NCBI RefSeq assembly: GCF_002224285.1
Contig: NZ_CP022436.1
Location: forward strand, 4,774,001-4,838,000
DNA from: Arthrobacter sp. YN
Lineage (GTDB): Bacteria > Actinomycetota > Actinomycetes > Actinomycetales > Micrococcaceae
Length of the DNA: 64,000 nt
Direction: 5' to 3'
Below are positions 1-64,000 of this stretch, piece by piece. The position numbers and the translations under genes are program-made. Every line of letters starts with the position of its first letter. The stretch's first letter is position 1. The notes beneath the pieces were generated by a model that was not told the DNA's origin, did not search any database, and worked only from the letters and a program-made list of their open reading frames with translations.

Positions 1-185
1 ACCTCAGGGTCAGCAACCTTTCGCCGGGAGGGGCCGACACTCCTTTTTGGGGTGACCGGCCCGTCAAGCGCGAAGCGCTGATGTCTCCGGCCGACGTCGT
101 CTCGGCGATCCTCTTCGTTCTCGCAACGCCGCCACACGTCGTCGTACGGGAACTGAGTTTCGAATCCACCGGCCTTCCGCACTAA
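1..185 (+). CDS. SDR-family oxidoreductase, C-terminal end only (cut by window edge)
   Basis: An open frame enters from the left edge (codons begin at positions divisible by 3) and ends at TAA 183-185. The roughly 60 residues seen include LSPGGADTPFW, then ALMSPADVVSAILFVLATPP and a VVVREL ending. This is the usual C-terminus of short-chain dehydrogenases: a substrate-loop PG..xTPF segment, then a 'SP.DVA..I.F.L..P' helix and the VxEL strand. The Rossmann fold and catalytic Tyr/Lys lie outside the window, so cofactor and substrate cannot be judged. A strong hairpin follows 21 bp downstream, so this gene ends its transcript and is unrelated to the lyase gene converging on it. Confidence 0.7.
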   Translation, partial: LRVSNLSPGGADTPFWGDRPVKREALMSPADVVSAILFVLATPPHVVVRELSFESTGLPH

Positions 186-206
186 CTGCTCAAGAAGTAA
201 CCGCAG

Positions 207-242
207 TGAATAAACCCCTCGCAAGCCGCGGGGGTTTATTCA
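207..242. terminator. Bidirectional hairpin terminator between convergent genes
   Basis: TGAATAAACCCC (207-218) pairs perfectly with GGGGTTTATTCA (231-242) around a 12-nt loop. The A/T-rich outer arms supply a U-tract in both directions. It lies between the plus-strand SDR end (185) and the minus-strand lyase end (298), so it can serve both transcripts. Confidence 0.75.
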
Positions 243-297
243 GTACGTCAGTTATTTCTCCCAGCACTTACTGCCGGTGGCGGGGCGCCGAAACCCC

Positions 298-2118
298 TCA
301 GCTGGTTCGCTGTGCCGCACTGCCAGGAATAGCCCGAACCCGAAGCTTGGCGCTTGAGCCGGCCGGCGTTGACAAGCGGATGACGATACGACGCAGTCCT
401 GGATTGGGCGAATCCTGGAGCTCACGCGCTCCGGAGACGTCCTCCACCGCAATGGTCGTTTCCGCCGAGGGTTCCACCATCAGCGCCAGCGACTGTCCGT
501 CTTGAAGGAGCAGCAGTCCTTGGGGTGTCCGGCTTACTTCGGCCCCGGTGAGCCATTGCCAGGCTGCCTGAACCGGTTGGGATCCAGTTGTCCACTCATC
601 GCTGATAAGAACTGTGTTGTCAGTATCCAGCAATACCGTCCGTTCAACCCGTGTGACCTGCCCGCTGTAAAGGGACGTCAGGTCTACCACGTTGGCCGGT
701 ACTCCTGGCCGAGTGGCCAACACAGTAATTTCACCTTTGCCGGAAACATCCTGGGCCGCACCATTGAACCGCAAGATATTGTGCCCTTCAGGGCCTGCGC
801 GGAAAGTATCCCAGCGGGTACTGCCTTGCGAATAGTCCCAAAGGGCGATCCCGGCAGCACGCATCCGGTCGTAGCTCTCCGTACCCGGATCCACTGCCCA
901 GCGGACCCCGTCAGCCTCCAGAACGAAGCCTCCCACGTCCATATGAGCATGCGAATGTTGAGGGGAACCGCCTTTGATTGCAACGAAAGTGGCCCGTGGA
1001 TCGGTCCAACTTGATCGCATCACCGCTACTGGCAAAACTCCACCTGCTGTCCAATGATGTGAACGCATTTCATTTTTTGCGCTCAGTTCCGGATTCCACC
1101 AAAGAAGTTCACATGGCAGGAGTCGGTTGGGGCGGAGTGCTATCTCGTCCTCTGATGGCTGGGACAGACGTTGAATCTCCGCCAGCTCGTCGACCGCCAG
1201 ATCCAAGCGACCCAGTTCGCCGGCAAACCACAGCATGATGGGCTCATTCTGGTTCTCAACGTTGTAATCGGCGTAAGTGAATTCCAGACCCGTCGGTCCG
1301 GTCATTTGAAGCTTGAAGTCGGCGGATTCAAGAAAACCAGGCAGTTTTTCCAAGCCCCAACTGCCTCCCCCTGCAGAGCGCAGGGCCTCGATCAGAATGA
1401 CATGGAACGAGGTCCCGTAGGCCCAGTAACTCACACCTTCGGGATAAGACCCATCCGGGGCATAGACCTTTCCAGCGATCGGGACATTCCTGACAGCCCT
1501 GTTGACAATCCTTTCGGCCAGACCAGGATCACGTTCCGCGACAGCCAAGGCGCCCACACTCAGTCCGGCGTTGCAGACCTGATTCCAGTTATAGTCTCCA
1601 TCAACCCAACCATTAATGCCCTCCTCCGCGTTCAGCGAAGGTTCAAGGGCTTTTGTCCTGATCGCAGTGGCTATGTAGTCCCTTTCCTCCTCCGGGATCT
1701 CGTCGTAAAGCCAATCCAGGCCGATGCCCGCGGCCAGCGCAGCTTCACCAACACTCAGGAAGTGGCCAGTCCCCCAGTTCTTCAAAGCGGCCAACCCGCG
1801 GAGCTCATCCCGGGCCCGATCCAGGTAACGCGCATCGTCACTGAGACGGTAAGCCATGGCCAACGCAAGGATACGGCCCTGAACTTCACGCACGGGATAC
1901 AAAAGGATCGGAACGGATTCATAATCCACCGGACCAGCGCCGAGGACCTCCTCGGCTATCTGCCCGATCAACGCTTTGATCTTCCGGGAGACGTCGTCAT
2001 CCTGAGGCTTGAGGCTGGCAAAACGCGCCGCATCAACCAAGATTCGCGGGTGGCCAGGCAACTGCCGCAAATGCTCTTCAGAAATCATGCGGTAGTCGGG
2101 TGCAGCGGGTTTTGACAT
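298..2118 (-). CDS. Heparinase II/III-family polysaccharide lyase-like protein
   Basis: A 606-residue protein with the heparinase II/III layout. An N-terminal alpha/alpha barrel (about residues 30-330) contains NWNQVCN (about 178) and DGSYPEGVSYWAYG (about 222-235). A C-terminal beta-sandwich contains HSHAHMDVGGF (about 388-398) and WAVDPGTESY, the family's conserved His/Asp region. Members cleave uronic-acid-containing polysaccharides or oligosaccharides by beta-elimination. No signal peptide is seen, which suggests action on imported oligosaccharides. The start at 2118 is chosen for AAGGA 8-9 bases upstream; a longer in-frame start at 2175 lacks such a site. It lies downstream of the AraC gene on the same strand (about 220 bp gap). 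Substrate is unknown; alginate-, glycosaminoglycan- or pectin-like polymers are all possible. Confidence 0.8.
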   Translation of the reverse strand: MSKPAAPDYRMISEEHLRQLPGHPRILVDAARFASLKPQDDDVSRKIKALIGQIAEEVLGAGPVDYESVPILLYPVREVQGRILALAMAYRLSDDARYLDRARDELRGLAALKNWGTGHFLSVGEAALAAGIGLDWLYDEIPEEERDYIATAIRTKALEPSLNAEEGINGWVDGDYNWNQVCNAGLSVGALAVAERDPGLAERIVNRAVRNVPIAGKVYAPDGSYPEGVSYWAYGTSFHVILIEALRSAGGGSWGLEKLPGFLESADFKLQMTGPTGLEFTYADYNVENQNEPIMLWFAGELGRLDLAVDELAEIQRLSQPSEDEIALRPNRLLPCELLWWNPELSAKNEMRSHHWTAGGVLPVAVMRSSWTDPRATFVAIKGGSPQHSHAHMDVGGFVLEADGVRWAVDPGTESYDRMRAAGIALWDYSQGSTRWDTFRAGPEGHNILRFNGAAQDVSGKGEITVLATRPGVPANVVDLTSLYSGQVTRVERTVLLDTDNTVLISDEWTTGSQPVQAAWQWLTGAEVSRTPQGLLLLQDGQSLALMVEPSAETTIAVEDVSGARELQDSPNPGLRRIVIRLSTPAGSSAKLRVRAIPGSAAQRTS

Positions 2119-2337
2119 GACGTTGTGTCCTTGGGGATGCGGGAGTTTTAGGACGAGCCGCCGGGAAGAGTGCAAGTCCCCACCCCCTTCGAGCTGAGGC
2201 TTTCGCCCGGTAATGGGCGACGTCGTCGCTTCCCAGCTTGTGACACTCTTGCCACCAGGGCCAGAGACGTCAGCGGAATGTGCAAAATATAGTCCGTTGG
2301 ACAGGGTTTAGAAGCATCCTTGGCAATAAGCCGTTGA

Positions 2338-3162
2338 TCAGCCCTTTGCCAATCGCGAGGGGTTAATTCCTGTCACGCGCTTGTACAGGCGGCTGAAATA
2401 GTAGACATCCCGGAAACCCAACAGCCGGGCGGTTTCCGTGACGTTGTGCTCGCCACTGCTAAGGAACTCAGTGGCCTTGGTGATCCTTATGTGCTGTTGG
2501 TAATTGGTGGCCGTCATGCCCGTCACTTTCTTGAAAACCACTCGAAAATGCGAAGGGCTCAGGCCGCTCATCTGAGCCAGTTCCTCGACTGAATAGACGG
2601 TGGCATAGTTCTCCAGCAAATGTCCGGTGATCGCTGCGACACGACGTGCATGCGGCGCCGAAAGCGCCGGCCGCGTGTGCTCTTCAACGGCACGGGAGAG
2701 AACAAGGGATAGCAGGCCGCGGATCTGAAGCTGGTGGCCGGGCTGCTTTGCTTCCCAGGCCACCCTCATCTGATAGAACAAATTTCCAACTTCTGCCGGC
2801 ACATTATGCGTAATGGGCGGAAGGTCCTTCAGTAGATTGGCCGACTCCTCGTCCAAGGCCGCCAACTGAAAAGCCGCGGATACAAAGTGCCAGGGGTCAT
2901 CGTGATCACTGCGGCCCGTGTGGGGCAACCCCTTAGTCAGAAAGATCAAGGTTCCGGACACCACCCGGTGCGAGGTGCCGTTCACCCGATAGTAGGCCTT
3001 GCCGGAAACACAATAGGCCAGGATATGCGAGCGGGAGTTGACGAAGTCCTTGATCCCCCATGACGGATTAGGTGTTCGATTGATGACGTAGTCCACGCCG
3101 GTAACAGCGCAGTCATAGGACATGGCGATGCCACTTACGGGACCTTCCGGAAGCTCTTCCAT
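2338..3162 (-). CDS. AraC-family transcriptional regulator with N-terminal cupin-like sensor domain
   Basis: A 274-residue protein. The N-terminal 150 residues look like an AraC-type sugar-binding cupin (SHILAYCVSGKAYYRVNGTSH). The C-terminal 100 residues contain two helix-turn-helices: YSVEELAQMSGLSPSHFRVVFK, then ARLLGFRDVYYFSRLYKR followed by GINPSRL, the AraC signature. The start at 3162 has GGAG 8 bases upstream; in-frame codons further upstream would add residues that do not resemble the family. It is divergent from the RraA/GH105/transporter operon (225 bp between starts) and upstream of the lyase gene, so it probably activates one or both in response to a sugar. Confidence 0.88.
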   Translation of the reverse strand: MEELPEGPVSGIAMSYDCAVTGVDYVINRTPNPSWGIKDFVNSRSHILAYCVSGKAYYRVNGTSHRVVSGTLIFLTKGLPHTGRSDHDDPWHFVSAAFQLAALDEESANLLKDLPPITHNVPAEVGNLFYQMRVAWEAKQPGHQLQIRGLLSLVLSRAVEEHTRPALSAPHARRVAAITGHLLENYATVYSVEELAQMSGLSPSHFRVVFKKVTGMTATNYQQHIRITKATEFLSSGEHNVTETARLLGFRDVYYFSRLYKRVTGINPSRLAKG

Positions 3163-3388
3163 ACGCTCGTCTCCATGGGTTGTTCCACACCTCATGCGAG
3201 TGTGTGGCCTGTACAGTAGCATGCTGCCCGCAGAAGCCGGAGCGTCGTCGAATAGTGCAAATTTACGGCGCGGAAGGAATGGGAAAAGCCCTCCCGCCTT
3301 CCTAGAGTTGAAACCCAAGGAGCACGCCCCCATCGGGCGAGTGAATCCACATTCGACTACCGCAATCAACGACGAAAGGCGGACACCC
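3163..3388. promoter_or_regulatory. Divergent promoter region of the AraC gene and the region A operon
   Basis: 226 bp with no gene of its own, separating the start of the AraC regulator (minus) from the start of the RraA/GH105/ABC operon (plus). Both promoters and any AraC binding sites must lie here. I see no convincing palindrome or direct repeat, so the binding site cannot be named. The plus-strand leader ends with GAAAGGCGG as ribosome-binding site. Confidence 0.45.
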
Positions 3389-4135
3389 ATGTCCCCGCAC
3401 ACCTTGGGCGCCGACCCAGCACACGTCACGGAACGGGCAGGTTCGGATCGCATGAGTTCCACTCAGCAGGCCGGCGACAAAGCATTGTCCGACCGTGAAC
3501 TGTGTGATCGTTTTCAGGTCATCCCTACTGCAGCGATCAATGACGTGCTTCGCAGCAAGGGCCTGATCCAGCAGGTGCTCCCACCTACTGTTGAGGCCCT
3601 TCAGCCGAACATGCGGGTGGCGGGCATTGCTTTCACCATCAAGGGTTCGAAGAACCTTCAGTTGGCCAACGAGATGGAAGAACGCGCTGCAATGCTCGAA
3701 GCCATCCCCCAGGACGCTGTTTGTGTGTGGGACACGTCAAACGACGACGAGTCCGCTCAGTGGGGCGAGGTCATGACCATGGCCGCGCAAAGGCAGGGCT
3801 GCCGCGGCGCAATCGTCGACGGCGGAGTGCGTGACACCGACAAGATTCTGGAACTGGACTTCCCGGTTTTCTGCCGGTACCGCACGTCGAATGGCATGCT
3901 CGGCCGCTTCCGAATGTCAGCCTGGCAGGTTCCCGTCCGCATCGGACAAGTCACCATCCAGCCGGGCGACATCACCGTGGGCGACATCGATGGCGTGATC
4001 ATTGTGCCCCGCGCAATCGCTGAAGAAACGCTGGTTGAAGCAGAACAGATCCAGTTCGACGAAATCAGCCTTAAGAAGATGATCACGGACGGCGTAGCTC
4101 CGCGGGAGGTGGTGGAACGTGGTGGCTACTTCTAA
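3389..4135 (+). CDS. RraA/HMG-aldolase-family protein
   Basis: A 248-residue member of the RraA-like family (PF03737), which includes 4-hydroxy-4-methyl-2-oxoglutarate / oxaloacetate-type aldolases and sugar-acid enzymes. Visible family motifs are TAAINDVL (48-55), QWGEVMT (124-130), IVDGGVRDT (142-150, where the Arg-Asp pair binds pyruvate and metal) and PGDITVGDIDGVIIVP (192-207). ATG 3389 follows GAAAGGCGG; an ATG at 3452 is an alternative that would remove a non-conserved N-terminus. It is the first gene of the region A operon and overlaps the GH105 gene by 17 bp. A C-C lyase or decarboxylase step on a keto acid made from uronate is plausible, but this is inference. Confidence 0.82.
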   Translation: MSPHTLGADPAHVTERAGSDRMSSTQQAGDKALSDRELCDRFQVIPTAAINDVLRSKGLIQQVLPPTVEALQPNMRVAGIAFTIKGSKNLQLANEMEERAAMLEAIPQDAVCVWDTSNDDESAQWGEVMTMAAQRQGCRGAIVDGGVRDTDKILELDFPVFCRYRTSNGMLGRFRMSAWQVPVRIGQVTIQPGDITVGDIDGVIIVPRAIAEETLVEAEQIQFDEISLKKMITDGVAPREVVERGGYF

Positions 4136-5264
4136 ACTCGTGGCCGGGTGGCATCCCGCGTCCACCCCGGCGCCCAAAACACCTCACGAGATTGCTGTCG
4201 GACTGTACAACCACTACAACGACCTTGAGGAAATCAAGGCCTACTACGGCGTGCTGGCCATCTATGGCCTTGCCCGCGCGGCAGTGACAGCCTCCGACGA
4301 GCAACTGTTGAACAGGGTCGAAGACATCGTCCGGCGATTCCCTGACGAAGTGTCCCATCCTCACTACAACTTCCCCAGCTACAGCATCGGCGGAATTGCC
4401 CAGGCTTTCTTGAGCTCCATCGGTCGGACACAGGACCGTGCGCTGCTCCTGCGCGACTTCGCAGAAGAACTCATGACGGCGCCGCGCAACGCTGAAGGGA
4501 TTATCAAGCTCCCCGGTACGGATGATTCAATCTGGATCGACGCCGCCATGGCCTCCTCGCCTTTCCTGCTGTACGCAGGCCTGACACTTGATGAACCCCG
4601 GTACGTTGACGAGGCCGTCACTCAGTCCGTGAAGATGTACGACGCTTTCCTCAACCAGGACAACGGCCTGCTGCATCAATGCCGCAGTTTCATTGCACCC
4701 GGTGTGCTTTCCCAGGACCACTGGGGGCGGGGCAACGGGTGGGGTATCTTCGCCTTGGCGGAACTGCTCCGCGGGCTTCCCGTCGATGCTCCCCGCCGCT
4801 CTGAAGTGGAGAGTCGGTTTGTTGCCCTGTGCACCGCCCTCCTCCCCCACCAGACCCCCCGCGGTTTATGGCGTCAAGAAATCCCCATGGAGTCCGCATG
4901 GGAAGAGGCCTCAGGATCCGGACTCATCCTCTACAGCTTCGGCGTGGGCATCGAACAAGGAGTTCTCACTGAAACGACATGGGCTGACGCCGTAGTTCGC
5001 GGCCTCACAGGTCTCAGCGAATGGTGCATCAACCAGGACTATTCCACTGAGAACAGCTGTCCCGGCACCCTGTGTCCCGGCACCGGGGAAAGCAAGGGAA
5101 CGGTCGAGGCCTACGTCCAGCTGCCCGTGCCTCACCGCGATGAACACCACAGCTTCTCCGCACTGATCCTGGCTTTGTCCATTGCGCCCGTTGTGGGCGT
5201 TGAACACCTTCAGCTGCGAGCCACCCCACAAAGCACCACATACCTTCCGGCGATGACATCATGA
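4119..5264 (+). CDS. Glycoside hydrolase family 88/105 (unsaturated uronyl hydrolase)
   Basis: A 381-residue alpha/alpha-barrel hydrolase. The diagnostic WGRGNGW is at 202-208. SIWIDAAMASSPFLL holds the likely general-acid Asp141, the equivalent of the key Asp of YteR/UGL enzymes. The family removes 4,5-unsaturated (glucu- or galactu-)ronyl residues left by polysaccharide lyases, which fits the heparinase-like lyases beside it. The start is GTG 4119, with GGGAGG 9 bases upstream, inside the end of the RraA gene. The stop overlaps the next permease start by ATGA, so transcription and translation are coupled to the transporter. There is no signal peptide, so it is cytoplasmic. Whether it is GH88 or GH105 needs a profile search. 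Confidence 0.87.
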   Translation: MVATSKLVAGWHPASTPAPKTPHEIAVGLYNHYNDLEEIKAYYGVLAIYGLARAAVTASDEQLLNRVEDIVRRFPDEVSHPHYNFPSYSIGGIAQAFLSSIGRTQDRALLLRDFAEELMTAPRNAEGIIKLPGTDDSIWIDAAMASSPFLLYAGLTLDEPRYVDEAVTQSVKMYDAFLNQDNGLLHQCRSFIAPGVLSQDHWGRGNGWGIFALAELLRGLPVDAPRRSEVESRFVALCTALLPHQTPRGLWRQEIPMESAWEEASGSGLILYSFGVGIEQGVLTETTWADAVVRGLTGLSEWCINQDYSTENSCPGTLCPGTGESKGTVEAYVQLPVPHRDEHHSFSALILALSIAPVVGVEHLQLRATPQSTTYLPAMTS

Positions 5265-6274
5265 GCCTGCAGCGAACGGCCTCAACCACGGCCGAAGAAG
5301 AGCTTAAAGCCACAGAGACGGACAAACCAAGGCGCCCCAGGCAGTCAAAGAAGTCCACCCACCAGCCAAAGATGTCTGTTCGGAAGAGGCTGCGGCGGGA
5401 CCTGACGCTGTTCCTGCTGCTCACTCCCGGCCTGCTGTTCTTCCTGATCTTCCAGTACTGGGCACTGGGTGGATACGTCATCGCGTTCCAGGACTACGTC
5501 CCGTTCCTTGGAATTGAAGGCTCCGATTGGGTGGGCCTGGAGAACTTCCAGGCGTTCTTCGGCGACCCTGCGGTCTGGCAGGCAGTCAGGAACACCCTGC
5601 AGATCTCGGCGCTGCAACTGATCTTCTTCTTCCCGGCACCAATCGCACTGGCGATCTTCCTGCACAGCGTTCAGTTCGACTGGGCCCGGAAAATTGTTCA
5701 GAGCATTGTCTACCTTCCGCACTTCATTTCCTGGGTGATCGTTGTTGCGCTCTTCCAGCAGGTTCTCGGACCTGTTGGTGTTGTCAACGGATGGCTGTCC
5801 GACGCGGGTCTTTCAACCATCGACGTCATCGGCAACCCCTCGGCCTTCCAGCCCCTGATGGTCGCACAGTTGATCTGGAAAGACTGCGGATGGGGCATGA
5901 TCATCTTCCTGGCGGCCCTGTACCGCGTAGATGAGCAACTGTATGAAGCTGCCGCTATAGACGGCGCAGGCTGGTGGCGAAGACTATGGCACGTCACCCT
6001 CCCGTCCATGCGCCCCATCATCGTCCTGCTCTTCATCCTGAAACTCGGTGACATCCTCACGGTCGGATTCGAGCAGATCTTCCTCCAACGCAACGCCGTT
6101 GGCCCCGAAGCTGCCGAAGTTTTGGACACCTTCGTGTACTTCTCCGGCGTCATTGACGGCAACTGGGGCTATGCCACGGCGGTAGGACTGCTGAAGGGCA
6201 TCATCGCCGCAGTGCTCGTTTACCTGGCTAACAAGGCCGCCCACAAACTAGGAGAACAGGGGCTGTACCGATGA
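5261..6274 (+). CDS. Oligosaccharide ABC transporter permease, LplB-type (CUT1)
   Basis: A 337-residue inner-membrane permease with about six transmembrane helices after a charged N-terminus of about 45 residues. The EAA loop YEAAAIDGAGWWRRLWHVTLPSMRPI matches the family consensus for docking on an MsmK-type ATPase. The LplB/YtcP/LplA subfamily imports oligosaccharides, often pectin- or uronate-derived. The start overlaps the hydrolase stop (ATGA) and the stop overlaps the next permease start. No ATPase gene is present in the operon; CUT1 systems of this type commonly share a chromosomally encoded ATPase. A paralogue is at 56197-57180. Confidence 0.9.
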   Translation: MSLQRTASTTAEEELKATETDKPRRPRQSKKSTHQPKMSVRKRLRRDLTLFLLLTPGLLFFLIFQYWALGGYVIAFQDYVPFLGIEGSDWVGLENFQAFFGDPAVWQAVRNTLQISALQLIFFFPAPIALAIFLHSVQFDWARKIVQSIVYLPHFISWVIVVALFQQVLGPVGVVNGWLSDAGLSTIDVIGNPSAFQPLMVAQLIWKDCGWGMIIFLAALYRVDEQLYEAAAIDGAGWWRRLWHVTLPSMRPIIVLLFILKLGDILTVGFEQIFLQRNAVGPEAAEVLDTFVYFSGVIDGNWGYATAVGLLKGIIAAVLVYLANKAAHKLGEQGLYR

Positions 6275-7191
6275 AAGCCTTGCTGAACCGGACGATCCTT
6301 GCAAAAACCGAGCGACCAGCGTGGATGAAAAAACCGCATCCGGCAATCGTGGCGCTCAAGGGAGTCTCGCTGCTGATCATCGCGGCGCTGATCATCTTTC
6401 CCTTCCTGGTGGTGGTCTCCACCAGCCTTGCCAGCAAGGAAGAAGTGATCTCCAGCGGCGGCTGGGTAGTCTGGCCGCAGTCCATCAGCTTCGAAGCCTA
6501 TACAACAATCCTGTCCGGCGGTGTCGTCTCCCGGGCCACCATGGTCAGCTTGGGGATCACTGTTATAGGAACAGCGTTGTCCTTGATCGCCACGATCGGT
6601 ATGGGCTACGCCCTGGCCCGCCCCCACCTTTTCGCCGGAAAACCGATCCTGCTGATGGTGCTCCTGACCTTCCTGTTTACGCCAGGCCTCATCCCGACGT
6701 ATCTGGTAGTCCAAAGCCTCGGACTGATCGATAACTACGCTTCGCTGATCCTTCCCGTCCTGGTCAATGCCTTCAACCTTATTGTGTTGCGCGGCTTCTT
6801 CCAGGGCATCCCGGAGGAACTGTACGAGGCTGCCCGCATCGACGGCGCAGGTGAACTCCGTACGCTGTGGAACGTCGCCCTCCCTTTGTCCAAGGCAGCC
6901 ATCGCTGTGGTGGGACTCTTCTACGCCGTCGGGTACTGGAACTCGTTCTTCAGCGCCATCCTGTACCTCAATGACTCAACCCGATGGCCGCTCCAAGTGG
7001 TGTTGCGCCAGTACGTGCTGGAAGGCTCACCCTTGGCCGGCAACGTGTCCAGCGCCGAGGCAATGCTGAGCTCCCCCACATCCATACAAATGGCCGTCGT
7101 GGTCCTGGCCATGATCCCCATCCTGTGCGTCTTCCCGTTCGTGCAGCGCCACTTCACCCAGGGCGTCCTGACCGGCGCCATCAAGTCCTGA
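6271..7191 (+). CDS. Oligosaccharide ABC transporter permease, YtcP-type (CUT1)
   Basis: A 306-residue permease partner of the preceding gene. It has six hydrophobic segments, the EAA-loop sequence YEAARIDGAGELRTLWNVALP near residue 190, and the C-terminal FPFVQRHFTQGVLTGAIKS ending typical of YtcP-like permeases. Its ATG overlaps the upstream TGA. About 90 bp separate it from the binding-protein gene, which has its own strong ribosome-binding site. Its paralogue in region G is at 55253-56200, so the two transporters probably derive from one duplicated set. Confidence 0.9.
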   Translation: MKALLNRTILAKTERPAWMKKPHPAIVALKGVSLLIIAALIIFPFLVVVSTSLASKEEVISSGGWVVWPQSISFEAYTTILSGGVVSRATMVSLGITVIGTALSLIATIGMGYALARPHLFAGKPILLMVLLTFLFTPGLIPTYLVVQSLGLIDNYASLILPVLVNAFNLIVLRGFFQGIPEELYEAARIDGAGELRTLWNVALPLSKAAIAVVGLFYAVGYWNSFFSAILYLNDSTRWPLQVVLRQYVLEGSPLAGNVSSAEAMLSSPTSIQMAVVVLAMIPILCVFPFVQRHFTQGVLTGAIKS

Positions 7192-7281
7192 CCCCACATT
7201 CCACGTCACTGACAACCTCGCGTTGAGAGCTTTACTTCCTCTCTCCACGTACTCGGATGAATCACATCAAAGGAGATTACG

Positions 7282-8916
7282 ATGAATCAGCCTTCCCGCA
7301 GAAACGTTCTGCAGTTCCTCGGCGCCGGCGCCTTGGGTGCAGCCTTCGGCCCTGCCTTGGTTAGCTGTTCCACCGGTGGCGGGTCAACAGCCAGCGGTTC
7401 CACCATGGCCCCATGGCCTACATTCGCCAAGGCAGTTGGACCTAAACCTGATCTTCCCAGCACCCTGGGCCCCAACGGCATTGATGGTTTCTTCAAATAC
7501 CCAACGGACTTGGCCCAGTCGGTGACAAAAACAGTTGGTGACGGCAGCAAAGTTTCATCGCTGATCCTTAGCTACAGTCCACCACCCAACCCTGCTCCCC
7601 AGAACATCCGCTGGGCTGCCATCAACAAAGCTACAAACACCGACATTCAGCTCAACATCGTCCCGGCCTCCGAGTACACGCAGAAACTTTCCACCATCAC
7701 GGCGTCCAACGACCTGCCGGACACCATGTTGATTCCCGCTTCACCGCCCATGCCGCGGGCCAAGCAGTTCGTACAGGCCAAGTGTCAGGACCTCACCGAG
7801 TACCTCAGCGGCGATAACATCCTGGAGTACCCCAACTTGGCAGCTCTCCCCCGTTATGCCTGGGAAGCCATGGGACGCATTGACGGCGGCATCTACGGTA
7901 TCCCCAACCCGCGTGCAAGGACTGGAGGGGTTCTGCACGTCAACCGGGACCTGTTCGACGCAGCCGGCGCTCCTGAGCCGTGGACCAAAGAGCAGTTCAC
8001 CAAGTCGCTGCGTGATGTCACCAAGGGTCCCACCTATGGCCTGGGCGCCTTTGCCGGCTGGGACTTCTCACTTGACACATTGGCTGGTCCCCTCGGAGCA
8101 CCGAACCTGTGGAAGGAAGAGAACGGAGCCTTCACAGCTACCCGTCAAACACCGGAGTTCAGAGCTGGCCTTGAGTTGGCACGCGATCTGTACAAGGAAG
8201 GGCTGTACCACCCCAGCTCCAATACAGCGTCTCAGAACGACATGATGAATCAGTACTACGCGAAGAACGTCGCGGCAGTGCCGGGCAACTTCATGAACTA
8301 CGCCAACGGAACCTTCTTTGACCGGGTTGGCGGCAACTTCCGGACCGACGTCGGTGTTCCTTTCGGTACGGAGATGACGAGCTGGCTTGGATCGGGAATC
8401 TTCGGTTACACCGTGTTCAAGAAGGCCGATCCGGAGCGCATCAAGATGCTGCTGCGCCTCTGTGACTACCTGGCCGCCCCGTACGGCACCGTGGAATGGG
8501 AACTGGTCCAGAAGGGCGTTGAAGGCCAGCACTTCAAGCGCACCCCTGATGGCCTGGAAATGACCAAACTGGCGTCCAGCGAAAACGCGAACACCACCCC
8601 TGTTTCCTACATCGCCAAAGCCCAGGAATTCATCCAGGTCCCCAATAAGCCTGAAGCCACCAAACGTGCCTTCGAGGTTTACGAAAAGATCGTTTCCAAC
8701 GGAACCGCGAATCCCGCGCTCGGCTTGGACTCCGAAACCATGGAGCGCGAAGAGTCTGACATCCTGCGCAAGCTTTCGGACGTCAGCAACGCGATTGTCA
8801 CGGGACGCTCGGACATCTCCGCGTGGGACTCGGCAATCGAGGTCTATAACACGGGAAGTGGAAAGAAGATCCGGGAAGAGCTCGCCAAAGCGTACGCCGA
8901 ACAAAAAACCGCCTAG
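7282..8916 (+). CDS. Sugar ABC transporter substrate-binding lipoprotein, LplA-type
   Basis: A 544-residue extracellular solute-binding protein. The N-terminus carries a twin-arginine motif (Arg6-Arg7 in SRRNVLQFLG) followed by the lipobox LVSC with acylated Cys29, so it is a Tat-exported, membrane-anchored lipoprotein. Length and the early KYPTDLAQSVTK-like region fit the long LplA-like oligosaccharide binders. AAAGGAGAT precedes ATG 7282, stronger than the sites of the permeases. A short hairpin follows the stop, which fits higher expression of the binding protein than of the membrane parts. Paralogue: 53574-55199. Confidence 0.9.
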   Translation: MNQPSRRNVLQFLGAGALGAAFGPALVSCSTGGGSTASGSTMAPWPTFAKAVGPKPDLPSTLGPNGIDGFFKYPTDLAQSVTKTVGDGSKVSSLILSYSPPPNPAPQNIRWAAINKATNTDIQLNIVPASEYTQKLSTITASNDLPDTMLIPASPPMPRAKQFVQAKCQDLTEYLSGDNILEYPNLAALPRYAWEAMGRIDGGIYGIPNPRARTGGVLHVNRDLFDAAGAPEPWTKEQFTKSLRDVTKGPTYGLGAFAGWDFSLDTLAGPLGAPNLWKEENGAFTATRQTPEFRAGLELARDLYKEGLYHPSSNTASQNDMMNQYYAKNVAAVPGNFMNYANGTFFDRVGGNFRTDVGVPFGTEMTSWLGSGIFGYTVFKKADPERIKMLLRLCDYLAAPYGTVEWELVQKGVEGQHFKRTPDGLEMTKLASSENANTTPVSYIAKAQEFIQVPNKPEATKRAFEVYEKIVSNGTANPALGLDSETMEREESDILRKLSDVSNAIVTGRSDISAWDSAIEVYNTGSGKKIREELAKAYAEQKTA

Positions 8917-8921
8917 CAAGT

Positions 8922-8939
8922 GGGCGGCTCCAGCCGCCC
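8922..8939 (+). terminator. Intra-operon hairpin after the binding-protein gene
   Basis: GGGCGGCT (8922-8929) and AGCCGCCC (8932-8939) form a perfect 8-bp stem with a 2-base loop, 6 bp after the binding-protein stop codon. There is no U-tract. It more likely stabilises the upstream mRNA or attenuates read-through to the next gene than fully terminates. Confidence 0.5.
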
Positions 8940-8998
8940 GATCTGTACCCGCCGGCACCGGCCAGCTACCCCATCAACCTGTATAGGACCTTGGCAGA

Positions 8999-11035
8999 AT
9001 GTCATTTGATATCGATCCCGCGCCTAACGCCCGCCTTACCAGTCGACTCGATGTGGAAAAGATCGCCGCTTCGTGCGCTTCCGACCCCCGCGCCGCCCGG
9101 ATGGTGAATGTTCTCCTTGCCCGGGCCACCAAGTGGTCAACCCAGGACACCGTGACTGACCCGGGCGAGCTGGCCGAATGGTGGCATGTCTGCTGGGAAC
9201 GGATCAGTGACGTGGCTTTTGCCCACGCGTACCGGCCCGATCCCGTTCTTGAAGGTTGGCTTCGGGGCGAAGTGCTGCGAATCTGCGCCCTGAGCCCCGA
9301 TGAATGGGTGGGTCCGTCCTTCCGGGCCAAAACACGCCCCACCATTGCCTACCTCGAGACCGCACACATAGGGCTGGCTGTTGCCATCGCTTTGGAGCTC
9401 TGCCCGGAAATCTTCAGCCCGGCTGAGCGTCAAACCATTGAAGAGGCTGTGATCACCAAGGGCTTGGAACCCAGCCGACGCTGGCTCGAAGCGCAGGATC
9501 GGCTTCCGGTCCGCGGGGCTGAACCCGGCCGGGAACTGAACAACTGGTACATGGTGCTGCTGGATGGCTACGCAGCCATGGCCCTCGCCGTCGGTTCGGA
9601 CCAGGACATCGCGACGCTTCCGGATCGCTTCAAGAAGACTGCAACCTTGTACCAAAGGGACAGCTACCCGGAATCCCTGCAATATTGGGGCTACGCGACT
9701 CTCCATCTGACCCACCTTTACGAGTTGATGAGCGCAGCCGGGCTTCCAGGAACCGATCCGGGGCTACTGGTTCCAGCAGCCCGCAGCCTGCCTTGGGTGG
9801 CCCATTCGGTCATGTTCCCCACCCAGGAAGGCCTTTGGGGTGAAGGCAAGCACCTGACCTTGCTCAACTTCGGTGACTCGGCCATGACCGGCCGGCCTCC
9901 GGCAGACTCGCTACTCTGCATGGCACACCATCTTGAGGACCCGCAAGCAGCTGGCCTGGCCCGTTGGCTGTTCGAACAGGGTTACGCCGATCTTGAGTTG
10001 GCTCCTACCGATCTTGCCTCGTTCGGGTTCTTCAATCAGATCAGCTGGATCAGCTTGTCTCATCTGGCGGATGCGGCGGATGCCGTATCGCCGGTGGCAG
10101 CAGGCCTGCCTGAGGTTCAGGGCTTCGCAGAAGGAACGGTGATTGCGCGGGACAACTGGACGGACACCCGAACTGTCGTTGCGGTCCGCAACGGCCACGA
10201 CAAATTGCCGACGGCGTCACACCGCCAGCGCGATCAGGGCAGCTTTATCGCCGGTCATGGCGGCGAAGTGTTCTTCACTGATCCCGGTCACTGCTGCTAC
10301 CGGCTGCGCGCCTATCAGGACGCCAAAGATAGTAGCGCCCACAGCACCTGGTCCTTCTCGGACCCGGCATCCGGACAAACCATGCACCAGAAACAGAGCC
10401 TCGGTATTGATGCCCTGGGCGTTCGCCGTGCGCCGGAAACTGTGGAGAACGTCTTCCCCGGCCCGGCTTCGGTGTTCGGCGCTGACGTGGCTGACGCCTA
10501 CGGCAAACCGATAACCCGCGCTCAACGCACGTGGATCACGTGGTTGCCTCACGTGGTGATAATCGTTGACGACATTGAGACCTCACAACCGATGGTGGTT
10601 AATTCCCAGTTCGTACTCAACAACCGGGACAACAAACTGCGGACCAACCGAGCCACAGATACGCGCTTGGTCTTCCGCCGTGGAGACTCTGCAGTCAAAT
10701 TCTTCCAGCTCAGCAGCGAAACCGACGGCGTCGCCTCCGCCGCTCCTGTGGAAACGCAGCTCACGGCCCTTCATGATGTTTACGATCCGCACCCCAACGC
10801 CCCCGGGCAGGGCAAAGAGGGCAGCGGCCACGTGCATTCTTTCCCCACAGCCACCGCCGGAACCCGTCACCGCGCTGTGTACATCATCATCATGGACCAC
10901 GACTCACAGATTCAGAACTGGCATGCCTATGCCCAGGCTGACGGCACCGTAGAACTCGGTCTGCCGGACCATACAAAGGTTCTGCTTCCCTTGACGCGGC
11001 TCCTCAAGGAAACGCCGGCGAAATCCGGCAAGTAA
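8999..11035 (+). CDS. Heparinase II/III-like protein (putative polysaccharide lyase)
   Basis: A 678-residue protein with the two-domain heparinase II/III layout. An alpha-helical toroid covers about residues 40-370 (LNNWYMVLLDGYAAMA, and SYPESLQYWGYATLHLTHLYELM in the place of the family's 'DGSYPEGVSYWxYG'). A beta-rich C-terminal half contains SHRQRDQGSFIAGHGGEVFFTDPG, matching the H..D.GSF....G...DPG core. The usual HxHxD is reduced to HRQRD, so the catalytic site may differ from the enzyme at 298-2118. No signal peptide is visible. ATG 8999 follows AGGACC. A cytoplasmic oligo-lyase or a related hydrolase is likely; the substrate is unknown. Confidence 0.7.
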   Translation: MSFDIDPAPNARLTSRLDVEKIAASCASDPRAARMVNVLLARATKWSTQDTVTDPGELAEWWHVCWERISDVAFAHAYRPDPVLEGWLRGEVLRICALSPDEWVGPSFRAKTRPTIAYLETAHIGLAVAIALELCPEIFSPAERQTIEEAVITKGLEPSRRWLEAQDRLPVRGAEPGRELNNWYMVLLDGYAAMALAVGSDQDIATLPDRFKKTATLYQRDSYPESLQYWGYATLHLTHLYELMSAAGLPGTDPGLLVPAARSLPWVAHSVMFPTQEGLWGEGKHLTLLNFGDSAMTGRPPADSLLCMAHHLEDPQAAGLARWLFEQGYADLELAPTDLASFGFFNQISWISLSHLADAADAVSPVAAGLPEVQGFAEGTVIARDNWTDTRTVVAVRNGHDKLPTASHRQRDQGSFIAGHGGEVFFTDPGHCCYRLRAYQDAKDSSAHSTWSFSDPASGQTMHQKQSLGIDALGVRRAPETVENVFPGPASVFGADVADAYGKPITRAQRTWITWLPHVVIIVDDIETSQPMVVNSQFVLNNRDNKLRTNRATDTRLVFRRGDSAVKFFQLSSETDGVASAAPVETQLTALHDVYDPHPNAPGQGKEGSGHVHSFPTATAGTRHRAVYIIIMDHDSQIQNWHAYAQADGTVELGLPDHTKVLLPLTRLLKETPAKSGK

Positions 11036-11121
11036 CCCCTTCCAACCAACCAAACATTCCGAACTGCTCCTTGAATCAATGAATAAGTGCAGTCACTTGT
11101 GGCTGCCCGAAAGGACTACGC

Positions 11122-12537
11122 ATGGAAAAGATCTCGAACGACACGTCAACGAAGATGAGTCCCGGACGGAGGGATGTTTTGCGGTTGATGGGCATTGGTG
11201 CAGCCGTGGGAGCGGTGGGCTTCACCATTGAGGAAGGTGCGCTGCTGACCAAAGCGGCCATGGCCTCCGCTGGACGTAAGATCTACGTCCGTGCTGACGC
11301 CGGTACAGGCCCTGACCATGACGGCAGCTCCCCGGAGCGGGCGTTCAACACTTTGCAGGCAGCCTCGAACGTGACCGAGCCCGGGGATACTGTCCTGATC
11401 ATGAATGGCACCTACATCGACGACGGTGCCCCGGGGAACCAAGGCACACTGATCATCACCCGCTCGGGCACGGCCGGGCAACCGATCACCTACACCGCGT
11501 TCCCCCAACACGCCCCGGTGATCACGGTGACCCGGAACTCCTGGACCGGGATCAGGATCACCAGCGCCAGCTACATCACCATCGAAAACCTGACCCTGAG
11601 CGGACTCAGCGCCGGACTGAAATATGAAGACGCCTACGAACTGCGCCTCAAAGCCACCCCCACCTACAACGCGAACGGCATCGCCATCCAACCGGCCGCC
11701 GGGAACGCCGGCGGAGCCGGTTCCCACCACATCACGGTGCGCAACAACCTCGTGCACCACTGGCCAGGCGGCGGCATCGCAGCAACAAAGGCGGACTACC
11801 TCACCGTGCACGGGAACACGGTGCACTCCAACGCCTGGTATTCGATCTTCGCCAACAGCGGCATCTCCACCCTGGTCCCGTCAAACTTCGACTCCAGCAC
11901 CGGGTACAAACACATCTTCACCAACAACCTCGTCTATGACAACCAGTCCTTCATTCCGTGGCGGCAGCAGGGAAAGATCTCCGACGGCAACGGCATCATC
12001 GTCGACTCCACCCTGGGCACCGAAGCCGGCGGCACCCGGTACAAAGGCCGGACATTGGTGGCGAACAACATCGTGTTCAACAACGGCGGCTCGGGCATCC
12101 ACGCCTACAAAGCCAACGGCGTGGACATCATCAACAACACCGGCTATTTCAATTCTGCGAGCCCGGCCCTGGACTACGGAAACATCGGCGCCTGGGTCAG
12201 CGAGGACTGCAACGTCCTGAACAACATCTCCTACGTCCGGACCGGTAAATCCACCAACTCCGCCTACAAAAACATCAACGTCCTCTACGACCACAACATC
12301 TACTTCAACGGCCGGGCCCCGGAGGTCGTTGGTCCCAACGACCTCATTGCGGACCCCCTGTTCGTTACCCCGGCCCTAACCCCAGCCGACGCAGACTTCA
12401 GGCTGCAAGACGGCTCCCCCGCGATCGGCAGCGGCACCAAGAACCTGGCTCCAAAAGACGATTTCACGGGCAAGACGCGTCCGCCAGGACGTGGAATCGA
12501 CCGAGGCGCCTACAGGGCAAACGGCTACGGGTCCTGA
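11122..12537 (+). CDS. Secreted right-handed parallel beta-helix protein (copy 1), putative polysaccharide lyase/epimerase
   Basis: 471 residues. A Tat signal (Arg16-Arg17 in GRRDVLRLMGIG, then an Ala/Gly-rich helix) predicts export folded. The mature part starts with YVRADAGTGPDHDGSSPERAFNTLQ, the entry of PL9-like/DUF1565 beta-helix proteins, followed by many Asn-rich coils (NGIAIQ, HHITVRNNLVHHWPGGGI, NNIVFNNGGSGIHAYKANGVDIINNTGYF). Such proteins are mostly polysaccharide lyases or epimerases; the catalytic residue cannot be assigned by eye. AAAGGAC precedes ATG 11122. A very similar gene lies at 51990-53423 in inverted orientation, also next to a GH5-like gene. It probably makes the oligosaccharides taken up by the LplABC-type systems. 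Confidence 0.82.
   Translation: MEKISNDTSTKMSPGRRDVLRLMGIGAAVGAVGFTIEEGALLTKAAMASAGRKIYVRADAGTGPDHDGSSPERAFNTLQAASNVTEPGDTVLIMNGTYIDDGAPGNQGTLIITRSGTAGQPITYTAFPQHAPVITVTRNSWTGIRITSASYITIENLTLSGLSAGLKYEDAYELRLKATPTYNANGIAIQPAAGNAGGAGSHHITVRNNLVHHWPGGGIAATKADYLTVHGNTVHSNAWYSIFANSGISTLVPSNFDSSTGYKHIFTNNLVYDNQSFIPWRQQGKISDGNGIIVDSTLGTEAGGTRYKGRTLVANNIVFNNGGSGIHAYKANGVDIINNTGYFNSASPALDYGNIGAWVSEDCNVLNNISYVRTGKSTNSAYKNINVLYDHNIYFNGRAPEVVGPNDLIADPLFVTPALTPADADFRLQDGSPAIGSGTKNLAPKDDFTGKTRPPGRGIDRGAYRANGYGS
11278..12480. repeat. Long inverted repeat, copy 1 (partner about 52047-53263)
   Basis: The coding sequence of beta-helix copy 1 is highly similar at nucleotide level to the reverse complement of copy 2. 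The longest exact run I found is 77 bp, 11509-11585, identical to the complement of 52948-53024. Similarity falls off in the signal-peptide region and towards the C-terminus. The end points given are approximate. Confidence 0.75.
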
Positions 12538-12552
12538 CCTTACCGGCGCCGC

Positions 12553-12591
12553 TGCCCGGTCCGGCAGGTAGCCCCACCGCCGGACCGGGCA
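12553..12591 (+). terminator. Strong hairpin between the beta-helix and GH5-like genes
   Basis: TGCCCGGTCCGGC (12553-12565) pairs perfectly with GCCGGACCGGGCA (12579-12591) around a 13-base loop, 16 bp after the beta-helix stop. No clear U-run follows (cttcctaat). It may be a terminator or a processing/stability element separating a secreted protein from the cytoplasmic enzymes downstream. Confidence 0.6.
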
Positions 12592-12638
12592 CTTCCTAAT
12601 CCCACTCCGGGAACCTAGACACCGCGAAAGAGATCGAC

Positions 12639-13832
12639 ATGACGCAGGCAACCCGTTTCGGGGTCAACTACGTGCCCAGCAAAGGCTGGTGGTACTCGTG
12701 GAATGACTGGAACGACCAAGATTTCCAGGACGATTTCCAGGCCATAGCCCAGCTCGGATGCGACCACGTACGCGTGCACTGCCTTTGGCCGCTACTGCAA
12801 CCGAACCCGGGGATGGTGAGCAACACCATGCTTGATCGCCTTGTCCGCCTTCTGGATCTGGCAGAGGCCAACGGCATGGACGTCATCGTGACAGTTTTCA
12901 ATGGCTGGCTCAGCGGATTCGATTTCCGCCCCTCATGGCTGCCCGACAACGTCAACATCTTCACCGACGAGGCAGCCATAACCGCTCAGCTGTCGCTCCT
13001 CGGTTCGCTGGCGAAGCGGGTAGGTACCCACCCGCGTTTCCTGGGCTTCGACGTCGCCAACGAACCCTGCGTCCTGGCCACTTCAACAAAAAATGTCACA
13101 ACCCAGCCGCAAGGGGACGCCTGGGTCCGGACCCTCCTGGACCATTGCCAGCAGCTTGCCCCTGGAAAATTGCATTCCGTTGGCATGGATCACGCACCGT
13201 GGCTGGCAGCCGACGTTCCCTTTGGTCGGCCCACGCTGGCCAACACCGGTGGGCTCACGCCCATCCACGCCTGGAGCTACTTCACCGGTGCACTCGAGCA
13301 GTACGGCCCGCTCGGTACCGGCACACTCCATCTGGCCGAATTCATGCTCGAACTCGCCAAAGCATTCCAGGACGACCCCACCCGGCCCGTCTGGCTTCAG
13401 GAATACGGCGTCGCAAACGACTGGATGACACCTCAAGAACGCGAAACATACGTCGACAAAGCAACCCGATCCGCGCTTAGCGTCGAAAATCTATGGGGCA
13501 TCACCTGGTGGTGTTCTCACGACATCAACAGAGAGCTCACCGGCTTCGTCGAACTCGAATACGACCTCGGCCTCCTCACCGTGGACAACCACGTCAAACC
13601 CACCGGCGCCCGTTTCGCGAGCATCATCGCCGAAGTCAAAGCGGGAAGCGTGGCCGAACCCCAACCACGCAATACGGCACTTATCCTTGACGACGACCAG
13701 ACGCCGGACCTGACCTTCGCGGACCGCTTCTTCGCCGTCATCGACTCCGGCGAGTCCCCGGCGATCATCCTCAGAAGTAAAGCCAACGATGACCGCTACC
13801 TGGCCAGCCGCGGGATCACCGCCATAGTTTAA
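12639..13832 (+). CDS. GH5-like (clan GH-A) glycoside hydrolase, copy 1
   Basis: A 397-residue TIM-barrel hydrolase with both retaining-enzyme glutamates visible: the acid/base Glu142 in GFDVANEP and the likely nucleophile Glu255 in WLQEYG. Aromatic strands such as NGWLSGFDFRPSWLP and WSYFTGALEQYG probably line the sugar site. The arrangement is that of GH5 and related clan-A beta-glycosidases. No signal peptide is present (FGVNYVPS starts at residue 7), so it should act on imported oligosaccharides. A diverged paralogue is at 50732-51928. It sits between the beta-helix gene and uronate dehydrogenase, which suggests it releases uronic acid or a neutral sugar from lyase products. Confidence 0.82.
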   Translation: MTQATRFGVNYVPSKGWWYSWNDWNDQDFQDDFQAIAQLGCDHVRVHCLWPLLQPNPGMVSNTMLDRLVRLLDLAEANGMDVIVTVFNGWLSGFDFRPSWLPDNVNIFTDEAAITAQLSLLGSLAKRVGTHPRFLGFDVANEPCVLATSTKNVTTQPQGDAWVRTLLDHCQQLAPGKLHSVGMDHAPWLAADVPFGRPTLANTGGLTPIHAWSYFTGALEQYGPLGTGTLHLAEFMLELAKAFQDDPTRPVWLQEYGVANDWMTPQERETYVDKATRSALSVENLWGITWWCSHDINRELTGFVELEYDLGLLTVDNHVKPTGARFASIIAEVKAGSVAEPQPRNTALILDDDQTPDLTFADRFFAVIDSGESPAIILRSKANDDRYLASRGITAIV

Positions 13833-13902
13833 TGGCATGCTGCCCTGAAGAAGCTCAAGTCCTGGCATCGAGACCTCAGCAGGTCCCGCAGAAGGAGGAA
13901 CA

Positions 13903-14724
13903 ATGCCACCGGAAACGATCGTCATCACTGGCGGTGCTGGGCGCATCGCTACCGCGCTGCGCCCACGGTTGAGGAAACCCGGCCGGACCATCCGGCTTCT
14001 GGATGTGACCGCACCGGAGGGACCGCTGGACGTCAACGAGGAATTCCACCATATTCCGGTCACCGACCTCGACGGCACCACCAGGGCATGCTTGGGAGCC
14101 CGGGCCCTGGTGCACCTGGGCGGGGACCCCTCGGAACGGCCTTGGGCCGAGCTTGTGGACACGAACATCACCGGAACATACACGGCCTTTGAAAGTGCGC
14201 GCGCAGCCGGCGTCCCCAACGTCTTCTTCGCCAGCTCACTGCACTGCGTCGGCTACAACACGTTCGAATCCGCAAGCCAAAGCCCGGTTGCTCCGCCACG
14301 ACCTGACACCCTCTACGGCGTGACGAAAGCGGCAGGAGAAGCAATCGGCAGCCTCTACGCCGACCGCTTCAGCATGCGGGTGGTAGCAGCACGGATCATG
14401 GAATTCGGTGAACATCCGTCCGGGCAACGGCAACGGCTCACCTGGTTTTCCCACGACGACGCAGCACGCCTGGTAGAAGCAGCCATACAACTGGCAGAAC
14501 CGGGCTTCCACATCGTCTGGGGAAGCTCACGGAACAGCAAAGGGACCGTACCCTTGGGACCCGGAGAAGCAATCGGATTCTTCCCGCAGGACGACGCCGA
14601 AGACCACCTCCAGAGCATGGCTTCTTCTCCCAAGGATGACCCCAAGGACCCTAAAACCGAACTCATCGCCGGAACGTTCATTGATCCCCAACACCCCATC
14701 GACAACGACTGGACGGAAGGCTGA
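13903..14724 (+). CDS. udh: Uronate dehydrogenase-like NAD-dependent SDR
   Basis: A 273-residue extended-SDR protein. GGAGRIA (10-16) binds NAD. FASSLHCVGY (109-118) and Tyr138/Lys142 in YGVTK form the active site. RLTWFSHDDAARLVEA (178-193) and FHIVWGSSRNS match the distinctive C-terminal part of bacterial uronate dehydrogenases, which oxidise D-glucuronate and D-galacturonate to aldarolactones. AAGGAGG lies 5 bases before ATG 13903. It closes the region A plus-strand set (lyases, GH105, GH5), which strongly suggests that the released monosaccharide is a uronic acid. The later aldarate pathway (dehydratase, KDG-type steps) is not complete in this window. Confidence 0.82.
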   Translation: MPPETIVITGGAGRIATALRPRLRKPGRTIRLLDVTAPEGPLDVNEEFHHIPVTDLDGTTRACLGARALVHLGGDPSERPWAELVDTNITGTYTAFESARAAGVPNVFFASSLHCVGYNTFESASQSPVAPPRPDTLYGVTKAAGEAIGSLYADRFSMRVVAARIMEFGEHPSGQRQRLTWFSHDDAARLVEAAIQLAEPGFHIVWGSSRNSKGTVPLGPGEAIGFFPQDDAEDHLQSMASSPKDDPKDPKTELIAGTFIDPQHPIDNDWTEG

Positions 14725-14766
14725 TTCCATGGGGCAAGTGCGGAGCTGAACAACGGTACGGGCCTG

Positions 14767-15789
14767 CTAATGACGGGGCGCGGCGCAACTTCCGCCCACC
14801 ACCAGGTTTCCTTGGAACACGATTGTCTTCTTTGGTTCCTGGGGCGACGCGATTCTTGCGAGCAGGAGCCGGACAGCGGTGGCTCCGATGTCTTTGAGGG
14901 GCTGCCGCAGCGTCGTCAGAGGCGGCTGTGTAAACCGTGCGGATTGAGTTCCGTCGAATGAAACGATGGAGATATCCTCGGGAACACGCAGGCCCAGGCG
15001 GCCGCAGGCATGCAGGGCCCCATGGGCCTGCGCGTCGGAACTGACAAACAGCGCGGTCGGTTTTTCATATCCGGGTTGCCTGTGATCGGGGTTCAGCAGG
15101 GCCTCCGCGGCTTCGGCTCCCCCTTGAGGAGTGAACGCCCCCTGCGCCACGAGATCTGAAGAATGCGGCGCAGCCGCACGCTGTTGCTGTTCCCGCCACC
15201 CTTGCACCCGGTCCTTGCTGGTTCTCAGGGGCCAGGGTCCGCTGATACAGGCGATGCGCTGGTGGCCCCAGCTTTGGAGATGCTCGACGGCGGTGGCCGC
15301 ACCCTGGATATTGTCCACGTGGACACAAGAGGTGGAATCTGTGTCGTCTACGCGGTCAACCACCACAATTGGCGGCAGTTGTTCCTTATGTTCGCGGACC
15401 TTCGCCAGGGCGTCCGAGGAGATCAAGAGCAGCCCATCTGCCCTTCGGTCAATCAAGGAGCGGACATGGGTTCTTTGCAGCTTGGCATCCTCGTGGGTGA
15501 TACCCACTGAGAGCAGATATCCAGCTTGGAGCAGTTCGTGCTCAATGACCTCGGCAAGTTCCGCAAAGTAAGGGTTAACCGGGCTCGGGATGAGGAGGCC
15601 AACCGTTTTGGTGGATCCTCCACGAAGCGCGGAAGCCACCGCATTGGGCCGATAGTCCAGAGCCTCAATGGCCGCATTGACGCGTGCCCGGGCTTCCCGC
15701 GAGACCGGCCTGGGTCCCCCGTTAATGACATAGCTGACGACTGCCGGAGACACGTTCGCCAATGACGCAACGTCTGCTCGCGTCGCCAT
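14767..15789 (-). CDS. LacI-family transcriptional regulator of the region B sugar operon
   Basis: 340 residues. The N-terminal LacI helix-turn-helix (TRADVASLANVSPAVVSYVIN, residues 3-23) and hinge (YRPNAVASALRGG) precede a periplasmic-binding-protein-like sensor domain. AGGAG precedes ATG 15789. It is the last gene of the minus-strand ADP-ribosylglycohydrolase / ABC transporter / PfkB kinase set, 27 bp after the kinase stop, so it is probably co-transcribed and autoregulatory. The best operator candidate is the perfect palindrome at 21487-21500 in front of the first gene. It converges on the uronate dehydrogenase gene with a 42-bp gap. Confidence 0.9.
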   Translation of the reverse strand: MATRADVASLANVSPAVVSYVINGGPRPVSREARARVNAAIEALDYRPNAVASALRGGSTKTVGLLIPSPVNPYFAELAEVIEHELLQAGYLLSVGITHEDAKLQRTHVRSLIDRRADGLLLISSDALAKVREHKEQLPPIVVVDRVDDTDSTSCVHVDNIQGAATAVEHLQSWGHQRIACISGPWPLRTSKDRVQGWREQQQRAAAPHSSDLVAQGAFTPQGGAEAAEALLNPDHRQPGYEKPTALFVSSDAQAHGALHACGRLGLRVPEDISIVSFDGTQSARFTQPPLTTLRQPLKDIGATAVRLLLARIASPQEPKKTIVFQGNLVVGGSCAAPRH

Positions 15790-15816
15790 GCCCTGCTCCT
15801 TATTTGACCGGTTCTT

Positions 15817-16746
15817 CTAAGAAAGACTAGCTGTCACCGACCCCAGTTCATCACGCATGGGATAAGAAGACTGTGCGCCGAACCGGCCCACAGCGAAGCT
15901 TCCTGCTTCAACGCCCACGGTAGTTGCTTGCTCGAGGGTTGCGCCGGCTGACAGTTCCGCAGCCAAAGCCCCCACGAAAGCGTCGCCGGCGCCGGTGGTA
16001 TCCACAACGGCGTCCACGGTGGGGGCTCCAACGAGTCCTTCCCCGGAGCTATCGGACCAGCAGGCTCCCTGTGCGCCCATCGTGATCACGGCCGACCGCA
16101 CATAGTTGCGCAGCACTTTGAGGGCACGCTGTGCCGAGTCATGATCGGTCACTGGGAAGCCAACCATTGCGGCGGCTTCGGATTCGTTCACGATGAGTGG
16201 GTCGCAGAAAGATAGTGTCACCTCGGGCATCGCCTGGTAAGGAGCCAGGTTCAGGACAATCCGGCTATCTCTTTGTGCGGCGGCATCGACGGCTGCGTGA
16301 ATGACTTCCGGCCTGATCTCCGCCTGCAAGACCACAACGGGCGGGTTGGCGTCCGATCCGATGGCCCTGCGGACCCTGTTCGCGTGCAGGGCGTAGTTGG
16401 CGCCGGGGACAACCGTAATGGAGTTTTCGCCGCTTTCGAACACTGACACCAGGGCAAGGCCAGTCTGTTCGTGTGCCGCTATTTCCACAGCTGCGGTATC
16501 AACCCCTTCCTGGCGCAGGGCGCGCAGCAGGTTTTCGCCGTCCCTGTCATCCCCCACGCATCCAACGAACCGGACCTTGGCACCCATGCGGGCTGCGGCT
16601 ACGGCTTGGTTGGCCCCCTTTCCTCCAGCATGCTTGACCAGTGCCTTGGCGAGGACGGTTTCGCCCGGTTCCGGTGGGACGACGACTTTTACGATGTAGT
16701 CCATGTTTGCGGATCCCACCACCAGAACGGTGCTCTTGCTGCTCAC
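15817..16746 (-). CDS. PfkB-family carbohydrate kinase (ribokinase-like)
   Basis: A 309-residue kinase. GGKGANQAVAAA (41-52) is PfkB signature 1. DTTGAGDAFVGALAAE (249-264) holds the anion hole and catalytic base Asp255. The N-terminal VVGSANMDYIVKV is typical of ribokinases. The start is GTG 16746 with GGGAGG 8 bases upstream, immediately after the permease stop; a TTG further upstream would overlap the permease and has no site. It phosphorylates a pentose or related sugar using ATP. With a transporter and an ADP-ribosylglycohydrolase in the operon, ribose released from a ribosylated compound is one candidate substrate, but the specificity is unproven. Confidence 0.88.
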   Translation of the reverse strand: MSSKSTVLVVGSANMDYIVKVVVPPEPGETVLAKALVKHAGGKGANQAVAAARMGAKVRFVGCVGDDRDGENLLRALRQEGVDTAAVEIAAHEQTGLALVSVFESGENSITVVPGANYALHANRVRRAIGSDANPPVVVLQAEIRPEVIHAAVDAAAQRDSRIVLNLAPYQAMPEVTLSFCDPLIVNESEAAAMVGFPVTDHDSAQRALKVLRNYVRSAVITMGAQGACWSDSSGEGLVGAPTVDAVVDTTGAGDAFVGALAAELSAGATLEQATTVGVEAGSFAVGRFGAQSSYPMRDELGSVTASLS

Positions 16747-16747
16747 G

Positions 16748-17665
16748 TTATGAACCTCCCAATCCGGACGAGGCAAGTCCGTCGATGAAGCGGCGCTGAA
16801 GTATCAGGAACAGGATCAACATCGGTGCGATCATGATGATGCCCGCTGCGCTGATCAGGGTGAAGTCCTGAGTGTAGCCCTGCTGGAAAGAGAAGAGCGT
16901 TGTAGAAACGGGCAACAGGTCACTGTTCTGAATAAAGGTGATGGCGAAAAGGAACTCGTTGTAGGCAGATAGACCAGTCACCAACGCGACGGTGAAAAGC
17001 CCGGGCAGGGCGTTGGGGAGCACCACGCGGAAGAGCACCTTAAGTTCCCCTGCACCGTCCATGCGGGCCGCTTCTTCGAACTCTTTCGGAAGGGTGAGCA
17101 TGAACGACCTCAGGAGCAGTGTCGCGAACGGGGAGAACAGGGCGATGTAGATGATGATCAGGCCCAGCTGCGTGTCATAGAGTCCGAAGTTGGACCAGAT
17201 GTAGAACAAGGGGACGAGGAACATCTGCATCGGCAGCGAGCTGGTGACCAGAAGGTAGGTGATGAACGAATTGCCTCCCTTGATATCAAGGCGGGCCAAA
17301 GCGTATGCCGCGCACCCGGCCACGATGCAGGTGCCCAGTACGGTGCCGCCAACGATGATGACGGAGTTGGTGATGCCGGCCCCCATGTTCGCCTGTTCCC
17401 AGGCTCTGATGAAGTTTCCCCATTCCCAGGTTGTGGGCAGGCCCAGCGGATTCGTTGCGAGTTCGCCCTGTGTTTTGAGGGCGTTGAAGAAGAAGAGGAC
17501 GATCGGGCCGAGGGAGAAAATCGCAAGCAAGGTAATGGCGACTGGCATAAAGATGCCAGCGCCCTTGGTGCGTAGTCGGCGGGAACTTCCGGTCCCGGCG
17601 TCGTGCTTTTTGAATTGCGTTTTCCGCTCAAAGGCCATGGCTGTTGACTGCTTTGTGAGACTCAT
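16748..17665 (-). CDS. Sugar ABC transporter permease, MalG/UgpE-type (CUT1)
   Basis: A 305-residue permease with six predicted membrane segments and the EAA-loop FEEAARMDGAGELKVLFRVVLPNALPG. ATG 17665 overlaps the upstream permease's TGA (ATGA), which decides the start over an in-frame codon 30 bases earlier. It ends one base before the kinase GTG. It pairs with the MalF-like permease upstream and the binding protein at 18579-19940; no ATPase gene is present. The sequence is of the MalG class, unlike the YtcP-type permeases of regions A and G, so this is a different transporter lineage. Confidence 0.9.
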   Translation of the reverse strand: MSLTKQSTAMAFERKTQFKKHDAGTGSSRRLRTKGAGIFMPVAITLLAIFSLGPIVLFFFNALKTQGELATNPLGLPTTWEWGNFIRAWEQANMGAGITNSVIIVGGTVLGTCIVAGCAAYALARLDIKGGNSFITYLLVTSSLPMQMFLVPLFYIWSNFGLYDTQLGLIIIYIALFSPFATLLLRSFMLTLPKEFEEAARMDGAGELKVLFRVVLPNALPGLFTVALVTGLSAYNEFLFAITFIQNSDLLPVSTTLFSFQQGYTQDFTLISAAGIIMIAPMLILFLILQRRFIDGLASSGLGGS

Positions 17666-18582
17666 ATTTCCCAGTCCCTCGTCTTTCTGATCCATAGGTA
17701 GGCTGCGACAACCACGCCGGTGATTGCCGCCATAATGACCCCGATTGCAGAGGCATAGCCTGCATTGAGGTTGGTGAAAGCTTCACGATAAAGCAGCGTT
17801 GAGAGAACCTCAGTGGAACCAGCAGGGCCGCCCTGGGTGAGGATGTAAACGTAGTCAAAGGACAGGAATGACCAGATGATGGTCATGAGTCCCAGGAACA
17901 TGAACGTGGGGCGGATGGCCGGAAGGGTGATGGAGATAAATTGCCGGGCCGGGCTGGCGCCGTCCAAGGATGCCGCCTCGTAAAGGCTCGGATTGATGCC
18001 TTGCATGGAAGCGAGGAAGACCACCACCAGGAACCCCCACCACGCCCAGTTGTTGATGAAGGCGACCGCGCCCAGGGCCCATTCACTTTCCCCCAGGAAG
18101 TTAATGCCCAGGATCTTGCCGAGTCCAACGTCAGGGGAAAGCAGGACACGCCAGATAGAGGCGATCACGACTGTGGCGATGATGTACGGGATGAAGAACG
18201 CTACCCGGAAAAAGAGGGCAAACCGACGCAGCCTGCTGAGCGCGTAGGCACCAAACAGCCCCATCGTCATAGGAACGATCAAGAAGAAGATGGTCCAAAT
18301 GATGTTGTGCCAAAGTGCGTTGGCGAAAGCCTCGTTGGAAAACATTTCAACGTAGTTTGCGAAGCCGATGAAAGTTGCATCCCCGATGCCGCTCCAGTCG
18401 GTGAGGGAATAGTAGACAGCGCTGATGCCCGGGATCAGAATGACCACCACGTTGACGAGGATCAGCGGAACCATGAAGATCCACCCCTTGACGGAGTTGT
18501 CCCTCAGGAGCCGTTTCCACCGCCTGGGCCGACGCGTGGGGGCCTGCCCCACAGCAGCTCCATGAGGAAGCACGGTTGTCAT
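17662..18582 (-). CDS. Sugar ABC transporter permease, MalF/UgpA-type (CUT1)
   Basis: A 306-residue integral membrane protein with six membrane segments. The EAA region LYEAASLDGASPARQFISITLPAIRP is near residue 210, and an N-terminal basic stretch (RRPRRWKRLLRD) precedes the first helix. Both ends overlap neighbours by ATGA (binding protein upstream, second permease downstream), so the three transporter genes are translationally coupled. The likely partner ATPase is encoded elsewhere. Confidence 0.9.
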   Translation of the reverse strand: MTTVLPHGAAVGQAPTRRPRRWKRLLRDNSVKGWIFMVPLILVNVVVILIPGISAVYYSLTDWSGIGDATFIGFANYVEMFSNEAFANALWHNIIWTIFFLIVPMTMGLFGAYALSRLRRFALFFRVAFFIPYIIATVVIASIWRVLLSPDVGLGKILGINFLGESEWALGAVAFINNWAWWGFLVVVFLASMQGINPSLYEAASLDGASPARQFISITLPAIRPTFMFLGLMTIIWSFLSFDYVYILTQGGPAGSTEVLSTLLYREAFTNLNAGYASAIGVIMAAITGVVVAAYLWIRKTRDWEI

Positions 18583-19940
18583 GACGCCAGCCCCGAAGGC
18601 TTGGGCGCAGTAGGTACCTTCCCGTCAGCGAATTCTTTGGCGAATCGCTCCTGGATGCCGGCGCAGAAGTCTTTTGCGGACATTTTGTCCGTGATGACCT
18701 TTTCAAACTCTTGAATCATGTACGTTTCGGTTTCCTGGGGGTAGAACGTCCAGGTCAGGTAACCGATGTTCTTCGCGACGGGGAGCTCCGTGTAGAGGCG
18801 GCTGAGCCGCGGGTCGGCGTTGGCGGAGAAATCTGCCAGCTCCAGCTTCAAGGGGGTGGCCGGCCAGCTGACTTCCTCGATCGCCTTTGTAAGGGTCTTG
18901 ACGTCGGTGGCCAGGAAGTTCAAGTACTCAGCGGCCGCCGCCACGTCAGCGGATTTGGAGTTGATACCCGTTGATTGACCGATGCCGAGGTCCCAAACTT
19001 CGTTGGGGACTTCTTTGCGCAGTGACGGGAACGTTGTCCAGTCCCAGTCAGCGTCGTTGCCGGCTTCCTTGCCGAAGTAGGGACGCATGTTGCCCATTTC
19101 CCAGGTTCCGGAAACCATGCCTGCGGCTTCGCCGGATGCGAGCTGCTTATAGAGTTTGGGGAACTGGTTGGTGAAGTAGGCGTCCACGGAACCGCCGAAC
19201 CAACCCTTCTTGAAGTATCCGGAGAGAAGTTCGATGGTGTCGACGAATATCGGGTCCGTCCACGGGGTTTTGCCGGTCAGGGCGGAGTACACGGCTTCGC
19301 CGCCTGCATGGTGGTTCAGGAAGACGGACAGGTGCCATTCGTTGGCGCCCTTCCAGTCGGCATTGCCCGCGGCGATGGGGACCATACCCTTGCCCGCGGC
19401 TTCAGTGCAGAACGCTTCGAAGCTCTCGCGGGAGTCCGGGACTGTGAGCTTGTTCTTTTCCAGAACGGCAGGATTGAAGTAGAACGCCATGGACTCGTAC
19501 TGAGTAGGCAAGGTGACCAGCTTGCCGTCAATTTTGGATGCTTCCAGAGACCACGGGGCCAGGACGTCGTTCCATTTGTACTTTTGAGCGTATTCGGTCA
19601 GGTCGGCCAAATAGCCCGCGCTTTGATACGCGGCAACCTGTGATGGCCCGGGGGTGAGGATGAGATCGGGTCCTTTTCCTGCAGCCAGTGCGGTCTGGAC
19701 GAGGCGGTCGATCGTGTCATTGGATTTGACGGTCAGTTCGACTTCTTTGGAGCCTTTGTAGGCTTTGACGAAGTGTTCGCGGAAGTATTTTTCGTTGTCC
19801 GCGTCCGCGAAGAAGTTCCAGAACTGGATCTTCCCGCCTGCGCTGGAGCCGCTGTTGCCCCCGCCGCTGCACGCTGCCAATACTCCTGCAAGACTTACTG
19901 CGCCGGTCAGTGCGAGGAATCCGCGTCGGTCGATGTTCAT
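18579..19940 (-). CDS. Sugar ABC transporter substrate-binding lipoprotein (family 1)
   Basis: A 453-residue extracellular binding protein. MNIDRRGFLALTG carries a twin-arginine pair (5-6), and the lipobox LAAC gives acylated Cys24, followed by a Gly/Ser linker. The body (FWNFFADADNEKYF, KGPDLILTPGPSQVAAYQSAGYLADLTEYAQ) is of the MalE/UgpB-like family 1. It begins 29 bp after the ADP-ribosylglycohydrolase stop. AAGGAGAT in the gap provides a strong ribosome-binding site. The ligand is unknown; the operon context suggests a pentose-containing compound. Confidence 0.9.
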   Translation of the reverse strand: MNIDRRGFLALTGAVSLAGVLAACSGGGNSGSSAGGKIQFWNFFADADNEKYFREHFVKAYKGSKEVELTVKSNDTIDRLVQTALAAGKGPDLILTPGPSQVAAYQSAGYLADLTEYAQKYKWNDVLAPWSLEASKIDGKLVTLPTQYESMAFYFNPAVLEKNKLTVPDSRESFEAFCTEAAGKGMVPIAAGNADWKGANEWHLSVFLNHHAGGEAVYSALTGKTPWTDPIFVDTIELLSGYFKKGWFGGSVDAYFTNQFPKLYKQLASGEAAGMVSGTWEMGNMRPYFGKEAGNDADWDWTTFPSLRKEVPNEVWDLGIGQSTGINSKSADVAAAAEYLNFLATDVKTLTKAIEEVSWPATPLKLELADFSANADPRLSRLYTELPVAKNIGYLTWTFYPQETETYMIQEFEKVITDKMSAKDFCAGIQERFAKEFADGKVPTAPKPSGLAS

Positions 19941-19969
19941 TGCAATCTCCTTCGATTACGTGGGCTGGG

Positions 19970-21313
19970 CTATTTCAGGCCGTTGACGGCCAGGCTGAAC
20001 GTACGCTCTGCGAGGTCGGAGATCCGTGCGTTGTCGAAGCCGAACAGCGCGGACCGGACCCTGTCCTGCAGGGGGTCGATAAGGTGTGAGGGCAGCTTCG
20101 CCGTTCCCGCGAGGATTCCGGCTACGGAGCCGACGGTGGCGCCGTTGGAATCGGTATCCCAACCGCCCATCACAGTCAGTCCCACCGATCGGGTGTAGTC
20201 ACCTTCGCCCCACAGGAGTCCGGCGACCACCAGGGCCGCGTTATTGACCGTGTGCACCCAGGAGTAGTGCCCATACAGTGACTGGATTTGCTTCAGGGCC
20301 TGGTCCCAATCAAGGCCATCCTTGTGCAGTTGCAGCACAGCGTGGATGGCCTCGGCAAGCCGGGATCCGGGCGGAACCACCGACAGCGATACCTTGACGG
20401 CTTCGCTGGCATCGTTGGAAGTGAATGCGGCAGAGATGAGGGCAGCAGCCCACATCTCGCCGTAGACCCCATTTGCCACATGTGACAGTGAGGCATCCTG
20501 GAAGGCCAGCTCGGCTGCCTTCCACGGGTCTCCGGGGAAAACATATCCGTACACATCACCACGGATTTGGGCGCCGATCCATTCACGGTAGGGGTTGCGG
20601 TAGTTGGCAATGTCCGGGCCCGTCAGGCCATTGGTGATATTGATGTACGCGGCTCGTTCTGCAGTGAACACTTGACGCAGCGGCAACAGGGCCGTCCAGG
20701 CATCGGCCACATGCTCGGGCGACAGGTCAGCGCCGTGTGTTTCCAACAGGTGCAGGGCAAGGATCGAATAATCGATGTCGTCATCGCGGGACGAGCCGTT
20801 GACGTTGCCCAATGTTGTTTCAGTCCAGCATTCACGCAACTCGAAACCAGTCGGCATGGGGTCCAGCGCGGGCACGTAGTCACGGAGCGGGTAAGCGCCG
20901 GCAAGCTGCAAGTAGGCCTTGATGTGGTCCGAGGTCCAGTAGTCGCCCAGTTCCACCGGCTTGCCGAGATTGCAGCCTGCGATGCGGCCGAGCCAGGCAG
21001 CATGGATCTTGTCGGCCAACGTGGAGGATTCCGCCTCGGTGACGGGAGGAGCGGCAGGCAGGGACTCCCGGATAGCTTCCACCCCCTCGGGTTCTGCGTA
21101 GTCCCAATCAGCTGATCGCTGAAGGGACGCCAGCTCGTCAAGGAGCAACAGCACCTGTTGGCGGTTCCGGGGATCTACAGTCGATGCCCGACGGGCGACA
21201 TCAGCTACGTCATAGCCGGTTTCCTGGCGTTGACGGATTTCATCGCGCAGAAGATCCCAGGCAGAGAGCGGATCAAATGCCGTCGAGGGGAAGTGGGGAG
21301 ACGGTTCAGCCAT
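19970..21313 (-). CDS. ADP-ribosylglycohydrolase-family protein
   Basis: 447 residues. The N-terminal 95 residues are a poorly conserved helical extension; the DraG-like ADP-ribosylglycohydrolase fold follows. Metal-binding motifs are seen at SSRDDDIDYSILAL (174-187) and GGWDTDSNGATVGSVAG (383-399); family members bind two Mg2+ here and hydrolyse N- or O-glycosidic bonds to ribose. It is first in an operon with a sugar transporter, a PfkB kinase and a LacI regulator. This points to catabolism of a ribosylated or similar glycoside, not to nitrogenase control. ATG 21313 is 174 bp from the operator palindrome. Substrate unknown. Confidence 0.82.
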   Translation of the reverse strand: MAEPSPHFPSTAFDPLSAWDLLRDEIRQRQETGYDVADVARRASTVDPRNRQQVLLLLDELASLQRSADWDYAEPEGVEAIRESLPAAPPVTEAESSTLADKIHAAWLGRIAGCNLGKPVELGDYWTSDHIKAYLQLAGAYPLRDYVPALDPMPTGFELRECWTETTLGNVNGSSRDDDIDYSILALHLLETHGADLSPEHVADAWTALLPLRQVFTAERAAYINITNGLTGPDIANYRNPYREWIGAQIRGDVYGYVFPGDPWKAAELAFQDASLSHVANGVYGEMWAAALISAAFTSNDASEAVKVSLSVVPPGSRLAEAIHAVLQLHKDGLDWDQALKQIQSLYGHYSWVHTVNNAALVVAGLLWGEGDYTRSVGLTVMGGWDTDSNGATVGSVAGILAGTAKLPSHLIDPLQDRVRSALFGFDNARISDLAERTFSLAVNGLK

Positions 21314-21727
21314 GAAACAAATCCTTAGTCGAGGTAATTACGGAGGGCGCATCGTCGCGCGCTGGTATCCGGTTGGGGGGGGAAGCCGTGTGGGGACACG
21401 ACGTACGCGGCGTGAGCGCCGCAAGGCCGTCGGAATGGGGTCACCACTTCCGGAGGGTGCTTCGCTGAGCCCTTTGTTTATAGGACTCAACACGTGTTGA
21501 CAACATCAGTGTACGTCGACGTGACGGAGCGCACAAGACTTTAGTTTTCACTATTTACTATTGGCCCGATTCCTGGCCGACAGGCAGTCAAACCATTGAC
21601 TTTTCAAAAAAATGAATATAACTTCAAACACGCACTGCCACACATCGCCCGCACACGCCACACCCCGGCCTTTAGCGCGGCACCACCCACAAAAGACGTG
21701 CTGCTTGGCGCGTTGGAAGGAAAATCC
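21314..21727. promoter_or_regulatory. Divergent intergenic region between region B and region C operons
   Basis: 414 bp with no convincing gene. It contains the operator/promoter above and the leader of the plus-strand Gfo/Idh operon. An AT-rich stretch (about 21540-21625, ttagttttcactatttactatt and aaaaaaatgaatataac) is unlike the surrounding GC-rich DNA and probably holds the plus-strand promoter. The leader ends in TTGGAAGGAAAA, the ribosome-binding site of the next gene. Confidence 0.45.
21477..21503 (-). promoter_or_regulatory. Promoter and LacI-type operator of the ADP-ribosylglycohydrolase operon
   Basis: TCAACACGTGTTGA at 21487-21500 is a perfect 14-bp palindrome with the central CG step typical of LacI-family operators. 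On the minus strand it lies between TTGTCA (21503-21498) and TATAAA (21482-21477), which could be -35 and -10 boxes with a short 15-bp spacer, so a bound repressor would block polymerase. The LacI gene at the end of the operon is the obvious candidate regulator. The box assignment is by eye. Confidence 0.65.
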
Positions 21728-22819
21728 ATGACAGCTCCAACAACGCGCGTAGCCTTCGTAGGCACCGGTAATATTGCCGGGCCCTACGCCCAAAGCCTGG
21801 CCACGCATCCCGAGCTTGAGCTCGTGGGCGTCTTCGACGTCATGCAGGACAAGGCGAAAGAGTTCGCGGCAGCTCACAGCGTGGACAGCTACACAGATCT
21901 GGATGCGTTGTCTGCAGCACGTCCGGACATCGTGGTAAACCTGACCAGCGCTCCCTACCACTACTCCACCACCAAGGCACTGCTCGGTCACGGCCTGACC
22001 GTGTTCAGCGAGAAGCCGCTGGCCATGACGGCAACCGAAGCTGCTGAACTGGTGGACCTTGCCCACACGGCTGGTGTCCGGCTCTCCTGCGCCCCTTCAC
22101 TGTGGCTGGGTGCAGCCAGCCTGGAGACCGCGCGGAGGGTACGCGCGGGAGAAATCGGCGATGTCCGCCTGGTCACTGCCGAGGTTAACCAGGGCAGGAT
22201 CGAAACCTGGCACCCGAACCCGGACACTTTTTACCAGGTAGGGCCCGTGTTCGACGCCGGCGTCTACCCCCTGACGTACCTCACCGCGGTTTTGGGTCCC
22301 ATCGTCGAGGTCACTGCCACTTCGGTGAGTATGCTCCCGGAGCGCACTACCCTCTCGGGCGAAACGCTGCAGTTGAGCACTCCGGACGGATGGGTGGTTG
22401 TTGCACGTTTTGGCAACGGTGCCGTCCTGCGTTTGACCTGTACTTTCTTTGTTGACTCCGCAACTATTCCCCGTGCCGTGGAGTTCCATGGCGTGGACGG
22501 TTCGCTTCGGCTCGATGACTGGTTGCGGGCGGACGCGGGCATTCACCGCGCAGAGTACGCCCGGAAGTTTACCGAGCTGGTGCCGGGCGAGAGCACCGCG
22601 GACATTGACTGGTGCCTGGGGCTGGCTGACCTTGCCGCGTCCATCCAGGAAGACCGCCGGCACCTGGTCACGGCAGAGCATGCCGCCCACGTGGTGGAAG
22701 TCCTTGAAGCAGTCAAGGCGTCCGCCGAGGCCGGTACCCGCATTGCCGTGACGTCCACGTTCGTTTCCCCGCTTGAAGCAAGCCAGCCCTCCAACACTCC
22801 CGCCTTCGCGGACAACTGA
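21728..22819 (+). CDS. Gfo/Idh/MocA-family NAD(P)-dependent oxidoreductase
   Basis: A 363-residue protein with an N-terminal Rossmann fold (VAFVGTGNIAGPYAQSLATHP, residues 7-27). The conserved EKPLAMTATEAAELVDLA supplies the EKP Lys of the active site, and a C-terminal GFO/IDH beta-sheet domain follows. Start 21728 is set by GGAAGGAAA; longer readings lack conservation. It is the first gene of a five-gene plus-strand operon with a TIM-barrel protein, a YhfZ-like regulator and two more Gfo/Idh genes. Family members oxidise or epimerise cyclitols, sugars or sugar acids; the exact substrate cannot be told. Confidence 0.9.
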   Translation: MTAPTTRVAFVGTGNIAGPYAQSLATHPELELVGVFDVMQDKAKEFAAAHSVDSYTDLDALSAARPDIVVNLTSAPYHYSTTKALLGHGLTVFSEKPLAMTATEAAELVDLAHTAGVRLSCAPSLWLGAASLETARRVRAGEIGDVRLVTAEVNQGRIETWHPNPDTFYQVGPVFDAGVYPLTYLTAVLGPIVEVTATSVSMLPERTTLSGETLQLSTPDGWVVVARFGNGAVLRLTCTFFVDSATIPRAVEFHGVDGSLRLDDWLRADAGIHRAEYARKFTELVPGESTADIDWCLGLADLAASIQEDRRHLVTAEHAAHVVEVLEAVKASAEAGTRIAVTSTFVSPLEASQPSNTPAFADN

Positions 22820-22834
22820 AAGGACTTCCATCAC

Positions 22835-23647
22835 ATGACGAGCACAGAGACGTACGAGTTGTCCTATATGGGCGCCAACCTCGTTGCCCAACAGCTTGCC
22901 TGGAACATGACCGAAGGCTGGATGCAGGGTGACGATGCTGCCAACGCCTACTACCGTCCGGTGGAGACGTTCGAAGAGCGTTTCGGAGCGTTTGTCGACC
23001 TCGCGGTCGAAGCGGGCTTTAAGACCATCGATGTCTGGACAGGCCAGTTGAACTGGACCTGGGCCACTGATGCCCATCTCTCTGCAGCACGCCGGGTACT
23101 TGATGCCCGGGGCGTTCAGGTTGCCAGCTACGCGGGAAGCTTCGGCAAGACCGCAGATGACTTCCAGCGCGTGTGCGACGTCGCCGCGGCCCTGAACACC
23201 ACCATCCTCGGGGGAATATGTGAAGCATTGGCCCAGGACCGCGAGGGAGTGCTGGAGATCCTTCGCCGCACAGGCCGCATTCTCGCCCTTGAAAACCACC
23301 CCGAGAAAACGCCCGCGGAAATCCTTGCGAGGATCGGCGATGACCATGACGTCCTGGGCACTGCAGTGGACACCGGCTGGTGGGGTACCCAGGGTTACAG
23401 CGCTGCCGACGCCATCCGCGAACTGGGTGCTACGGTGAAGCACGTCCATCTCAAGGACATCAAGGCCGAGGGCGCTCACGAGTCGTGCGCACTGGGCGAC
23501 GGAGTGGTTCCCATTGAGGGTTGCTTGAAGGAAATGGCCGCCATTGGCTACAACGGCCCGGTTAGCATCGAGCACGAGCCCGACACCTACGACCCCACTC
23601 CGGAGGTCATTGAGAGTAAGCGCCGGGTTCTCGCTTGGACTAGCTGA
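22835..23647 (+). CDS. Sugar phosphate isomerase/epimerase-like TIM-barrel protein
   Basis: 270 residues of the xylose isomerase-like / AP endonuclease 2-like TIM barrel. Metal ligands of this family are seen in ALENHPEKTP (Glu/His), GTAVDTGWW (Asp), VKHVHLKDI (His) and VSIEHEPDTYDP (Glu). AAAGGAC precedes ATG 22835, 15 bp after the dehydrogenase. Pairing of such a protein with Gfo/Idh dehydrogenases is common in inositol and rare-sugar catabolism, where it isomerises or dehydrates the keto-sugar made by the dehydrogenase. The substrate is unknown. Confidence 0.85.
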   Translation: MTSTETYELSYMGANLVAQQLAWNMTEGWMQGDDAANAYYRPVETFEERFGAFVDLAVEAGFKTIDVWTGQLNWTWATDAHLSAARRVLDARGVQVASYAGSFGKTADDFQRVCDVAAALNTTILGGICEALAQDREGVLEILRRTGRILALENHPEKTPAEILARIGDDHDVLGTAVDTGWWGTQGYSAADAIRELGATVKHVHLKDIKAEGAHESCALGDGVVPIEGCLKEMAAIGYNGPVSIEHEPDTYDPTPEVIESKRRVLAWTS

Positions 23648-23670
23648 ACCAGGCAGGAACCAGGAGAACA

Positions 23671-24570
23671 ATGGGGAAGTCGATTGACGCTGTCAGCGTC
23701 CTGGCCAACGCGGCGCTTTCGCTGCCGCTGGGCGCGCAGGTTCCGACCACTGCGGAGCTGGCCCGCATGGCCGGCACCGGAGCGGGAACTGTACAGGCAG
23801 CGCTGCGAACCCTTGAACTGTCAGGCGCTATCCAGACCTCCTCACACGGGAGCTCGGGGAGGCGCCTGACGGCCAAGGTTCTTCCTGACCTTTGGGCTGC
23901 AAGTGGCCGCGGCATCCTGACCGGAGTCCTGCCGCTGCCCGACACCCGCGAGTTCACCGGCCTTGCCACCGGATTGAGCGAGGCGGCCGAGCGCGCAGGC
24001 ATACCTCTTCAGCTTCTCTTCCGGCAAGGCAGCGCGGTCCGTCTTCGCTTCCTGGAAAGCAAGCGGGTGGATTTCACAGTGGCGTCGGCCGCCGTCGCCC
24101 ATTCGATCGGCGAGCAGACCACCAGCCTTACCTTGGGCCCCCACACCTTCTACCGTAAACAGTCCGTGGTGGTGATCACCCGCACGGGCCAGGAGGTGGG
24201 GATCCCTGCCCGGGTTCCCGTGGACCGAAACTCCACTGACCATGTGACCCTCACGCAGCGTGAGTTTCCCAACGCTGAGATGGTGGATACTCCCTATGCC
24301 TTCATTCCCGAATCAGTAGTCAACGGAAACTTTGACGCCGCAGTCTGGCATCAATCAAATTCCAGCCCGCTGCTGGTGGCCGCCGGCATCCGGATCCACG
24401 CCCTGCAACACCCGCCCACCTCGGACAATGAAGCCCTCGATAGGGCTTCGATCATCTGGGGCAGCCATGATGCGGCTGTGGGCGGAATCATCACGGGGCT
24501 CTTCGACCCCGCAACCTTGGAAACAATTCAAAAGGAAGTCATGGATGGACGCCGCATCCCCCAGTTCTAA
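23671..24570 (+). CDS. YhfZ-like GntR-type regulator
   Basis: 299 residues. The first 70 contain a winged helix (VPTTAELARMAGTGAGTVQAALRTLELSGAI). The remainder resembles the YhfZ C-terminal domain, a type-2 periplasmic-binding-protein-like fold (LPDTREFTGLATGLSEAAERAGIPLQLLF; RVDFTVASAAVAH). E. coli YhfZ belongs to the poorly understood yhf operon, which also has a phosphotriesterase-like gene; here such a gene lies 8 kb away (32917-33939). CAGGAG precedes ATG 23671, and the next gene starts inside this one. It probably regulates the surrounding Gfo/Idh operon; the ligand is unknown. Confidence 0.75.
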   Translation: MGKSIDAVSVLANAALSLPLGAQVPTTAELARMAGTGAGTVQAALRTLELSGAIQTSSHGSSGRRLTAKVLPDLWAASGRGILTGVLPLPDTREFTGLATGLSEAAERAGIPLQLLFRQGSAVRLRFLESKRVDFTVASAAVAHSIGEQTTSLTLGPHTFYRKQSVVVITRTGQEVGIPARVPVDRNSTDHVTLTQREFPNAEMVDTPYAFIPESVVNGNFDAAVWHQSNSSPLLVAAGIRIHALQHPPTSDNEALDRASIIWGSHDAAVGGIITGLFDPATLETIQKEVMDGRRIPQF

Positions 24571-25657
24571 GCAGATCGATCCCTGGCGCATCGCCGTGGT
24601 CGGATTCGACCATATGCACGCCGGCGATCAGATCAGCGTTATCAAAGACCATCCCCGCGCCATGTTGGTGGGAGCCTGGGACAGCAACCCGGACCGAATG
24701 CAGCAGGTGTGCGCGGAACTCGAGGTCCCGCCCCACCTTCAATACGGTGACCTGGACGCCCTCATCGCAGAGACAGCTCCGCAGATCGCCGTGGTCTGCT
24801 CCACAACGGCGGACCATCGCCGGTACGTGGACTACTTTGTGGAGCGGGGGATCCACGTGCTCCTCGAGAAGCCCTTGGCGTCCACCGTGAACGACGCCAG
24901 GGCAATCGTGGGTGCGGCAGCCTCGGCTCCGGGCGTCCTGGTGGGGGTCAATTGGCCGCTGGCGTGGTACCCCGTCCACAGAACAGCGCGCCGCCTTATC
25001 AGCGAAGGCGTGATCGGTTCCGTTCTCGAAGTGCATTACTACGACGGCAACAGGGGCCCTTTGTTCCACACCCATGGCAAGCATGAGGTGGACGACGCAG
25101 AGGTCGCCAAGGCGAAAGCTTCAACGTGGTGGTACTCGGCCGCTGAAGGCGGTGGTTCCCTGCGTGATTACCTCGGCTACGGCGCTACTCTTGCTACCTG
25201 GTTCCGTGACGGCGAACTTCCCACGGATGTTACGGCCCGCACCCACATCAGCCCCGGGGATGAGGTGGACGAACAGTCGGTGGTGATTGCTTCCTATCGC
25301 TCAGGCTTGTCCACCTTCCAGACCCGTTGGGGCACTTTCACCGACCCGTGGACCCACCAGCCCTATCCACGCTGCGGCTTCGTGATCGTCGGCAGCGCCG
25401 GAACCATCGCCAGTTTCGACTACGCCGAAGCCGTCCAGGTTCAGGACAACGCGCATCCTGAGGGACAGGCCATTCCGGTGGACGAGCTTGCACCGGGTGA
25501 TACCGGCGGAGTGCCCAACCTGATCCACGCATTGGATCACGGGCTGCCTCTGGAGGGCCCGGTGTCGCTGGAAGTCAGCATGGCGGGCCACCTGATTGTC
25601 GAAGCAGCTGCTCAAAGCGCGGCTGATCAGACGCCGGTTCGATTGGACACACTGTGA
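24545..25657 (+). CDS. Gfo/Idh/MocA-family oxidoreductase
   Basis: 370 residues. The Rossmann part RIAVVGFDHMHAGDQISVI is near residue 14-32. EKPLASTVNDARAIV holds the catalytic EKP motif, and a C-terminal substrate domain follows. ATG 24545 is preceded by AAGGAAG and lies 26 bp inside the YhfZ-like gene; a longer reading from 24332 would wholly overlap the regulator and is rejected. The FDHMH variant of the usual GxGxxG is found in several sugar-acid dehydrogenases. Its stop overlaps the next gene's GTG start. Confidence 0.87.
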   Translation: MDAASPSSKQIDPWRIAVVGFDHMHAGDQISVIKDHPRAMLVGAWDSNPDRMQQVCAELEVPPHLQYGDLDALIAETAPQIAVVCSTTADHRRYVDYFVERGIHVLLEKPLASTVNDARAIVGAAASAPGVLVGVNWPLAWYPVHRTARRLISEGVIGSVLEVHYYDGNRGPLFHTHGKHEVDDAEVAKAKASTWWYSAAEGGGSLRDYLGYGATLATWFRDGELPTDVTARTHISPGDEVDEQSVVIASYRSGLSTFQTRWGTFTDPWTHQPYPRCGFVIVGSAGTIASFDYAEAVQVQDNAHPEGQAIPVDELAPGDTGGVPNLIHALDHGLPLEGPVSLEVSMAGHLIVEAAAQSAADQTPVRLDTL

Positions 25658-26760
25658 CCAACAGCACTGCAACCACCAACAGCGCGGAAGCCTTCACCTC
25701 GGCAGCCCGGTACCTCCCCCCTGTTCCCCGGACCGCGGGGCACGGAATTGGCCTAATAGGCTGCGGCTTCATCAGTGAAGCGCAACTGGCCGCTTACCAA
25801 GAGGCGGGGTTCGACGTCGTGGCCCTGTGTGACCGCACCCTCGCCAAGGCAGAAGCCCGGCGAGAAGCGTATGCCCCGCAGTCCCGGGTGACCACCGACG
25901 TCGAAAACGTCCTTTCGGATCCGGCCGTGGACATTGTGGACATCGCCACCCACGTTCCCGGCCGCCCGGAACTCATCCGCCGGGCGCTGCGGGCCGGCAA
26001 GCACGTGCTGAGCCAAAAGCCGTTCGTCAGCAGCATCGCCGACGGCGAGCGCCTTGTCGAGGAAGCGCGGACGGCCGGCAGGACCCTCGCGGTCAACCAC
26101 AATGGCCGGTGGGCGCCGCATTTCGCCGCCGCCCTGGCTTTGGTGTCCGATGGTGCTGTGGGCGAACCGACGTCGGCTGACTTCACTGTTTATTGGCCGC
26201 ATGATCAGGCTTTCGAACATGATCCCCACTTTTCCACCATGGAGGATTTGATCCTCTATGACTTCGGGATCCACTGGTTCGATATTGTGGCCCAGCTGAT
26301 GAGCAAAGCAGGCGACGCCCAGCGCGTTTATGCCAGTGTTGGCCATCGCCGCGGTGCGAAGGTTCCGGTAGCAACAGATGCCGACGTCGTTATCGAGTAC
26401 GCGGCGGCGCGCGCCACTATCTCCTTCCGGGCTTCGGCCCCGCTGGCGGAAAAGGGCATGTACCGTATCGAAGGCACGGAGGGCACCATTGCACATGAGG
26501 GGCACAGCCTTGGCGGCGAGGTGGTGACCTTGACGCGCCAAGACGGCTCCTCAGCCATTGATCTCCAGGGAGACTGGTGGAGCAACGGAATGCGCGGCAC
26601 CATGGCCGAACTGATGGACGCTGTGGAGACGGGCCGTTCCGCTCGAAACTCTGCGGAGACTTCCCTTGCCGGCTTGCGGCTCTGCTTTGCTGCCCTGCAT
26701 TCGGCCCGCACGCATGTGCCGGTTGACCCGGCCACCGTCGATGCTCGTCACGCAGATTGA
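25654..26760 (+). CDS. Gfo/Idh/MocA-family oxidoreductase
   Basis: 368 residues, starting at GTG 25654 in a GTGA overlap with the previous stop. The cofactor site is IGLIGCGFISEAQLAAYQEAGFDVVALCDRT. The usual EKP is replaced by QKPF (SQKPFVSSIADGERLVEEA); Lys is kept. GIHWFDI in the C-terminal domain gives the conserved DxxxH-like His. It is the last intact gene of the operon, followed by relic DNA. Together, three dehydrogenases and one isomerase-like protein suggest a redox epimerisation route for a sugar or sugar acid. Confidence 0.88.
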   Translation: MTNSTATTNSAEAFTSAARYLPPVPRTAGHGIGLIGCGFISEAQLAAYQEAGFDVVALCDRTLAKAEARREAYAPQSRVTTDVENVLSDPAVDIVDIATHVPGRPELIRRALRAGKHVLSQKPFVSSIADGERLVEEARTAGRTLAVNHNGRWAPHFAAALALVSDGAVGEPTSADFTVYWPHDQAFEHDPHFSTMEDLILYDFGIHWFDIVAQLMSKAGDAQRVYASVGHRRGAKVPVATDADVVIEYAAARATISFRASAPLAEKGMYRIEGTEGTIAHEGHSLGGEVVTLTRQDGSSAIDLQGDWWSNGMRGTMAELMDAVETGRSARNSAETSLAGLRLCFAALHSARTHVPVDPATVDARHAD

Positions 26761-26796
26761 GGTTTCCGCCGGCGTGACTTGCCAGCACCAAGCCCC

Positions 26797-27640
26797 TTAG
26801 CGGGTGACCTCTTCAAGGAGCTCCAGTAAATGCCGGTTTCGGGAACCTGTGGCCCGTGTCATGCCGAGTTCACAGGTTCTGTTGCAGGAGGCGTGGGCAG
26901 CAGCGTTCAGGTCCGCTACGTCCGCGGCCTGACGCGCTGTTGCCGACGCCGTCAGTTCCGGATGCAACATGCCCCTGTCACCGGCAAACGCACAACAACC
27001 CCAGTTCTCGGGAATGTCCACGCGTTCCGCCACTGCACCGGCAACCACGCCCAGCGCATCGTTGAGTCCCATCCGCGTTGACGAGCAGGTGGGATGCAGC
27101 ACCAGTGTTTGAAGTTTCCCGTGCTCGGGCAGCAGGGGCAGTATCCGTTCGGCGGCGAAGTCCACGGCGTCCACGATGCGCAGGGGAAGCTGACCTTCCG
27201 CTGGAATATCCGATTCCACCGCATGGCGCAGGCCCTCGGTGCAGGACGACGCGTCGCAGACGATGGGCAGCTCGCCGTTGTGGGTTGCCGTCCGGAGTGC
27301 CGCCGGGGTTTTCGCTTTCATGGTTTCCTAGCCGTCAGGCATCCCTTTGGACGACCACGGCGTCCCGCAGCACAGGCCGTCAATACCTTGTGGAACCAGG
27401 AGCGTTAGCCCTGCCCGGGCAGACAGTTGTTCAAAGCTGTACTGCACGCCGCGTCCACCGGCTTCAGGTAATGCCCCTGCCGGACCGAACATGGTGTTGA
27501 CGCAGGCAGGGAAATAGACGGCATCAACACGCCCCGAAGGAGCAGGGCGTTTCCGCGGTGAGCCTCCGCCTGGAAGCTCCGTGGAGTACAGGGGTACAGT
27601 ATCTGCCCCCAGGACAGCCCCGCGCCGCTGTATTGGGTGG
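26797..27640 (-). pseudogene. Remnant of a D-lactate dehydrogenase-like FAD/Fe-S protein (nonsense codon, 5' end lost)
   Basis: The minus strand encodes the C-terminal CCG (cysteine-rich) domain of a large FAD-linked dehydrogenase with Fe-S domain: AVLGADTVPLYSTELPGGG, then AVYFPACVNTMFG, GLCCGTPWSSKGMPDG, VLHPTCSSTRMG and WGCCAFAGDRGM. An in-frame TAG at 27328-27330 splits it after SSKGMPDG; related proteins have Tyr there, so TAC to TAG fits a single substitution. Upstream of about 27640 the frame stops and no FAD domain is found, so two-thirds of the gene is missing. The intact 174-codon piece 26797-27321 has no ribosome-binding site of note and is probably not functional. Confidence 0.75.
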
Positions 27641-27699
27641 CTTGATTCCGCCGGACCTGAATGTCAGCGACACGCCCCGGGCTGCACTGGCACGCACCA

Positions 27700-28087
27700 A
27701 TCCTGCAAACGGCGGCTTGCCCTCCGGAAAAACTTGCCCGAGGCTGCCGTCCAGGCCAACCGCGACATCGCCGCGCTGCAGAGCGGCACCCCTTTGGACG
27801 TAGTGGAGCCCGACATGCGCTTCCATATGAGTTTGATTGACGCAGTGGGAAACGAACGTATCAGCCGGATGTACCGTTCCCTGGTGGGCGAGGTCCGGCT
27901 ATGGATGGTCCGGGTACAGACCCTGAACCTCCTGGATACTTCCTTGATTCACGCAAAACACCAGAAAATCCTGGAGTTGATTGAAGCCGGGGAGCCCGAC
28001 GCCGCTGCTGCGCTTCTGGATGAGCATCTGGGCCGTGCCCGGGACCGTCTGGCCGAAGCCATGGAAGGGCAACCCGCCGCAGGCTAG
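27700..28087 (+). pseudogene. C-terminal remnant of an FCD-domain GntR regulator
   Basis: From about 27715 the frame reads LPEAAVQANRDIAALQ, EPDMRFHMSLIDAVGNERISRMYRSL, then HAKHQKILELIEAGEPDAAAALLDEHL, a clear FCD (FadR C-terminal) domain with its metal-binding His residues. The upstream 130 bp in this frame is unrelated and the winged-helix DNA-binding domain is absent, so it cannot act as a regulator. It abuts the dehydrogenase remnant head to head; the two may be the remains of a divergent lactate-type regulator/dehydrogenase locus fused by deletion. Its tail overlaps the convergent Xre-cupin gene by 4 bp. Confidence 0.7.
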
Positions 28088-28680
28088 TGCTTGTACTCCT
28101 TACTGGACTTGGCCCTGACATGCAGCCGCTCCCCCTGCTGCCCGAAGAGGCTCAGAACTTCAGCCCCATGCCCTCCCGTACTGCCGAACCAGTGCGGGAC
28201 GCGGGTGTCGAACTCAGCCACCTCGCCCGGCCCAAGCGTCAGGTCATTGTCTCCAAGGACAAGGCGCATACGCCCGGACAGGACATAAAGCCACTCATAG
28301 CCCTCATGGGTCTTGAGTTCGGGCTCCTTCTTGGAAGCGGGGATCACGATCTTCCACGCCTGGACGCCTCCGGGGTGCCTGGTCAGCGGAACAACTGTCC
28401 GCCCGTTCGCCACCCGTGGTTTGAGACGAATCCGGGGATCGCCGACTTCCGGAGCACCCACTAGATCATCCAAAGGGACGTTGTAGGCTTGCGCCAGCGG
28501 AAGGAGCAGTTCCAGGCTGGGGCGGCGTTGACCGGTCTCCAGGCGGGACAAGGTGCTTTTGGAGATGCCGGTCGCAGCAGCAAGGCTGGTCAGAGTTACC
28601 TGTCGCTGGTTACGCAACCGTTTCAGCCTGGGACCCACCTGATCCAAGGCTGACGCGATCACTGCTGCAGTAGGGTCCAT
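28084..28680 (-). CDS. Xre-family regulator with C-terminal cupin domain
   Basis: 198 residues. The helix-turn-helix covers about residues 18-72 (LRNQRQVTLTSLAAATGISKSTLSRLETGQRRPSLELL), and a cupin sensor domain follows (THEGYEWLYVLSGRMRLVLGDNDLTLGPGEVAEFDTRVPHWF). ATG 28680 is chosen over a TTG 12 bases upstream; the ribosome-binding site is weak (GGATTGGG). The gene is divergent from an FAD oxidoreductase with 77 bp between starts, the usual layout for this regulator/oxidoreductase pair, so it likely controls that gene. Confidence 0.88.
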   Translation of the reverse strand: MDPTAAVIASALDQVGPRLKRLRNQRQVTLTSLAAATGISKSTLSRLETGQRRPSLELLLPLAQAYNVPLDDLVGAPEVGDPRIRLKPRVANGRTVVPLTRHPGGVQAWKIVIPASKKEPELKTHEGYEWLYVLSGRMRLVLGDNDLTLGPGEVAEFDTRVPHWFGSTGGHGAEVLSLFGQQGERLHVRAKSSKEYKH

Positions 28681-28757
28681 AGCCCAATCCAACGCGGGAT
28701 TCCCGGAAACAGCAACGATTGTTGTCGAAACCGGGAAGCCCGGACAGCCTTGAAGGC

Positions 28758-29687
28758 ATGAGCAACTACGAGGTCATTATTGTCGGCGGAGGACCCGCCG
28801 GCCTGTCCGCGGCGCTGGTCCTATTGCGGGCACGCCGACGTGTCCTGGTCATGGATACCGGGGAACCGCGCAACGCCCCGGCCGCGCATCTGCATGGCTT
28901 CCTGTCCCGCGATGGCATGCCACCGGGCGAACTGCTGGCCACCGGACGGAAGGAGGTGGAGGCGTACGGGGGCGAAATCCTCAACGCCACGGTGAGCGAC
29001 CTCGTGTCGTGCGGAAAGTCATCCTTCTCGCTCCTGCTCGCAGGCGGCCGGCGGATGACCGCCCGGAGGCTGCTGATCACGACGGGTCTCAACGATCAGC
29101 TGCCGGACATACCGGGGCTTCAGGATCGGTGGGCCCGTGACGTTCTGCACTGCCCCTACTGCCATGGATACGAGGTTCGCGACCACGCCTTGGGCGTTAT
29201 AGGCGGATCGCCGGACGCAGTCCGTTATGCGCAGATCGTTCGTCAGTGGAGCGACGACGTAGTGCTGTTCACGCCGAATGACAGTCTTTCGATTGATCAG
29301 CGATCCCAACTCGTCGCCAGGTCCATCGGCATCGTGGAAGGCACGCCGGAACGTGTCCTGGTGGAGAACCACCACCTCAGCGGAGTTCGCATGGAAGACG
29401 GGCGCGTCATCCCCCGTACCGCCTTGTTCGTGCCCCCACGGTTTGTACCCAACAACCATCTGCTGCTTCGCCTCGGCTGCGAAACAGACGGCGACGGTTG
29501 GCCCGTCAAGGATTCCCAAGGGCTGACGTCCGTTCCAGGAGTTTGGGTGGCCGGAAACGTGGCCAACCCACGAGCCCAAGTCATTACCGCCGCGGGTGAA
29601 GGCTCCGCCTCGGCCATCGCCATCAACGCCGACCTCGTTGCCGAGGACATTCGGATCGCCATGGACGCCTTCGCCCTTGGCCACTGA
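28758..29687 (+). CDS. Thioredoxin reductase-like FAD/NAD(P)H oxidoreductase
   Basis: A 309-residue two-dinucleotide-fold flavoprotein. GGGPAGLSAALVLLRA (residues 9-24) binds FAD, HCPYCHGYEV (about 133) holds the redox CxxC in the thioredoxin-reductase position, and GVIGGSPDAVRYA is the NAD(P)H fold. The C-terminal GVWVAGNVANPRAQVITAAGEGSASA closes the FAD site. GAAGG precedes ATG 28758; an earlier in-frame start at 28719 has no site. The reaction is disulfide or small-molecule reduction; the true partner is unknown. Divergent from the Xre-cupin regulator. Confidence 0.88.
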   Translation: MSNYEVIIVGGGPAGLSAALVLLRARRRVLVMDTGEPRNAPAAHLHGFLSRDGMPPGELLATGRKEVEAYGGEILNATVSDLVSCGKSSFSLLLAGGRRMTARRLLITTGLNDQLPDIPGLQDRWARDVLHCPYCHGYEVRDHALGVIGGSPDAVRYAQIVRQWSDDVVLFTPNDSLSIDQRSQLVARSIGIVEGTPERVLVENHHLSGVRMEDGRVIPRTALFVPPRFVPNNHLLLRLGCETDGDGWPVKDSQGLTSVPGVWVAGNVANPRAQVITAAGEGSASAIAINADLVAEDIRIAMDAFALGH

Positions 29688-29730
29688 CCCTCTACCGCCC
29701 CCCTCATCACCACACAACCCAGGAGTACTC

Positions 29731-29988
29731 ATGACCAACCCCACCACGTCCGCAAAAGCCCCGCCTCCCACCAAGCACCAACTCGCCATCATGATCTGGC
29801 TTGCCGTGTTTCCGACCCTGGTGGTCATCAACCTGGTGCTCGGCGAATGGCTTGGGACGCTGACTCCCGTCCTCCGTACTTTCATCCTCGCCACCATTGC
29901 GGTGCCGATCGTGATCTACGGCCTCATGCCACAGCTGCACCGCGCCCGGGTTCGGCTGATGACCCGACGTTCATCAGCCAAGCAATAA
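29731..29988 (+). CDS. Small two-helix membrane protein
   Basis: 85 residues. After a polar N-terminus there are two hydrophobic segments, LAIMIWLAVFPTLVVINLVL (about 18-37) and LRTFILATIAVPIVIYGLM (about 49-67), then a basic tail RARVRLMTRR. AGGAG lies directly before ATG 29731, 43 bp after the flavoprotein, so it is probably in the same transcript. Similar short proteins occur beside Xre-cupin/flavoprotein pairs in actinobacteria; the function is unknown. Confidence 0.75.
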   Translation: MTNPTTSAKAPPPTKHQLAIMIWLAVFPTLVVINLVLGEWLGTLTPVLRTFILATIAVPIVIYGLMPQLHRARVRLMTRRSSAKQ

Positions 29989-30002
29989 CGGTGAAGGCCG
30001 AC

Positions 30003-30039
30003 GGCGGTGCGGGTGCGGGAGACAAGTGCCCGCACCGCC
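30003..30039 (+). terminator. Hairpin terminator after the flavoprotein/membrane protein unit
   Basis: GGCGGTGCGGG (30003-30013) and CCCGCACCGCC (30029-30039) form a perfect 11-bp stem with a 15-base loop, 15 bp after the small membrane protein's stop. Only a weak T-run follows (ttgc). Confidence 0.6.
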
Positions 30040-30426
30040 TTGCACTCTGACCCGCTCCCGGGCGCCGGCCACTAGCCCACCGTGTGCAGGGAGGTCGAGT
30101 CCAAGGGGCGTCGCGCGTCCTTGGAGATCTGGCAAGCTGCACCGATGATTTACCCGCTACCCGTTCCCACAGCTTCAAGGCCTACCCCTTGGTAGCGCGA
30201 AGGGCGGTTCGGGACGCGAGGTACTTGACGAGCGTCATGGCCGGGGCCGTATGAGGAGCGTGGGAAGCCACTCCGGCGGAGAGAGTCATGTGTTCGCGGT
30301 CCCTGCCGGGAAGGGTCCCGGGACACCATCGCCATGAGATACCCGACGACGACGCCTAGCCCGGCGCCGACTGGCAGGGCGGCATCTTCGCTGAGAAGTC
30401 GTATCGGGGTGGTGCCGGCTAAACAG
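30040..30426. other. Gene-poor stretch
   Basis: About 390 bp without an intact gene between the flavoprotein unit and the epimerase operon end. Apart from the possible binding-protein tail at 30182-30289 I see nothing recognisable. Both flanking genes end here (convergent), so no promoter is needed. Confidence 0.5.
30182..30289 (-). pseudogene. Possible C-terminal remnant of a ModA-like substrate-binding protein
   Basis: A short minus-strand frame ending in TAG 30182-30184 reads TLSAGVASHAPHTAPAMTL, then VKYLASRTALRATKG. This resembles the end of molybdate/type-2 binding proteins ('..AGV.....aA..Li.FLaSpa....i...G'). Upstream DNA has no continuing frame or signal peptide. If correct, it is another relic in the otherwise empty 30.04-30.42 kb stretch. 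The match is by eye and short. Confidence 0.35.
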
Positions 30427-31275
30427 CTACTTGCCGTGGACGCGTAAACGGCACGAATACCCTTTGCTTGCTCCCGGCATCAGCAGTTCAGCCGGGACCG
30501 AAGAGAGTTCGCGCCGTTCTCCCTCTACATGCGGCAGGTCCGACCACGGTTCCAGGCAAACGAAATCCGCCCCGGGCTTTTTCCATACCGCCAAATGGGG
30601 AAATCCCCGGAAAGCCATGCTGAGTACCGGACCATCGGAGGAGACCAGCCTGACGGTGCGGCTGTTCAATGACTCGAAGATCAAGGCCCCTTCGCTCAGC
30701 AGTTCCTCCGTCAACCTCAGGGAATTGCCTTTGAGCGGAGAGTCATAGCGCTCATGCGTGAGATGCACTTCGCTGTTGACCCTCCGGGTAGAGCCCGTTT
30801 CGGGACGTTCAAAGACCAAGTCCAAATCCTCATCCCTTTTCCAGCCAAATGCGGGGTGCCAGCCCAGCGAGGCCGGCAGGGGGGAATGGCCGGAATTCGT
30901 GAGGATGAACGTCACGGTCAGTTGCCTGGCCGCAACATGCCACTGTGTTTCCAGCGCGAAGGGAAACGGAAACCCTGTAGCGTCCTCCGGATGGTGGTCC
31001 AGGCGCAGGTGGGTGGAGTCCGGAGCGGACCGGACCACTGTGAAGCCGCTGTCCCGGACGAAGCCGTGCCGGGTCACTGGGTAGCGTAGGCCGTTGTGCC
31101 GGATGACATCCTCTGCAACCCGGCCGATGACCGGGCAGAGAATAGGGGCGTGGCGAGCCCATTCGGGCCCTGCCTCCCAGAGCAGTTCCTGCTCTCGACT
31201 TTGAAGGGAAATGAGCTCTGAACCGGTGCTGTCTATGACTGCACTGAGCTGATCATTGCCTATACGGATCTGCAT
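30427..31275 (-). CDS. Aldose 1-epimerase-family protein (mutarotase-like)
   Basis: 282 residues of the galactose mutarotase-like beta-sandwich, LacX-type: MQIRIGNDQLSAVIDSTGSE start, PILCPVIGRV, YPVTRHGFVRDSGF (catalytic His in RHGF) and LGWHPAFGW. It interconverts anomers of a sugar or sugar phosphate. AAAGGCGCCG precedes ATG 31275. It is the last gene of the minus-strand region E operon (9 bp after the HAD gene). Mutarotases commonly sit in operons where a dehydrogenase takes one anomer. Confidence 0.85.
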   Translation of the reverse strand: MQIRIGNDQLSAVIDSTGSELISLQSREQELLWEAGPEWARHAPILCPVIGRVAEDVIRHNGLRYPVTRHGFVRDSGFTVVRSAPDSTHLRLDHHPEDATGFPFPFALETQWHVAARQLTVTFILTNSGHSPLPASLGWHPAFGWKRDEDLDLVFERPETGSTRRVNSEVHLTHERYDSPLKGNSLRLTEELLSEGALIFESLNSRTVRLVSSDGPVLSMAFRGFPHLAVWKKPGADFVCLEPWSDLPHVEGERRELSSVPAELLMPGASKGYSCRLRVHGK

Positions 31276-31284
31276 CGGCGCCTT

Positions 31285-31947
31285 TCAGGCTGTTCGGACG
31301 TAGAACTGAAGGCCGCCGTCGATGACCTCCACCCGAACGGCGTCGAGCCCGCTGATGACCAGATCCGCTTCGGCGAGGTCAGCGGCGCGCCGTGTTCCTT
31401 CGATGGCAACGACGAATGATCGTGCTGCACGTGCAGCGGCGATTCCCGCGGGGGCATCTTCAAAAACAACAACCTTCCTCGGGTCCACTTTCAATCTTTG
31501 GGCCCCCAGAAGAAAAGGCGCCGGGTCCGGCTTGCCGCGGCTCGTTTCGCCGGCAGTGACCAGCACGGTAGGCGCGATGATGCCCGCGGCGTCCAGCCGG
31601 GCGGCAGCGACGGTCCTGACACTGGAGGTGACGATTGCCTTCCGGGTATCAGGGATGCTGGCCAGGAGTCCGGGCACGCCGGGAAACGCAGTGATGCCGT
31701 GGGTTTCCGTCGCCTCAATCCGAACGATTTCCGCCAGTGCGGCGTCCACTTCCACCGCCGGGACAAGTGCTTCCACTATTTGGCGTGCGGGGATGCCTTC
31801 GTACCACTCCTGGAAGGACCGGTCCGCAATACCTCGCCGGTCAGCCCACCGGGACCAACAATGATGGCTGTTGGCGGTGGAGTCGATCAGGGTACCGTCC
31901 ATGTCGAAAAGAACCGCTTGTACGGCAGGAATTGTTGTGGTGATCAT
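31285..31947 (-). CDS. HAD-superfamily sugar phosphatase (beta-phosphoglucomutase-like)
   Basis: 220 residues. Motif I is VLFDMDGTLIDST (nucleophile Asp and acid Asp), motif II is IVTSS, and motifs III/IV are GKPDPAPFLLGAQRL and VVFEDAPAGIAAARAA. A helical cap lies between motifs I and II. The sequence resembles small sugar-phosphate phosphatases and beta-phosphoglucomutase relatives. It may dephosphorylate a toxic or dead-end sugar phosphate from the pathway. It begins 78 bp after the SIS gene stop; no clear Shine-Dalgarno sequence beyond GGAAAAAGGG is seen. Confidence 0.87.
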   Translation of the reverse strand: MITTTIPAVQAVLFDMDGTLIDSTANSHHCWSRWADRRGIADRSFQEWYEGIPARQIVEALVPAVEVDAALAEIVRIEATETHGITAFPGVPGLLASIPDTRKAIVTSSVRTVAAARLDAAGIIAPTVLVTAGETSRGKPDPAPFLLGAQRLKVDPRKVVVFEDAPAGIAAARAARSFVVAIEGTRRAADLAEADLVISGLDAVRVEVIDGGLQFYVRTA

Positions 31948-32025
31948 GCCCTTTTTCCGTTCCGGGATGGCCCGCAGCCCGGGGACCGGAACAGCTTGTC
32001 CTGGCCCCCGCGGCGCATCTGGTGG

Positions 32026-32820
32026 TCAGCTCTGGTCGGCAGTGGCAACCAATTCCTCACTGACGCGGAGCACGTCGGCTTTGCGACGGGCGTGTTCCAA
32101 GTAGGCGCTTTCGAACAAGTGGTGGGATTGTTCGGCGCCGACGATCTGGGCACCCGTGAGGACGGGCAGCTCGATTCCCTGATCCGCGAGCTTTTGCGCA
32201 GTAAGGACCTTGAGGGTATTGACGATCGCGATGTTGGAGATGCTGCTGACCGGCCCTACCTTGTTTGCCCAGCCATCGATGGTGACGGCCGCGTCCCCCA
32301 GGGGCGTGCAAATATCAATCACGACGTCGGCATGGTCGGCCAAGATGGTGCCTGAGGCGTGCGTCGGGGGAACCGATCGCGCCTCACTGATGGAGGTGAC
32401 GGCAATGACTTTCAGGCCGGCCTTTTTGGCGATCATGGCAGTTTCGACCGGGACCGCGTTGCGGCCCGTCGCGCTGAAGATCAGGATGGCATCGGTGGGA
32501 CGGAGCTTGAAGTTGGAAAAGATCACTTCTGCCAGCCCCGGAACACGTTCAATGAACATGGCCTGCCGCTGCCCGTTGGCCCCTGCGATTTCAGTGTGGA
32601 ATGTCATCGACAGCTCTGCAATCGGGTGCCAGCCGGGGTATGAACCGTAGCGGGGAAACATTTCCTCGACAGGAATACGAGAGTGTCCCGTGCCGAAAGT
32701 GTGGACGACTCCGCCGCCACCAATGGCCTCCGCTGCAATGGCCGCAGCGGTCTCGAGGGCCTCGGTTTGCGTCGCCTCGATGCGGTCGAGGACGTTGCGG
32801 GCTTCCGCGATCCAACTCAT
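32026..32820 (-). CDS. SIS-domain sugar isomerase-like protein (UPF0309 type)
   Basis: 264 residues. The SIS phosphosugar-binding fold begins VVHTFGTGHSRIPVEEMFPRYGSYPG and continues ILIFSATGRNAVPVETAMIAKKAGLKVIAVTS. Family relatives bind sugar phosphates (isomerases, regulators). ATG 32820 follows AAAGGACC; an earlier codon at 32853 adds a non-conserved stretch. It lies between the phosphotriesterase-like gene (96 bp) and the HAD gene. With these it suggests an amino-sugar or keto-sugar phosphate intermediate, but the reaction is unknown. Confidence 0.83.
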   Translation of the reverse strand: MSWIAEARNVLDRIEATQTEALETAAAIAAEAIGGGGVVHTFGTGHSRIPVEEMFPRYGSYPGWHPIAELSMTFHTEIAGANGQRQAMFIERVPGLAEVIFSNFKLRPTDAILIFSATGRNAVPVETAMIAKKAGLKVIAVTSISEARSVPPTHASGTILADHADVVIDICTPLGDAAVTIDGWANKVGPVSSISNIAIVNTLKVLTAQKLADQGIELPVLTGAQIVGAEQSHHLFESAYLEHARRKADVLRVSEELVATADQS

Positions 32821-32916
32821 GAGATTGGTCCTTTCACATTTGTCATTAGCCATACCAGCGGTTCCGATACGGCTGAGGTAGTAGTGGGGCCGCGGGAAGC
32901 ATCCCGCAGCCGATGG

Positions 32917-33939
32917 TCAACGGGTCAGTTCTTCCGCGAAGTCGCCTGCACGCTCCGAGGCAGGTGGCCTCCAAGACAAAGCACTGATCGCGTTATTGCG
33001 CATGATGTCCTGGATCGCATTGTCGGGGAGGCCAGCGGACTTCAGGAGGACCGGAAACTCGCTTGCCAGCCAGGAAAGGCCAGGGGCTCCGCCCAGTGAT
33101 GCCCAAAGGTCCCGCCGTGCGCCGTCGGTGCCCACGATGATCTGATGCCCGAAGCCCTCCTCCACCAGGGAGTAGACCGCGCAGACGGTGACGGAGGACA
33201 GTCCGCGCTCCCGCTGCCGCAGTCCTTGGTCCAACTCCAGGATGACGCCACTGGACGCCAACTCCTTCAGGTAGTTCAGAGCGTGGCTCTTATCCACGTG
33301 GCTGAGAATGATCGAGCCGGGCCGGACGCCCATGGCAAGGAGGAACTCCACCTGGGCGAGCCCTCCCAGCCCACCCTCGCAATGCGTGAGGATCGGCGCC
33401 CCAGTGACGTTGCTCGCGTGGGCTGCCGCTTCCAGATTGCGGAGGTCCCGCTGATCCGGCGTCTGCCCACTGGTGGCTACCTTCACGATGCCCGCCTTGT
33501 AGGCACTGCGTCGGACTACAGGTCCCGTGTAGTCGAATTCGTCGATTCCTTCCACGAGGTCGGCAACAAACAATTTGACCAGGTCGTCCATATCCACCCG
33601 GTTGCTCCAGTGAAGGGGCCCGTAGTAGCGGTCGTGGTGCAGCCCGGTGGCGGAAATGATGTCCACCCCGGTTCGCCGGGAGATCTCAGCCAGCCTGACC
33701 GCGTTCCTTCCTGCGGCGACCGGCATGGCGTCGACCATGAGGGCTGCGCCGGCATCGCGGCATGCGCTCACCTCTTCAACTGCCGTGTCGACGTCGTAAA
33801 GGTGAATATGGGGAAACCTGTCATGGATCAGAGGGGAGTCGATGATCAGGTGTTCATGTCCGAAAACCGAACCCGCTGGTAGTTCTTCCCGGTCCCCCAG
33901 AACGGTGCGGATGAATCCTGCTTTATGTGGTTGCATCAT
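32917..33939 (-). CDS. Phosphotriesterase-family metal-dependent hydrolase (lactonase-like)
   Basis: 340 residues of the amidohydrolase fold. Binuclear metal ligands are all present: His28 and His30 (FGHEHL), Lys153 (GIVKVA, carboxylated Lys), His186 (LTHCEGG), His214 (ILSHVDKS) and Asp272 (GTDGAR). Bacterial homologues include Php/YhfV and sugar- or sugar-acid lactonases. Next to an FAD oxidoreductase and a mutarotase, a lactonase role is the most likely. Two adjacent ATGs (33939, 33936) are possible. It starts 2 bp after the FAD oxidoreductase stop. Confidence 0.87.
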   Translation of the reverse strand: MMQPHKAGFIRTVLGDREELPAGSVFGHEHLIIDSPLIHDRFPHIHLYDVDTAVEEVSACRDAGAALMVDAMPVAAGRNAVRLAEISRRTGVDIISATGLHHDRYYGPLHWSNRVDMDDLVKLFVADLVEGIDEFDYTGPVVRRSAYKAGIVKVATSGQTPDQRDLRNLEAAAHASNVTGAPILTHCEGGLGGLAQVEFLLAMGVRPGSIILSHVDKSHALNYLKELASSGVILELDQGLRQRERGLSSVTVCAVYSLVEEGFGHQIIVGTDGARRDLWASLGGAPGLSWLASEFPVLLKSAGLPDNAIQDIMRNNAISALSWRPPASERAGDFAEELTR

Positions 33940-33941
33940 GG

Positions 33942-35306
33942 TCAGCGCGCCGACTGTGGTTGGAGCTGCACTTCGAGGATGGCGCCGGCAGCCCGCAACG
34001 TTTCACGAATCGCGGTGGCGGGCACGTCGCGGACGAGTCCCCCTGCGGCGGCCGCGGCCATGGCAGCCGCTGTTCCGGCAGCCTGGCCCATGGCCATCGT
34101 CTGGGCCATGGAACGGATGCTGGCTTGGGCATCATGGGTTGCCGAGAAGCATCGTCCGGCGACCATGACGTTTTGCGCGTCCCTGACGATCAGGGACCGC
34201 AGGGGAATACCCGCGGCACTTCCCTCCGGGAGGTACGCCCACGCGGTCCCATCTCCCGAGTGGTGATCCTCGATGGGTGCCGCGCACAGGGCGATTTGAT
34301 CGTCGAACTGGTTGGCACCCAGCACGTCCTCGCGGGTGACGCGGTAGTCACCATAGATCCGGCGGGTTTCGCGCAGGCCGATCTGGGTGCTGAGACCCAC
34401 CAGGGACGAATTTTCATACCCGGCCACCTTGTCGGTCAGGAAGCGGGCGTACTCCAGAACCTGGCGCCGACCTGCCATCTCGGCCTTGGTGAGGTTCTCC
34501 GGGTCCAACACGGTCTGCAGCGTTCCATCGGCGTCGCGGGTGGCCGAATCGAGGCGGGTCATGACTGTTGCCGTCATGCCCTCGATGGGTGTGATGTGGT
34601 CGCTGCCGTCAGTCCTGGGAAGGAGGTAGCCTTCAGCTGAGGCAGCCAGCATGAGCTCCCGCAGGTCTTCCTTCGTCAGCTTTTTGCGGGCGGCGTGATC
34701 GACGTTGATCATCCGGAACGTTGTGGTCAGGGTCTGAGCCGGAGAGATCTCACCGGCAACCTCGTACCCGAAACCGGCGAAGTGGCTAAGGTCCCCATCG
34801 CCGGAGGCGTCAACGAACGTCGTTGCGGAGACTTGCCGCAAACCGGCCTTGGTCGCGAGCAACAGGCCCGTGACCCGACCGTCGCTGACCTTAACCTCCT
34901 GCACAAAGCTGTGCAGGAGGACCCGCGTTCCGGCACTCGTGACCAGATCCTCCCAGGCCACCTTCAAGTGGTCTGCATTGTAGGTGACGCCTGTTCCGGC
35001 GCCGTAGGTGTTGGGCCGTTCAATGACCGGGCCGAGCGTACGCAGCTTCTCGACGACCTCGCCGGGAATGGAGTCCACCACCCGGAACGGGCGCGAGCCC
35101 GGTGAGTAAAAGCCGTAGAAGGTATCCAGCACGGCGGTGCTGTTGCCTCCCAGGAAGGGAAGCTTTTCGATGAGCAGCACGCGGGCTCCCTGACGGGATG
35201 CAGCAATGGCTGCGGTGGAGCCAGCCGAACCGGAGCCGACCACGACGACGTCGAAGTGGCCGATGGACGGAACGGCGGCGGACCAAGCGGTTGCGGGGGT
35301 TGCCAC
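33942..35306 (-). CDS. FAD-dependent oxidoreductase (FAD_oxidored family)
   Basis: 454 residues. The N-terminal dinucleotide fold FDVVVVGSGSAGSTAAIAASRQGARVLLIEK is at about 16-45, and LPFLGGNSTAVLDTFYGFY and TTFVDASGDGDLSHFAGF match the PF12831 family. The start is GTG 35306 with GAGGAG 5-6 bases upstream; an earlier in-frame reading into the promoter region is rejected. It is the first gene of the minus-strand region E operon, divergent from an SDR gene with 131 bp between starts. It probably oxidises a sugar or polyol to a keto-sugar or lactone used by the downstream hydrolase. Confidence 0.85.
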   Translation of the reverse strand: MATPATAWSAAVPSIGHFDVVVVGSGSAGSTAAIAASRQGARVLLIEKLPFLGGNSTAVLDTFYGFYSPGSRPFRVVDSIPGEVVEKLRTLGPVIERPNTYGAGTGVTYNADHLKVAWEDLVTSAGTRVLLHSFVQEVKVSDGRVTGLLLATKAGLRQVSATTFVDASGDGDLSHFAGFGYEVAGEISPAQTLTTTFRMINVDHAARKKLTKEDLRELMLAASAEGYLLPRTDGSDHITPIEGMTATVMTRLDSATRDADGTLQTVLDPENLTKAEMAGRRQVLEYARFLTDKVAGYENSSLVGLSTQIGLRETRRIYGDYRVTREDVLGANQFDDQIALCAAPIEDHHSGDGTAWAYLPEGSAAGIPLRSLIVRDAQNVMVAGRCFSATHDAQASIRSMAQTMAMGQAAGTAAAMAAAAAGGLVRDVPATAIRETLRAAGAILEVQLQPQSAR

Positions 35307-35337
35307 ATGTCTCCTCAAGTAGTTACGAACTTGCTGG

Positions 35338-35355
35338 TATTTGTATATACTACTA
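35338..35355. promoter_or_regulatory. Candidate GntR (HutC-type) operator in the divergent region E promoter
   Basis: GTATATAC at 35343-35350 is an 8-bp palindrome inside an AT-rich stretch between the divergent FAD oxidoreductase and SDR genes. A related core, GTACATAC, occurs at 38602-38609 before the MmsAB-ChvE transporter. The HutC-type regulator at 37757-38506 lies between the two. Its binding here is inference. Confidence 0.4.
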
Positions 35356-35437
35356 TGACACTGGTTGTTGGCCAATGGGTAGATACATTGATGAACAATT
35401 TCCAGCCCCTGAACCATCAAAATTGAGGAGATGCGAC

Positions 35438-36202
35438 GTGGAGAGAACCAGCCGCTCTGTAGTAATTACCGGAGCTTCGGGCATAGCCGCGGCTACCGCA
35501 CGCCAACTGGCAGATGCAGGAGACGCGGTTTTCGTCATCTCCCGCAACCCTGGGTCCTGTGCCGCTTTGGTGGACAGCTTGGGTTCGGAGAAGGCGGGAT
35601 GGTACGCCGCGGACCTGCAGGACGAGGAAGCCACCGTGGCCGCTTTTAATGCAGCCGCGAAGAAGCTGGGACGCATAGACGCGGTGGTTGCAGTTGCCGG
35701 CGGCAGTGCCCGCCGCTTTGGTGACGGCTGGCTGCACGAGATGACTCTTGACGCGTGGAACGCATCGATCAACCTGAACCTGACCACCATCTTCCTGACC
35801 GCCCGCGAAGCTGTTCGGCACATGAAAGGGACAGGCGGTTCGCTGGTCCTCACGTCCAGCGTCCTGGCCACATCGCCCCAACCCGATAACTTCACTACGC
35901 ATGGATACGCTGCCGCGAAGGCTTCCATCACCGGATGGACCGTGCCCCTTGCTGCGGCGTATGCAAAAGACAAGGTACGAGTGAACTGCGTGGCCCCCGG
36001 ACTTGTCCGCACCCCCATGGCCGCACGCGCAGCGGAGGATCCCGAGATCGTGAGCTTCGCCGAACGCAAGCAACCGGTAGCCCCGGGAATGCTGACAGCC
36101 GAGCAGATCGCCGAAGCACTGTGTTGGTTTGTCCACTCTGATGGAGTGACCGGCCAGGTACTGGCTGTCGACGGCGGCTGGGCGGTGACGTCAACGTCAT
36201 GA
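35438..36202 (+). CDS. SDR-family sugar dehydrogenase-like protein
   Basis: A 254-residue classical SDR. VVITGASGIAAATA (8-21) is the cofactor site, AVAGG the NAG-equivalent, LTSSVLA the Ser, and YAAAK the Tyr/Lys pair; the C-terminus QVLAVDGGWAVTS is typical. The start is GTG 35438 with GAGGAG upstream; ATG 35431 is out of frame. The stop overlaps the aldolase start by ATGA. It opens the plus-strand operon SDR, KDPG-type aldolase, ROK kinase, so it probably makes a sugar lactone or keto-acid that feeds an Entner-Doudoroff-like route. Confidence 0.87.
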   Translation: MERTSRSVVITGASGIAAATARQLADAGDAVFVISRNPGSCAALVDSLGSEKAGWYAADLQDEEATVAAFNAAAKKLGRIDAVVAVAGGSARRFGDGWLHEMTLDAWNASINLNLTTIFLTAREAVRHMKGTGGSLVLTSSVLATSPQPDNFTTHGYAAAKASITGWTVPLAAAYAKDKVRVNCVAPGLVRTPMAARAAEDPEIVSFAERKQPVAPGMLTAEQIAEALCWFVHSDGVTGQVLAVDGGWAVTSTS

Positions 36203-36813
36203 GCCGGCCCATACTTCCCCCAGCAGTCACGGCATCACGGCTCGTCATAGTGGCCCGTCGTCTCAAGAGTGAGACGTTGGAATCCCTGACGGCTTTGTCC
36301 CAAAGCCCTCGATCTGTGGTCTTTGAAATCACCATGGACTCCGAAACGGCCGTAGCGGACATCTCTGCGCTTCGCGAGGCAGGAGCCACCGTTGGGGCCG
36401 GCACCGTCCTGGGTAAGGAACAAGCCGCCGCCGCCATGGACGCAGGAGCTGAATTTCTCGTATCCCCGTACCTGGATGAAGAACTTGTGGCCTGGGCCGC
36501 CGCCCAAGGCATACCGGTCTCCCCGGGCGCCCTGACCCCCACGGAGATTGTCAGGGCATGGAATGCAGGGGCGGCCGCTGTGAAGATCTTTCCCGCCTCC
36601 GTTGCGGGACCTCAACTGCTCCGGGAACTGCGGGGCCCGCTGGGGCATATTCCATTGATGCCCACCGGCGGCATGAATGCTGAAAATGTGGGAAGCTTCA
36701 TCGACGCCGGCGCCATGGCTGTCGGGGTGGGCGGCTGGTTAACCGGAGCGCCCCTGCGCGAAATCCCTGTACGTTGGGAAGCGTTGAAGAAGGCGGTGGC
36801 AAGATCTCAGTGA
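36199..36813 (+). CDS. KDPG/KDPGal-type 2-keto-3-deoxy acid aldolase
   Basis: A 204-residue class I aldolase. Schiff-base Lys129 lies in AAVKIFPAS, Glu43 in VFEITMDS, GAGTVL is at 67-71+, and LMPTGGMN is the phosphate-loop region. It cleaves 2-keto-3-deoxy-6-phospho sugar acids to pyruvate and an aldehyde (phosphate). The usual 'EVTLRTP' of Eda reads EITMDSE, so the Arg that contacts the substrate is missing; DgoA-type KDPGal aldolases also differ here. ATGA overlap upstream; the downstream ROK GTG overlaps its TGA. No sugar-acid dehydratase is found in the window. Confidence 0.87.
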   Translation: MSRPILPPAVTASRLVIVARRLKSETLESLTALSQSPRSVVFEITMDSETAVADISALREAGATVGAGTVLGKEQAAAAMDAGAEFLVSPYLDEELVAWAAAQGIPVSPGALTPTEIVRAWNAGAAAVKIFPASVAGPQLLRELRGPLGHIPLMPTGGMNAENVGSFIDAGAMAVGVGGWLTGAPLREIPVRWEALKKAVARSQ

Positions 36814-37691
36814 GTACTTCTGTTGGGCCATTGGCGCTGGGACTGGATATTGGTGGCAGTTCCGTTAAGACAGCATTGTTACGCATTGACAGTTCGGCCC
36901 GCCCGGAGACCGTAAACACCCAGCTCTTCCACCTGGACCAGTCACGGGAGCCAGGCTTAGTGGTGGGGGAACTCGCCAGGATCACCACTCAACTGCGGAT
37001 CCAATACGGACCGATCGCTTCCGTGGGTGTGGGCATTCCGGGCATGTTTGACGAGGCCGCAGGAACCCCTACGCTGCTACCCAACTTCCCGATCTCCTGG
37101 AAGGGCTTCCCCTTTCGGCAGGAAGTGGAAGGCAACTTGGGCCAGAAAATTGCCTTGGTCAATGACGCCAAGGCATTCAGCCTGGCCGAATCCGTAGTGG
37201 GCTCCGCAGCCGGCCTGGAAACCGTCGTATGCGTGGTGCTGGGTACCGGCGTCGGCGGCGGCGTTGTACATCGCGGCAAAGTATGGAAGGGGCTCGGCTC
37301 CGCGGGCGAGCTCGGCCATCTCACGGTTGAACTGGATGGACCGCCCTGTGGATGCGGCAACAATGGATGCGTTGAGTCCTTTGCGAGTTCCGCAGCGATC
37401 TCCACGGCCGGCGGACAAGAGTCCGTGCAGGCCGTCTTCGCTGCAGCCGCCACTGGTGACGCCCGAGCACAGGTTGCCATAGACAGGGCCATCAAAGCCC
37501 TTGGCGCAGGCCTGGCGAACGTCTTCATCACGTTGGCACCGGACACTTTTGTGATCGGCGGTGGCGTCGCCGGGGCGGGAAAACAGCTTATAGCCCCCTT
37601 GAAGCAGAGATCCGCCGGAGGGTCCACGTGGCCCCGCAGAGCGACATTCACGTTGTCCCAGGATCCCTCGGCAGGCACGCCGGAGCCATAG
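36810..37691 (+). CDS. ROK-family sugar kinase, C-terminus altered by an apparent frameshift
   Basis: From GTG 36810 (overlapping the aldolase stop) the protein has the ATP loop LGLDIGGSSVKTALL, the sugar-binding NDAKAF, and zinc/ROK signature GHLTVELDGPPCGCGNNGCVESF. The body looks intact, but the last 28 or so residues are not ROK-like. Reading one base out of frame gives EAEIRRRVHVAP, then SDIHVVPGSLGRHAGAIGAALMG and a stop at 37724-37726, the expected ROK ending. One missing C in the C5 run 37594-37598 explains this. Whether the shift is real or a sequence error is unknown. In the operon with a KDPG-type aldolase, the kinase may act on 2-keto-3-deoxy acids. Confidence 0.8.
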   Translation: MSTSVGPLALGLDIGGSSVKTALLRIDSSARPETVNTQLFHLDQSREPGLVVGELARITTQLRIQYGPIASVGVGIPGMFDEAAGTPTLLPNFPISWKGFPFRQEVEGNLGQKIALVNDAKAFSLAESVVGSAAGLETVVCVVLGTGVGGGVVHRGKVWKGLGSAGELGHLTVELDGPPCGCGNNGCVESFASSAAISTAGGQESVQAVFAAAATGDARAQVAIDRAIKALGAGLANVFITLAPDTFVIGGGVAGAGKQLIAPLKQRSAGGSTWPRRATFTLSQDPSAGTPEP

Positions 37692-37756
37692 GGGCCGCCC
37701 TCATGGGAGCCGACACCCAGTTTTGATCCGGCGCGCGCCGGAGGGCCGGACGGGCC

Positions 37757-38506
37757 CTACTTAGGCTCGTCCGCCCCCGGCGCGGGTGCGAGCGTGAACA
37801 CCGCATCAATGACGTAACGCTCAGGGTGGTAAATCGTCGTGGTGAATTCCAGCGGCTTCTCGTTTTGGTCAGAAATGATCCGGCGTTCAACAAGTACCGG
37901 CGACTTAGGCGGAAGATTGAGCAGGTTGGCTTCCGCGGAAGACGCCGTGCGGGCACTGATCCAGGACAAGGCGGTGGTCGGCTGACGCCCAAGACTCCTC
38001 AGGGCATCATGCAAGGAGCCGGTTTCAAGATCCTCAGCCAGAACCGAAGCACAGTCCGGCGTGAGGCTGGTGGTCTCGATGGCCATGGGAGTTCCGTCCG
38101 CGAGCCGGAGCCGGTGAATAGCCACCACACGACTTTTTGGCTCCTGTCGCAGAGCGTCCAGTTCAGGGGCAGTTGCCTCGCGGAGTTCCGCTGACATCAA
38201 TTGCGACGACGCCGTGAGTCCGCGGCGGTGCATGTCCGAGGTGAAGTTCATGAGTGGACCCGCGTGTCGGTGCATCGGCCGCGGAGCGATGTAGGTTCCT
38301 GATCCGCGCTTACGCCGGACCAGACCTTCCGCCGCCAGGTTTTGCATGGCTTGCCTGGAGGTCATCCGGCTCACTCCAAACTGGGTGGCAAGCTCGGCTT
38401 CGGACGGCAAGGGATCACCCTCCCGGCCAGCCATGACCTTGGCGCGGAGCCACTGCTCGATCTCCATATACAAGGCTTGAACGGCCTGATCACTCATTCC
38501 GATCAC
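37757..38506 (-). CDS. GntR-family regulator, HutC type (UTRA domain)
   Basis: About 249 residues. The winged helix is at the N-terminus (PLPSEAELATQFGVSRMTSRQAMQNLAAEGLVRRKRGSGTYIA), and a UTRA effector domain follows (HRRGLTASSQL; PKSRVVAIHRLRLADGTPMAIETTSL; SPVLVERRIISDQNEKPLEFTTTIYHPERY). GTG 38506 has AGGAG about 11 bases upstream; ATG 38497 is the alternative and has no close site. UTRA domains sense sugar phosphates or related metabolites. It lies between the SDR/aldolase/kinase operon and the MmsAB-ChvE transporter and is divergent from the latter, so it is the likely repressor of both. Confidence 0.88.
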   Translation of the reverse strand: MIGMSDQAVQALYMEIEQWLRAKVMAGREGDPLPSEAELATQFGVSRMTSRQAMQNLAAEGLVRRKRGSGTYIAPRPMHRHAGPLMNFTSDMHRRGLTASSQLMSAELREATAPELDALRQEPKSRVVAIHRLRLADGTPMAIETTSLTPDCASVLAEDLETGSLHDALRSLGRQPTTALSWISARTASSAEANLLNLPPKSPVLVERRIISDQNEKPLEFTTTIYHPERYVIDAVFTLAPAPGADEPK

Positions 38507-38598
38507 TCATCCGCGAGCTCCTGACAGAGGGTTGTACTTCCATACTCTCCAGCCTATAGTAGACAACATCACTCAAGCACCCTATACATTTACTTTGT

Positions 38599-38612
38599 AA
38601 GGTACATACCTT
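38599..38612. promoter_or_regulatory. Candidate GntR operator before the MmsAB-ChvE operon
   Basis: AAGGTACATACCTT (38599-38612) has perfect 6-bp inverted arms around CA. It lies between the divergent HutC-type regulator and the sugar-transporter operon and shares the GTAYATAC core with 35343-35350. The intergenic region 38507-38770 holds no gene and must contain both promoters. Confidence 0.5.
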
Positions 38613-38770
38613 TGCACGTAAAAGGTCTAACAGCCTGAGTCACCCACGAAACACGAGGACATCGCCCCAAAGAATTCGCCGTCCTCCTCCAAACGACAAG
38701 GAAGTCGCCACATGTATTCATTCATTTCCGGCACTGACTACCCCTGTGTCTTGTCGCTGGGGTGGCAAGC

Positions 38771-40324
38771 ATGACATCGGCTCACTCGGCCATCCTTGAG
38801 ATGCGCTCCATCACCAAAGAATTCCCCGGGGTGAAGGCTCTCGACGGCGTTTCCCTCACAGTGGGCGCCGATGAGATTCACGCAATTTGCGGAGAGAACG
38901 GTGCCGGCAAGTCCACCCTGATGAAGGTGTTGTCGGGCGTTTACCCCTACGGGTCTTACACGGGCGAGATTGTGTTCCGGAACGAGGAGTGCCGTTTCAA
39001 GGACATCCGTTCCAGCGAGCATGCCGGGATCGTCATCATTCACCAGGAGTTGGCGCTCATCCCGGAAATGTCCATCACCGAGAACATTTTCCTCGGCAAC
39101 GAGCCTTTGAGAGGACGGCGGATCGACTGGATCGAGGCCAGAAAGCGCTCCGTTGAACTCCTCGCCCGCGTGGGCCTCTCGGACAACCCCGATACCCAGG
39201 TCAAGCACCTCGGCGTAGGTAAGCAACAGCTCGTGGAGATCGCCAAAGCCCTGAACAAGTCGGTCAAGCTCCTCATTCTGGACGAGCCCACAGCCGCCTT
39301 GAATGAAACGGACTCCCAACACCTTCTTGACCTCATCCTGGGCCTGAAAAGCAAGGGCGTCAGCTCCATCATCATTTCCCACAAGCTCAATGAAATCGAA
39401 CAGATCGCCGACTCCATCACCATCATCCGGGACGGCAAGGCGATCGAGACCCTGGATGTGAAGGCTGACGGGGTCAATGAGGACCGCATCATCCGGGGCA
39501 TGGTGGGGCGGACACTCGAGAACCGTTTCCCGGACCGGCACCCCAAGATTGGCAAGGTGCTTTTCGAGGTGCGGAATTGGACGGTGCAGCACCCCCAAGT
39601 GCCGGAACGACTGGTAGTGAAGGGTTCCAGCTTCACTGTGAGGCGCGGCGAGGTGGTGGGATTCGCCGGGCTCATGGGTGCTGGCCGCACCGAGCTCGCG
39701 ATGAGCCTCTTTGGCCGGTCTTACGGGAACTTCATTTCCGGGCAGGTGATCAAGGACGGTAAGGAAATACAGCTACGAACTGTCAGCGAGGCCATCAGCC
39801 ATGGTCTGGCCTACGTCAGTGAAGACCGCAAAGCACTTGGGCTGAACCTGCTCGATGACATCAAACGCTCGGTCGTCTCAGCCAAACTCGGCAAGATCTC
39901 CCGGGGCCCGGTTGTCAGTGACGTTGACGAATTTAAAGTTGCCGAGGAATACCGGAAGAGCCTGCGTATCAAGGCTCCCACCGTTCACCAAGGCGTTGGA
40001 AAGCTATCCGGTGGCAACCAACAAAAGGTTGTCCTGGCCAAATGGATGTTCAGTGACCCCGACGTACTGATTTTGGACGAACCAACACGCGGAATCGACG
40101 TGGGGGCCAAAGCCGAGATCTACGCGATCATCCGCGACCTTGCCGATCAAGGCAAGGCCGTCATCATGATCTCCTCCGAACTGCCAGAACTTCTGGGTGT
40201 TTCAGACAGGATCTACACCCTGTTCGAAGGTTCCATCACCAACTGCATTCCGGCCGCGGAAGCCGAACCGGAAACCCTAATGAAGAGCATGACTTCAATG
40301 AGGAAGAAAGTCACAACGATATGA
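38771..40324 (+). CDS. mmsA: Multiple-monosaccharide ABC transporter ATP-binding protein (MmsA/GguA-like)
   Basis: A 517-residue tandem ATPase (CUT2). The first domain has GENGAGKST (Walker A), [15 protein letters not shown] in the signature position and [13 protein letters not shown] (Walker B). The second domain has a degenerate Walker A ([16 protein letters not shown]), [15 protein letters not shown] and [18 protein letters not shown] 38771 is chosen; GTG 38762 adds three residues only. The stop overlaps the permease start (ATGA). It energises monosaccharide import with the permease and ChvE-like protein that follow; homologues take up xylose, arabinose, galactose, glucose or fucose. Confidence 0.92.
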
Positions 40325-41673
40325 GCACGCAAACCAGCGCCCCCGCATCACGTAGTTCCCTGAAGGACATCACCAAGGTGTTCGGATCCGGGCAGTCCAA
40401 CGTCCGGCAGTTCGGCATCCTGTTCAGCCTCATCGCCATCGTTGTCCTGTTTCAAATCCTCACGGATGGCCTCACCCTTTCATCAGGAAACCTGATCAAC
40501 CTTGTGAGCCAGTATTCGTACATCTTGATCCTTGCCATCGGCATGGTTCTGGTCATCATCGCCGGGCACATCGACCTTTCAGTCGGCTCTGTAGCTGCTT
40601 TCACCGGCATCGTAGTCGCGACCGCAATGCAGCAGTGGAGCCTGCCCTGGCCAATGGCCTTCGTCCTAGGACTCGTAGTAGCAGCACTCATAGGTGCCTG
40701 GCAGGGCTGGTGGGTGGCTTACGTGGGAGTGCCGGCCTTCATTGTGACCCTCGCAGGCATGTTGATTTTCCGCGGCGGCAACCAGATGATTGGCAATGCC
40801 AACACGGTACCGGTCCCTGGTGGATTCACCTTCATCGGAGCAGGGTACTTTCCGGAAATTGGCCCGGACACCGGCTATAACAACCTGACACTGCTGCTGG
40901 GTGCGGTGCTGGCAGTGGCAGTAGTGGTAGCCGAATGGCGCACCCGCAAGAAGCAGGCGGCCATGGGCTCAGCCGAAGCTCCACTGTGGGTCAGCGCCGT
41001 GAAGGTGATCGTCCTGGCCGGCGTGGTCCTCTACGCCACCATCCTGTTCGCCGGCGGCCGTGTAGGCACCAGCTTTCCCATCTCCGGCGTCATTTTGGGC
41101 GTGCTGGTCCTGTTCTACTCGTTCATCGCCAAAGACACCATCACCGGCCGCCACATCTACGCAGTGGGGGGGAACAAGCACGCTGCCGAACTCTCCGGCG
41201 TCAAGTCCCGTCACATCGACTTCCTGGTGATGATGAACATGTCTGTTCTTGCCGGGCTCGCCGGCATGATTTTCGTAGCCAGGTCCGCAGCCTCCGGGCC
41301 CCAGGATGGCCTCGGTTGGGAACTGGACGCCATCGCCGCAGTCTTCATCGGCGGAGCGGCAGTTGCAGGCGGGATCGGAACCGTTGCCGGTTCCATCATC
41401 GGCGGTTTGATCATGGCCGTGCTGAACAACGGACTCCAGCTGCTCGGCGTCGGCGCAGACCGCGTGCAGGTCATCAAGGGCATCGTGCTCCTGGTGGCCG
41501 TGGGACTGGACGTCTGGAACAAGACCCAGGGCCGTCCCTCAGTGATCGGCTTCTTCACCAAAAAGCGCAAGAAGCCTCGGGACCTGCTCTCCGCAAAGAA
41601 GGTCCCTGCACCCGAGGCAACCATCGCCGAAGATGCGCCGCGCCCGGTTCCGGCCGGCGAACAGAACCGCTGA
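40321..41673 (+). CDS. mmsB: Multiple-monosaccharide ABC transporter permease (MmsB/GguB-like)
   Basis: A 450-residue CUT2 permease with around ten membrane segments ([38 protein letters not shown], the family hallmark; [39 protein letters not shown]). The C-terminal 45 residues form a basic, Pro/Ala-rich cytoplasmic tail ([14 protein letters not shown]) not needed for transport in the family. The start overlaps the ATPase stop. 92 bp separate it from the binding protein. Confidence 0.92.
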
Positions 41674-41765
41674 CTTTCAGCCGGGTCCCTTTCCCCGAAC
41701 CACCCAAACAAATGTCCCCCAACATGGCAAACGCCTTAGCAATCCCCAGAGAAAGAAATGAATCA

Positions 41766-42872
41766 ATGACGATAAGAAAAGCTCTTCTCGCGACCACCGC
41801 ACTTGCAGCAGCTTCTGTTCTGGCCCTCACCGGTTGCGGAGGCAGCAGCAGCCGAACCGAGGCAGGTAACGCTTCAGCGGCATCCGGCTTTGCAGCCGAT
41901 TCCACCATTGGTGTGGCATTGCCCTCGAAGACCTCGGAGAACTGGGTCCTGGCCGGTGACCTGTTCTCTAACGGGCTTAAAGACGCAGGGTTCAAAGGTG
42001 ATGTCCAGTACGCCGGGGCCAGCACCACCGTCAAAGACCAACAGGACCAAATCAATGCCATGGTCACCAAAGGTGCCAAGGTTATTGTTGTCGGAGCCGC
42101 CGACGCCGGTCAGCTCGCCACCCAACTCAAGGCGGCCCGCGACGCCGGCGCCAAGGTCATCGCCTATGACCGCATCATTACCAACACCCTGGACGTGGAC
42201 TACTACGTTGGCTTCGACGCCAAGAAGGTCGGCCAGCTTCAGGCCGAGTCACTGATGGAGGCTTTGAAGGCCAAGAAGCCCTCAGGCCCGTACACCATCG
42301 AGTTGTTCTCGGGTTCTCCCGACGACGCCAACTCCGCCGTCTTCTTCGACGGCGCGATGAGCGTTCTGACACCGCTCATCGCAGACGGGACGATCGTCGT
42401 CGGGTCCGGTCAGAAAGACATCAAGCAGACCTCAACGGCGGGCTGGAAGGCCGAGAACGCCCAAAGCCGCATGGACTCGCTGCTCACCGGCACCTACGGT
42501 TCAAAAGAGCTCGACGGCGTCCTGTCCCCCAATGACACGCTGGCCCGTGCCATCCTTACCTCAGTCAAGGCCGCAGGCAAGCCGATTCCGGTGGTTACAG
42601 GACAAGACTCCGAGGCTGAATCCGTGAAGTCCATCATGGCCGGAGAGCAGTACTCCACCATATACAAGGACACACGCCTCTTGGTGGCCCAGGTCATCAA
42701 AATGACCCAGTCCCTGCAGAAGGGCGAGGCCCCGGAGCTCAATGACACCAAGTCCTACAACAATGGTGCCAAGGTACTCGAGTCTTATCTTCTGGAGCCC
42801 GTCATCGTAACAAAGGAGGACGCGGCAGAGGCCTATGCAGCCAATCCCTCACTGGCTCCCTTGACCAAGTAG
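41766..42872 (+). CDS. chvE: ChvE-like multiple-monosaccharide binding lipoprotein
   Basis: A 368-residue periplasmic-type sugar-binding protein. The signal ends at lipobox LTGC (Cys24). The mature fold has IGVALPSKTSENWVLAGDLF, GASTTVKDQQDQINAMV, VIAYDRIITNTLDVDYYVGFD and SPNDTLARAILTSVK, all matching the ChvE/MmsE group. ATG 41766 is chosen; a long open frame reaching back to 40935 overlaps the permease and is spurious. With the permease and ATPase it forms a complete CUT2 importer for the region E pathway. Confidence 0.92.
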   Translation: MTIRKALLATTALAAASVLALTGCGGSSSRTEAGNASAASGFAADSTIGVALPSKTSENWVLAGDLFSNGLKDAGFKGDVQYAGASTTVKDQQDQINAMVTKGAKVIVVGAADAGQLATQLKAARDAGAKVIAYDRIITNTLDVDYYVGFDAKKVGQLQAESLMEALKAKKPSGPYTIELFSGSPDDANSAVFFDGAMSVLTPLIADGTIVVGSGQKDIKQTSTAGWKAENAQSRMDSLLTGTYGSKELDGVLSPNDTLARAILTSVKAAGKPIPVVTGQDSEAESVKSIMAGEQYSTIYKDTRLLVAQVIKMTQSLQKGEAPELNDTKSYNNGAKVLESYLLEPVIVTKEDAAEAYAANPSLAPLTK

Positions 42873-42891
42873 TCAATGAGCCCGTAGTCAA

Positions 42892-42931
42892 TTGCAAGGC
42901 CGGCGCCCTATGGTGGGTGCCGGCCTTGCAA
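42892..42931. terminator. Strong bidirectional hairpin terminator
   Basis: TTGCAAGGCCGGC (42892-42904) pairs perfectly with GCCGGCCTTGCAA (42919-42931). Four more inner pairs (one G-T) leave a 6-base loop. It lies between the convergent ChvE-like gene (ends 42872) and SDR gene (ends 42952). Confidence 0.75.
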
Positions 42932-42951
42932 GCGCGACGGGCTTCTTCTGC

Positions 42952-43677
42952 TTACTTCTGACCTATGGGACTCAGGGCCAACTCGTCGATCCGGACGTGG
43001 CGTGGGCTATCAAGGATGAATTGAACGGAGCGGGCAATATCCGCGGCGCTGAGCATCCTGGCGCGCTGATTCTCGTCCGGCACCTCCGGTCTCATGGACA
43101 GGAAGTCAGTGTCGACGTCGCCGGGGCAGAGATGGCAGGCCTTGACGCCATTGACTCCCTCTTGGTCATTGAGGGACGCCACCAGCGCCGACAGGCCGGT
43201 CTTGCTCGTCATGTAGGCCACCCCCGAACCAGGCGAGAACCGCCAGGCAGCCCGGGAAGAAACGACGACAATATTGCCCTCTCCTGCGCGCCTCATCCCG
43301 GGAAGGACCAGATCGATTGCCCGGGCCACGCTGATGAGGTTCGTCTCGACGATGGCTGCGAAGTCTTCCATCGTCTGATCGGCCCAAGTTCGAGCTGGAG
43401 TGTTGAGGCCGGCAGCAAGAACGACGGCGGTCACCGGACCCCACTGCGCAACGATCCTTGAGTGGGCCTGCTCCAGGGAACCCGGTTCGTTGGCATCCGC
43501 CGGCGCTTCGAGGCCGTCACCGCCGTCTTCGACGATATGGCCTACTGTCTCTGCAACGGCGTCCGGGCGCCGGCCAGTAACTGCTACGCACCATCCCGCT
43601 TCCGCTGCAGCCTGCGCTGCAGCCCGGCCCATGCCGCTGCCGCCTCCGATGACCCAAAGGACCTTTTGAGCGCCCAT
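42952..43677 (-). CDS. SDR-family oxidoreductase
   Basis: 241 residues. WVIGGGSGMGRAAAQAAAEAG (8-28) is the cofactor loop, VLAAGLN replaces NNAG, VVVSSRAAW gives Ser, and YMTSK the Tyr/Lys pair. LCPGDVDTDFLSMRP follows. ATG 43677 has no strong ribosome-binding site (GTTATGGGCG upstream). The gene is divergent from another SDR with 52 bp between starts, a gap that contains an inverted repeat. Substrate unknown; a sugar or sugar-alcohol is likely from the context. Confidence 0.85.
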   Translation of the reverse strand: MGAQKVLWVIGGGSGMGRAAAQAAAEAGWCVAVTGRRPDAVAETVGHIVEDGGDGLEAPADANEPGSLEQAHSRIVAQWGPVTAVVLAAGLNTPARTWADQTMEDFAAIVETNLISVARAIDLVLPGMRRAGEGNIVVVSSRAAWRFSPGSGVAYMTSKTGLSALVASLNDQEGVNGVKACHLCPGDVDTDFLSMRPEVPDENQRARMLSAADIARSVQFILDSPRHVRIDELALSPIGQK

Positions 43678-43689
43678 AACTTACTCCGC

Positions 43690-43741
43690 ATCAATAGTAT
43701 GATCTTTGATCTCAGTGTAATCTAATCGTATGACTATTGAT
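43690..43741. promoter_or_regulatory. Inverted repeat in the promoter between two divergent SDR genes
   Basis: ATCAATAGT (43690-43698) and ACTATTGAT (43733-43741) are perfect 9-bp inverted repeats, each next to one SDR start. AGTATGATC and TCGTATGAC inside look like repeated half-sites (core GTATGA). The FCD regulator encoded downstream (44596-45294) is the best candidate binder. The second arm overlaps the first codons of the plus-strand SDR. Confidence 0.5.
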
Positions 43742-44599
43742 CAAGCAATACAGTGGGGCCTCCGGGGCCGCGTGGTGATCGTGACCGGTGCGGCAGGCGG
43801 GATCGGACGCGTCATCGCAGAGACGTTTGCCCGCCATGGCGCCAAGGTGGCAGCCCTGGATGTCTTTCACGACGGCGTCGAAAATCTGGCGGAAGAACTC
43901 CGGGCGGGCGGCGCCGAAGCGATCGGGCTTTCCTGCGATGTCACCAACCAGGAGTCTGTGCGCGCAGCAGTTACGGCGGTCGCGGATCATTTCGGGGTCA
44001 TCGACATCCTCATTAACAATGCAGGCATCAATGTTGAGGGCACCGTTGAGGAGCTCGAAGATTCCGCTTGGCAGCGGTGTTTCGATGTCAACGTCACCGG
44101 CGTCGCCCGCGTATGCAAAGCAGCTATTCCCTACCTCAAGGAAAGCAACCATGGCCGGGTAATCAACGCGGCTTCTTTCGCTGCAATCATTCCCAGCGTC
44201 GGCAGTGCCGCCTACGCGGCTTCCAAGGCCGCCGTCGTGCAGTTCACCAAGGTACTCGCAGGAGAACTTGGACCCTGGAACGTGACGGTCAATGCCTACG
44301 CTCCGGGAATGATCCCCACCGGCATGAACGGCTTTACGGAGATGCCGAAAGAGGCACAAGACCGCCTGCTCAACACGCTCACATTGCGGAAGTGGGGAGA
44401 AGCCGCAGAAGTTGCGGATCTTCTCTTATTCCTGGCCAGCGACGCTTCCCGGTACATCACCGGAACATTGATCGACGTCAGCGGCGGTAAGCTGGCGACC
44501 CAAATCCCAGCGAAGGCCTACGAGGCTTTGGCAGCCGCGACCACCACAGCAACGGCCAGTGACAGCGCGACCCCAGCGTCGTCGTCGAGCATCGCATGA
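43730..44599 (+). CDS. SDR-family oxidoreductase (FabG/glucose dehydrogenase-like)
   Basis: A 289-residue classical SDR. VIVTGAAGGIGRVIAETFARHGAKVAALD (about 16-44), NNAGINVEG, SFAAIIPSVGSAAYAASKAAVVQF and the ending YITGTLIDVSGGKL are standard. A C-terminal low-complexity extension of about 30 residues (Ala/Thr/Ser-rich: TTTATASDSATPASSSS) lies beyond the usual end. The stop overlaps the FCD regulator start by ATGA. ATG 43730 has only a weak upstream site, and the operator arm overlaps it. Confidence 0.87.
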   Translation: MTIDQAIQWGLRGRVVIVTGAAGGIGRVIAETFARHGAKVAALDVFHDGVENLAEELRAGGAEAIGLSCDVTNQESVRAAVTAVADHFGVIDILINNAGINVEGTVEELEDSAWQRCFDVNVTGVARVCKAAIPYLKESNHGRVINAASFAAIIPSVGSAAYAASKAAVVQFTKVLAGELGPWNVTVNAYAPGMIPTGMNGFTEMPKEAQDRLLNTLTLRKWGEAAEVADLLLFLASDASRYITGTLIDVSGGKLATQIPAKAYEALAAATTTATASDSATPASSSSIA

Positions 44600-45294
44600 A
44601 CCAACACCCGCGCACGGCGCCGGGACTGCACAATCAACTGCTCGACCGGCTCGGAATGGAGATCTGCTCCGGAGAACGGGCGCCGGGGAGCACGTTGACC
44701 CTGGAGGAACTCGAACGCACCCACGGCGTCTCAAGATCAGTTGTCAGGGAAACCGTCCGGGTCCTTGAGTCCATGCAACTCCTCGTTTCCAAACGCAGGG
44801 TTGGCATCATGGTGCTCGAGTCCAGCCAGTGGAATCAGTTCGAACCCAGGGTCATCCGCTGGCGCATGCAGTCGCCGGAGCGTCAAGCACAGCTGGATGC
44901 CCTGATCGGCCTCCGTCTCGCTATTGAGCCTGAAGCTGCACGACTGGCAGCCCTGCAGGCGTCCGCCAGCCAAGCCGCCGAGTTGGTGGGAATAGCCGGC
45001 AGGATGTGGGCAGCGAGCGAGGAGAACAACCACGGTGCCTTCCACGAGCTCGATCTCCAGTTCCACGCACTCATCCTCGCCGCGTCAGGCAACCCAATGT
45101 TTGCCCAGCTCGAAGCCATCATCAGCGAATTCCTGGAAGGTTGGCATGCCCGCGGACTAGGTCCCGGGCATCCTCACCCCATCGCGCTGCAGCTCCATGC
45201 GGACGTAGCCGCGGCCGTACAGCGCAGGGCACCCGATGAGGCGTTCGCCGTTATGCGTTCGCTCCTGACTCGAAGCGCCGGGGAAGCGTCCTGA
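44596..45294 (+). CDS. GntR-family regulator, FadR/FCD type
   Basis: 232 residues. The winged helix (LEELERTHGVSRSVVRETVRVLESMQLLVSKRRVGIMV, about 35-72) is followed by an FCD domain with metal/ligand His positions (FHELDLQFHALILAASGNPMF; LHADVAAAVQRRAPDEAFAVM). FCD regulators sense hydroxy- or sugar acids such as gluconate, galactonate or lactate. It is coupled to the SDR upstream and probably controls the divergent SDR promoter at 43.7 kb. Confidence 0.88.
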   Translation: MNQHPRTAPGLHNQLLDRLGMEICSGERAPGSTLTLEELERTHGVSRSVVRETVRVLESMQLLVSKRRVGIMVLESSQWNQFEPRVIRWRMQSPERQAQLDALIGLRLAIEPEAARLAALQASASQAAELVGIAGRMWAASEENNHGAFHELDLQFHALILAASGNPMFAQLEAIISEFLEGWHARGLGPGHPHPIALQLHADVAAAVQRRAPDEAFAVMRSLLTRSAGEAS

Positions 45295-45360
45295 TCCTCA
45301 AATAGTTTTTGGTGTGAACTATAAGGGTGGAGGCCTCGACAAGCAAGCATTCCTGCTCGT

Positions 45361-45421
45361 ATGAAACCGCTTATCAAAAAAAGACGGCAAGGCTTGCCTG
45401 TGGTTGTGATAAGCGGTTTCA
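45361..45421. promoter_or_regulatory. Two identical LacI-type operators, 45 bp apart
   Basis: ATGAAACCGCTTATCA (45361-45376) and its exact reverse complement TGATAAGCGGTTTCAT (45406-45421) form a 16-bp perfect inverted repeat with a 29-bp spacer. Each arm is itself a near-palindrome with the pattern TGAnAAnCGnTTnCA, a classic LacI-family operator. The 45-bp centre spacing is about four helical turns, which suits DNA looping by a tetramer or double blocking. They sit 38-98 bp before the Gfo/Idh start at 45459; the LacI gene at 46632 is the natural partner. Confidence 0.75.
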
Positions 45422-45458
45422 TGGACACCGAGCCCACCCTGAACCGAAGGAAACAACT

Positions 45459-46628
45459 GTGGAACCAATCACGGTCGAAAATGATCGTCGCCCTGTAGTG
45501 GCAGTCGTCGGATTGGGATTTGGTGCTGAATTCGCGCCGATCTACCGCGATCATCCGGACGTTCAGCGAGTGGTGGTCTGTGACGGTGACGAGGAAGTTC
45601 TCAACCGGGTAGGCGATGAGCTCGGAATCGAGGAGCGCTACCTAAGTCTCGAAGACGTTCTGGCTCAGCCGCACATCGATGCAGTCCACCTCGTGACTGC
45701 CCTCCCGGACCACGGCGAGCAAAGCATCGCCGTCCTCAAAAGCGGCAAGCACTGCGCGAGCACTGTTCCCATGGCCATTTCCCTCGAAGAAATGAGCGAA
45801 ATCGTCCGGTGGGAGCGGGAATCCGGAAAGAACTACATGATGATGGAGACAGCGGTTTACACCCGCGAGTTCCTCCACTGCCAAGAGCTGTTCCAAGCCG
45901 GCGCCTTCGGACACATCACCTTCGGCAAAGGCGTGCACTACCAGGACATGGAGGGCTGGCCCAGCTACTGGGAAGGCCTTCCTCCCCACTGGTACATGAC
46001 CCACGCAATCTCACCGTTACTTCGATTGCTGGATACCAGGGCAACCACCGTCCGCTGCCTGGGTTCAGGTCAACTGCCCGCCAACAGGCAAACCCACTAC
46101 GGCAACCCGTACCCTGCCCAAACGGCGATCTTCGAACTCGAGGGAACCAACGTCTCCATCGAAGTGTCCCGGACCCTGTTCCAAGCCGCCCGCTCATACA
46201 CCGAGGCTTTCTCCATCTACGGGGAGAACTACGGATTCGAATGGCCCCAGATCGAAGGAGAGCCGCCGGTGCACTACATGCTAAAGGAGGCGAACGGCCG
46301 GCGCGGAAGGACCATAGAGTCCCTGAGAATCGAAGCGCCGGAAAGAACAGACCTTCTGCCGTTATCCATAGCCCGCTACACGCAGGACAGCGTCTACTCG
46401 GACGGCTCGCACTCATCGTTCATCCAGGGCAGCGGCCACGGCGGATCCCACCCCCATTTGGTGCACGAGTTCGTCACCAGCATCGTTGAACAGCGGCCCT
46501 CCTCCATCAACGCCGTGGTGGCAGCCAACTGGACGGCTGCAGGGGTTGCAGCGCACCAGTCTGCGATGAATGGCGGAGAAACGGTCCACATTCCAAGCTT
46601 CGAACTCCACCCCGCACCGGCCGGATAA
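45459..46628 (+). CDS. Gfo/Idh/MocA-family oxidoreductase
   Basis: 389 residues. VVAVVGLGFGAEFAPIYRDHPDV is the cofactor fold. The usual EKP motif reads STVPMAISLEEM, so the catalytic Lys is absent or displaced. NYMMMETAVYTREF is shared exactly in pattern with the paralogue at 48036-49238, which defines a subgroup. The start is GTG 45459 after AAGGAAAC. It is the first gene after the paired LacI operators, followed by the LacI gene, a cupin and its paralogue; the four form one unit. The missing Lys makes a simple alcohol dehydrogenation less certain. Confidence 0.85.
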   Translation: MEPITVENDRRPVVAVVGLGFGAEFAPIYRDHPDVQRVVVCDGDEEVLNRVGDELGIEERYLSLEDVLAQPHIDAVHLVTALPDHGEQSIAVLKSGKHCASTVPMAISLEEMSEIVRWERESGKNYMMMETAVYTREFLHCQELFQAGAFGHITFGKGVHYQDMEGWPSYWEGLPPHWYMTHAISPLLRLLDTRATTVRCLGSGQLPANRQTHYGNPYPAQTAIFELEGTNVSIEVSRTLFQAARSYTEAFSIYGENYGFEWPQIEGEPPVHYMLKEANGRRGRTIESLRIEAPERTDLLPLSIARYTQDSVYSDGSHSSFIQGSGHGGSHPHLVHEFVTSIVEQRPSSINAVVAANWTAAGVAAHQSAMNGGETVHIPSFELHPAPAG

Positions 46629-46631
46629 GTC

Positions 46632-47666
46632 ATGTCCCGTCCCACCCCTGGAAACGCCCCCAAGATCCGGGACGTTGCACGCGTAGCCGGCGTCTCCGTT
46701 CCCACGGTCTCGCGGGTTCTCAGCGGCAGCACGCCGGTCAGCGACCGCCTCAAGGAGCGGGTGTCAGAGGCTGTAAAGGAGCTCGGATACAGGCCCAACA
46801 GTGCTGCCCGTGCCCTGGCACTGGGGAGTCGATCCATGATTGCGATTCTCGCGGGGAACTCGTCACGTTACGGCTGGGCACGAACCATCCAAGGCATTGA
46901 GGTCGCGGCACGCCAACGAGGTTTCTCCTCGATCGTCTCCGTGGTGGAATCCGCGGAAGAATCCGACGTGTCTGTAGCGGTGGATCTGGTCCTGGCAGAA
47001 AACGTCGCCGGGGTCATAGTCCTCGAGTTTGATGAACCCGGCCATGCCGTGCTGCGCGTCCTGAGACCTGCCATCCCGGTCGTGGCAGTCAGCGGGGGAA
47101 ACCGGTCGGAGGCACAAGTCCCCCATGCAATGCTCGACGAGTTTACGGCAGGCAAACAAGTGACGGAGTACCTGTTGTCGCTGGGGCATAGGACAGTGCA
47201 TCACGTATCCCAACCAACCATGGGACGGCCCCTGGGGCGGACCGAGGGATGGCGGTCCGCGCTGGAAGAAGCCGGGGCTCCCGTGCCCGCAATAGCCCAC
47301 TGCGATTGGGAACCGCGGACCGCCTACCGCGCGGGCCAAGGACTTGCCACCGCCAAGGACGTGACCGCTGTCTTCTGTTCCAACGATGACATTGCCATGG
47401 CTGTGATGCGGGCATTCGCCGACAACCAGATCACGGTGCCCGGCGATGTGTCCGTCATGGGGTTCGACGATCAGCCCCTGGCAGAGTTTTGGGCTCCGTC
47501 GCTGAGTACGGTCCGTCAGGACTTTGATGATTTGGGCTCCAGAGCATTTCGGCTTCTTGAAGCGCTCATGCAGGGCGAACCGGCACCGGGAAATTCCGTT
47601 GCAGTACCGAAGCTGATTCTGCGTGAATCGACCAACCCGCACTACCAAGACCGCACGACACCATGA
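46632..47666 (+). CDS. LacI-family transcriptional regulator of region F
   Basis: 344 residues. The helix-turn-helix KIRDVARVAGVSVPTVSRVLSGS (about 11-33) and hinge YRPNSAARALALGS are followed by a sensor domain (SVMGFDDQPLAEFWAPSLSTVRQDFDDLG). It starts 4 bp after the dehydrogenase stop. It probably binds the two TGATAAGCGGTTTCA operators upstream of the operon, giving autoregulation. The inducer is probably the substrate or product of the flanking dehydrogenases. Confidence 0.92.
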   Translation: MSRPTPGNAPKIRDVARVAGVSVPTVSRVLSGSTPVSDRLKERVSEAVKELGYRPNSAARALALGSRSMIAILAGNSSRYGWARTIQGIEVAARQRGFSSIVSVVESAEESDVSVAVDLVLAENVAGVIVLEFDEPGHAVLRVLRPAIPVVAVSGGNRSEAQVPHAMLDEFTAGKQVTEYLLSLGHRTVHHVSQPTMGRPLGRTEGWRSALEEAGAPVPAIAHCDWEPRTAYRAGQGLATAKDVTAVFCSNDDIAMAVMRAFADNQITVPGDVSVMGFDDQPLAEFWAPSLSTVRQDFDDLGSRAFRLLEALMQGEPAPGNSVAVPKLILRESTNPHYQDRTTP

Positions 47667-47679
47667 AACGGAGAAGGAA

Positions 47680-48039
47680 ATGTCACAGGGAGGCATTACC
47701 CGAAAAGCGGATGTCCTGATTGAAGAGCACAGCTGGGGCCGGCTTCAATGGATGGTTTCGGACAAGCTCGGCAATTCGGAGACCATGACCGTGGGCAGGT
47801 GCTACATCCACCCGCACCAACAGAATCCTCCGCACTATCACCCCAATTGCGACGAAGTACTCCACGTGCTGCAGGGCCGGATCAAGCACCGGGTCAACGA
47901 CACCTACGTAGATCTTGAGGCCGGGGACACCATCTCCATTCCCTCAGGAGCCATCCACAACGCTGTGAACGTAGGCACCGAGGAGGCCATTTTTGTGATC
48001 AGTTTCTCTTCCTCCCAAAGAGATACGGTAGGCGAGTGA
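47680..48039 (+). CDS. Cupin-domain protein
   Basis: A 119-residue single-domain cupin. Motif 1 HQQNPPHYHPNCDEVLHVLQGR has the HxHx(n)E pattern (metal ligands), and motif 2 is LEAGDTISIPSGAIHNAVN. GGAGAAGG precedes ATG 47680. The stop overlaps the next gene's GTG (GTGA). Small cupins in sugar operons act as isomerases or sugar-binding accessory proteins; the reaction is unknown. Coupled translation with a Gfo/Idh gene suggests they work on the same intermediate. Confidence 0.85.
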   Translation: MSQGGITRKADVLIEEHSWGRLQWMVSDKLGNSETMTVGRCYIHPHQQNPPHYHPNCDEVLHVLQGRIKHRVNDTYVDLEAGDTISIPSGAIHNAVNVGTEEAIFVISFSSSQRDTVGE

Positions 48040-49238
48040 AGAAGACGCGCGATGGCACCATGGACGTCGTCATTGTCGGTTTGGGCTTCGGGTTGGACTT
48101 CATCCCTGTTTACGCGAGCCACCCGGGAATCGACCGAGTGGGCATCTGCGATCCTGATGTGGAAAAGCTCGCGTCCGTTGCCCGCAGGTACGGAGTTGAG
48201 GATACTTTCACGTCCCTGAACGAAGTACTGGAAAGCGACCGCTTCGACGCGGTCCACCTCCTCACCCCCGTCACCTTGCACGCCAGCCAGGCTGTAGAGG
48301 TGCTCCGAAGCGGAAGGCACGTGGCTTCCGCTGTACCGATGGGCCTGACCTTTGAAGAGATCGGCCAGGTCATCCAGGCCGCCCGGTCCAGCGGCAAGAA
48401 CTACATGATGATGGAGACCGCTGTTTACCAACGCGAGTTCTTCTACGTTCAGGAATTGCTGCGTTCGGGGCAATTGGGAGATGTCACGTTTCTGAGGGGC
48501 GCTCATATACGCGACCGGACCACCATGCCGCAGTACTGGCGGGCGTTCCCGCCCATGAAGTACGCCACCCACGTCATCAGTCCGCTTCTTGCCTTGCAGA
48601 ATTCCCGTGCAGAAAGCGTCCGCGCTTTCGGTTCCGGCACGCTCAGGGACCATCAACTCGGTGACCACGGCAACCCTTTCCCTTTGGAGACGGCCGTCTT
48701 CACCTTGGAAGATTCCAACGTCAAAATGGAAGTCACCCAAGGGTGCTTCAACGTAGCGCGGACAGCCCAGGAAGGCTTCAGCGTCTATGGAGACACAATG
48801 AGTGTGGAGTGGCCGCCCGTCGAGGAAGAAGACGGACTGCACGTCTTCACCATGTATCCGGAGGCCGAGGAAGCCCGCGAACGGTTCAGGCGCGTGGAGT
48901 TCGACGTCGTCCACCCACCTGACCGGGTGGCTCACCTTCCGGAGGAGGTCAGGATGTTCAGTCGTCCTGCCGTATTCAGCCCGCATCCTTCACTGCCTGC
49001 CATCGATGTGCCGTCCCATCACGGGGGTTCGCACCCTCACCTGGTTCACGAGTTCATCACCAGCATCGCTGAAGGCCGGAAATCCCGAATCGACGAATTT
49101 ACTGCGGCAGACTGGTGCGCCGCAGGCGTGGCGGCTCACGATTCTGCATTGCACGAAGGAGAAAAGGTGGACATCCCCGATTTCCGGAGGTCCACCTTAG
49201 CGTGGGGCTGGAAAGACCTCGGCGGTTGCCGTCCCTGA
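48036..49238 (+). CDS. Gfo/Idh/MocA-family oxidoreductase
   Basis: 400 residues from GTG 48036 (overlap with the cupin stop); ATG 48060 is a possible later start. The cofactor loop VVIVGLGFGLDFIPVYASHP and the variant ASAVPMGLTFEEIGQVI (no EKP) place it with the 45459 gene; NYMMMETAVYQREFFYVQEL is the shared block, and GGSHPHLVHEFITSI near the C-terminus occurs in both. The pair probably arose by duplication and may form a hetero-oligomer or act in successive steps. Confidence 0.85.
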   Translation: MKKTRDGTMDVVIVGLGFGLDFIPVYASHPGIDRVGICDPDVEKLASVARRYGVEDTFTSLNEVLESDRFDAVHLLTPVTLHASQAVEVLRSGRHVASAVPMGLTFEEIGQVIQAARSSGKNYMMMETAVYQREFFYVQELLRSGQLGDVTFLRGAHIRDRTTMPQYWRAFPPMKYATHVISPLLALQNSRAESVRAFGSGTLRDHQLGDHGNPFPLETAVFTLEDSNVKMEVTQGCFNVARTAQEGFSVYGDTMSVEWPPVEEEDGLHVFTMYPEAEEARERFRRVEFDVVHPPDRVAHLPEEVRMFSRPAVFSPHPSLPAIDVPSHHGGSHPHLVHEFITSIAEGRKSRIDEFTAADWCAAGVAAHDSALHEGEKVDIPDFRRSTLAWGWKDLGGCRP

Positions 49239-49272
49239 GGCTTCATTGGCCCCAGCAGGTTCGGCAACCGCC
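49221..49272. terminator. Hairpin between convergent Gfo/Idh and pyruvyltransferase genes
   Basis: GGCGGTTGCCG (49221-49231) pairs perfectly with CGGCAACCGCC (49262-49272) with a 30-base loop. The left arm overlaps the last codons of the Gfo/Idh gene. The long loop makes it a weaker candidate than the other terminators. Confidence 0.5.
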
Positions 49273-49300
49273 TTGCTCTGCCTTTCGGCAGGAGCAAAAA

Positions 49301-50587
49301 CTAGGACTTCAGCCCGCTGCGTTGGCTGACGACAGCAATGGTCTGCTCAAACCGGCGGCGTGCCAGGTCCCTCGCAGCAACGGCCTTTAGCTTCGCCTTC
49401 TCCGGATCCTTTGCCATTTCCAGGACCACATCGGGGAAGCGCGCAACGTCCTTGTCGTCGTCGAAGTTGAACAGCCACTCATCGAGTCCGATGTCCTCCC
49501 ACATGCGGCCTTTGCTGCTCTGCTCAACCCAGCGATTCACTATTGCCGGCACACCATTGGCAATCGCCATGATGGGACTGTGCATCTCATTGCTGAAAAG
49601 CCCGGCCGACCGCTTGTAGACTCCTACTGCTTCCTCCAGCAACCACGTGCGGTCCAGCCAGACCACATTTTCTTTCACATCCTCGGGGAGATGGTCCAGC
49701 ACCCACGTCTTGCCTATGGGCATCTCTGTCTCATCCTCATTACAGATCAGGACTTTCATGCCCGTCTCACGCACGACGGCGGTAATCGCCTCACGCAACG
49801 GGATGTGGTCGTGTTCCTTCATCTCTTCGTTGCGCTGGTGAAGGCGGGAATCAAAGGGACGGTTCTTCGCTTTATGAAGCCAGCTGGGCGTGAAGCGCTG
49901 CTTTGGGAAACAGCACATGAAGTTTCCCTCCACCAGGTCATACTTTGCCATCAGGCGCTCGGCAGCCTCGTCGTCGGCAATATCCAGTGCAAATACCACG
50001 TCCGGCGACCATTCCATGACCGGGGCGCTGACGCCGTCCTGGAGCGCCCTTTCCAAGGAGACAGAATCCCTGAAGTACACGAACTCCGCCTTGCTGAGTG
50101 CTTCCTTTTCTGCATTGCCAAAGAGCCAGTGACCATAAGTGATGCCGTAGAAGCCGAAGGGGTTGCCGGTCCGTTCCTGGAAAGCCACCAGGTCCTTCCA
50201 GGCGAGTCCGAACGGGCCGGAATTGTGCAGCATGAAGTCGGCAGACGCCATTGCTGCATCCAGCTCGGGAGTGGAACCGACGCCTCGCTCATCCAAGGTT
50301 CCTTGGACGATGTTCAAGCGGGGGAATCGCTCCATCAGCATGTCGACTTCGAATTGAGGCAATACGGAATAGAAGGGCCAGAAAGTTACGTCGACCTCGG
50401 GCAGATATTGTTCCAATAAAGCAAGTGCCCCGGGAGTGTGCGCGACGTCGCCTATGTTTTCGATTTGCCACCCGGACCTCAGGATCAGGTGAGGAGCCCG
50501 GGCGGAAGCGCTGTGCGGCAACTGCGTTCCGTCCGCATCAAGAGCTGCTTCCAGCGTGTTTGGAAATGACGAACTGTGGGCCGGCAT
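49301..50587 (-). CDS. Polysaccharide pyruvyltransferase-family protein
   Basis: A 428-residue protein of the PF04230 type: LILRSGWQIENIGDVAHTPGALALLEQYLP near the N-terminus, FMLHNSGPFGLAWKD, GFYGITYG, SRDSVSLERALQ-like FRDSVSLERAL, and SAGLFSNEMHSPIMAIANGVPAIV in the C-terminal lobe. The family transfers pyruvyl ketals from PEP to sugar residues, or has drifted to other roles. ATG 50587 has GGAG 5 bases upstream. A LacI-type operator (50636-50655) lies 49 bp upstream, which places it in the region G regulon. Finding this family in a catabolic cluster is unusual; a degradative or modifying role is possible. Confidence 0.8.
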   Translation of the reverse strand: MPAHSSSFPNTLEAALDADGTQLPHSASARAPHLILRSGWQIENIGDVAHTPGALALLEQYLPEVDVTFWPFYSVLPQFEVDMLMERFPRLNIVQGTLDERGVGSTPELDAAMASADFMLHNSGPFGLAWKDLVAFQERTGNPFGFYGITYGHWLFGNAEKEALSKAEFVYFRDSVSLERALQDGVSAPVMEWSPDVVFALDIADDEAAERLMAKYDLVEGNFMCCFPKQRFTPSWLHKAKNRPFDSRLHQRNEEMKEHDHIPLREAITAVVRETGMKVLICNEDETEMPIGKTWVLDHLPEDVKENVVWLDRTWLLEEAVGVYKRSAGLFSNEMHSPIMAIANGVPAIVNRWVEQSSKGRMWEDIGLDEWLFNFDDDKDVARFPDVVLEMAKDPEKAKLKAVAARDLARRRFEQTIAVVSQRSGLKS

Positions 50588-50635
50588 GGTTCTCCAATAT
50601 TCAACGGCGAGGGGTGTGTACGTTCTAGGTTGGCA

Positions 50636-50655
50636 TTGATTTAACGCAAAATCAA
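50636..50655. promoter_or_regulatory. LacI-type operator, region G regulon, site 1
   Basis: TTGATTTAACGCAAAATCAA is a 20-bp imperfect palindrome (8 of 10 pairs match, central CG), identical to the site at 61704-61723 and close to 57407-57426. It lies between the divergent pyruvyltransferase-family gene (start 50587) and the GH5-like gene (start 50732), so it can control both. Confidence 0.8.
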
Positions 50656-50731
50656 GGGCTAGCATCAGTGGTGGGACCGCCAGTCCCCTACTTTCCCCGG
50701 AACTCTCCGGGCACCTACCCCGCGAAAGAAG

Positions 50732-51928
50732 ATGATGACCCGCTTCGGAGTAAATTACGTACCGAGCAAAAACTGGTGGTACTCATGGTTGGAGTGGAAC
50801 GACACAGAGATCGCCGAGGATCTGCAAGCCATTGCCGATCTTGGCTGTGACCACGTCCGAATCCACTGCCTGTGGACGCTGTTTCAGCCCGATCCCGCCA
50901 TGGTCAGCCCCACCATGCTTTCCCGGCTGGAACAGCTCCTGGACATCGCGGACCGCGTCGGTTTGGATGTGATCGTCACCGTACTCAACGGCTGGTTGAG
51001 CGGGTTCGATTTCCGGCCTGCCTGGATCCCGGAACAGGCAAGCATCTTTAGCGACCAGGCAGTAGTTGCTGCAGAAAAGCTGCTCTTCACTGCTATCGCT
51101 GAGAGGGTAGGCACTCACCCCCGCTTCCTTGGTTTTGACGTTGCCAACGAACCGTCAGTTCTCATCTCGGAGACCAGGAACATCACCAACCGGGCAGAAG
51201 CGGACGGGTGGGCCAAGGAGATGCTGTCCCATTGTGAAGACGTGGCTCCTGGAAAGTTCCACACAGTCGGCATGGACCATGTCCCGTGGCTGTCCGAGCA
51301 CCCTTTTAGCCGCGGCGTTCTGGCCGGGACGGGCTCTGCCACCCCGATCCATGCCTGGATCTTCTTCACCGGCGCCTTGGAGCGTTACGGGGAGTTCGGA
51401 ACCGGCACTCTTCACCTCACCGAATACATGCTTGAACTGGCCAAGGCGTACTCCCAGGAGCCCACCCGCCAGGTCTGGCTGCAGGAATTCGGCATCGCCA
51501 CGGAATGGGCCCAGGACCTTGAGCACGACGACTTCGCAGAAAAGGCAGCGCTCTCGGCACTTTCCGTTGATGGCCTGTGGGGCGTTACCTGGTGGTGCTC
51601 ACATGACATCGACCGCGGACTGGGAGCCTTCGTGGAACTCGAGTACGACCTCGGACTCTTCACCACAGACAACCAGCTCAAACCCACCGGTCAACGGTTG
51701 AAGGCCATTATGGAGGAAGTGAGGCAGGGCAAGCTTTCCGCCCGTGCCGAGCGCACCATTGCCGTGGTACTTCCTCAAGGGCGCACGCCCGGACTGGACT
51801 TCGCAGATACCTTCTTCGCGCTCATAGACGAAGGCAAGAAGCCGGCGATCGTCCTTGAAGAGAACGCCCTCGACCACGACTACCTCAAAACCCGGGGCAT
51901 CGAAACGCTGGTACGTCTCGGAGAATAG
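50732..51928 (+). CDS. GH5-like (clan GH-A) glycoside hydrolase, copy 2
   Basis: A 398-residue paralogue of the 12639-13832 enzyme. Acid/base Glu140 lies in GFDVANEP and the likely nucleophile Glu252 in WLQEFG. The core NGWLSGFDFRPAWIP and the PIHAWIFFTGALERYG strand are conserved. Cytoplasmic by lack of a signal. ATG 50732 or 50735; the upstream site is GAAAGAAG. It is monocistronic (terminator at 51937) and has LacI operator site 1 upstream. The divergence between the two GH5-like copies is clearly greater than between the two beta-helix genes beside them. Confidence 0.82.
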   Translation: MMTRFGVNYVPSKNWWYSWLEWNDTEIAEDLQAIADLGCDHVRIHCLWTLFQPDPAMVSPTMLSRLEQLLDIADRVGLDVIVTVLNGWLSGFDFRPAWIPEQASIFSDQAVVAAEKLLFTAIAERVGTHPRFLGFDVANEPSVLISETRNITNRAEADGWAKEMLSHCEDVAPGKFHTVGMDHVPWLSEHPFSRGVLAGTGSATPIHAWIFFTGALERYGEFGTGTLHLTEYMLELAKAYSQEPTRQVWLQEFGIATEWAQDLEHDDFAEKAALSALSVDGLWGVTWWCSHDIDRGLGAFVELEYDLGLFTTDNQLKPTGQRLKAIMEEVRQGKLSARAERTIAVVLPQGRTPGLDFADTFFALIDEGKKPAIVLEENALDHDYLKTRGIETLVRLGE

Positions 51929-51936
51929 TCACACGT

Positions 51937-51973
51937 CGAAAGGCCCTGCGGTGTACATCCGCAGGGCCTTTCG
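51937..51973. terminator. Bidirectional terminator between GH5-like and beta-helix genes
   Basis: CGAAAGGCCCTGCGG (51937-51951) and CCGCAGGGCCTTTCG (51959-51973) form a perfect 15-bp stem with a 7-base loop and AAA/TTT near the base. It serves the plus-strand GH5-like gene and the convergent beta-helix gene (ends 51990). Confidence 0.85.
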
Positions 51974-51989
51974 CCATCATGTGAAGCCT

Positions 51990-53423
51990 CTAGTAGCCCT
52001 TGTGGGGGTTGCGGTATTTGTAGGCGCCGCGGTCCAGGGTGAGTCCTGGTGGGCGGGTTTTGCCGGTGAAGTCGTCCTTGGGTGCCAGGTTTTTGGTACC
52101 GCTGGCGATGGCCGGTGACCCCTCTTGGAGTCTGAAGTCTGCTTCGTAAGGGTTCAACGCGGGGCTGACGAGCAACGGATCTGTGATGAGGTCATTCGGA
52201 CCCGTGACTGCGGGTGCGGTGCCGTTGTAGTAGATGTTGTAGTCATAGAGGACGTTGGTGTTCTTGTAAGTGGAGTTGGTGGATTTACCGGCCCGGACGT
52301 AGGAGATGTTGTTCAGGACGTTGCAGTCCTCGCTGACCCAGGCACCGATATTTCCGTAGTCCAGGGCGGGGCTGACGGAGTTGAGGTAGCCGGTGTTGTT
52401 GATGATGTCCACGCCGTTGGCTTTGTAGGCGTGGATCCCTGATCCGCCGTTGTTAAGCACGATGTTGTTCGCTACCAATGTCCGGCCTTTGTACCGGGTG
52501 CCGCCGGCTCCGGTGCCCAGGGTGGAGTCGACGATGATGCCGTTGCCGTCGGAGATCTTTCCGTACTGCCGCCAGGGGATGAAGGACTGGTTGTTATAGA
52601 CGAGGTTGTTCGTGAAGATGTGTTTGTACCCGGTGCTGGAGTCGAAGTTGAACGGGACCAGGGTGGAGATGCCGCTGTTGGCGAAGATGGAGTACCAGGC
52701 GTTGGAATGCACGATGTTCCCGTGCACGGTGAGGTAGTCCGCTTTTGTTGCTGCGATGCCGCCACCAGGCCAGTGATGAACAACGTTGTTGCGCACCGTG
52801 ATGTGGTGGGAGCCGGCTCCGCCGGCGTTCCCAGCGGCGGGTTGGATGGCGATGCCGTTCGCGTTGTAGGTGGGGGTGGCTTTGAGACGCAGTTCGTAGG
52901 CGTCCTCGTACTTCAGTCCGGCGCTGAGCCCGCTCAGGGTCAGGTTCTCGATGGTGATGTAGCTGGCGCTGGTGATCCTGATCCCGGTCCAGGAGTTCCG
53001 GGTCACCGTGATCACCGGGGCGTGGTGGGGGAACGCGGTGTAGGTGATGGGCTGCCCGGCCGTCCCCGAGCGGGTGATGATCAGTGTTCCCTGGTTACCC
53101 GGGGTGCCGTCATCGGTGTAGGTGCCGTTCATGATCAGGACCGTGTCGCCCGGCTCGGTGACGTTCGAGGCCGCCTGCAAAGTATTGAAAGCCTTCTCGG
53201 GGCTGCTGCCGTCCTGGCCCGGGCCCGTACCGGCGTCCGCACGGACGTACAGTTTCCGCCCGGACGAGGCCACCGCGGCCCCTGCACCGAGGCCACCCTG
53301 GCCAACACTGAAACCAACAGCACCCACCGCGGCGCCTATCCCCATCAACCGCAAGACATCCCGCCGGGCGGGAGCGCTGAAAGGGTTACCTGAATTGCCA
53401 CATTGCGCATTTGCGTGAGTCAT
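51990..53423 (-). CDS. Secreted right-handed parallel beta-helix protein (copy 2), putative polysaccharide lyase/epimerase
   Basis: 477 residues. Tat signal with Arg20-Arg21 in ARRDVLRLMGIGAAVGAVGF, then the entry block YVRADAGTGPGQDGSSPEKAFNTLQ. The Asn-rich beta-helix coils are almost identical to copy 1 at 11122-12537 (NGIAIQ, HHITVRNNVVHHWPGGGI, YKANGVDIINNTGYL). Differences cluster in the signal peptide and the last 60 residues. AGGAAG precedes ATG 53423. The gene is downstream of no other minus-strand gene in its unit (a terminator at 53524 separates it from the transporter), so it has its own promoter. Likely role: extracellular cleavage or epimerisation of an acidic polysaccharide. 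Confidence 0.82.
   Translation of the reverse strand: MTHANAQCGNSGNPFSAPARRDVLRLMGIGAAVGAVGFSVGQGGLGAGAAVASSGRKLYVRADAGTGPGQDGSSPEKAFNTLQAASNVTEPGDTVLIMNGTYTDDGTPGNQGTLIITRSGTAGQPITYTAFPHHAPVITVTRNSWTGIRITSASYITIENLTLSGLSAGLKYEDAYELRLKATPTYNANGIAIQPAAGNAGGAGSHHITVRNNVVHHWPGGGIAATKADYLTVHGNIVHSNAWYSIFANSGISTLVPFNFDSSTGYKHIFTNNLVYNNQSFIPWRQYGKISDGNGIIVDSTLGTGAGGTRYKGRTLVANNIVLNNGGSGIHAYKANGVDIINNTGYLNSVSPALDYGNIGAWVSEDCNVLNNISYVRAGKSTNSTYKNTNVLYDYNIYYNGTAPAVTGPNDLITDPLLVSPALNPYEADFRLQEGSPAIASGTKNLAPKDDFTGKTRPPGLTLDRGAYKYRNPHKGY
52047..53263. repeat. Long inverted repeat, copy 2 (partner about 11278-12480)
   Basis: This stretch of the copy 2 beta-helix gene is highly similar to the reverse complement of copy 1, with a 77-bp exact run at 52948-53024 matching 11509-11585. 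Recombination between the two would invert about 40 kb of the window. The end points given are approximate. Confidence 0.75.
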
Positions 53424-53523
53424 GTCTTCCTATCTCATTGAGGGAACACTGCTTCTAACTCTTCTCCACGGTCTTCGCCCGCATAGCGGATCCGGGGCCT
53501 GTTCCGAGGAACGGGGTCTAAAG

Positions 53524-53555
53524 AGGTGCCCCGTAGCTATGGCTGCGGGGCACCT
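53524..53555 (-). terminator. Terminator of the region G transporter operon
   Basis: AGGTGCCCCG (53524-53533) and CGGGGCACCT (53546-53555) form a perfect stem. It extends inward by AGC/GCT after one T-G pair to a 4-base loop. It lies 19 bp downstream of the binding-protein stop (53574). Confidence 0.75.
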
Positions 53556-53573
53556 TGGAATCGGGGTGGGCGC

Positions 53574-55199
53574 CTAAGCTTTCAGCTCCTCAATTCCCTT
53601 TTGAAACTCGTCGCGGATCTTGTCGCCGCCGTCGGCTTTCCACGTGGTGACGAAGTCCTTCCAACTGCTGACAGGCTTCCGGCCGAGGATGATATCGGCC
53701 CGGGCCTCTGCCGCCTTGGACGTGAGCTGTGAGGACTTGGCCGCTTCGGTTTCCGAGTAGAGACCTGCCAGTGGATCAGGCGTGATCATGCCGAGGGCTT
53801 GCTCCTGGTACTCGAACTGACGCTTGGCGTCTCCTTCATCCAAGGGCTGGAAAATCACCTGCGAGGCGTCGGTGACGTACTTGAACGGAACAAGCCTCTG
53901 GTTCTGGCCTGCACTGTTGACCACGGGGTTGGTTCCTTCGAGAGCGAATGTTTTACCTTCCACCCCGTAGTTCCGCAGAGTGTATTCGGCACTGCCGAAG
54001 GGAGCTGCCAACCAGTCCAGCAGCCGCAGGAGTTCCTTGACCCGGGCGTCGTCTGCCTTGGTGATCGCCGTGAAGTGCGGTGCGACGGCGGCACTCATGT
54101 GAGCAGGCTTGACCTTGCCGTCGTTGCTGAAGGGGAGCATACCTGTGAACTTGAAACCGGGGACGGCCTGGCCCCATTGGGTCCACTTCGACCAGCCGGT
54201 GAAGCCAATGGCGGCGATCGGAGCAGCTCCGTTGAGGAACCAGTCGTTGCGCTGCGTGTTGGAGGAACCCACCATGTTGGGGTGCATGACGCCCAGTTCA
54301 ACCAGTTCGCGTGTCTGGGCAAGTGACTGTTCGTACTCGGGAAGCTCGTACTCGGAGGTGAGCTTCCCGTCCTTTTCCATCCATGGGCCGGGAACGCCGT
54401 GGGTGCTTCGGATGAAGTCGAAGGCTCCCACGAAGTCGCCCAGGGCCCAGCGGCTTTCCCGATCGTTGGTCAGGCCGACAAGAACTTCCTTAAATTCGTC
54501 GAAGTTTTTCGGGGCCGTTGTCACTGAGTACTTGTCAAAGATGTCTTGGCGGACGATGACGGCGGCGCCGATGGCCGGGCGGGGCATGGGGACACCCCAA
54601 ATACGGTTGTTGACTACTGATTCGCCCCAAGAAACCGTGGGAAGCCCCGCAAGGTTGGGGTAGTCCAGCACGGCGTCACCGGAAAGGTGGTCGGTCAGGT
54701 CCACGAATTTGGATTGGAGGAGGGCAGGCAACTGCTGGACTGGCTGCCGTACTGCAACAAGGTCCGGCAAAGAGCCGCCGGCAATGGTGGTAGCAAACTT
54801 CTGCCCGTAGTCGGCGTAGGGGGTGTAGACGATGTCGAGCTTTCCGCCCAGACTCTCGTTGACAGCCTGCCATAGCGGGTTGGCATCCACCCCCGGCGCT
54901 ACAGGATCGAAGCTGTAGGTCAGTGCAGTAACGCTTCCGCCCGACAATGGAGCTTTCGCAACTGATGCCACCGGCTTGGCCGGGTACTTGAGGAAGCCAG
55001 GCATGCCGTCCTTGGCGCTGACCAAGTCAGGCTTCACGCCGGCGAACTCTTTGAAGGTAGGGAGCTTGACGGTGTTGCCGCCGGATGTGCTTCCGGAGGG
55101 GCCTGAGCTGCAGGCGCTGATTGAGCTACCGACGAAACCTACAGCAACGGCCAGGCTGCTGGCTTTGAGGAGATTTCGGCGTGAAAATTCCATGGACAT
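53574..55199 (-). CDS. Sugar ABC transporter substrate-binding lipoprotein, LplA-type (copy 2)
   Basis: A 541-residue extracellular binding protein. Arg7-Arg8 in FSRRNLLKAS is a twin-arginine motif, and the lipobox ISAC gives acylated Cys30 followed by a Gly/Ser linker. The body shares length and layout with 7282-8916 (GMPGFLKYPAKPVASVAK at the same place). ATG 55199 is preceded by AGGAACC; ATG 55193 is nearly as good. It is the last gene of the permease-permease-binding protein operon; 53 bp separate it from the YtcP-like permease. Confidence 0.9.
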   Translation of the reverse strand: MSMEFSRRNLLKASSLAVAVGFVGSSISACSSGPSGSTSGGNTVKLPTFKEFAGVKPDLVSAKDGMPGFLKYPAKPVASVAKAPLSGGSVTALTYSFDPVAPGVDANPLWQAVNESLGGKLDIVYTPYADYGQKFATTIAGGSLPDLVAVRQPVQQLPALLQSKFVDLTDHLSGDAVLDYPNLAGLPTVSWGESVVNNRIWGVPMPRPAIGAAVIVRQDIFDKYSVTTAPKNFDEFKEVLVGLTNDRESRWALGDFVGAFDFIRSTHGVPGPWMEKDGKLTSEYELPEYEQSLAQTRELVELGVMHPNMVGSSNTQRNDWFLNGAAPIAAIGFTGWSKWTQWGQAVPGFKFTGMLPFSNDGKVKPAHMSAAVAPHFTAITKADDARVKELLRLLDWLAAPFGSAEYTLRNYGVEGKTFALEGTNPVVNSAGQNQRLVPFKYVTDASQVIFQPLDEGDAKRQFEYQEQALGMITPDPLAGLYSETEAAKSSQLTSKAAEARADIILGRKPVSSWKDFVTTWKADGGDKIRDEFQKGIEELKA

Positions 55200-55252
55200 G
55201 ACGGGTTCCTAACGACGTTGATGTGAACCAGGTGATGGTGCAGACGGGGGGC

Positions 55253-56200
55253 TTAGCCCTTGACCGCTCCGACCATGAGGCCCTTTGCGAAGTGTTTCTG
55301 AATGAACGGGTAGAGCACGAGGATGGGGATCATGGATAGCACCAGGATTGCCATCTGGATGGAAAGCTGCGGTGGAAGAGCGTCCGCTCCTGCACTGAGG
55401 TCTTCAGTTCCCATGGGTGTTTGGTTGACCACGAAGGTGCGAAGGACCAATTGCATGGGCCAAAGATCCGGGGAGTTCAAGTAGAGCAGTGCGGAGAAGA
55501 AGGCATTCCAGTAGCTGACTGCGTAAAAGAGGCCGACGACGGCAATGGCGGCTTTGGACATCGGCAGGACGATTGAGACAAGGATTCTGAAGTCACCTGC
55601 ACCGTCGATCCTGGCGCTTTCAATGAGCTCTGCCGGGATGTCCAGGAAGAAGGCCCTCATGATGATCACGTTGAAGGCGTTGATCAGAACCGGCAGCACC
55701 AGGGCGGCGAGGTTATCGATGAGCCCGAGCTGCTGAACGATCAGGTACATGGGGATGATGCCGGGGCTGAACAGCAGTGTGAACAACGTAGCGAGCAGCA
55801 GGGGCTTATGCGCGAGCGACCCCGGACGGGACAATCCATAAGCCAACGCGATGGTGGTCAGCAGGCTCAGGAGGGTGCCGATCACGGTGACGCCGATGCT
55901 GACGAACATGGCGCGGGTAACAACGCCACCGGCCAGGACCGCCTGGTATGCCTCAAACGACGGCGAGGAAGTCCAGAGGACGAACCCGCCACTGGCCGTA
56001 ATTTCGTCCTGTCCTGCCAAGCTCGTCATGAATACGGCGACGAACGGCACCAGAACGGCGGAGCAGGCGATCACAAGAACGAGTGCGCGGAAGACCAGGA
56101 ACAGCGGGCTGGGTTTCCCCATCCAGGCGGGTCGGGAGTTTGCCTTCGCCTTGGTGGCTTTCCTGGCTCGATACTCGGTTTTGCTTTCAAGAAGGCTCAT
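55253..56200 (-). CDS. Oligosaccharide ABC transporter permease, YtcP-type (copy 2)
   Basis: A 315-residue permease with six membrane segments. The EAA-type loop reads IESARIDGAGDFRILVSIVLPMSKAAIAVVG, and the C-terminus FIQKHFAKGLMVGAVKG is the YtcP-type ending. Its ATG overlaps the upstream permease stop. Closely related to 6271-7191 throughout. It uses a shared ATPase encoded outside the window. Confidence 0.9.
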   Translation of the reverse strand: MSLLESKTEYRARKATKAKANSRPAWMGKPSPLFLVFRALVLVIACSAVLVPFVAVFMTSLAGQDEITASGGFVLWTSSPSFEAYQAVLAGGVVTRAMFVSIGVTVIGTLLSLLTTIALAYGLSRPGSLAHKPLLLATLFTLLFSPGIIPMYLIVQQLGLIDNLAALVLPVLINAFNVIIMRAFFLDIPAELIESARIDGAGDFRILVSIVLPMSKAAIAVVGLFYAVSYWNAFFSALLYLNSPDLWPMQLVLRTFVVNQTPMGTEDLSAGADALPPQLSIQMAILVLSMIPILVLYPFIQKHFAKGLMVGAVKG

Positions 56201-57180
56201 TTGGAGTACACTCCCCTTTCGCCGAAGAGGTGGGCTATTTTGTTCGCTCCCAGTACCAGAGCCACGCTGACGATGCCCTTCACGAGTCCGACGGCGGCGG
56301 CAACGCCCCAGTTTCCGCCGATGATGCCGTTGTTGTACACGTAGGTATCGAGCACTTCACTGACCTGTGTTCCCACGGCCACTTGTTGAAGGATGATCTG
56401 CTCGAACCCCACGGTCAGGGAGTCTCCGAGCCGGAGAATCAGCAGAAGGACAATGACGGGCCGGATAGCCGGCAGGGTGATGTGCCACATCCTGCGCCAA
56501 GCTGGTGCCCTGTCAATGGCCGCGGCTTCGTAAAGGGAAGCGTCCACCTTGGAAATCGCGGCAAGGAAGATGATGGTTGACCAACCGGTGTCTTTCCAGA
56601 TGATCTGGGATGTCAGGAGCGCGTGAAAGAGCTCCGGTACACCGATGATCTGGAAGGTGGACATGTCCGCCTGCCGCAGCCACGTGTTCACCAGTCCGGC
56701 GTTGCCCAGCATTTGCTGGAACAGTGCGACCACAATCACCCATGACAGGAAGTGGGGCAGGTACAGAATCGACTGGATGGTCTGCTTCCACTTCTCGCTC
56801 ATGAAGCTGTTGAGCAACAGCGCCAGCGCGATGGGAAGCGGGAAGACAAAGACAACCTGGATCAGGGTCAAGATCAGGGTGTTACTCAAGGCTGACAGGA
56901 AGGCTGGATCGCCGTTGAAGATGACCCGGAAGTTGTCGAAGCCAACAAATGGGCTGGACGTAATTCCCAGGAACGGCTGGAAGTCCTGAAACGCGATGAC
57001 GTTCATCAGGAGTGGAATGTACTGGAAAACCAGCAGAGCCAGGATTCCCGGCACCGCCAGGAGCAGAAGAACCTTGTCCTTCTTGAACCGCGACCCCAGG
57101 CTCGCTTTGGGTGCCTTGGGAGCTTGGTCCTTCTTTTCCGGGGCCTCGGAGTCCGCAGCTTTACGCGCAATCACCGTCAT
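56197..57180 (-). CDS. Oligosaccharide ABC transporter permease, LplB-type (copy 2)
   Basis: A 327-residue membrane protein. A charged N-terminus of about 35 residues (Lys-rich, KKDQAPKAPKAS) precedes six helices. The EAA loop is YEAAAIDRAPAWRRMWHITLPAIRPV, where the usual Asp-Gly-Ala is DRA. First gene of the region G transporter operon. ATG 57180 is 227 bp downstream of LacI operator site 2 (57407-57426). Paralogue of 5261-6274. Confidence 0.9.
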   Translation of the reverse strand: MTVIARKAADSEAPEKKDQAPKAPKASLGSRFKKDKVLLLLAVPGILALLVFQYIPLLMNVIAFQDFQPFLGITSSPFVGFDNFRVIFNGDPAFLSALSNTLILTLIQVVFVFPLPIALALLLNSFMSEKWKQTIQSILYLPHFLSWVIVVALFQQMLGNAGLVNTWLRQADMSTFQIIGVPELFHALLTSQIIWKDTGWSTIIFLAAISKVDASLYEAAAIDRAPAWRRMWHITLPAIRPVIVLLLILRLGDSLTVGFEQIILQQVAVGTQVSEVLDTYVYNNGIIGGNWGVAAAVGLVKGIVSVALVLGANKIAHLFGERGVYSK

Positions 57181-57406
57181 GACTGCACTCCTGACCTTGC
57201 GGCGAGGAATGCCGAGGAAGCGACGCCTGTGATCTTCTGGTCGATGCCAGGTATAGAGGCGACACCCCCGATGTTAAATGTTCGCCACGTTGAGGCAAGA
57301 AGCACTCGACGCCGGCGTGGAGGAGACGCAAGGTTGGCATCCATCAAAAACTCCGTTGTTTGCTAGGGCTTAAGGTGCCGAAACATCCGGCAGAGCAACT
57401 CTCGCA

Positions 57407-57426
57407 TTGATTAATCGCAAAATCAA
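57407..57426. promoter_or_regulatory. LacI-type operator, region G regulon, site 2
   Basis: TTGATTAATCGCAAAATCAA differs from sites 1 and 3 at three central positions and keeps the TTGATT...CG..AAATCAA frame. It lies in the 313-bp gap (57181-57493) between the LacI gene's stop and the transporter operon; no gene is seen in this gap. The transporter promoter is expected close to the site. Confidence 0.8.
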
Positions 57427-57493
57427 TAGGAAATCCAAAACTGGGGGGAATTATTGTGATCCCACTCACCGGCGGGAGGCGTAACAGGGACGG

Positions 57494-58497
57494 CTAGATC
57501 GCTGCCGTGGAACCGCGATCGATGATCTTTGGAGCTGGTCGCCGAACGATGTGGCTCTTGACCTTTTCGCCCGCAATCATGCGCTGGAGAACCTCATAAC
57601 CCTTCACTCCAGCCTCATACAGCGGCATCTTGATGGTGGTCAGCGCCGGCCGGTAGTAATCCGCTTGCGGGATGTCGTGGTACGCGACAACGGAAAGATC
57701 ATCCGGCAGGCGCAGGCCCAAATCTGCCACCGCTGCGATCAGCCCGCGGGCGGCCACGATGTTGTCGATGATGATGGCAGTGGGAGGCTCTGAAGACTGC
57801 ATGAGCTGCGAAACCGTGGAGCGTATGGCCGTGGGGTCGTAGCCACGGACAACTGCGTCGGCAGGGGGCGGCGTAAGATCCCGGGCCGAGAACGCGTCAC
57901 GGAACCCGGCGCCTCGGGTATCTTCAGTGAAAGGCGTGGGGGGTCCTCCCAGCATCGCTATGCGCCGATGCCCAAGTTTCAGGAGATGAGTGGTCCCAAC
58001 GAAGATTCCGCGGTAGTCGTCCACCCACACGCATACGTTGACGCCGTCGGTGGGACCGTTCAGAACGACGCACGGAACGTTTCGTTGCTGAAAGATACTG
58101 ATGTTCTCTTCCGCTGCCGTAAGGAAACGGACCAGGAAGCCGTCCACCATGCCGGTACCCACCAGCCGGCTCAAGAGGTTGCTGCCGGGGGAAACCCTGT
58201 CCGAATCAGAGAGGAGGATGGCCCCCGATTGGCGTCAGCAGCATCCTGCACACCGCGCAACGCCTCGTCGAACACCGGGTTCGAAAGATTGGGCGTAATG
58301 GTTGCCACCAGCCCGGTCCGGGACGTTTTCAGGGCCTTGGCTGCGTGATTGGTGACATACCCCAATTCACGGATCGCTTCCTCTACCCGTTTGCGCGTGC
58401 TGGGGCTCATCCGGACGGATTTACTACCGGAAACCGCTGCGGAGACAACAGCAGCCGAGACCCCTGCACGCTCCGCCACCGTCTGCAAAGTCACCAT
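57494..58497 (-). pseudogene. LacI-family regulator split by a one-base frameshift
   Basis: The N-terminal frame (58497 to about 58227) has the helix-turn-helix VTLQTVAERAGVSAAVVSAAVSGS, hinge YVTNHAAKALKTSRTG and VFDEALRGVQDAADANRG. Then it runs off into non-homologous sequence and stops. The next frame continues exactly there: AILLSDSDRVSPGSNLLSRL and the rest of the sensor domain to 57494. Loss of one base in the run CCCCC (58222-58226; G5 on the coding strand) explains the break. If real, the sensor domain is not attached to the DNA-binding domain. If an error, it is an intact 334-residue repressor. It is downstream of the DUF2264 gene and is the likely regulator of the three TTGATTTAACG operators. 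Confidence 0.85.
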
Positions 58498-58565
58498 GTA
58501 GTAAATCTACCGCTTCTCCTTGTCAGCGGAGACGCAGGCCTGAAGCCGTTCATGTCCCCGGCTTC

Positions 58566-60527
58566 TCAGAGCCTGGCATGTTCCGGCAGCCTGGTAAGGC
58601 TCGCATAACCGTCAGGCCATTCGATCATGACGTGATCGCCCTCGGTGCGCACCAAGGGCGGAGCCGTTGGAGCGGCACCGCTAAGCTCGCTGGCGGCAAT
58701 GAGCCATCGGCCCGCCCCTGCGGCATCAACAGCGACCCAGGGCGTACCGGTTTCGCCTGGCAACGGAGTGGAATCAGGGCTGCGTTGAACGCCGGTTTCC
58801 GGTAAACCAGCGAGCCCCACTATCCTGCTTCGGATGGCGCCACTGGCAGCGGTTGCTTGCTCTGCGTCGATCTCCACTTGACCCGTCACGGGCCAGCCGG
58901 TCACCACCACACTGACAGGGACAAAGGTGTCGGCGCCCGGCTCAATCAGGATCAGGCGCACCTCCCACTCGCCGCGGATGATGGAGCCGACTGTCAGCGC
59001 GGGACCGTAGGTGTTGACGCCGACGAATCCGTTGCCGTAGTCCTTCTGGCCCTCAGCTACGTCTATCCAGCGGGTCTTCCACCGAGAGAACGCAAAAGCA
59101 GTTTCATTTTGTGTTCCGCCGCTGATGAGCTCGAACCCTGAGCGGTGACTCGAGTGACCGTTGGGGTCAACTACGACCACTGACGAGTCAGGCAGGGGAT
59201 CACCCACCTTCGAGATTAAGGGGAACGTCGCCGTCGAATAGGCCAAATGTGCGTAGACATCCACATCTGAAAGTTCGTTTCCGGGGAGCGCGTGATCCGA
59301 ACCGTGGTTGTAGACGCGCACTATGCCATCTTGTGGTGTTGAACTGAGCAGCCAACCCGGCGCCTGGATCCAGTCCACTCCCCCTTGCCTCTCGATCGGC
59401 AAGGGTTCCTCCGTAGCGGCCCAGACAGGGTGATCTTCCGGAAAAATCAGACCCAGCAGGCCCTTCGCTGCCCAGTACGGAGAGCCGGTTCCCGAGTAGT
59501 CCTGGGCCAGCTCCGGCCACTCGTCAAACCACCCCAGCGTCAGTAGCCCGCGTTCGTCAGGAGCTCCTTGATCAACAAAGTGCTTCACAGTGCCCATAGC
59601 GGCGCGCCGCAATTGTCCGAGGGACATGAGGTCTGTACCAACCATGGCTCCGGTCCAGAACGGTGCCGCTGCTGCGAAGCGGTAGATAAGGCTCCGCCCT
59701 TGTGCCAAGGGCGCGCCGTCGCCGCCAACCAGACGGGCAGCATCGCCCAGGAACTGGTCGAACCGATCCTTGTATTCGTGGAACCGGTCGCGGTTGGGGT
59801 CGTCGGCGTCGAGCATGTCCAGCCACAGGAATGGATACAGCTGCAGTGCCCAGGAGTTGTAGTAGTCGTAAGCGCGCGTGATGCCATCGGCATACCATCC
59901 GCCTTCCCTGACGAATGACTCATGCGCCTGCAAATCCTCGCGGATTTCCTCGGCAGAGTAAGGCCCGCCAACCGTGGCGAGGAACTGTTCGACGACGAGC
60001 CGGAACCACACCCAGTTGGTGTTTGGCCCAACAGTACCTATCACGCAGGCAAGGTAGTCCACTACGTTGCGCTGATCCGTCTCTTCGAGGCGGTCCCACA
60101 ACCACTTCCTCGTCAGATGGAGGCCAACCACCAGCGCCGCGGCCTCCACCTTGGCTTGCGGTTGTTCGTTCGGCAGTGGCCATCGTTGAGGGTTGTTCGG
60201 ATCCACTCCCGCTGCCAGGCCTTGGGAGTACCAAGGGATGAGGCCTAAAGGATCGTTGCCTTTTTCTCCCACAAGCCGGAACGCTGCCAGCATGAAGCTC
60301 CTGGCAAAACCCTCGAGCCCGTCGATGGGACTGATCCCGCGCCCATCCCGGGCCGGGATCAGTATGTGGGAGTGCGTGGCATTGGCATAAGGTCGCACTG
60401 CCATCAGCAGTTCATCGGCGAGTACCGCTAGGTGTTGCCGGTTCCACCCCGTGTAAGGGGAAAGAGCGCGGTCCTCTCCCAGGGCTGCCAGTTTGAGGCG
60501 AAGAGTGTCCGGTTCATTGGTGGTCAT
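58566..60527 (-). CDS. DUF2264-domain protein (putative glycoside hydrolase)
   Basis: 653 residues. The N-terminal two-thirds is an alpha-helical barrel domain (DUF2264, PF10022): SHILIPARDGRGISPIDGLEGFARSFMLAAF, then NTNWVWFRLVVEQFL and DGITRAYDYYNSWALQLYPFLW. A beta-rich C-terminal third (PDGYASLTRL at the end) follows. Family members occur in polysaccharide-utilisation loci; some are reported as glucuronidase-type hydrolases, which would fit a uronate polymer, but I cannot verify this here. No signal peptide. The start overlaps the dehydrogenase stop (ATGA). Members of this family often sit beside heparinase-like and GH105 genes. Confidence 0.8.
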   Translation of the reverse strand: MTTNEPDTLRLKLAALGEDRALSPYTGWNRQHLAVLADELLMAVRPYANATHSHILIPARDGRGISPIDGLEGFARSFMLAAFRLVGEKGNDPLGLIPWYSQGLAAGVDPNNPQRWPLPNEQPQAKVEAAALVVGLHLTRKWLWDRLEETDQRNVVDYLACVIGTVGPNTNWVWFRLVVEQFLATVGGPYSAEEIREDLQAHESFVREGGWYADGITRAYDYYNSWALQLYPFLWLDMLDADDPNRDRFHEYKDRFDQFLGDAARLVGGDGAPLAQGRSLIYRFAAAAPFWTGAMVGTDLMSLGQLRRAAMGTVKHFVDQGAPDERGLLTLGWFDEWPELAQDYSGTGSPYWAAKGLLGLIFPEDHPVWAATEEPLPIERQGGVDWIQAPGWLLSSTPQDGIVRVYNHGSDHALPGNELSDVDVYAHLAYSTATFPLISKVGDPLPDSSVVVVDPNGHSSHRSGFELISGGTQNETAFAFSRWKTRWIDVAEGQKDYGNGFVGVNTYGPALTVGSIIRGEWEVRLILIEPGADTFVPVSVVVTGWPVTGQVEIDAEQATAASGAIRSRIVGLAGLPETGVQRSPDSTPLPGETGTPWVAVDAAGAGRWLIAASELSGAAPTAPPLVRTEGDHVMIEWPDGYASLTRLPEHARL

Positions 60528-61654
60528 GCTTGGTACTCCAAATCAGAAACAGTGATGGGACTTGCCAGGGCCAGCCCAGAAACAAAGCGCTCCATCTCCT
60601 GAAGGGCTTGGTCCGTCATCCGAAACGTCTCCGTTCCCAGTGACCCGGCAATGTGCGGGGTGATGGAAACGTTCTGCAACCCCCACATCACGCTGGAGGA
60701 AGGGAGTGGCTCAGGATCGGTGACATCAAGAACGGCGTTGAGTCGACCACTGGCACATTCAGCCTCAAGAGCCGCCGTATCAACGAGGCTGCCTCGGGCG
60801 GTGTTGATGAGGGTGGCGTGATCCGGGAGCATTGCCAGCTCTTTTGCCCCGATCATGTGGCGGGTCTCTTCCAGGGCCGGAGCATGGATCGAGAGAATGG
60901 AGACTTTTGGAAGCATCTCTTGCAGAGGGCACAATTGTCCGCCAGCCAGTTCAACTGCCTCGCGGGACGCGTAGGGGTCAGCAACCCAGCAAGTGGAGCG
61001 GTGCAGACGCGACACCTGCTCGACTACCCGCCGGCCTATCCTCGAGAAACCAATGATGCCAATGCTCTGCTGATAATTGCTCACCGTACCGAAGGGATGC
61101 CGCGGGTGGTTCACACCGAGGGGTGGCCTGCTGGCAACCGCCTCGCGGGAGTAGAACTGTGCCTTTTTTCCCGCGAGGACTATGGACGCGAAAGTAAATT
61201 CTGCAACGGGAATGGCATTTGCGTCGGCGGCGTTGGTCAACTGGATGCCCCTGGCCCAAAACGAGTCTCCGACGAGGTGTTTGACCGTGCCGGCACAGTG
61301 GAACACGGCCTTCAGCCGGGGCATGCGGTCGAGAATGTCGTCCGTGAGAGACGGAGTACCCCATGACGTCAGGAGCAGCTCTGCCTTCGCCAACCGCTCG
61401 TGGTGAACCGGGTTGTGCAGGTCTTCAACGAGTTCCGGCTGGGACAGGTCAGCACACCTCCGCACGCGGTCAAGGTGGGTCCCGTCAAACTGCTGGGCGA
61501 ATGCCTCGCGGCTCATGGCAATAACGACGACGGGCCCGCGCAGCTCATTCATGCGTCGGCCCGGGTATTGAGTGGCGGGCGGGACGGACCCGTCCGGACC
61601 CACCGCGGACGCAAGTGCCGTGCGGGATGGCAATAGGACATACGGGGGCTCCAT
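60524..61654 (-). CDS. D-isomer 2-hydroxyacid dehydrogenase-family protein
   Basis: 376 residues. The NAD fold is SIGIIGFSRIGRRVVEQVS. Catalytic triad positions are the Arg in INTARGSLVD, the Glu in DVTDPEPLPSS and the His in SITPHIAGSLG. An N-terminal extension of about 35 residues precedes MNELRGPVVVIAMS; a start at 61552 is possible, and neither start has a clear ribosome-binding site. It reduces a 2-keto acid or oxidises a 2-hydroxy acid with NAD(P). First gene of the operon with DUF2264 and LacI; operator site 3 lies 49 bp upstream of ATG 61654, the same distance as site 1 from the pyruvyltransferase gene. Confidence 0.87.
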   Translation of the reverse strand: MEPPYVLLPSRTALASAVGPDGSVPPATQYPGRRMNELRGPVVVIAMSREAFAQQFDGTHLDRVRRCADLSQPELVEDLHNPVHHERLAKAELLLTSWGTPSLTDDILDRMPRLKAVFHCAGTVKHLVGDSFWARGIQLTNAADANAIPVAEFTFASIVLAGKKAQFYSREAVASRPPLGVNHPRHPFGTVSNYQQSIGIIGFSRIGRRVVEQVSRLHRSTCWVADPYASREAVELAGGQLCPLQEMLPKVSILSIHAPALEETRHMIGAKELAMLPDHATLINTARGSLVDTAALEAECASGRLNAVLDVTDPEPLPSSSVMWGLQNVSITPHIAGSLGTETFRMTDQALQEMERFVSGLALASPITVSDLEYQA

Positions 61655-61703
61655 CGTCGTAGTAGTTCGGCCTGCCCCTCAGGGGCTGTTCTTTAGATTT
61701 CCA

Positions 61704-61723
61704 TTGATTTAACGCAAAATCAA
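61704..61723. promoter_or_regulatory. LacI-type operator, region G regulon, site 3
   Basis: TTGATTTAACGCAAAATCAA, identical to site 1 over all 20 bases; flanking A and T extend the palindrome to 22. It lies 49 bp upstream of the 2-hydroxyacid dehydrogenase start (minus strand) and 77 bp upstream of the unrelated TetR gene on the plus strand. Confidence 0.8.
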
Positions 61724-61763
61724 TAGCCGGAAGCAGTTCGGCTCGGGGCTGCTCTTGAAAACT

Positions 61764-61800
61764 GTGACAGACCGACCAGTCGGTCTGCTATTGTTTTCTC
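61764..61800 (+). promoter_or_regulatory. TetR promoter with operator between -35 and -10; probably leaderless
   Basis: CAGACCGAC-CA-GTCGGTCTG (61768-61787) is a perfect 9-bp inverted repeat, the usual TetR-family operator form. A possible -35 GTGACA (61764-61769) and -10 TATTGT (61789-61794) flank it. The predicted start of transcription falls at or next to ATG 61801, and no ribosome-binding site is seen, so a leaderless mRNA is likely. Confidence 0.65.
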
Positions 61801-62310
61801 ATGTCCATGAGGGAACAGATTCTCGCCACAGCCCGTCAGCTCGCCATCAGCACCGGATCCATACCGTCCATGGATGCCGTGGCAGCCGCGGCGAAGGTGT
61901 CCAAAGGTGGCTTTACGCATCACTTCAGAACCAGGGCCGCATTGCTCGAAGGCTTGGCAGCCCAGGCCATTGAGTCCTTGGATGAGGCCCTCAACGCGGC
62001 CGTCACCAGGGGGAACGTGGTTGAGACGTGGCTGCGCATCTCGATGTCACAAGATGACGCGGATCTCTACAGGGCGCTACTCGTGTCCTTCACGGACCTG
62101 GGAGAGAACGCAGACGGGCTGTTGAGCCTTTCAGCGGAGGCATCAAAGCGCTGGGAGCAACTCCTGGCAGCCGAGCTCGGAGACCCTGTGGCAGCGTCGA
62201 TCGTTCGACTCCTTGGAGATGGCATGGTGATGAACTCCCTGACGCGGGAAGCACTTCCCCCCGTTGAGAGCATCATGGCGTGGCTGGAGCCACGAAGGAA
62301 CGCCGAATGA
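61801..62310 (+). CDS. TetR-family transcriptional regulator
   Basis: 169 residues. Helix-turn-helix at about 20-47 (MDAVAAAAKVSKGGFTHHFRTRAALLEGL), then a helical ligand domain; shorter than most TetR proteins. ATG 61801 or 61807. The palindrome directly upstream indicates autorepression. The stop overlaps the start of the membrane protein gene (ATGA), so the regulator very likely controls that gene as its partner. Confidence 0.9.
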   Translation: MSMREQILATARQLAISTGSIPSMDAVAAAAKVSKGGFTHHFRTRAALLEGLAAQAIESLDEALNAAVTRGNVVETWLRISMSQDDADLYRALLVSFTDLGENADGLLSLSAEASKRWEQLLAAELGDPVAASIVRLLGDGMVMNSLTREALPPVESIMAWLEPRRNAE

Positions 62311-62969
62311 CCGCCGGCCTGCTGTGGGCGATCCTTGGCCTCGGCCTGGCGGACAGCCTCAATCCGGCGACAATCGTGACCATAACCCTCATCCTGCTCA
62401 CGGTCCGCAAGCACCCGGTGACCTCGGCATTGTCGTTTGTCGTGGGCGCCTTGAGCACCGTGTTCATTCTTGGTGCAGTGATCTTCCTCGGCGCCGGAGC
62501 AGCAGCGGACACCGTCAGTGACGGGCTTGTCTGGCTCCGGAGAATCGTCTTCCTGGTGGCTGCCGTAACACTGTTCATCACCGGCTACCGGCGCCTCAAG
62601 GATCGCCCTCGCAAGGGCATCGGCTTGCCATCCTGGTTCGGGATAGGCACAGCATTTCCGTTCGGTGTACTGGTCACCGGCGCCGATCTTCCCAACGCAT
62701 TCCCCTACTTCATTGCCATTGAACGGATGGTGGATGCAGATACATCCACGGGAACGGGCCTGCTTGTCCTCGCCGGATACGCGATCATCTATTGCGTGCC
62801 ATGCCTGATCCTGCTTGCCCTCGGCATCGCTCACGGCGACAAGGTCCGCGAAAGACTTCAAAAGGTCTACGACCGATTCGCCACGGGCACCACCCAACGA
62901 TCGGTTGCTGCAGCGGTGCTCTATCTTCTCCTGGGGGTCGGCGTCCTCGCGATCGCCCTCTGGCCTTAA
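62307..62969 (+). CDS. GAP/LysE-like small transporter membrane protein
   Basis: 220 residues with about six hydrophobic segments. LLWAILGLGLADSLNPATIVTITLIL at the N-terminus resembles the first helix of GAP-family (Sap/SfLAP-like) and CcdA/LysE-superfamily proteins with their conserved N-P. GTAFPFGVLVTGADLPNAFPYF is another conserved block. ATG 62307 overlaps the TetR stop. Members export small molecules or take part in lipid transport; function here is unknown, and the TetR partner suggests efflux. Confidence 0.8.
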   Translation: MTAGLLWAILGLGLADSLNPATIVTITLILLTVRKHPVTSALSFVVGALSTVFILGAVIFLGAGAAADTVSDGLVWLRRIVFLVAAVTLFITGYRRLKDRPRKGIGLPSWFGIGTAFPFGVLVTGADLPNAFPYFIAIERMVDADTSTGTGLLVLAGYAIIYCVPCLILLALGIAHGDKVRERLQKVYDRFATGTTQRSVAAAVLYLLLGVGVLAIALWP

Positions 62970-62971
62970 CG

Positions 62972-62989
62972 GGCGGGCATAGACCCGCC
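62972..62989. terminator. Short hairpin between convergent genes
   Basis: GGCGGG (62972-62977) and CCCGCC (62984-62989) form a 6-bp stem with a 6-base loop, directly between the membrane protein stop and the convergent hypothetical gene's stop. Weak, no U-run. Confidence 0.4.
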
Positions 62990-62991
62990 GG

Positions 62992-63276
62992 CTACCGTGC
63001 TTCCAGCCGCGCCTTCAGCTGCTCAGCGTAGTCCGCATAGGCGGCGGCGATCTCTTCGAGGTCCACTGTTTGGGGGAAGTCGATCACAGGCTGGTGCTCT
63101 GCCAGGTACGACGTGGTTTCTTCAACAACGAGATGCTCGTCGAAGCCGCCCAGACCAGCCTCGGCAAGGAACTCCGGGTTGGTGTGGACCAGGGATTCCC
63201 CGGTTTGGCCCTCCGAGGCCCAGCGCACCAGGTACTCGTTCTGATTGACCAGTTCAATATCGAATGACTTCTCCAT
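62992..63276 (-). CDS. Small conserved-type hypothetical protein
   Basis: 94 residues, acidic: MEKSFDIELVNQNEYLVRWASEGQTGESLVHTNPEFLAEAGL in the first half and TVDLEEIAAAYADYAEQLKARLEAR at the end. No signal, membrane helix or known motif is visible; the C-terminal quarter is probably a helix. I do not recognise the family. Base composition resembles its neighbours. It could be co-transcribed with the TetR gene upstream (34 bp gap). Confidence 0.6.
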   Translation of the reverse strand: MEKSFDIELVNQNEYLVRWASEGQTGESLVHTNPEFLAEAGLGGFDEHLVVEETTSYLAEHQPVIDFPQTVDLEEIAAAYADYAEQLKARLEAR

Positions 63277-63310
63277 GGCAGCAGCCTAACGCCGGAAGCA
63301 CCTTTCGCCG

Positions 63311-63949
63311 TTACGTGGCCGCTGCTGACCGGGCGCCCATGTGTTCCAGCAGCACCCCAGTCGGCAGGCCCAGAAGGGCAGCCGCAAGGCTCCCCATCAG
63401 ATCCAGCACGTACTCGCTGCCGGCGCTCCCTGCCAGCACATCCATCACCAGCCCATCTTCCTGGGCAACCAGGGTCCGGGCGATCTTGGCCGGGTCCAGA
63501 AGGGGAGAGAACTCGCCGGAGCGGGTTCCGGCGTCGATGATGTCGCGATAGATGCGTTCCTGGGCACTGGTGAGGTCATCCTGGATGCGGCGCTGCTCGG
63601 CGTCGCGGAGCATGTGAGGCCAGTACTCGTAGAGGATCCGGGACACGTCGTCGTCCAGTCCGGCAGTAGTGCCGGCGCTGATGACGGCGGCGAGGCGCGC
63701 CGTCGGGCTCATATCAGGGTGAACGGATTCGGCGAGCTTTTCGAGAAACCTGCCGGAGGAAGCCCGCACGGCAGCAGCGATAATCTCGGCATGGCTGCCG
63801 AAATAGTAGAGCACGGCGTTCGCGGCCATGCCGGCTTCGGCGGCGATGGCGCGCAGGGTGGCCCCTTCAGCGCCGTCGCGCGCAGCTACAGCCTGGGCAG
63901 CGGCCACTATTTCCTGACGCCGGACTTCCTTCTTGTCTACCTTGGCCAC
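63311..63949 (-). CDS. TetR-family transcriptional regulator
   Basis: 212 residues. The N-terminal helix-turn-helix (ATLRAIAAEAGMAANAVLYYFGSHAEIIAAAV, about 29-60) is followed by a helical domain (DDDVSRILYEYWPHML; SGEFSPLLDPAKIARTLVAQEDGLVMDVLAG) of the BetI-like C-terminal type. The start is GTG 63949 with GGGGGAG 5 bases upstream. The promoter lies at the right edge of the window (63950-64000), so its target cannot be told. Confidence 0.88.
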   Translation of the reverse strand: MAKVDKKEVRRQEIVAAAQAVAARDGAEGATLRAIAAEAGMAANAVLYYFGSHAEIIAAAVRASSGRFLEKLAESVHPDMSPTARLAAVISAGTTAGLDDDVSRILYEYWPHMLRDAEQRRIQDDLTSAQERIYRDIIDAGTRSGEFSPLLDPAKIARTLVAQEDGLVMDVLAGSAGSEYVLDLMGSLAAALLGLPTGVLLEHMGARSAAAT

Positions 63950-64000
63950 TACTGCTCCCCCGTGAGCTCCTGAAGATTCCTGTTGACATTGACTCTAGAC

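Follow-up and report, generated by a model that had tools for sequence, protein, structure and literature searches.

Local regulators of the LacI family usually bind even palindromes with a central CG and control their own genes, according to the excerpted account of this family (PMC4052901). The locus that we describe here resembles the local sugar-catabolic regulons of that account: it has a CG palindrome, sites in promoter gaps, a putative autoregulation and a combination of transporter and catabolic genes. It differs from them by its apparent targets, which include a protein of the PS_pyruv_trans family and a distant GH8 gene (PMC4052901). The plasmid xanthan region of Paenarthrobacter ilicis 6C is another similar system. 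In the portions of its report drawn on here (PMC12772297), it has in common with our locus LacI regulators, ABC importers with a solute-binding protein, a hydroxyacid dehydrogenase, a glucanase and a target which contains mannose and glucuronate, only presumed in our case. The gene list of that region has PL8, GH38, GH3 and GH9 and shows no pyruvyl transferase (PMC12772297), whereas here we find GH8, GH5, DUF2264 and the PS_pyruv_trans protein, called PPT. The side chain of xanthan is Man-GlcA-Man and its outer mannose is often pyruvylated (same report); the excerpted text of a review (PMC6801904) names no enzyme dedicated to the removal of pyruvate ketals. GH154 proteins, in turn, have been re-read as uronate dehydratases which prime GlcA for GH88 (PMC12269599, in excerpt). 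Our search of the literature by titles and abstract openings gave no description of the present gene set.

We have studied a window of 64,000 nucleotides from Arthrobacter sp. YN, whose genome is a single contig of 5.06 Mb. The features discussed are collected in Table 1. The 20-bp sites listed there are very probably operators of one LacI-family repressor, encoded at 57494-58497, which would regulate itself in the operon of site 3. The first-pass annotation had proposed three such sites as the mark of a regulon of separate operons. The regulon is supported, but it has four sites instead of three, since an identical copy is found at C1:479671. A search recovered the exact 20-mers at sites 1 and 3; site 2, which had been taken as a three-base variant, has two mismatches. 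The palindromes do have a CG centre as claimed, but they are imperfect: of the 10 symmetric pairs, 8 agree in sites 1 and 3, but only 7 in site 2.

Table 1. Operator sites and genes of the putative regulon. Positions are those of the window, unless a contig or locus is given.
Feature	Position	Strand	Remarks
Operator site 1	50636..50655	+	TTGATTTAACGCAAAATCAA; between PPT (-) and GH5 (+)
Operator site 2	57407..57426	+	TTGATTAATCGCAAAATCAA, 2 differences; between LacI stop and LplB
Operator site 3	61704..61723	+	TTGATTTAACGCAAAATCAA; between 2HADH (-) and TetR (+)
Operator site 4	genome C1:479671-479690, outside window		identical to sites 1 and 3; before GH8 and GH36-like genes
PPT, PS_pyruv_trans family	49301..50587	-	PF04230, E 3e-14; predicted GT-B-like fold
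GH5_18-like, exo-beta-mannosidase-like protein	50732..51928	+	PF00150; divergent from PPT
Right-handed beta-helix protein	51990..53423	-	PF13229; twin-arginine-like N-terminus (by eye)
Solute-binding protein, called LplA	53574..55199	-	PF13416
ABC permease, called YtcP	55253..56200	-	PF00528
ABC permease, called LplB	56197..57180	-	PF00528; first gene after site 2
LacI C-terminal sensor part, separate frame	57494..58174	-	PF13377, E 1.4e-30
LacI N-terminal DNA-binding part	58171..58497	-	recognition helix AGVSAAVVSAAVSG
DUF2264 protein	58566..60527	-	PF10022, E 1e-104
D-2-hydroxyacid dehydrogenase (2HADH)	60524..61654	-	PF02826, PF00389; first gene after site 3
GH8 gene with fibronectin domains	L005:13128-15329	-	342 bp from site 4
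GH36-like gene	L005:10964-13090	-	downstream of GH8

The check which the annotation had suggested, a search for stray matches throughout the genome, gave none: with up to 3 mismatches the contig has exactly four sites, all on the same strand and all with sugar-catabolic genes downstream. Site 3 heads 2HADH-DUF2264-LacI, the regulator's own operon. A symmetric pattern, with the half-site hexamers and the CG fixed and the other positions free, finds the same four sites at 0 mismatches, no place at 1 and 10 further places at 2 mismatches, where its reversed control finds 3. On a circular contig the path from site 3 to site 4 through the record ends would measure 0.71 Mb; in the opposite direction, 4.34 Mb separate site 4 from site 1. 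With respect to PPT, LplB, 2HADH and GH8, which are all minus-strand genes, the four sites are oriented alike. The plus-strand neighbours of sites 3 and 4 are a TetR gene and a DNA-alkylation-repair gene respectively.

The three sites of the window lie in promoter gaps, as the annotation had said, provided that PPT starts at 50587; with the longest ORF start (50665) site 1 would fall inside the ORF. The start at 50587 has a Shine-Dalgarno-like TTGGAGAACCATG and agrees with the N-termini of relatives. The distance of 49 bp given for both sites 1 and 3 is correct as arithmetic with starts 50587 and 61654, but its equality may be a coincidence, since no clear ribosome site was found at the 2HADH start 61654. 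By eye, boxes of the form TTGCGT-N16-TAGAAC/TAAAGA/TAAATC are found on the coding strand after sites 1, 3 and 4. An overlap of the operator with the -35 box at these three sites is only weakly indicated, because site 2 has no such boxes and a promoter scan of 49000-62500 had no sigma-70-like match at the sites and no excess over shuffles in the region (3 matches against a mean of 2.9).

The LacI gene located in the operon of site 3 most likely encodes the regulator of these sites. In this assembly the gene is split: the DNA-binding and sensor parts are both present, but they are open in two different frames, whereas the two parts share one frame in all 34 paired relatives. It is therefore uncertain whether repression occurs in the present-day strain; the regulon may be derepressed in the strain sequenced, unless the frame break is an assembly error. 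A role of this protein as the repressor is favoured by its recognition helix, whose class matches the sites, and is weakened by its broken reading frame.

The annotation had also asked for conservation of the sites in relatives that keep the genes. The genus is uninformative in this respect: conservation could be followed in distant relatives only, because a search of the 205 other genomes of the genus gave neither PPT nor the GH36-like gene. In 31 loci with LacI and PPT we examined the 250 bp that precede the PPT or LacI N-part match given by tblastn, with start codons taken as they come from the matches, uncurated. The pattern TTGAT-N4-CG-N4-ATCAA is present in 8 of the 31 loci with at most 1 mismatch, in 15 with at most 2, in 24 with at most 3 and in 25 with at most 4; 7 of the 31 have no operator within 3 mismatches. 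The 19 other permutations of TTGAT gave no match at 1 or 2 mismatches and a mean of 1.5 loci (largest 8) at 3. At 4 mismatches the contrast fades, with a mean of 9.8 and a largest value of 28 for the permuted half-sites, against 25. When all 1,024 half-sites are ranked at up to 1 mismatch, TTGAC (9) and TTGAT (8) come on top; at up to 2, the GC-rich CGGCG, CGCCG and CGGCC (21, 18 and 16) are ahead of TTGAT, as expected from GC-rich DNA. The 31 loci form 14 genus-level groups, counted from the titles of the records, and are not independent of each other.

The half-sites differ between loci, and their differences follow the recognition helix. We sorted 30 of the 31 loci by helix (L070 was dropped for its odd helix) and searched the 300 bp in front of each of PPT, LacI, LplA and LplB; the classes were defined with the sites already known. 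Class A helices (xAVVSA..[SG]G) go with TTGATT, preferred in 8 of 9 loci, with no site in the other one. Class B helices (VVSAVL[HN]GS) have TTGATG in 5 of 8 loci and none in 3. In class C (NGT.HTR) TTGACG is the sole best half-site in 8 of 13 loci and tied best in the other 5. The central CG is missing in the class B matches of L077 and L084 (weak, 3 mismatches) and in the class A match of L123. The helix of the window's LacI reads AGVSAAVVSAAVSGSKS, which is class A, and the window sites have TTGATT. Comparison of these sequences thus supports a co-variation of half-site and LacI recognition helix, in which the class of the window's helix is paired with TTGATT, as observed.

These data bear on the possibility that the sites are operators of another regulator, either a different LacI-like gene or a non-LacI factor, with the broken LacI as a relic. 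We consider it unlikely. It would explain why the operators are intact while the LacI frame is broken, and candidates abound: the genome has 36 LacI-like N-terminal matches, including that of the window. However, helix and half-site vary together in the relatives and the broken LacI belongs to the matching class. We fetched 30 of the 36 matches, 6 being left unfetched; 4 of the 30 gave no usable helix and 26 could be read. The AVVSAAVSG helix is absent from all the other 25, the closest being TAVVSYVVNG in L129.

It is still less probable, indeed very improbable, that the four sites are one promoter fragment copied by duplication or by a mobile element and without any role in regulation. The 20-mer is identical at 3 of the 4 sites and all four share a short flank, a TG which follows the site on the minus strand; beyond it the flanks soon diverge, and the same operator architecture is found with other letters before homologous genes of other genera. 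That the repeats arose by chance, for which no favourable point was found, can be dismissed as the annotation had argued: matches to the 20-mer in 100 shuffles of the window have a mean of 0.00, about 1.7e-6 exact copies would be expected per 5.06 Mb from a first-order Markov estimate, and the reversed 20-mer has no match in the genome at up to 3 mismatches.

With operators of one LacI-family repressor as the preferred reading, the genes which they would control can be considered. We infer the limits of the operons from gene spacing. The names LplB, YtcP and LplA were given in the first-pass annotation; Pfam assigns only transporter families. The beta-helix gene starts 150 bp after the three ABC importer genes and is probably the last of the transporter operon; its protein has 89% identity with a copy at 11122-12537. 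The GH5 protein is closest in the PDB to ScGH5_18 (7lr7, E 1e-80 over residues 3-394) and to an exo-beta-1,4-mannosidase (6gvb, E 3e-58), so that it qualifies by similarity to solved enzymes as a putative GH5_18 exo-beta-mannosidase. The PDB matches of the DUF2264 protein are a "beta-galactosidase" (8oi4, E 8e-25), a "beta-D-glucuronic acid dehydratase" (9o4u, 8e-21) and also 9nwf. It appears to be a relative of GH154 and the uronate dehydratases; GH154 membership itself we infer. In this it resembles the BcGDH-type GH154 (PMC12269599, in excerpt), being related to the solved glucuronate dehydratases 9o4u and 9nwf. Unlike the BcGDH system, its operon has no GH88; one is found at 4119-5264, in the other cluster of the window. 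The nearest relative of GH8 is the glucanase 5xd0 (4e-43), followed by CelA and chitosanases. GH8 is probably secreted, judging by eye from an N-terminus which resembles a signal peptide.

The distribution of the genes is sporadic. Among the 206 genomes searched in the genus, PPT at 1e-20 was found in its own genome only, and the same holds for the GH36-like gene at 1e-60. A relative of the LacI sensor at 1e-30 is also present in its own genome only, among 150 in each of which up to 19 candidates were scored. Apart from its own genome, a single one of 149 others has the operator pattern with up to 3 mismatches, and there the match has 3 mismatches and no central CG; the reversed control has matches in 5 of 150 genomes. 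Relatives of DUF2264 are widespread, in 66 of the 206 genomes. Across the order, 13 of 396 genomes have PPT at 1e-10, its own being one of them, and the other 12 are all from one other family. The cluster of the window and the distal operon thus have one sporadic pattern in common, which suggests a joint acquisition.

When the 84,980 species of the genome_contigs collection were searched with the PPT alignment, 89 relatives were confirmed, of which the best 80 were used. Among these 80 there are records of Bacteroidota, Verrucomicrobiota, Planctomycetota and Actinomycetota. The closest relatives, with 57–59% identity, come from a Bacteroidales MAG, a Sphingomonadales MAG, Spirosoma fluviale and a Verrucomicrobiota MAG. 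Of the actinomycetal PPT loci among the best 80 of 89, 31 out of 40 have both LacI parts, and 29 of those 31 have importer genes; loci with LacI and PPT include Kribbella, Jiangella, Nonomuraea, Microlunatus, Occultella and Ruania. Heparinase-like genes are near PPT in 7 and alginate-lyase-family genes in 6 of these best 80 loci. A Spirochaetes MAG has heparinase-like, RraA-like and GH88 genes at its PPT locus, an Oscillospiraceae MAG has a GH28 gene, and on a Spirosoma plasmid genes annotated as SusC/SusD are near the PPT relative. In Spirosoma fluviale PPT (57% identity), a beta-helix gene and a GH36-like gene are all found within 9 kb, the last one 5 kb beyond the beta-helix gene; GH10 and GH28 genes are also there. 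This grouping ties site 4 to the genes of the window independently of the operator.

PPT itself reaches 54 bits with PF04230, above the Pfam cut-off of 25.3. As a CsaB-type ketal pyruvyltransferase (equivalog TIGR03609) it was tried and rejected, with 24.3 bits against a cut-off of 213.1. Its structure model has a mean pLDDT of 84.6 and structural matches of GT-B type, so that a GT-B-like fold is predicted. An alignment of 10 sequences shows no variation at Arg173, His336 and Lys359. These residues would correspond to R148, H308 and K328 of CsaB (PMC10435577, in excerpt), matched by order and spacing rather than by an alignment with CsaB. Two residues before the His, CsaB has R306 (same source), whereas the position placed there by spacing is Glu or Asp in all 10 aligned sequences of the PPT family. 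A changed reaction is possible in PPT. The gene neighbourhood is also different: that of PPT is catabolic, whereas the ketal pyruvyltransferases of the CsaB / PS_pyruv_trans type take part in cell-wall synthesis (PMC10435577).

Quite tentatively, and with low confidence, we propose that the PPT branch serves in breakdown: a GT-B enzyme which would act on imported oligosaccharides by removing or moving their pyruvate ketals, or some other acidic group, and so enable an attack on xanthan-like polymers independent of lyases. In this reading PPT would be co-regulated with the importer and the beta-mannosidase-like and uronate-dehydratase-like genes. To our knowledge, no dedicated enzyme for the removal of pyruvate ketals is known.

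The following scheme of binding, repression, effector and substrate is a proposal. A LacI dimer would bind the palindrome beside the promoters and repress four transcription units: PPT, perhaps with the divergent GH5; LplB-YtcP-LplA, possibly with the beta-helix gene; 2HADH-DUF2264-LacI; and the distant GH8-GH36-like pair. An imported oligosaccharide or a breakdown product would release the repressor. Outside the cell GH8 would cut a beta-1,4-linked acidic polysaccharide, the ABC importer would bring the oligosaccharides in, and inside PPT, the GH5_18-like protein, DUF2264 and 2HADH would process units bearing pyruvate, mannose or uronate. The operons would thus form one pathway. Because GH8 would act outside, followed by ABC import and by these four proteins inside, the likely role is the uptake and breakdown of an acidic polysaccharide with mannose and uronate, perhaps pyruvylated. 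Xanthan is a candidate substrate. A xanthan utilisation region with PL8, GH9 and GH38 was looked for among the genes examined at the sites and none is there; the one PL8-family gene found in the genome is far off, at C1:3796140.

The regulon is ordinary in kind. Its value is in the likely linkage of genes and in the catabolic context of the PPT family. The operators join the importer and PPT of the window to the GH8 and GH36-like genes, which on a circular contig would be 0.7 Mb distant, a link that gene order alone could not give. The set of LacI proteins in which helix and half-site change together offers a test case for the specificity of LacI and its operator. The surprising part is that a PS_pyruv_trans-family protein, biosynthetic by its family name, is placed in what appears to be a catabolic regulon, and is found in catabolic loci of several phyla.

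The window also holds a paralogous second cluster, whose content is given in the table. The scan of the window found no copy of the LacI-type operator within it. Each of the two clusters has a beta-helix gene; they lie 40 kb apart in opposite orientations, with 89% protein identity and 87% DNA identity over 1.3 kb. The remaining paralogous pairs between the clusters are far less similar (31–60% identity), so that the beta-helix sequences point to a recent duplication or gene conversion.

Features discussed, with their positions
Feature	Position	Content or remark
Second cluster	298-14724	two heparinase-like proteins, RraA-like, GH88, ABC importer, beta-helix, GH5, NAD-epimerase
AraC-like regulator	within 298-14724	identified by eye
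Beta-helix genes	11122-12537; 51990-53423
LacI frame break	within 58150-58260	junction of its two frames
Palindrome	61768-61787	CAGACCGACCAGTCGGTCTG
Pyruvyltransferase-family relative	L046:11893-13173	locus on Spirosoma sp. KNUC1025 plasmid
PL8-family (Lyase_8) match	C1:3796140-3796937	locus L158 of the genome contig

The relative of the PS_pyruv_trans-family protein, annotated as 'polysaccharide pyruvyl transferase family protein', has SusC/SusD-type genes as neighbours. The PL8-family match is the only one found in the genome; it scores above the Pfam cut-off and sits in an open frame of 873 aa.

The LacI gene has a frame break, unlike its relatives, in which the reading frame is continuous. 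Adjoining LacI site 3 there is a near-perfect palindrome (9/10 pairs symmetric), which directly precedes the TetR gene and is perhaps the TetR protein's own operator.
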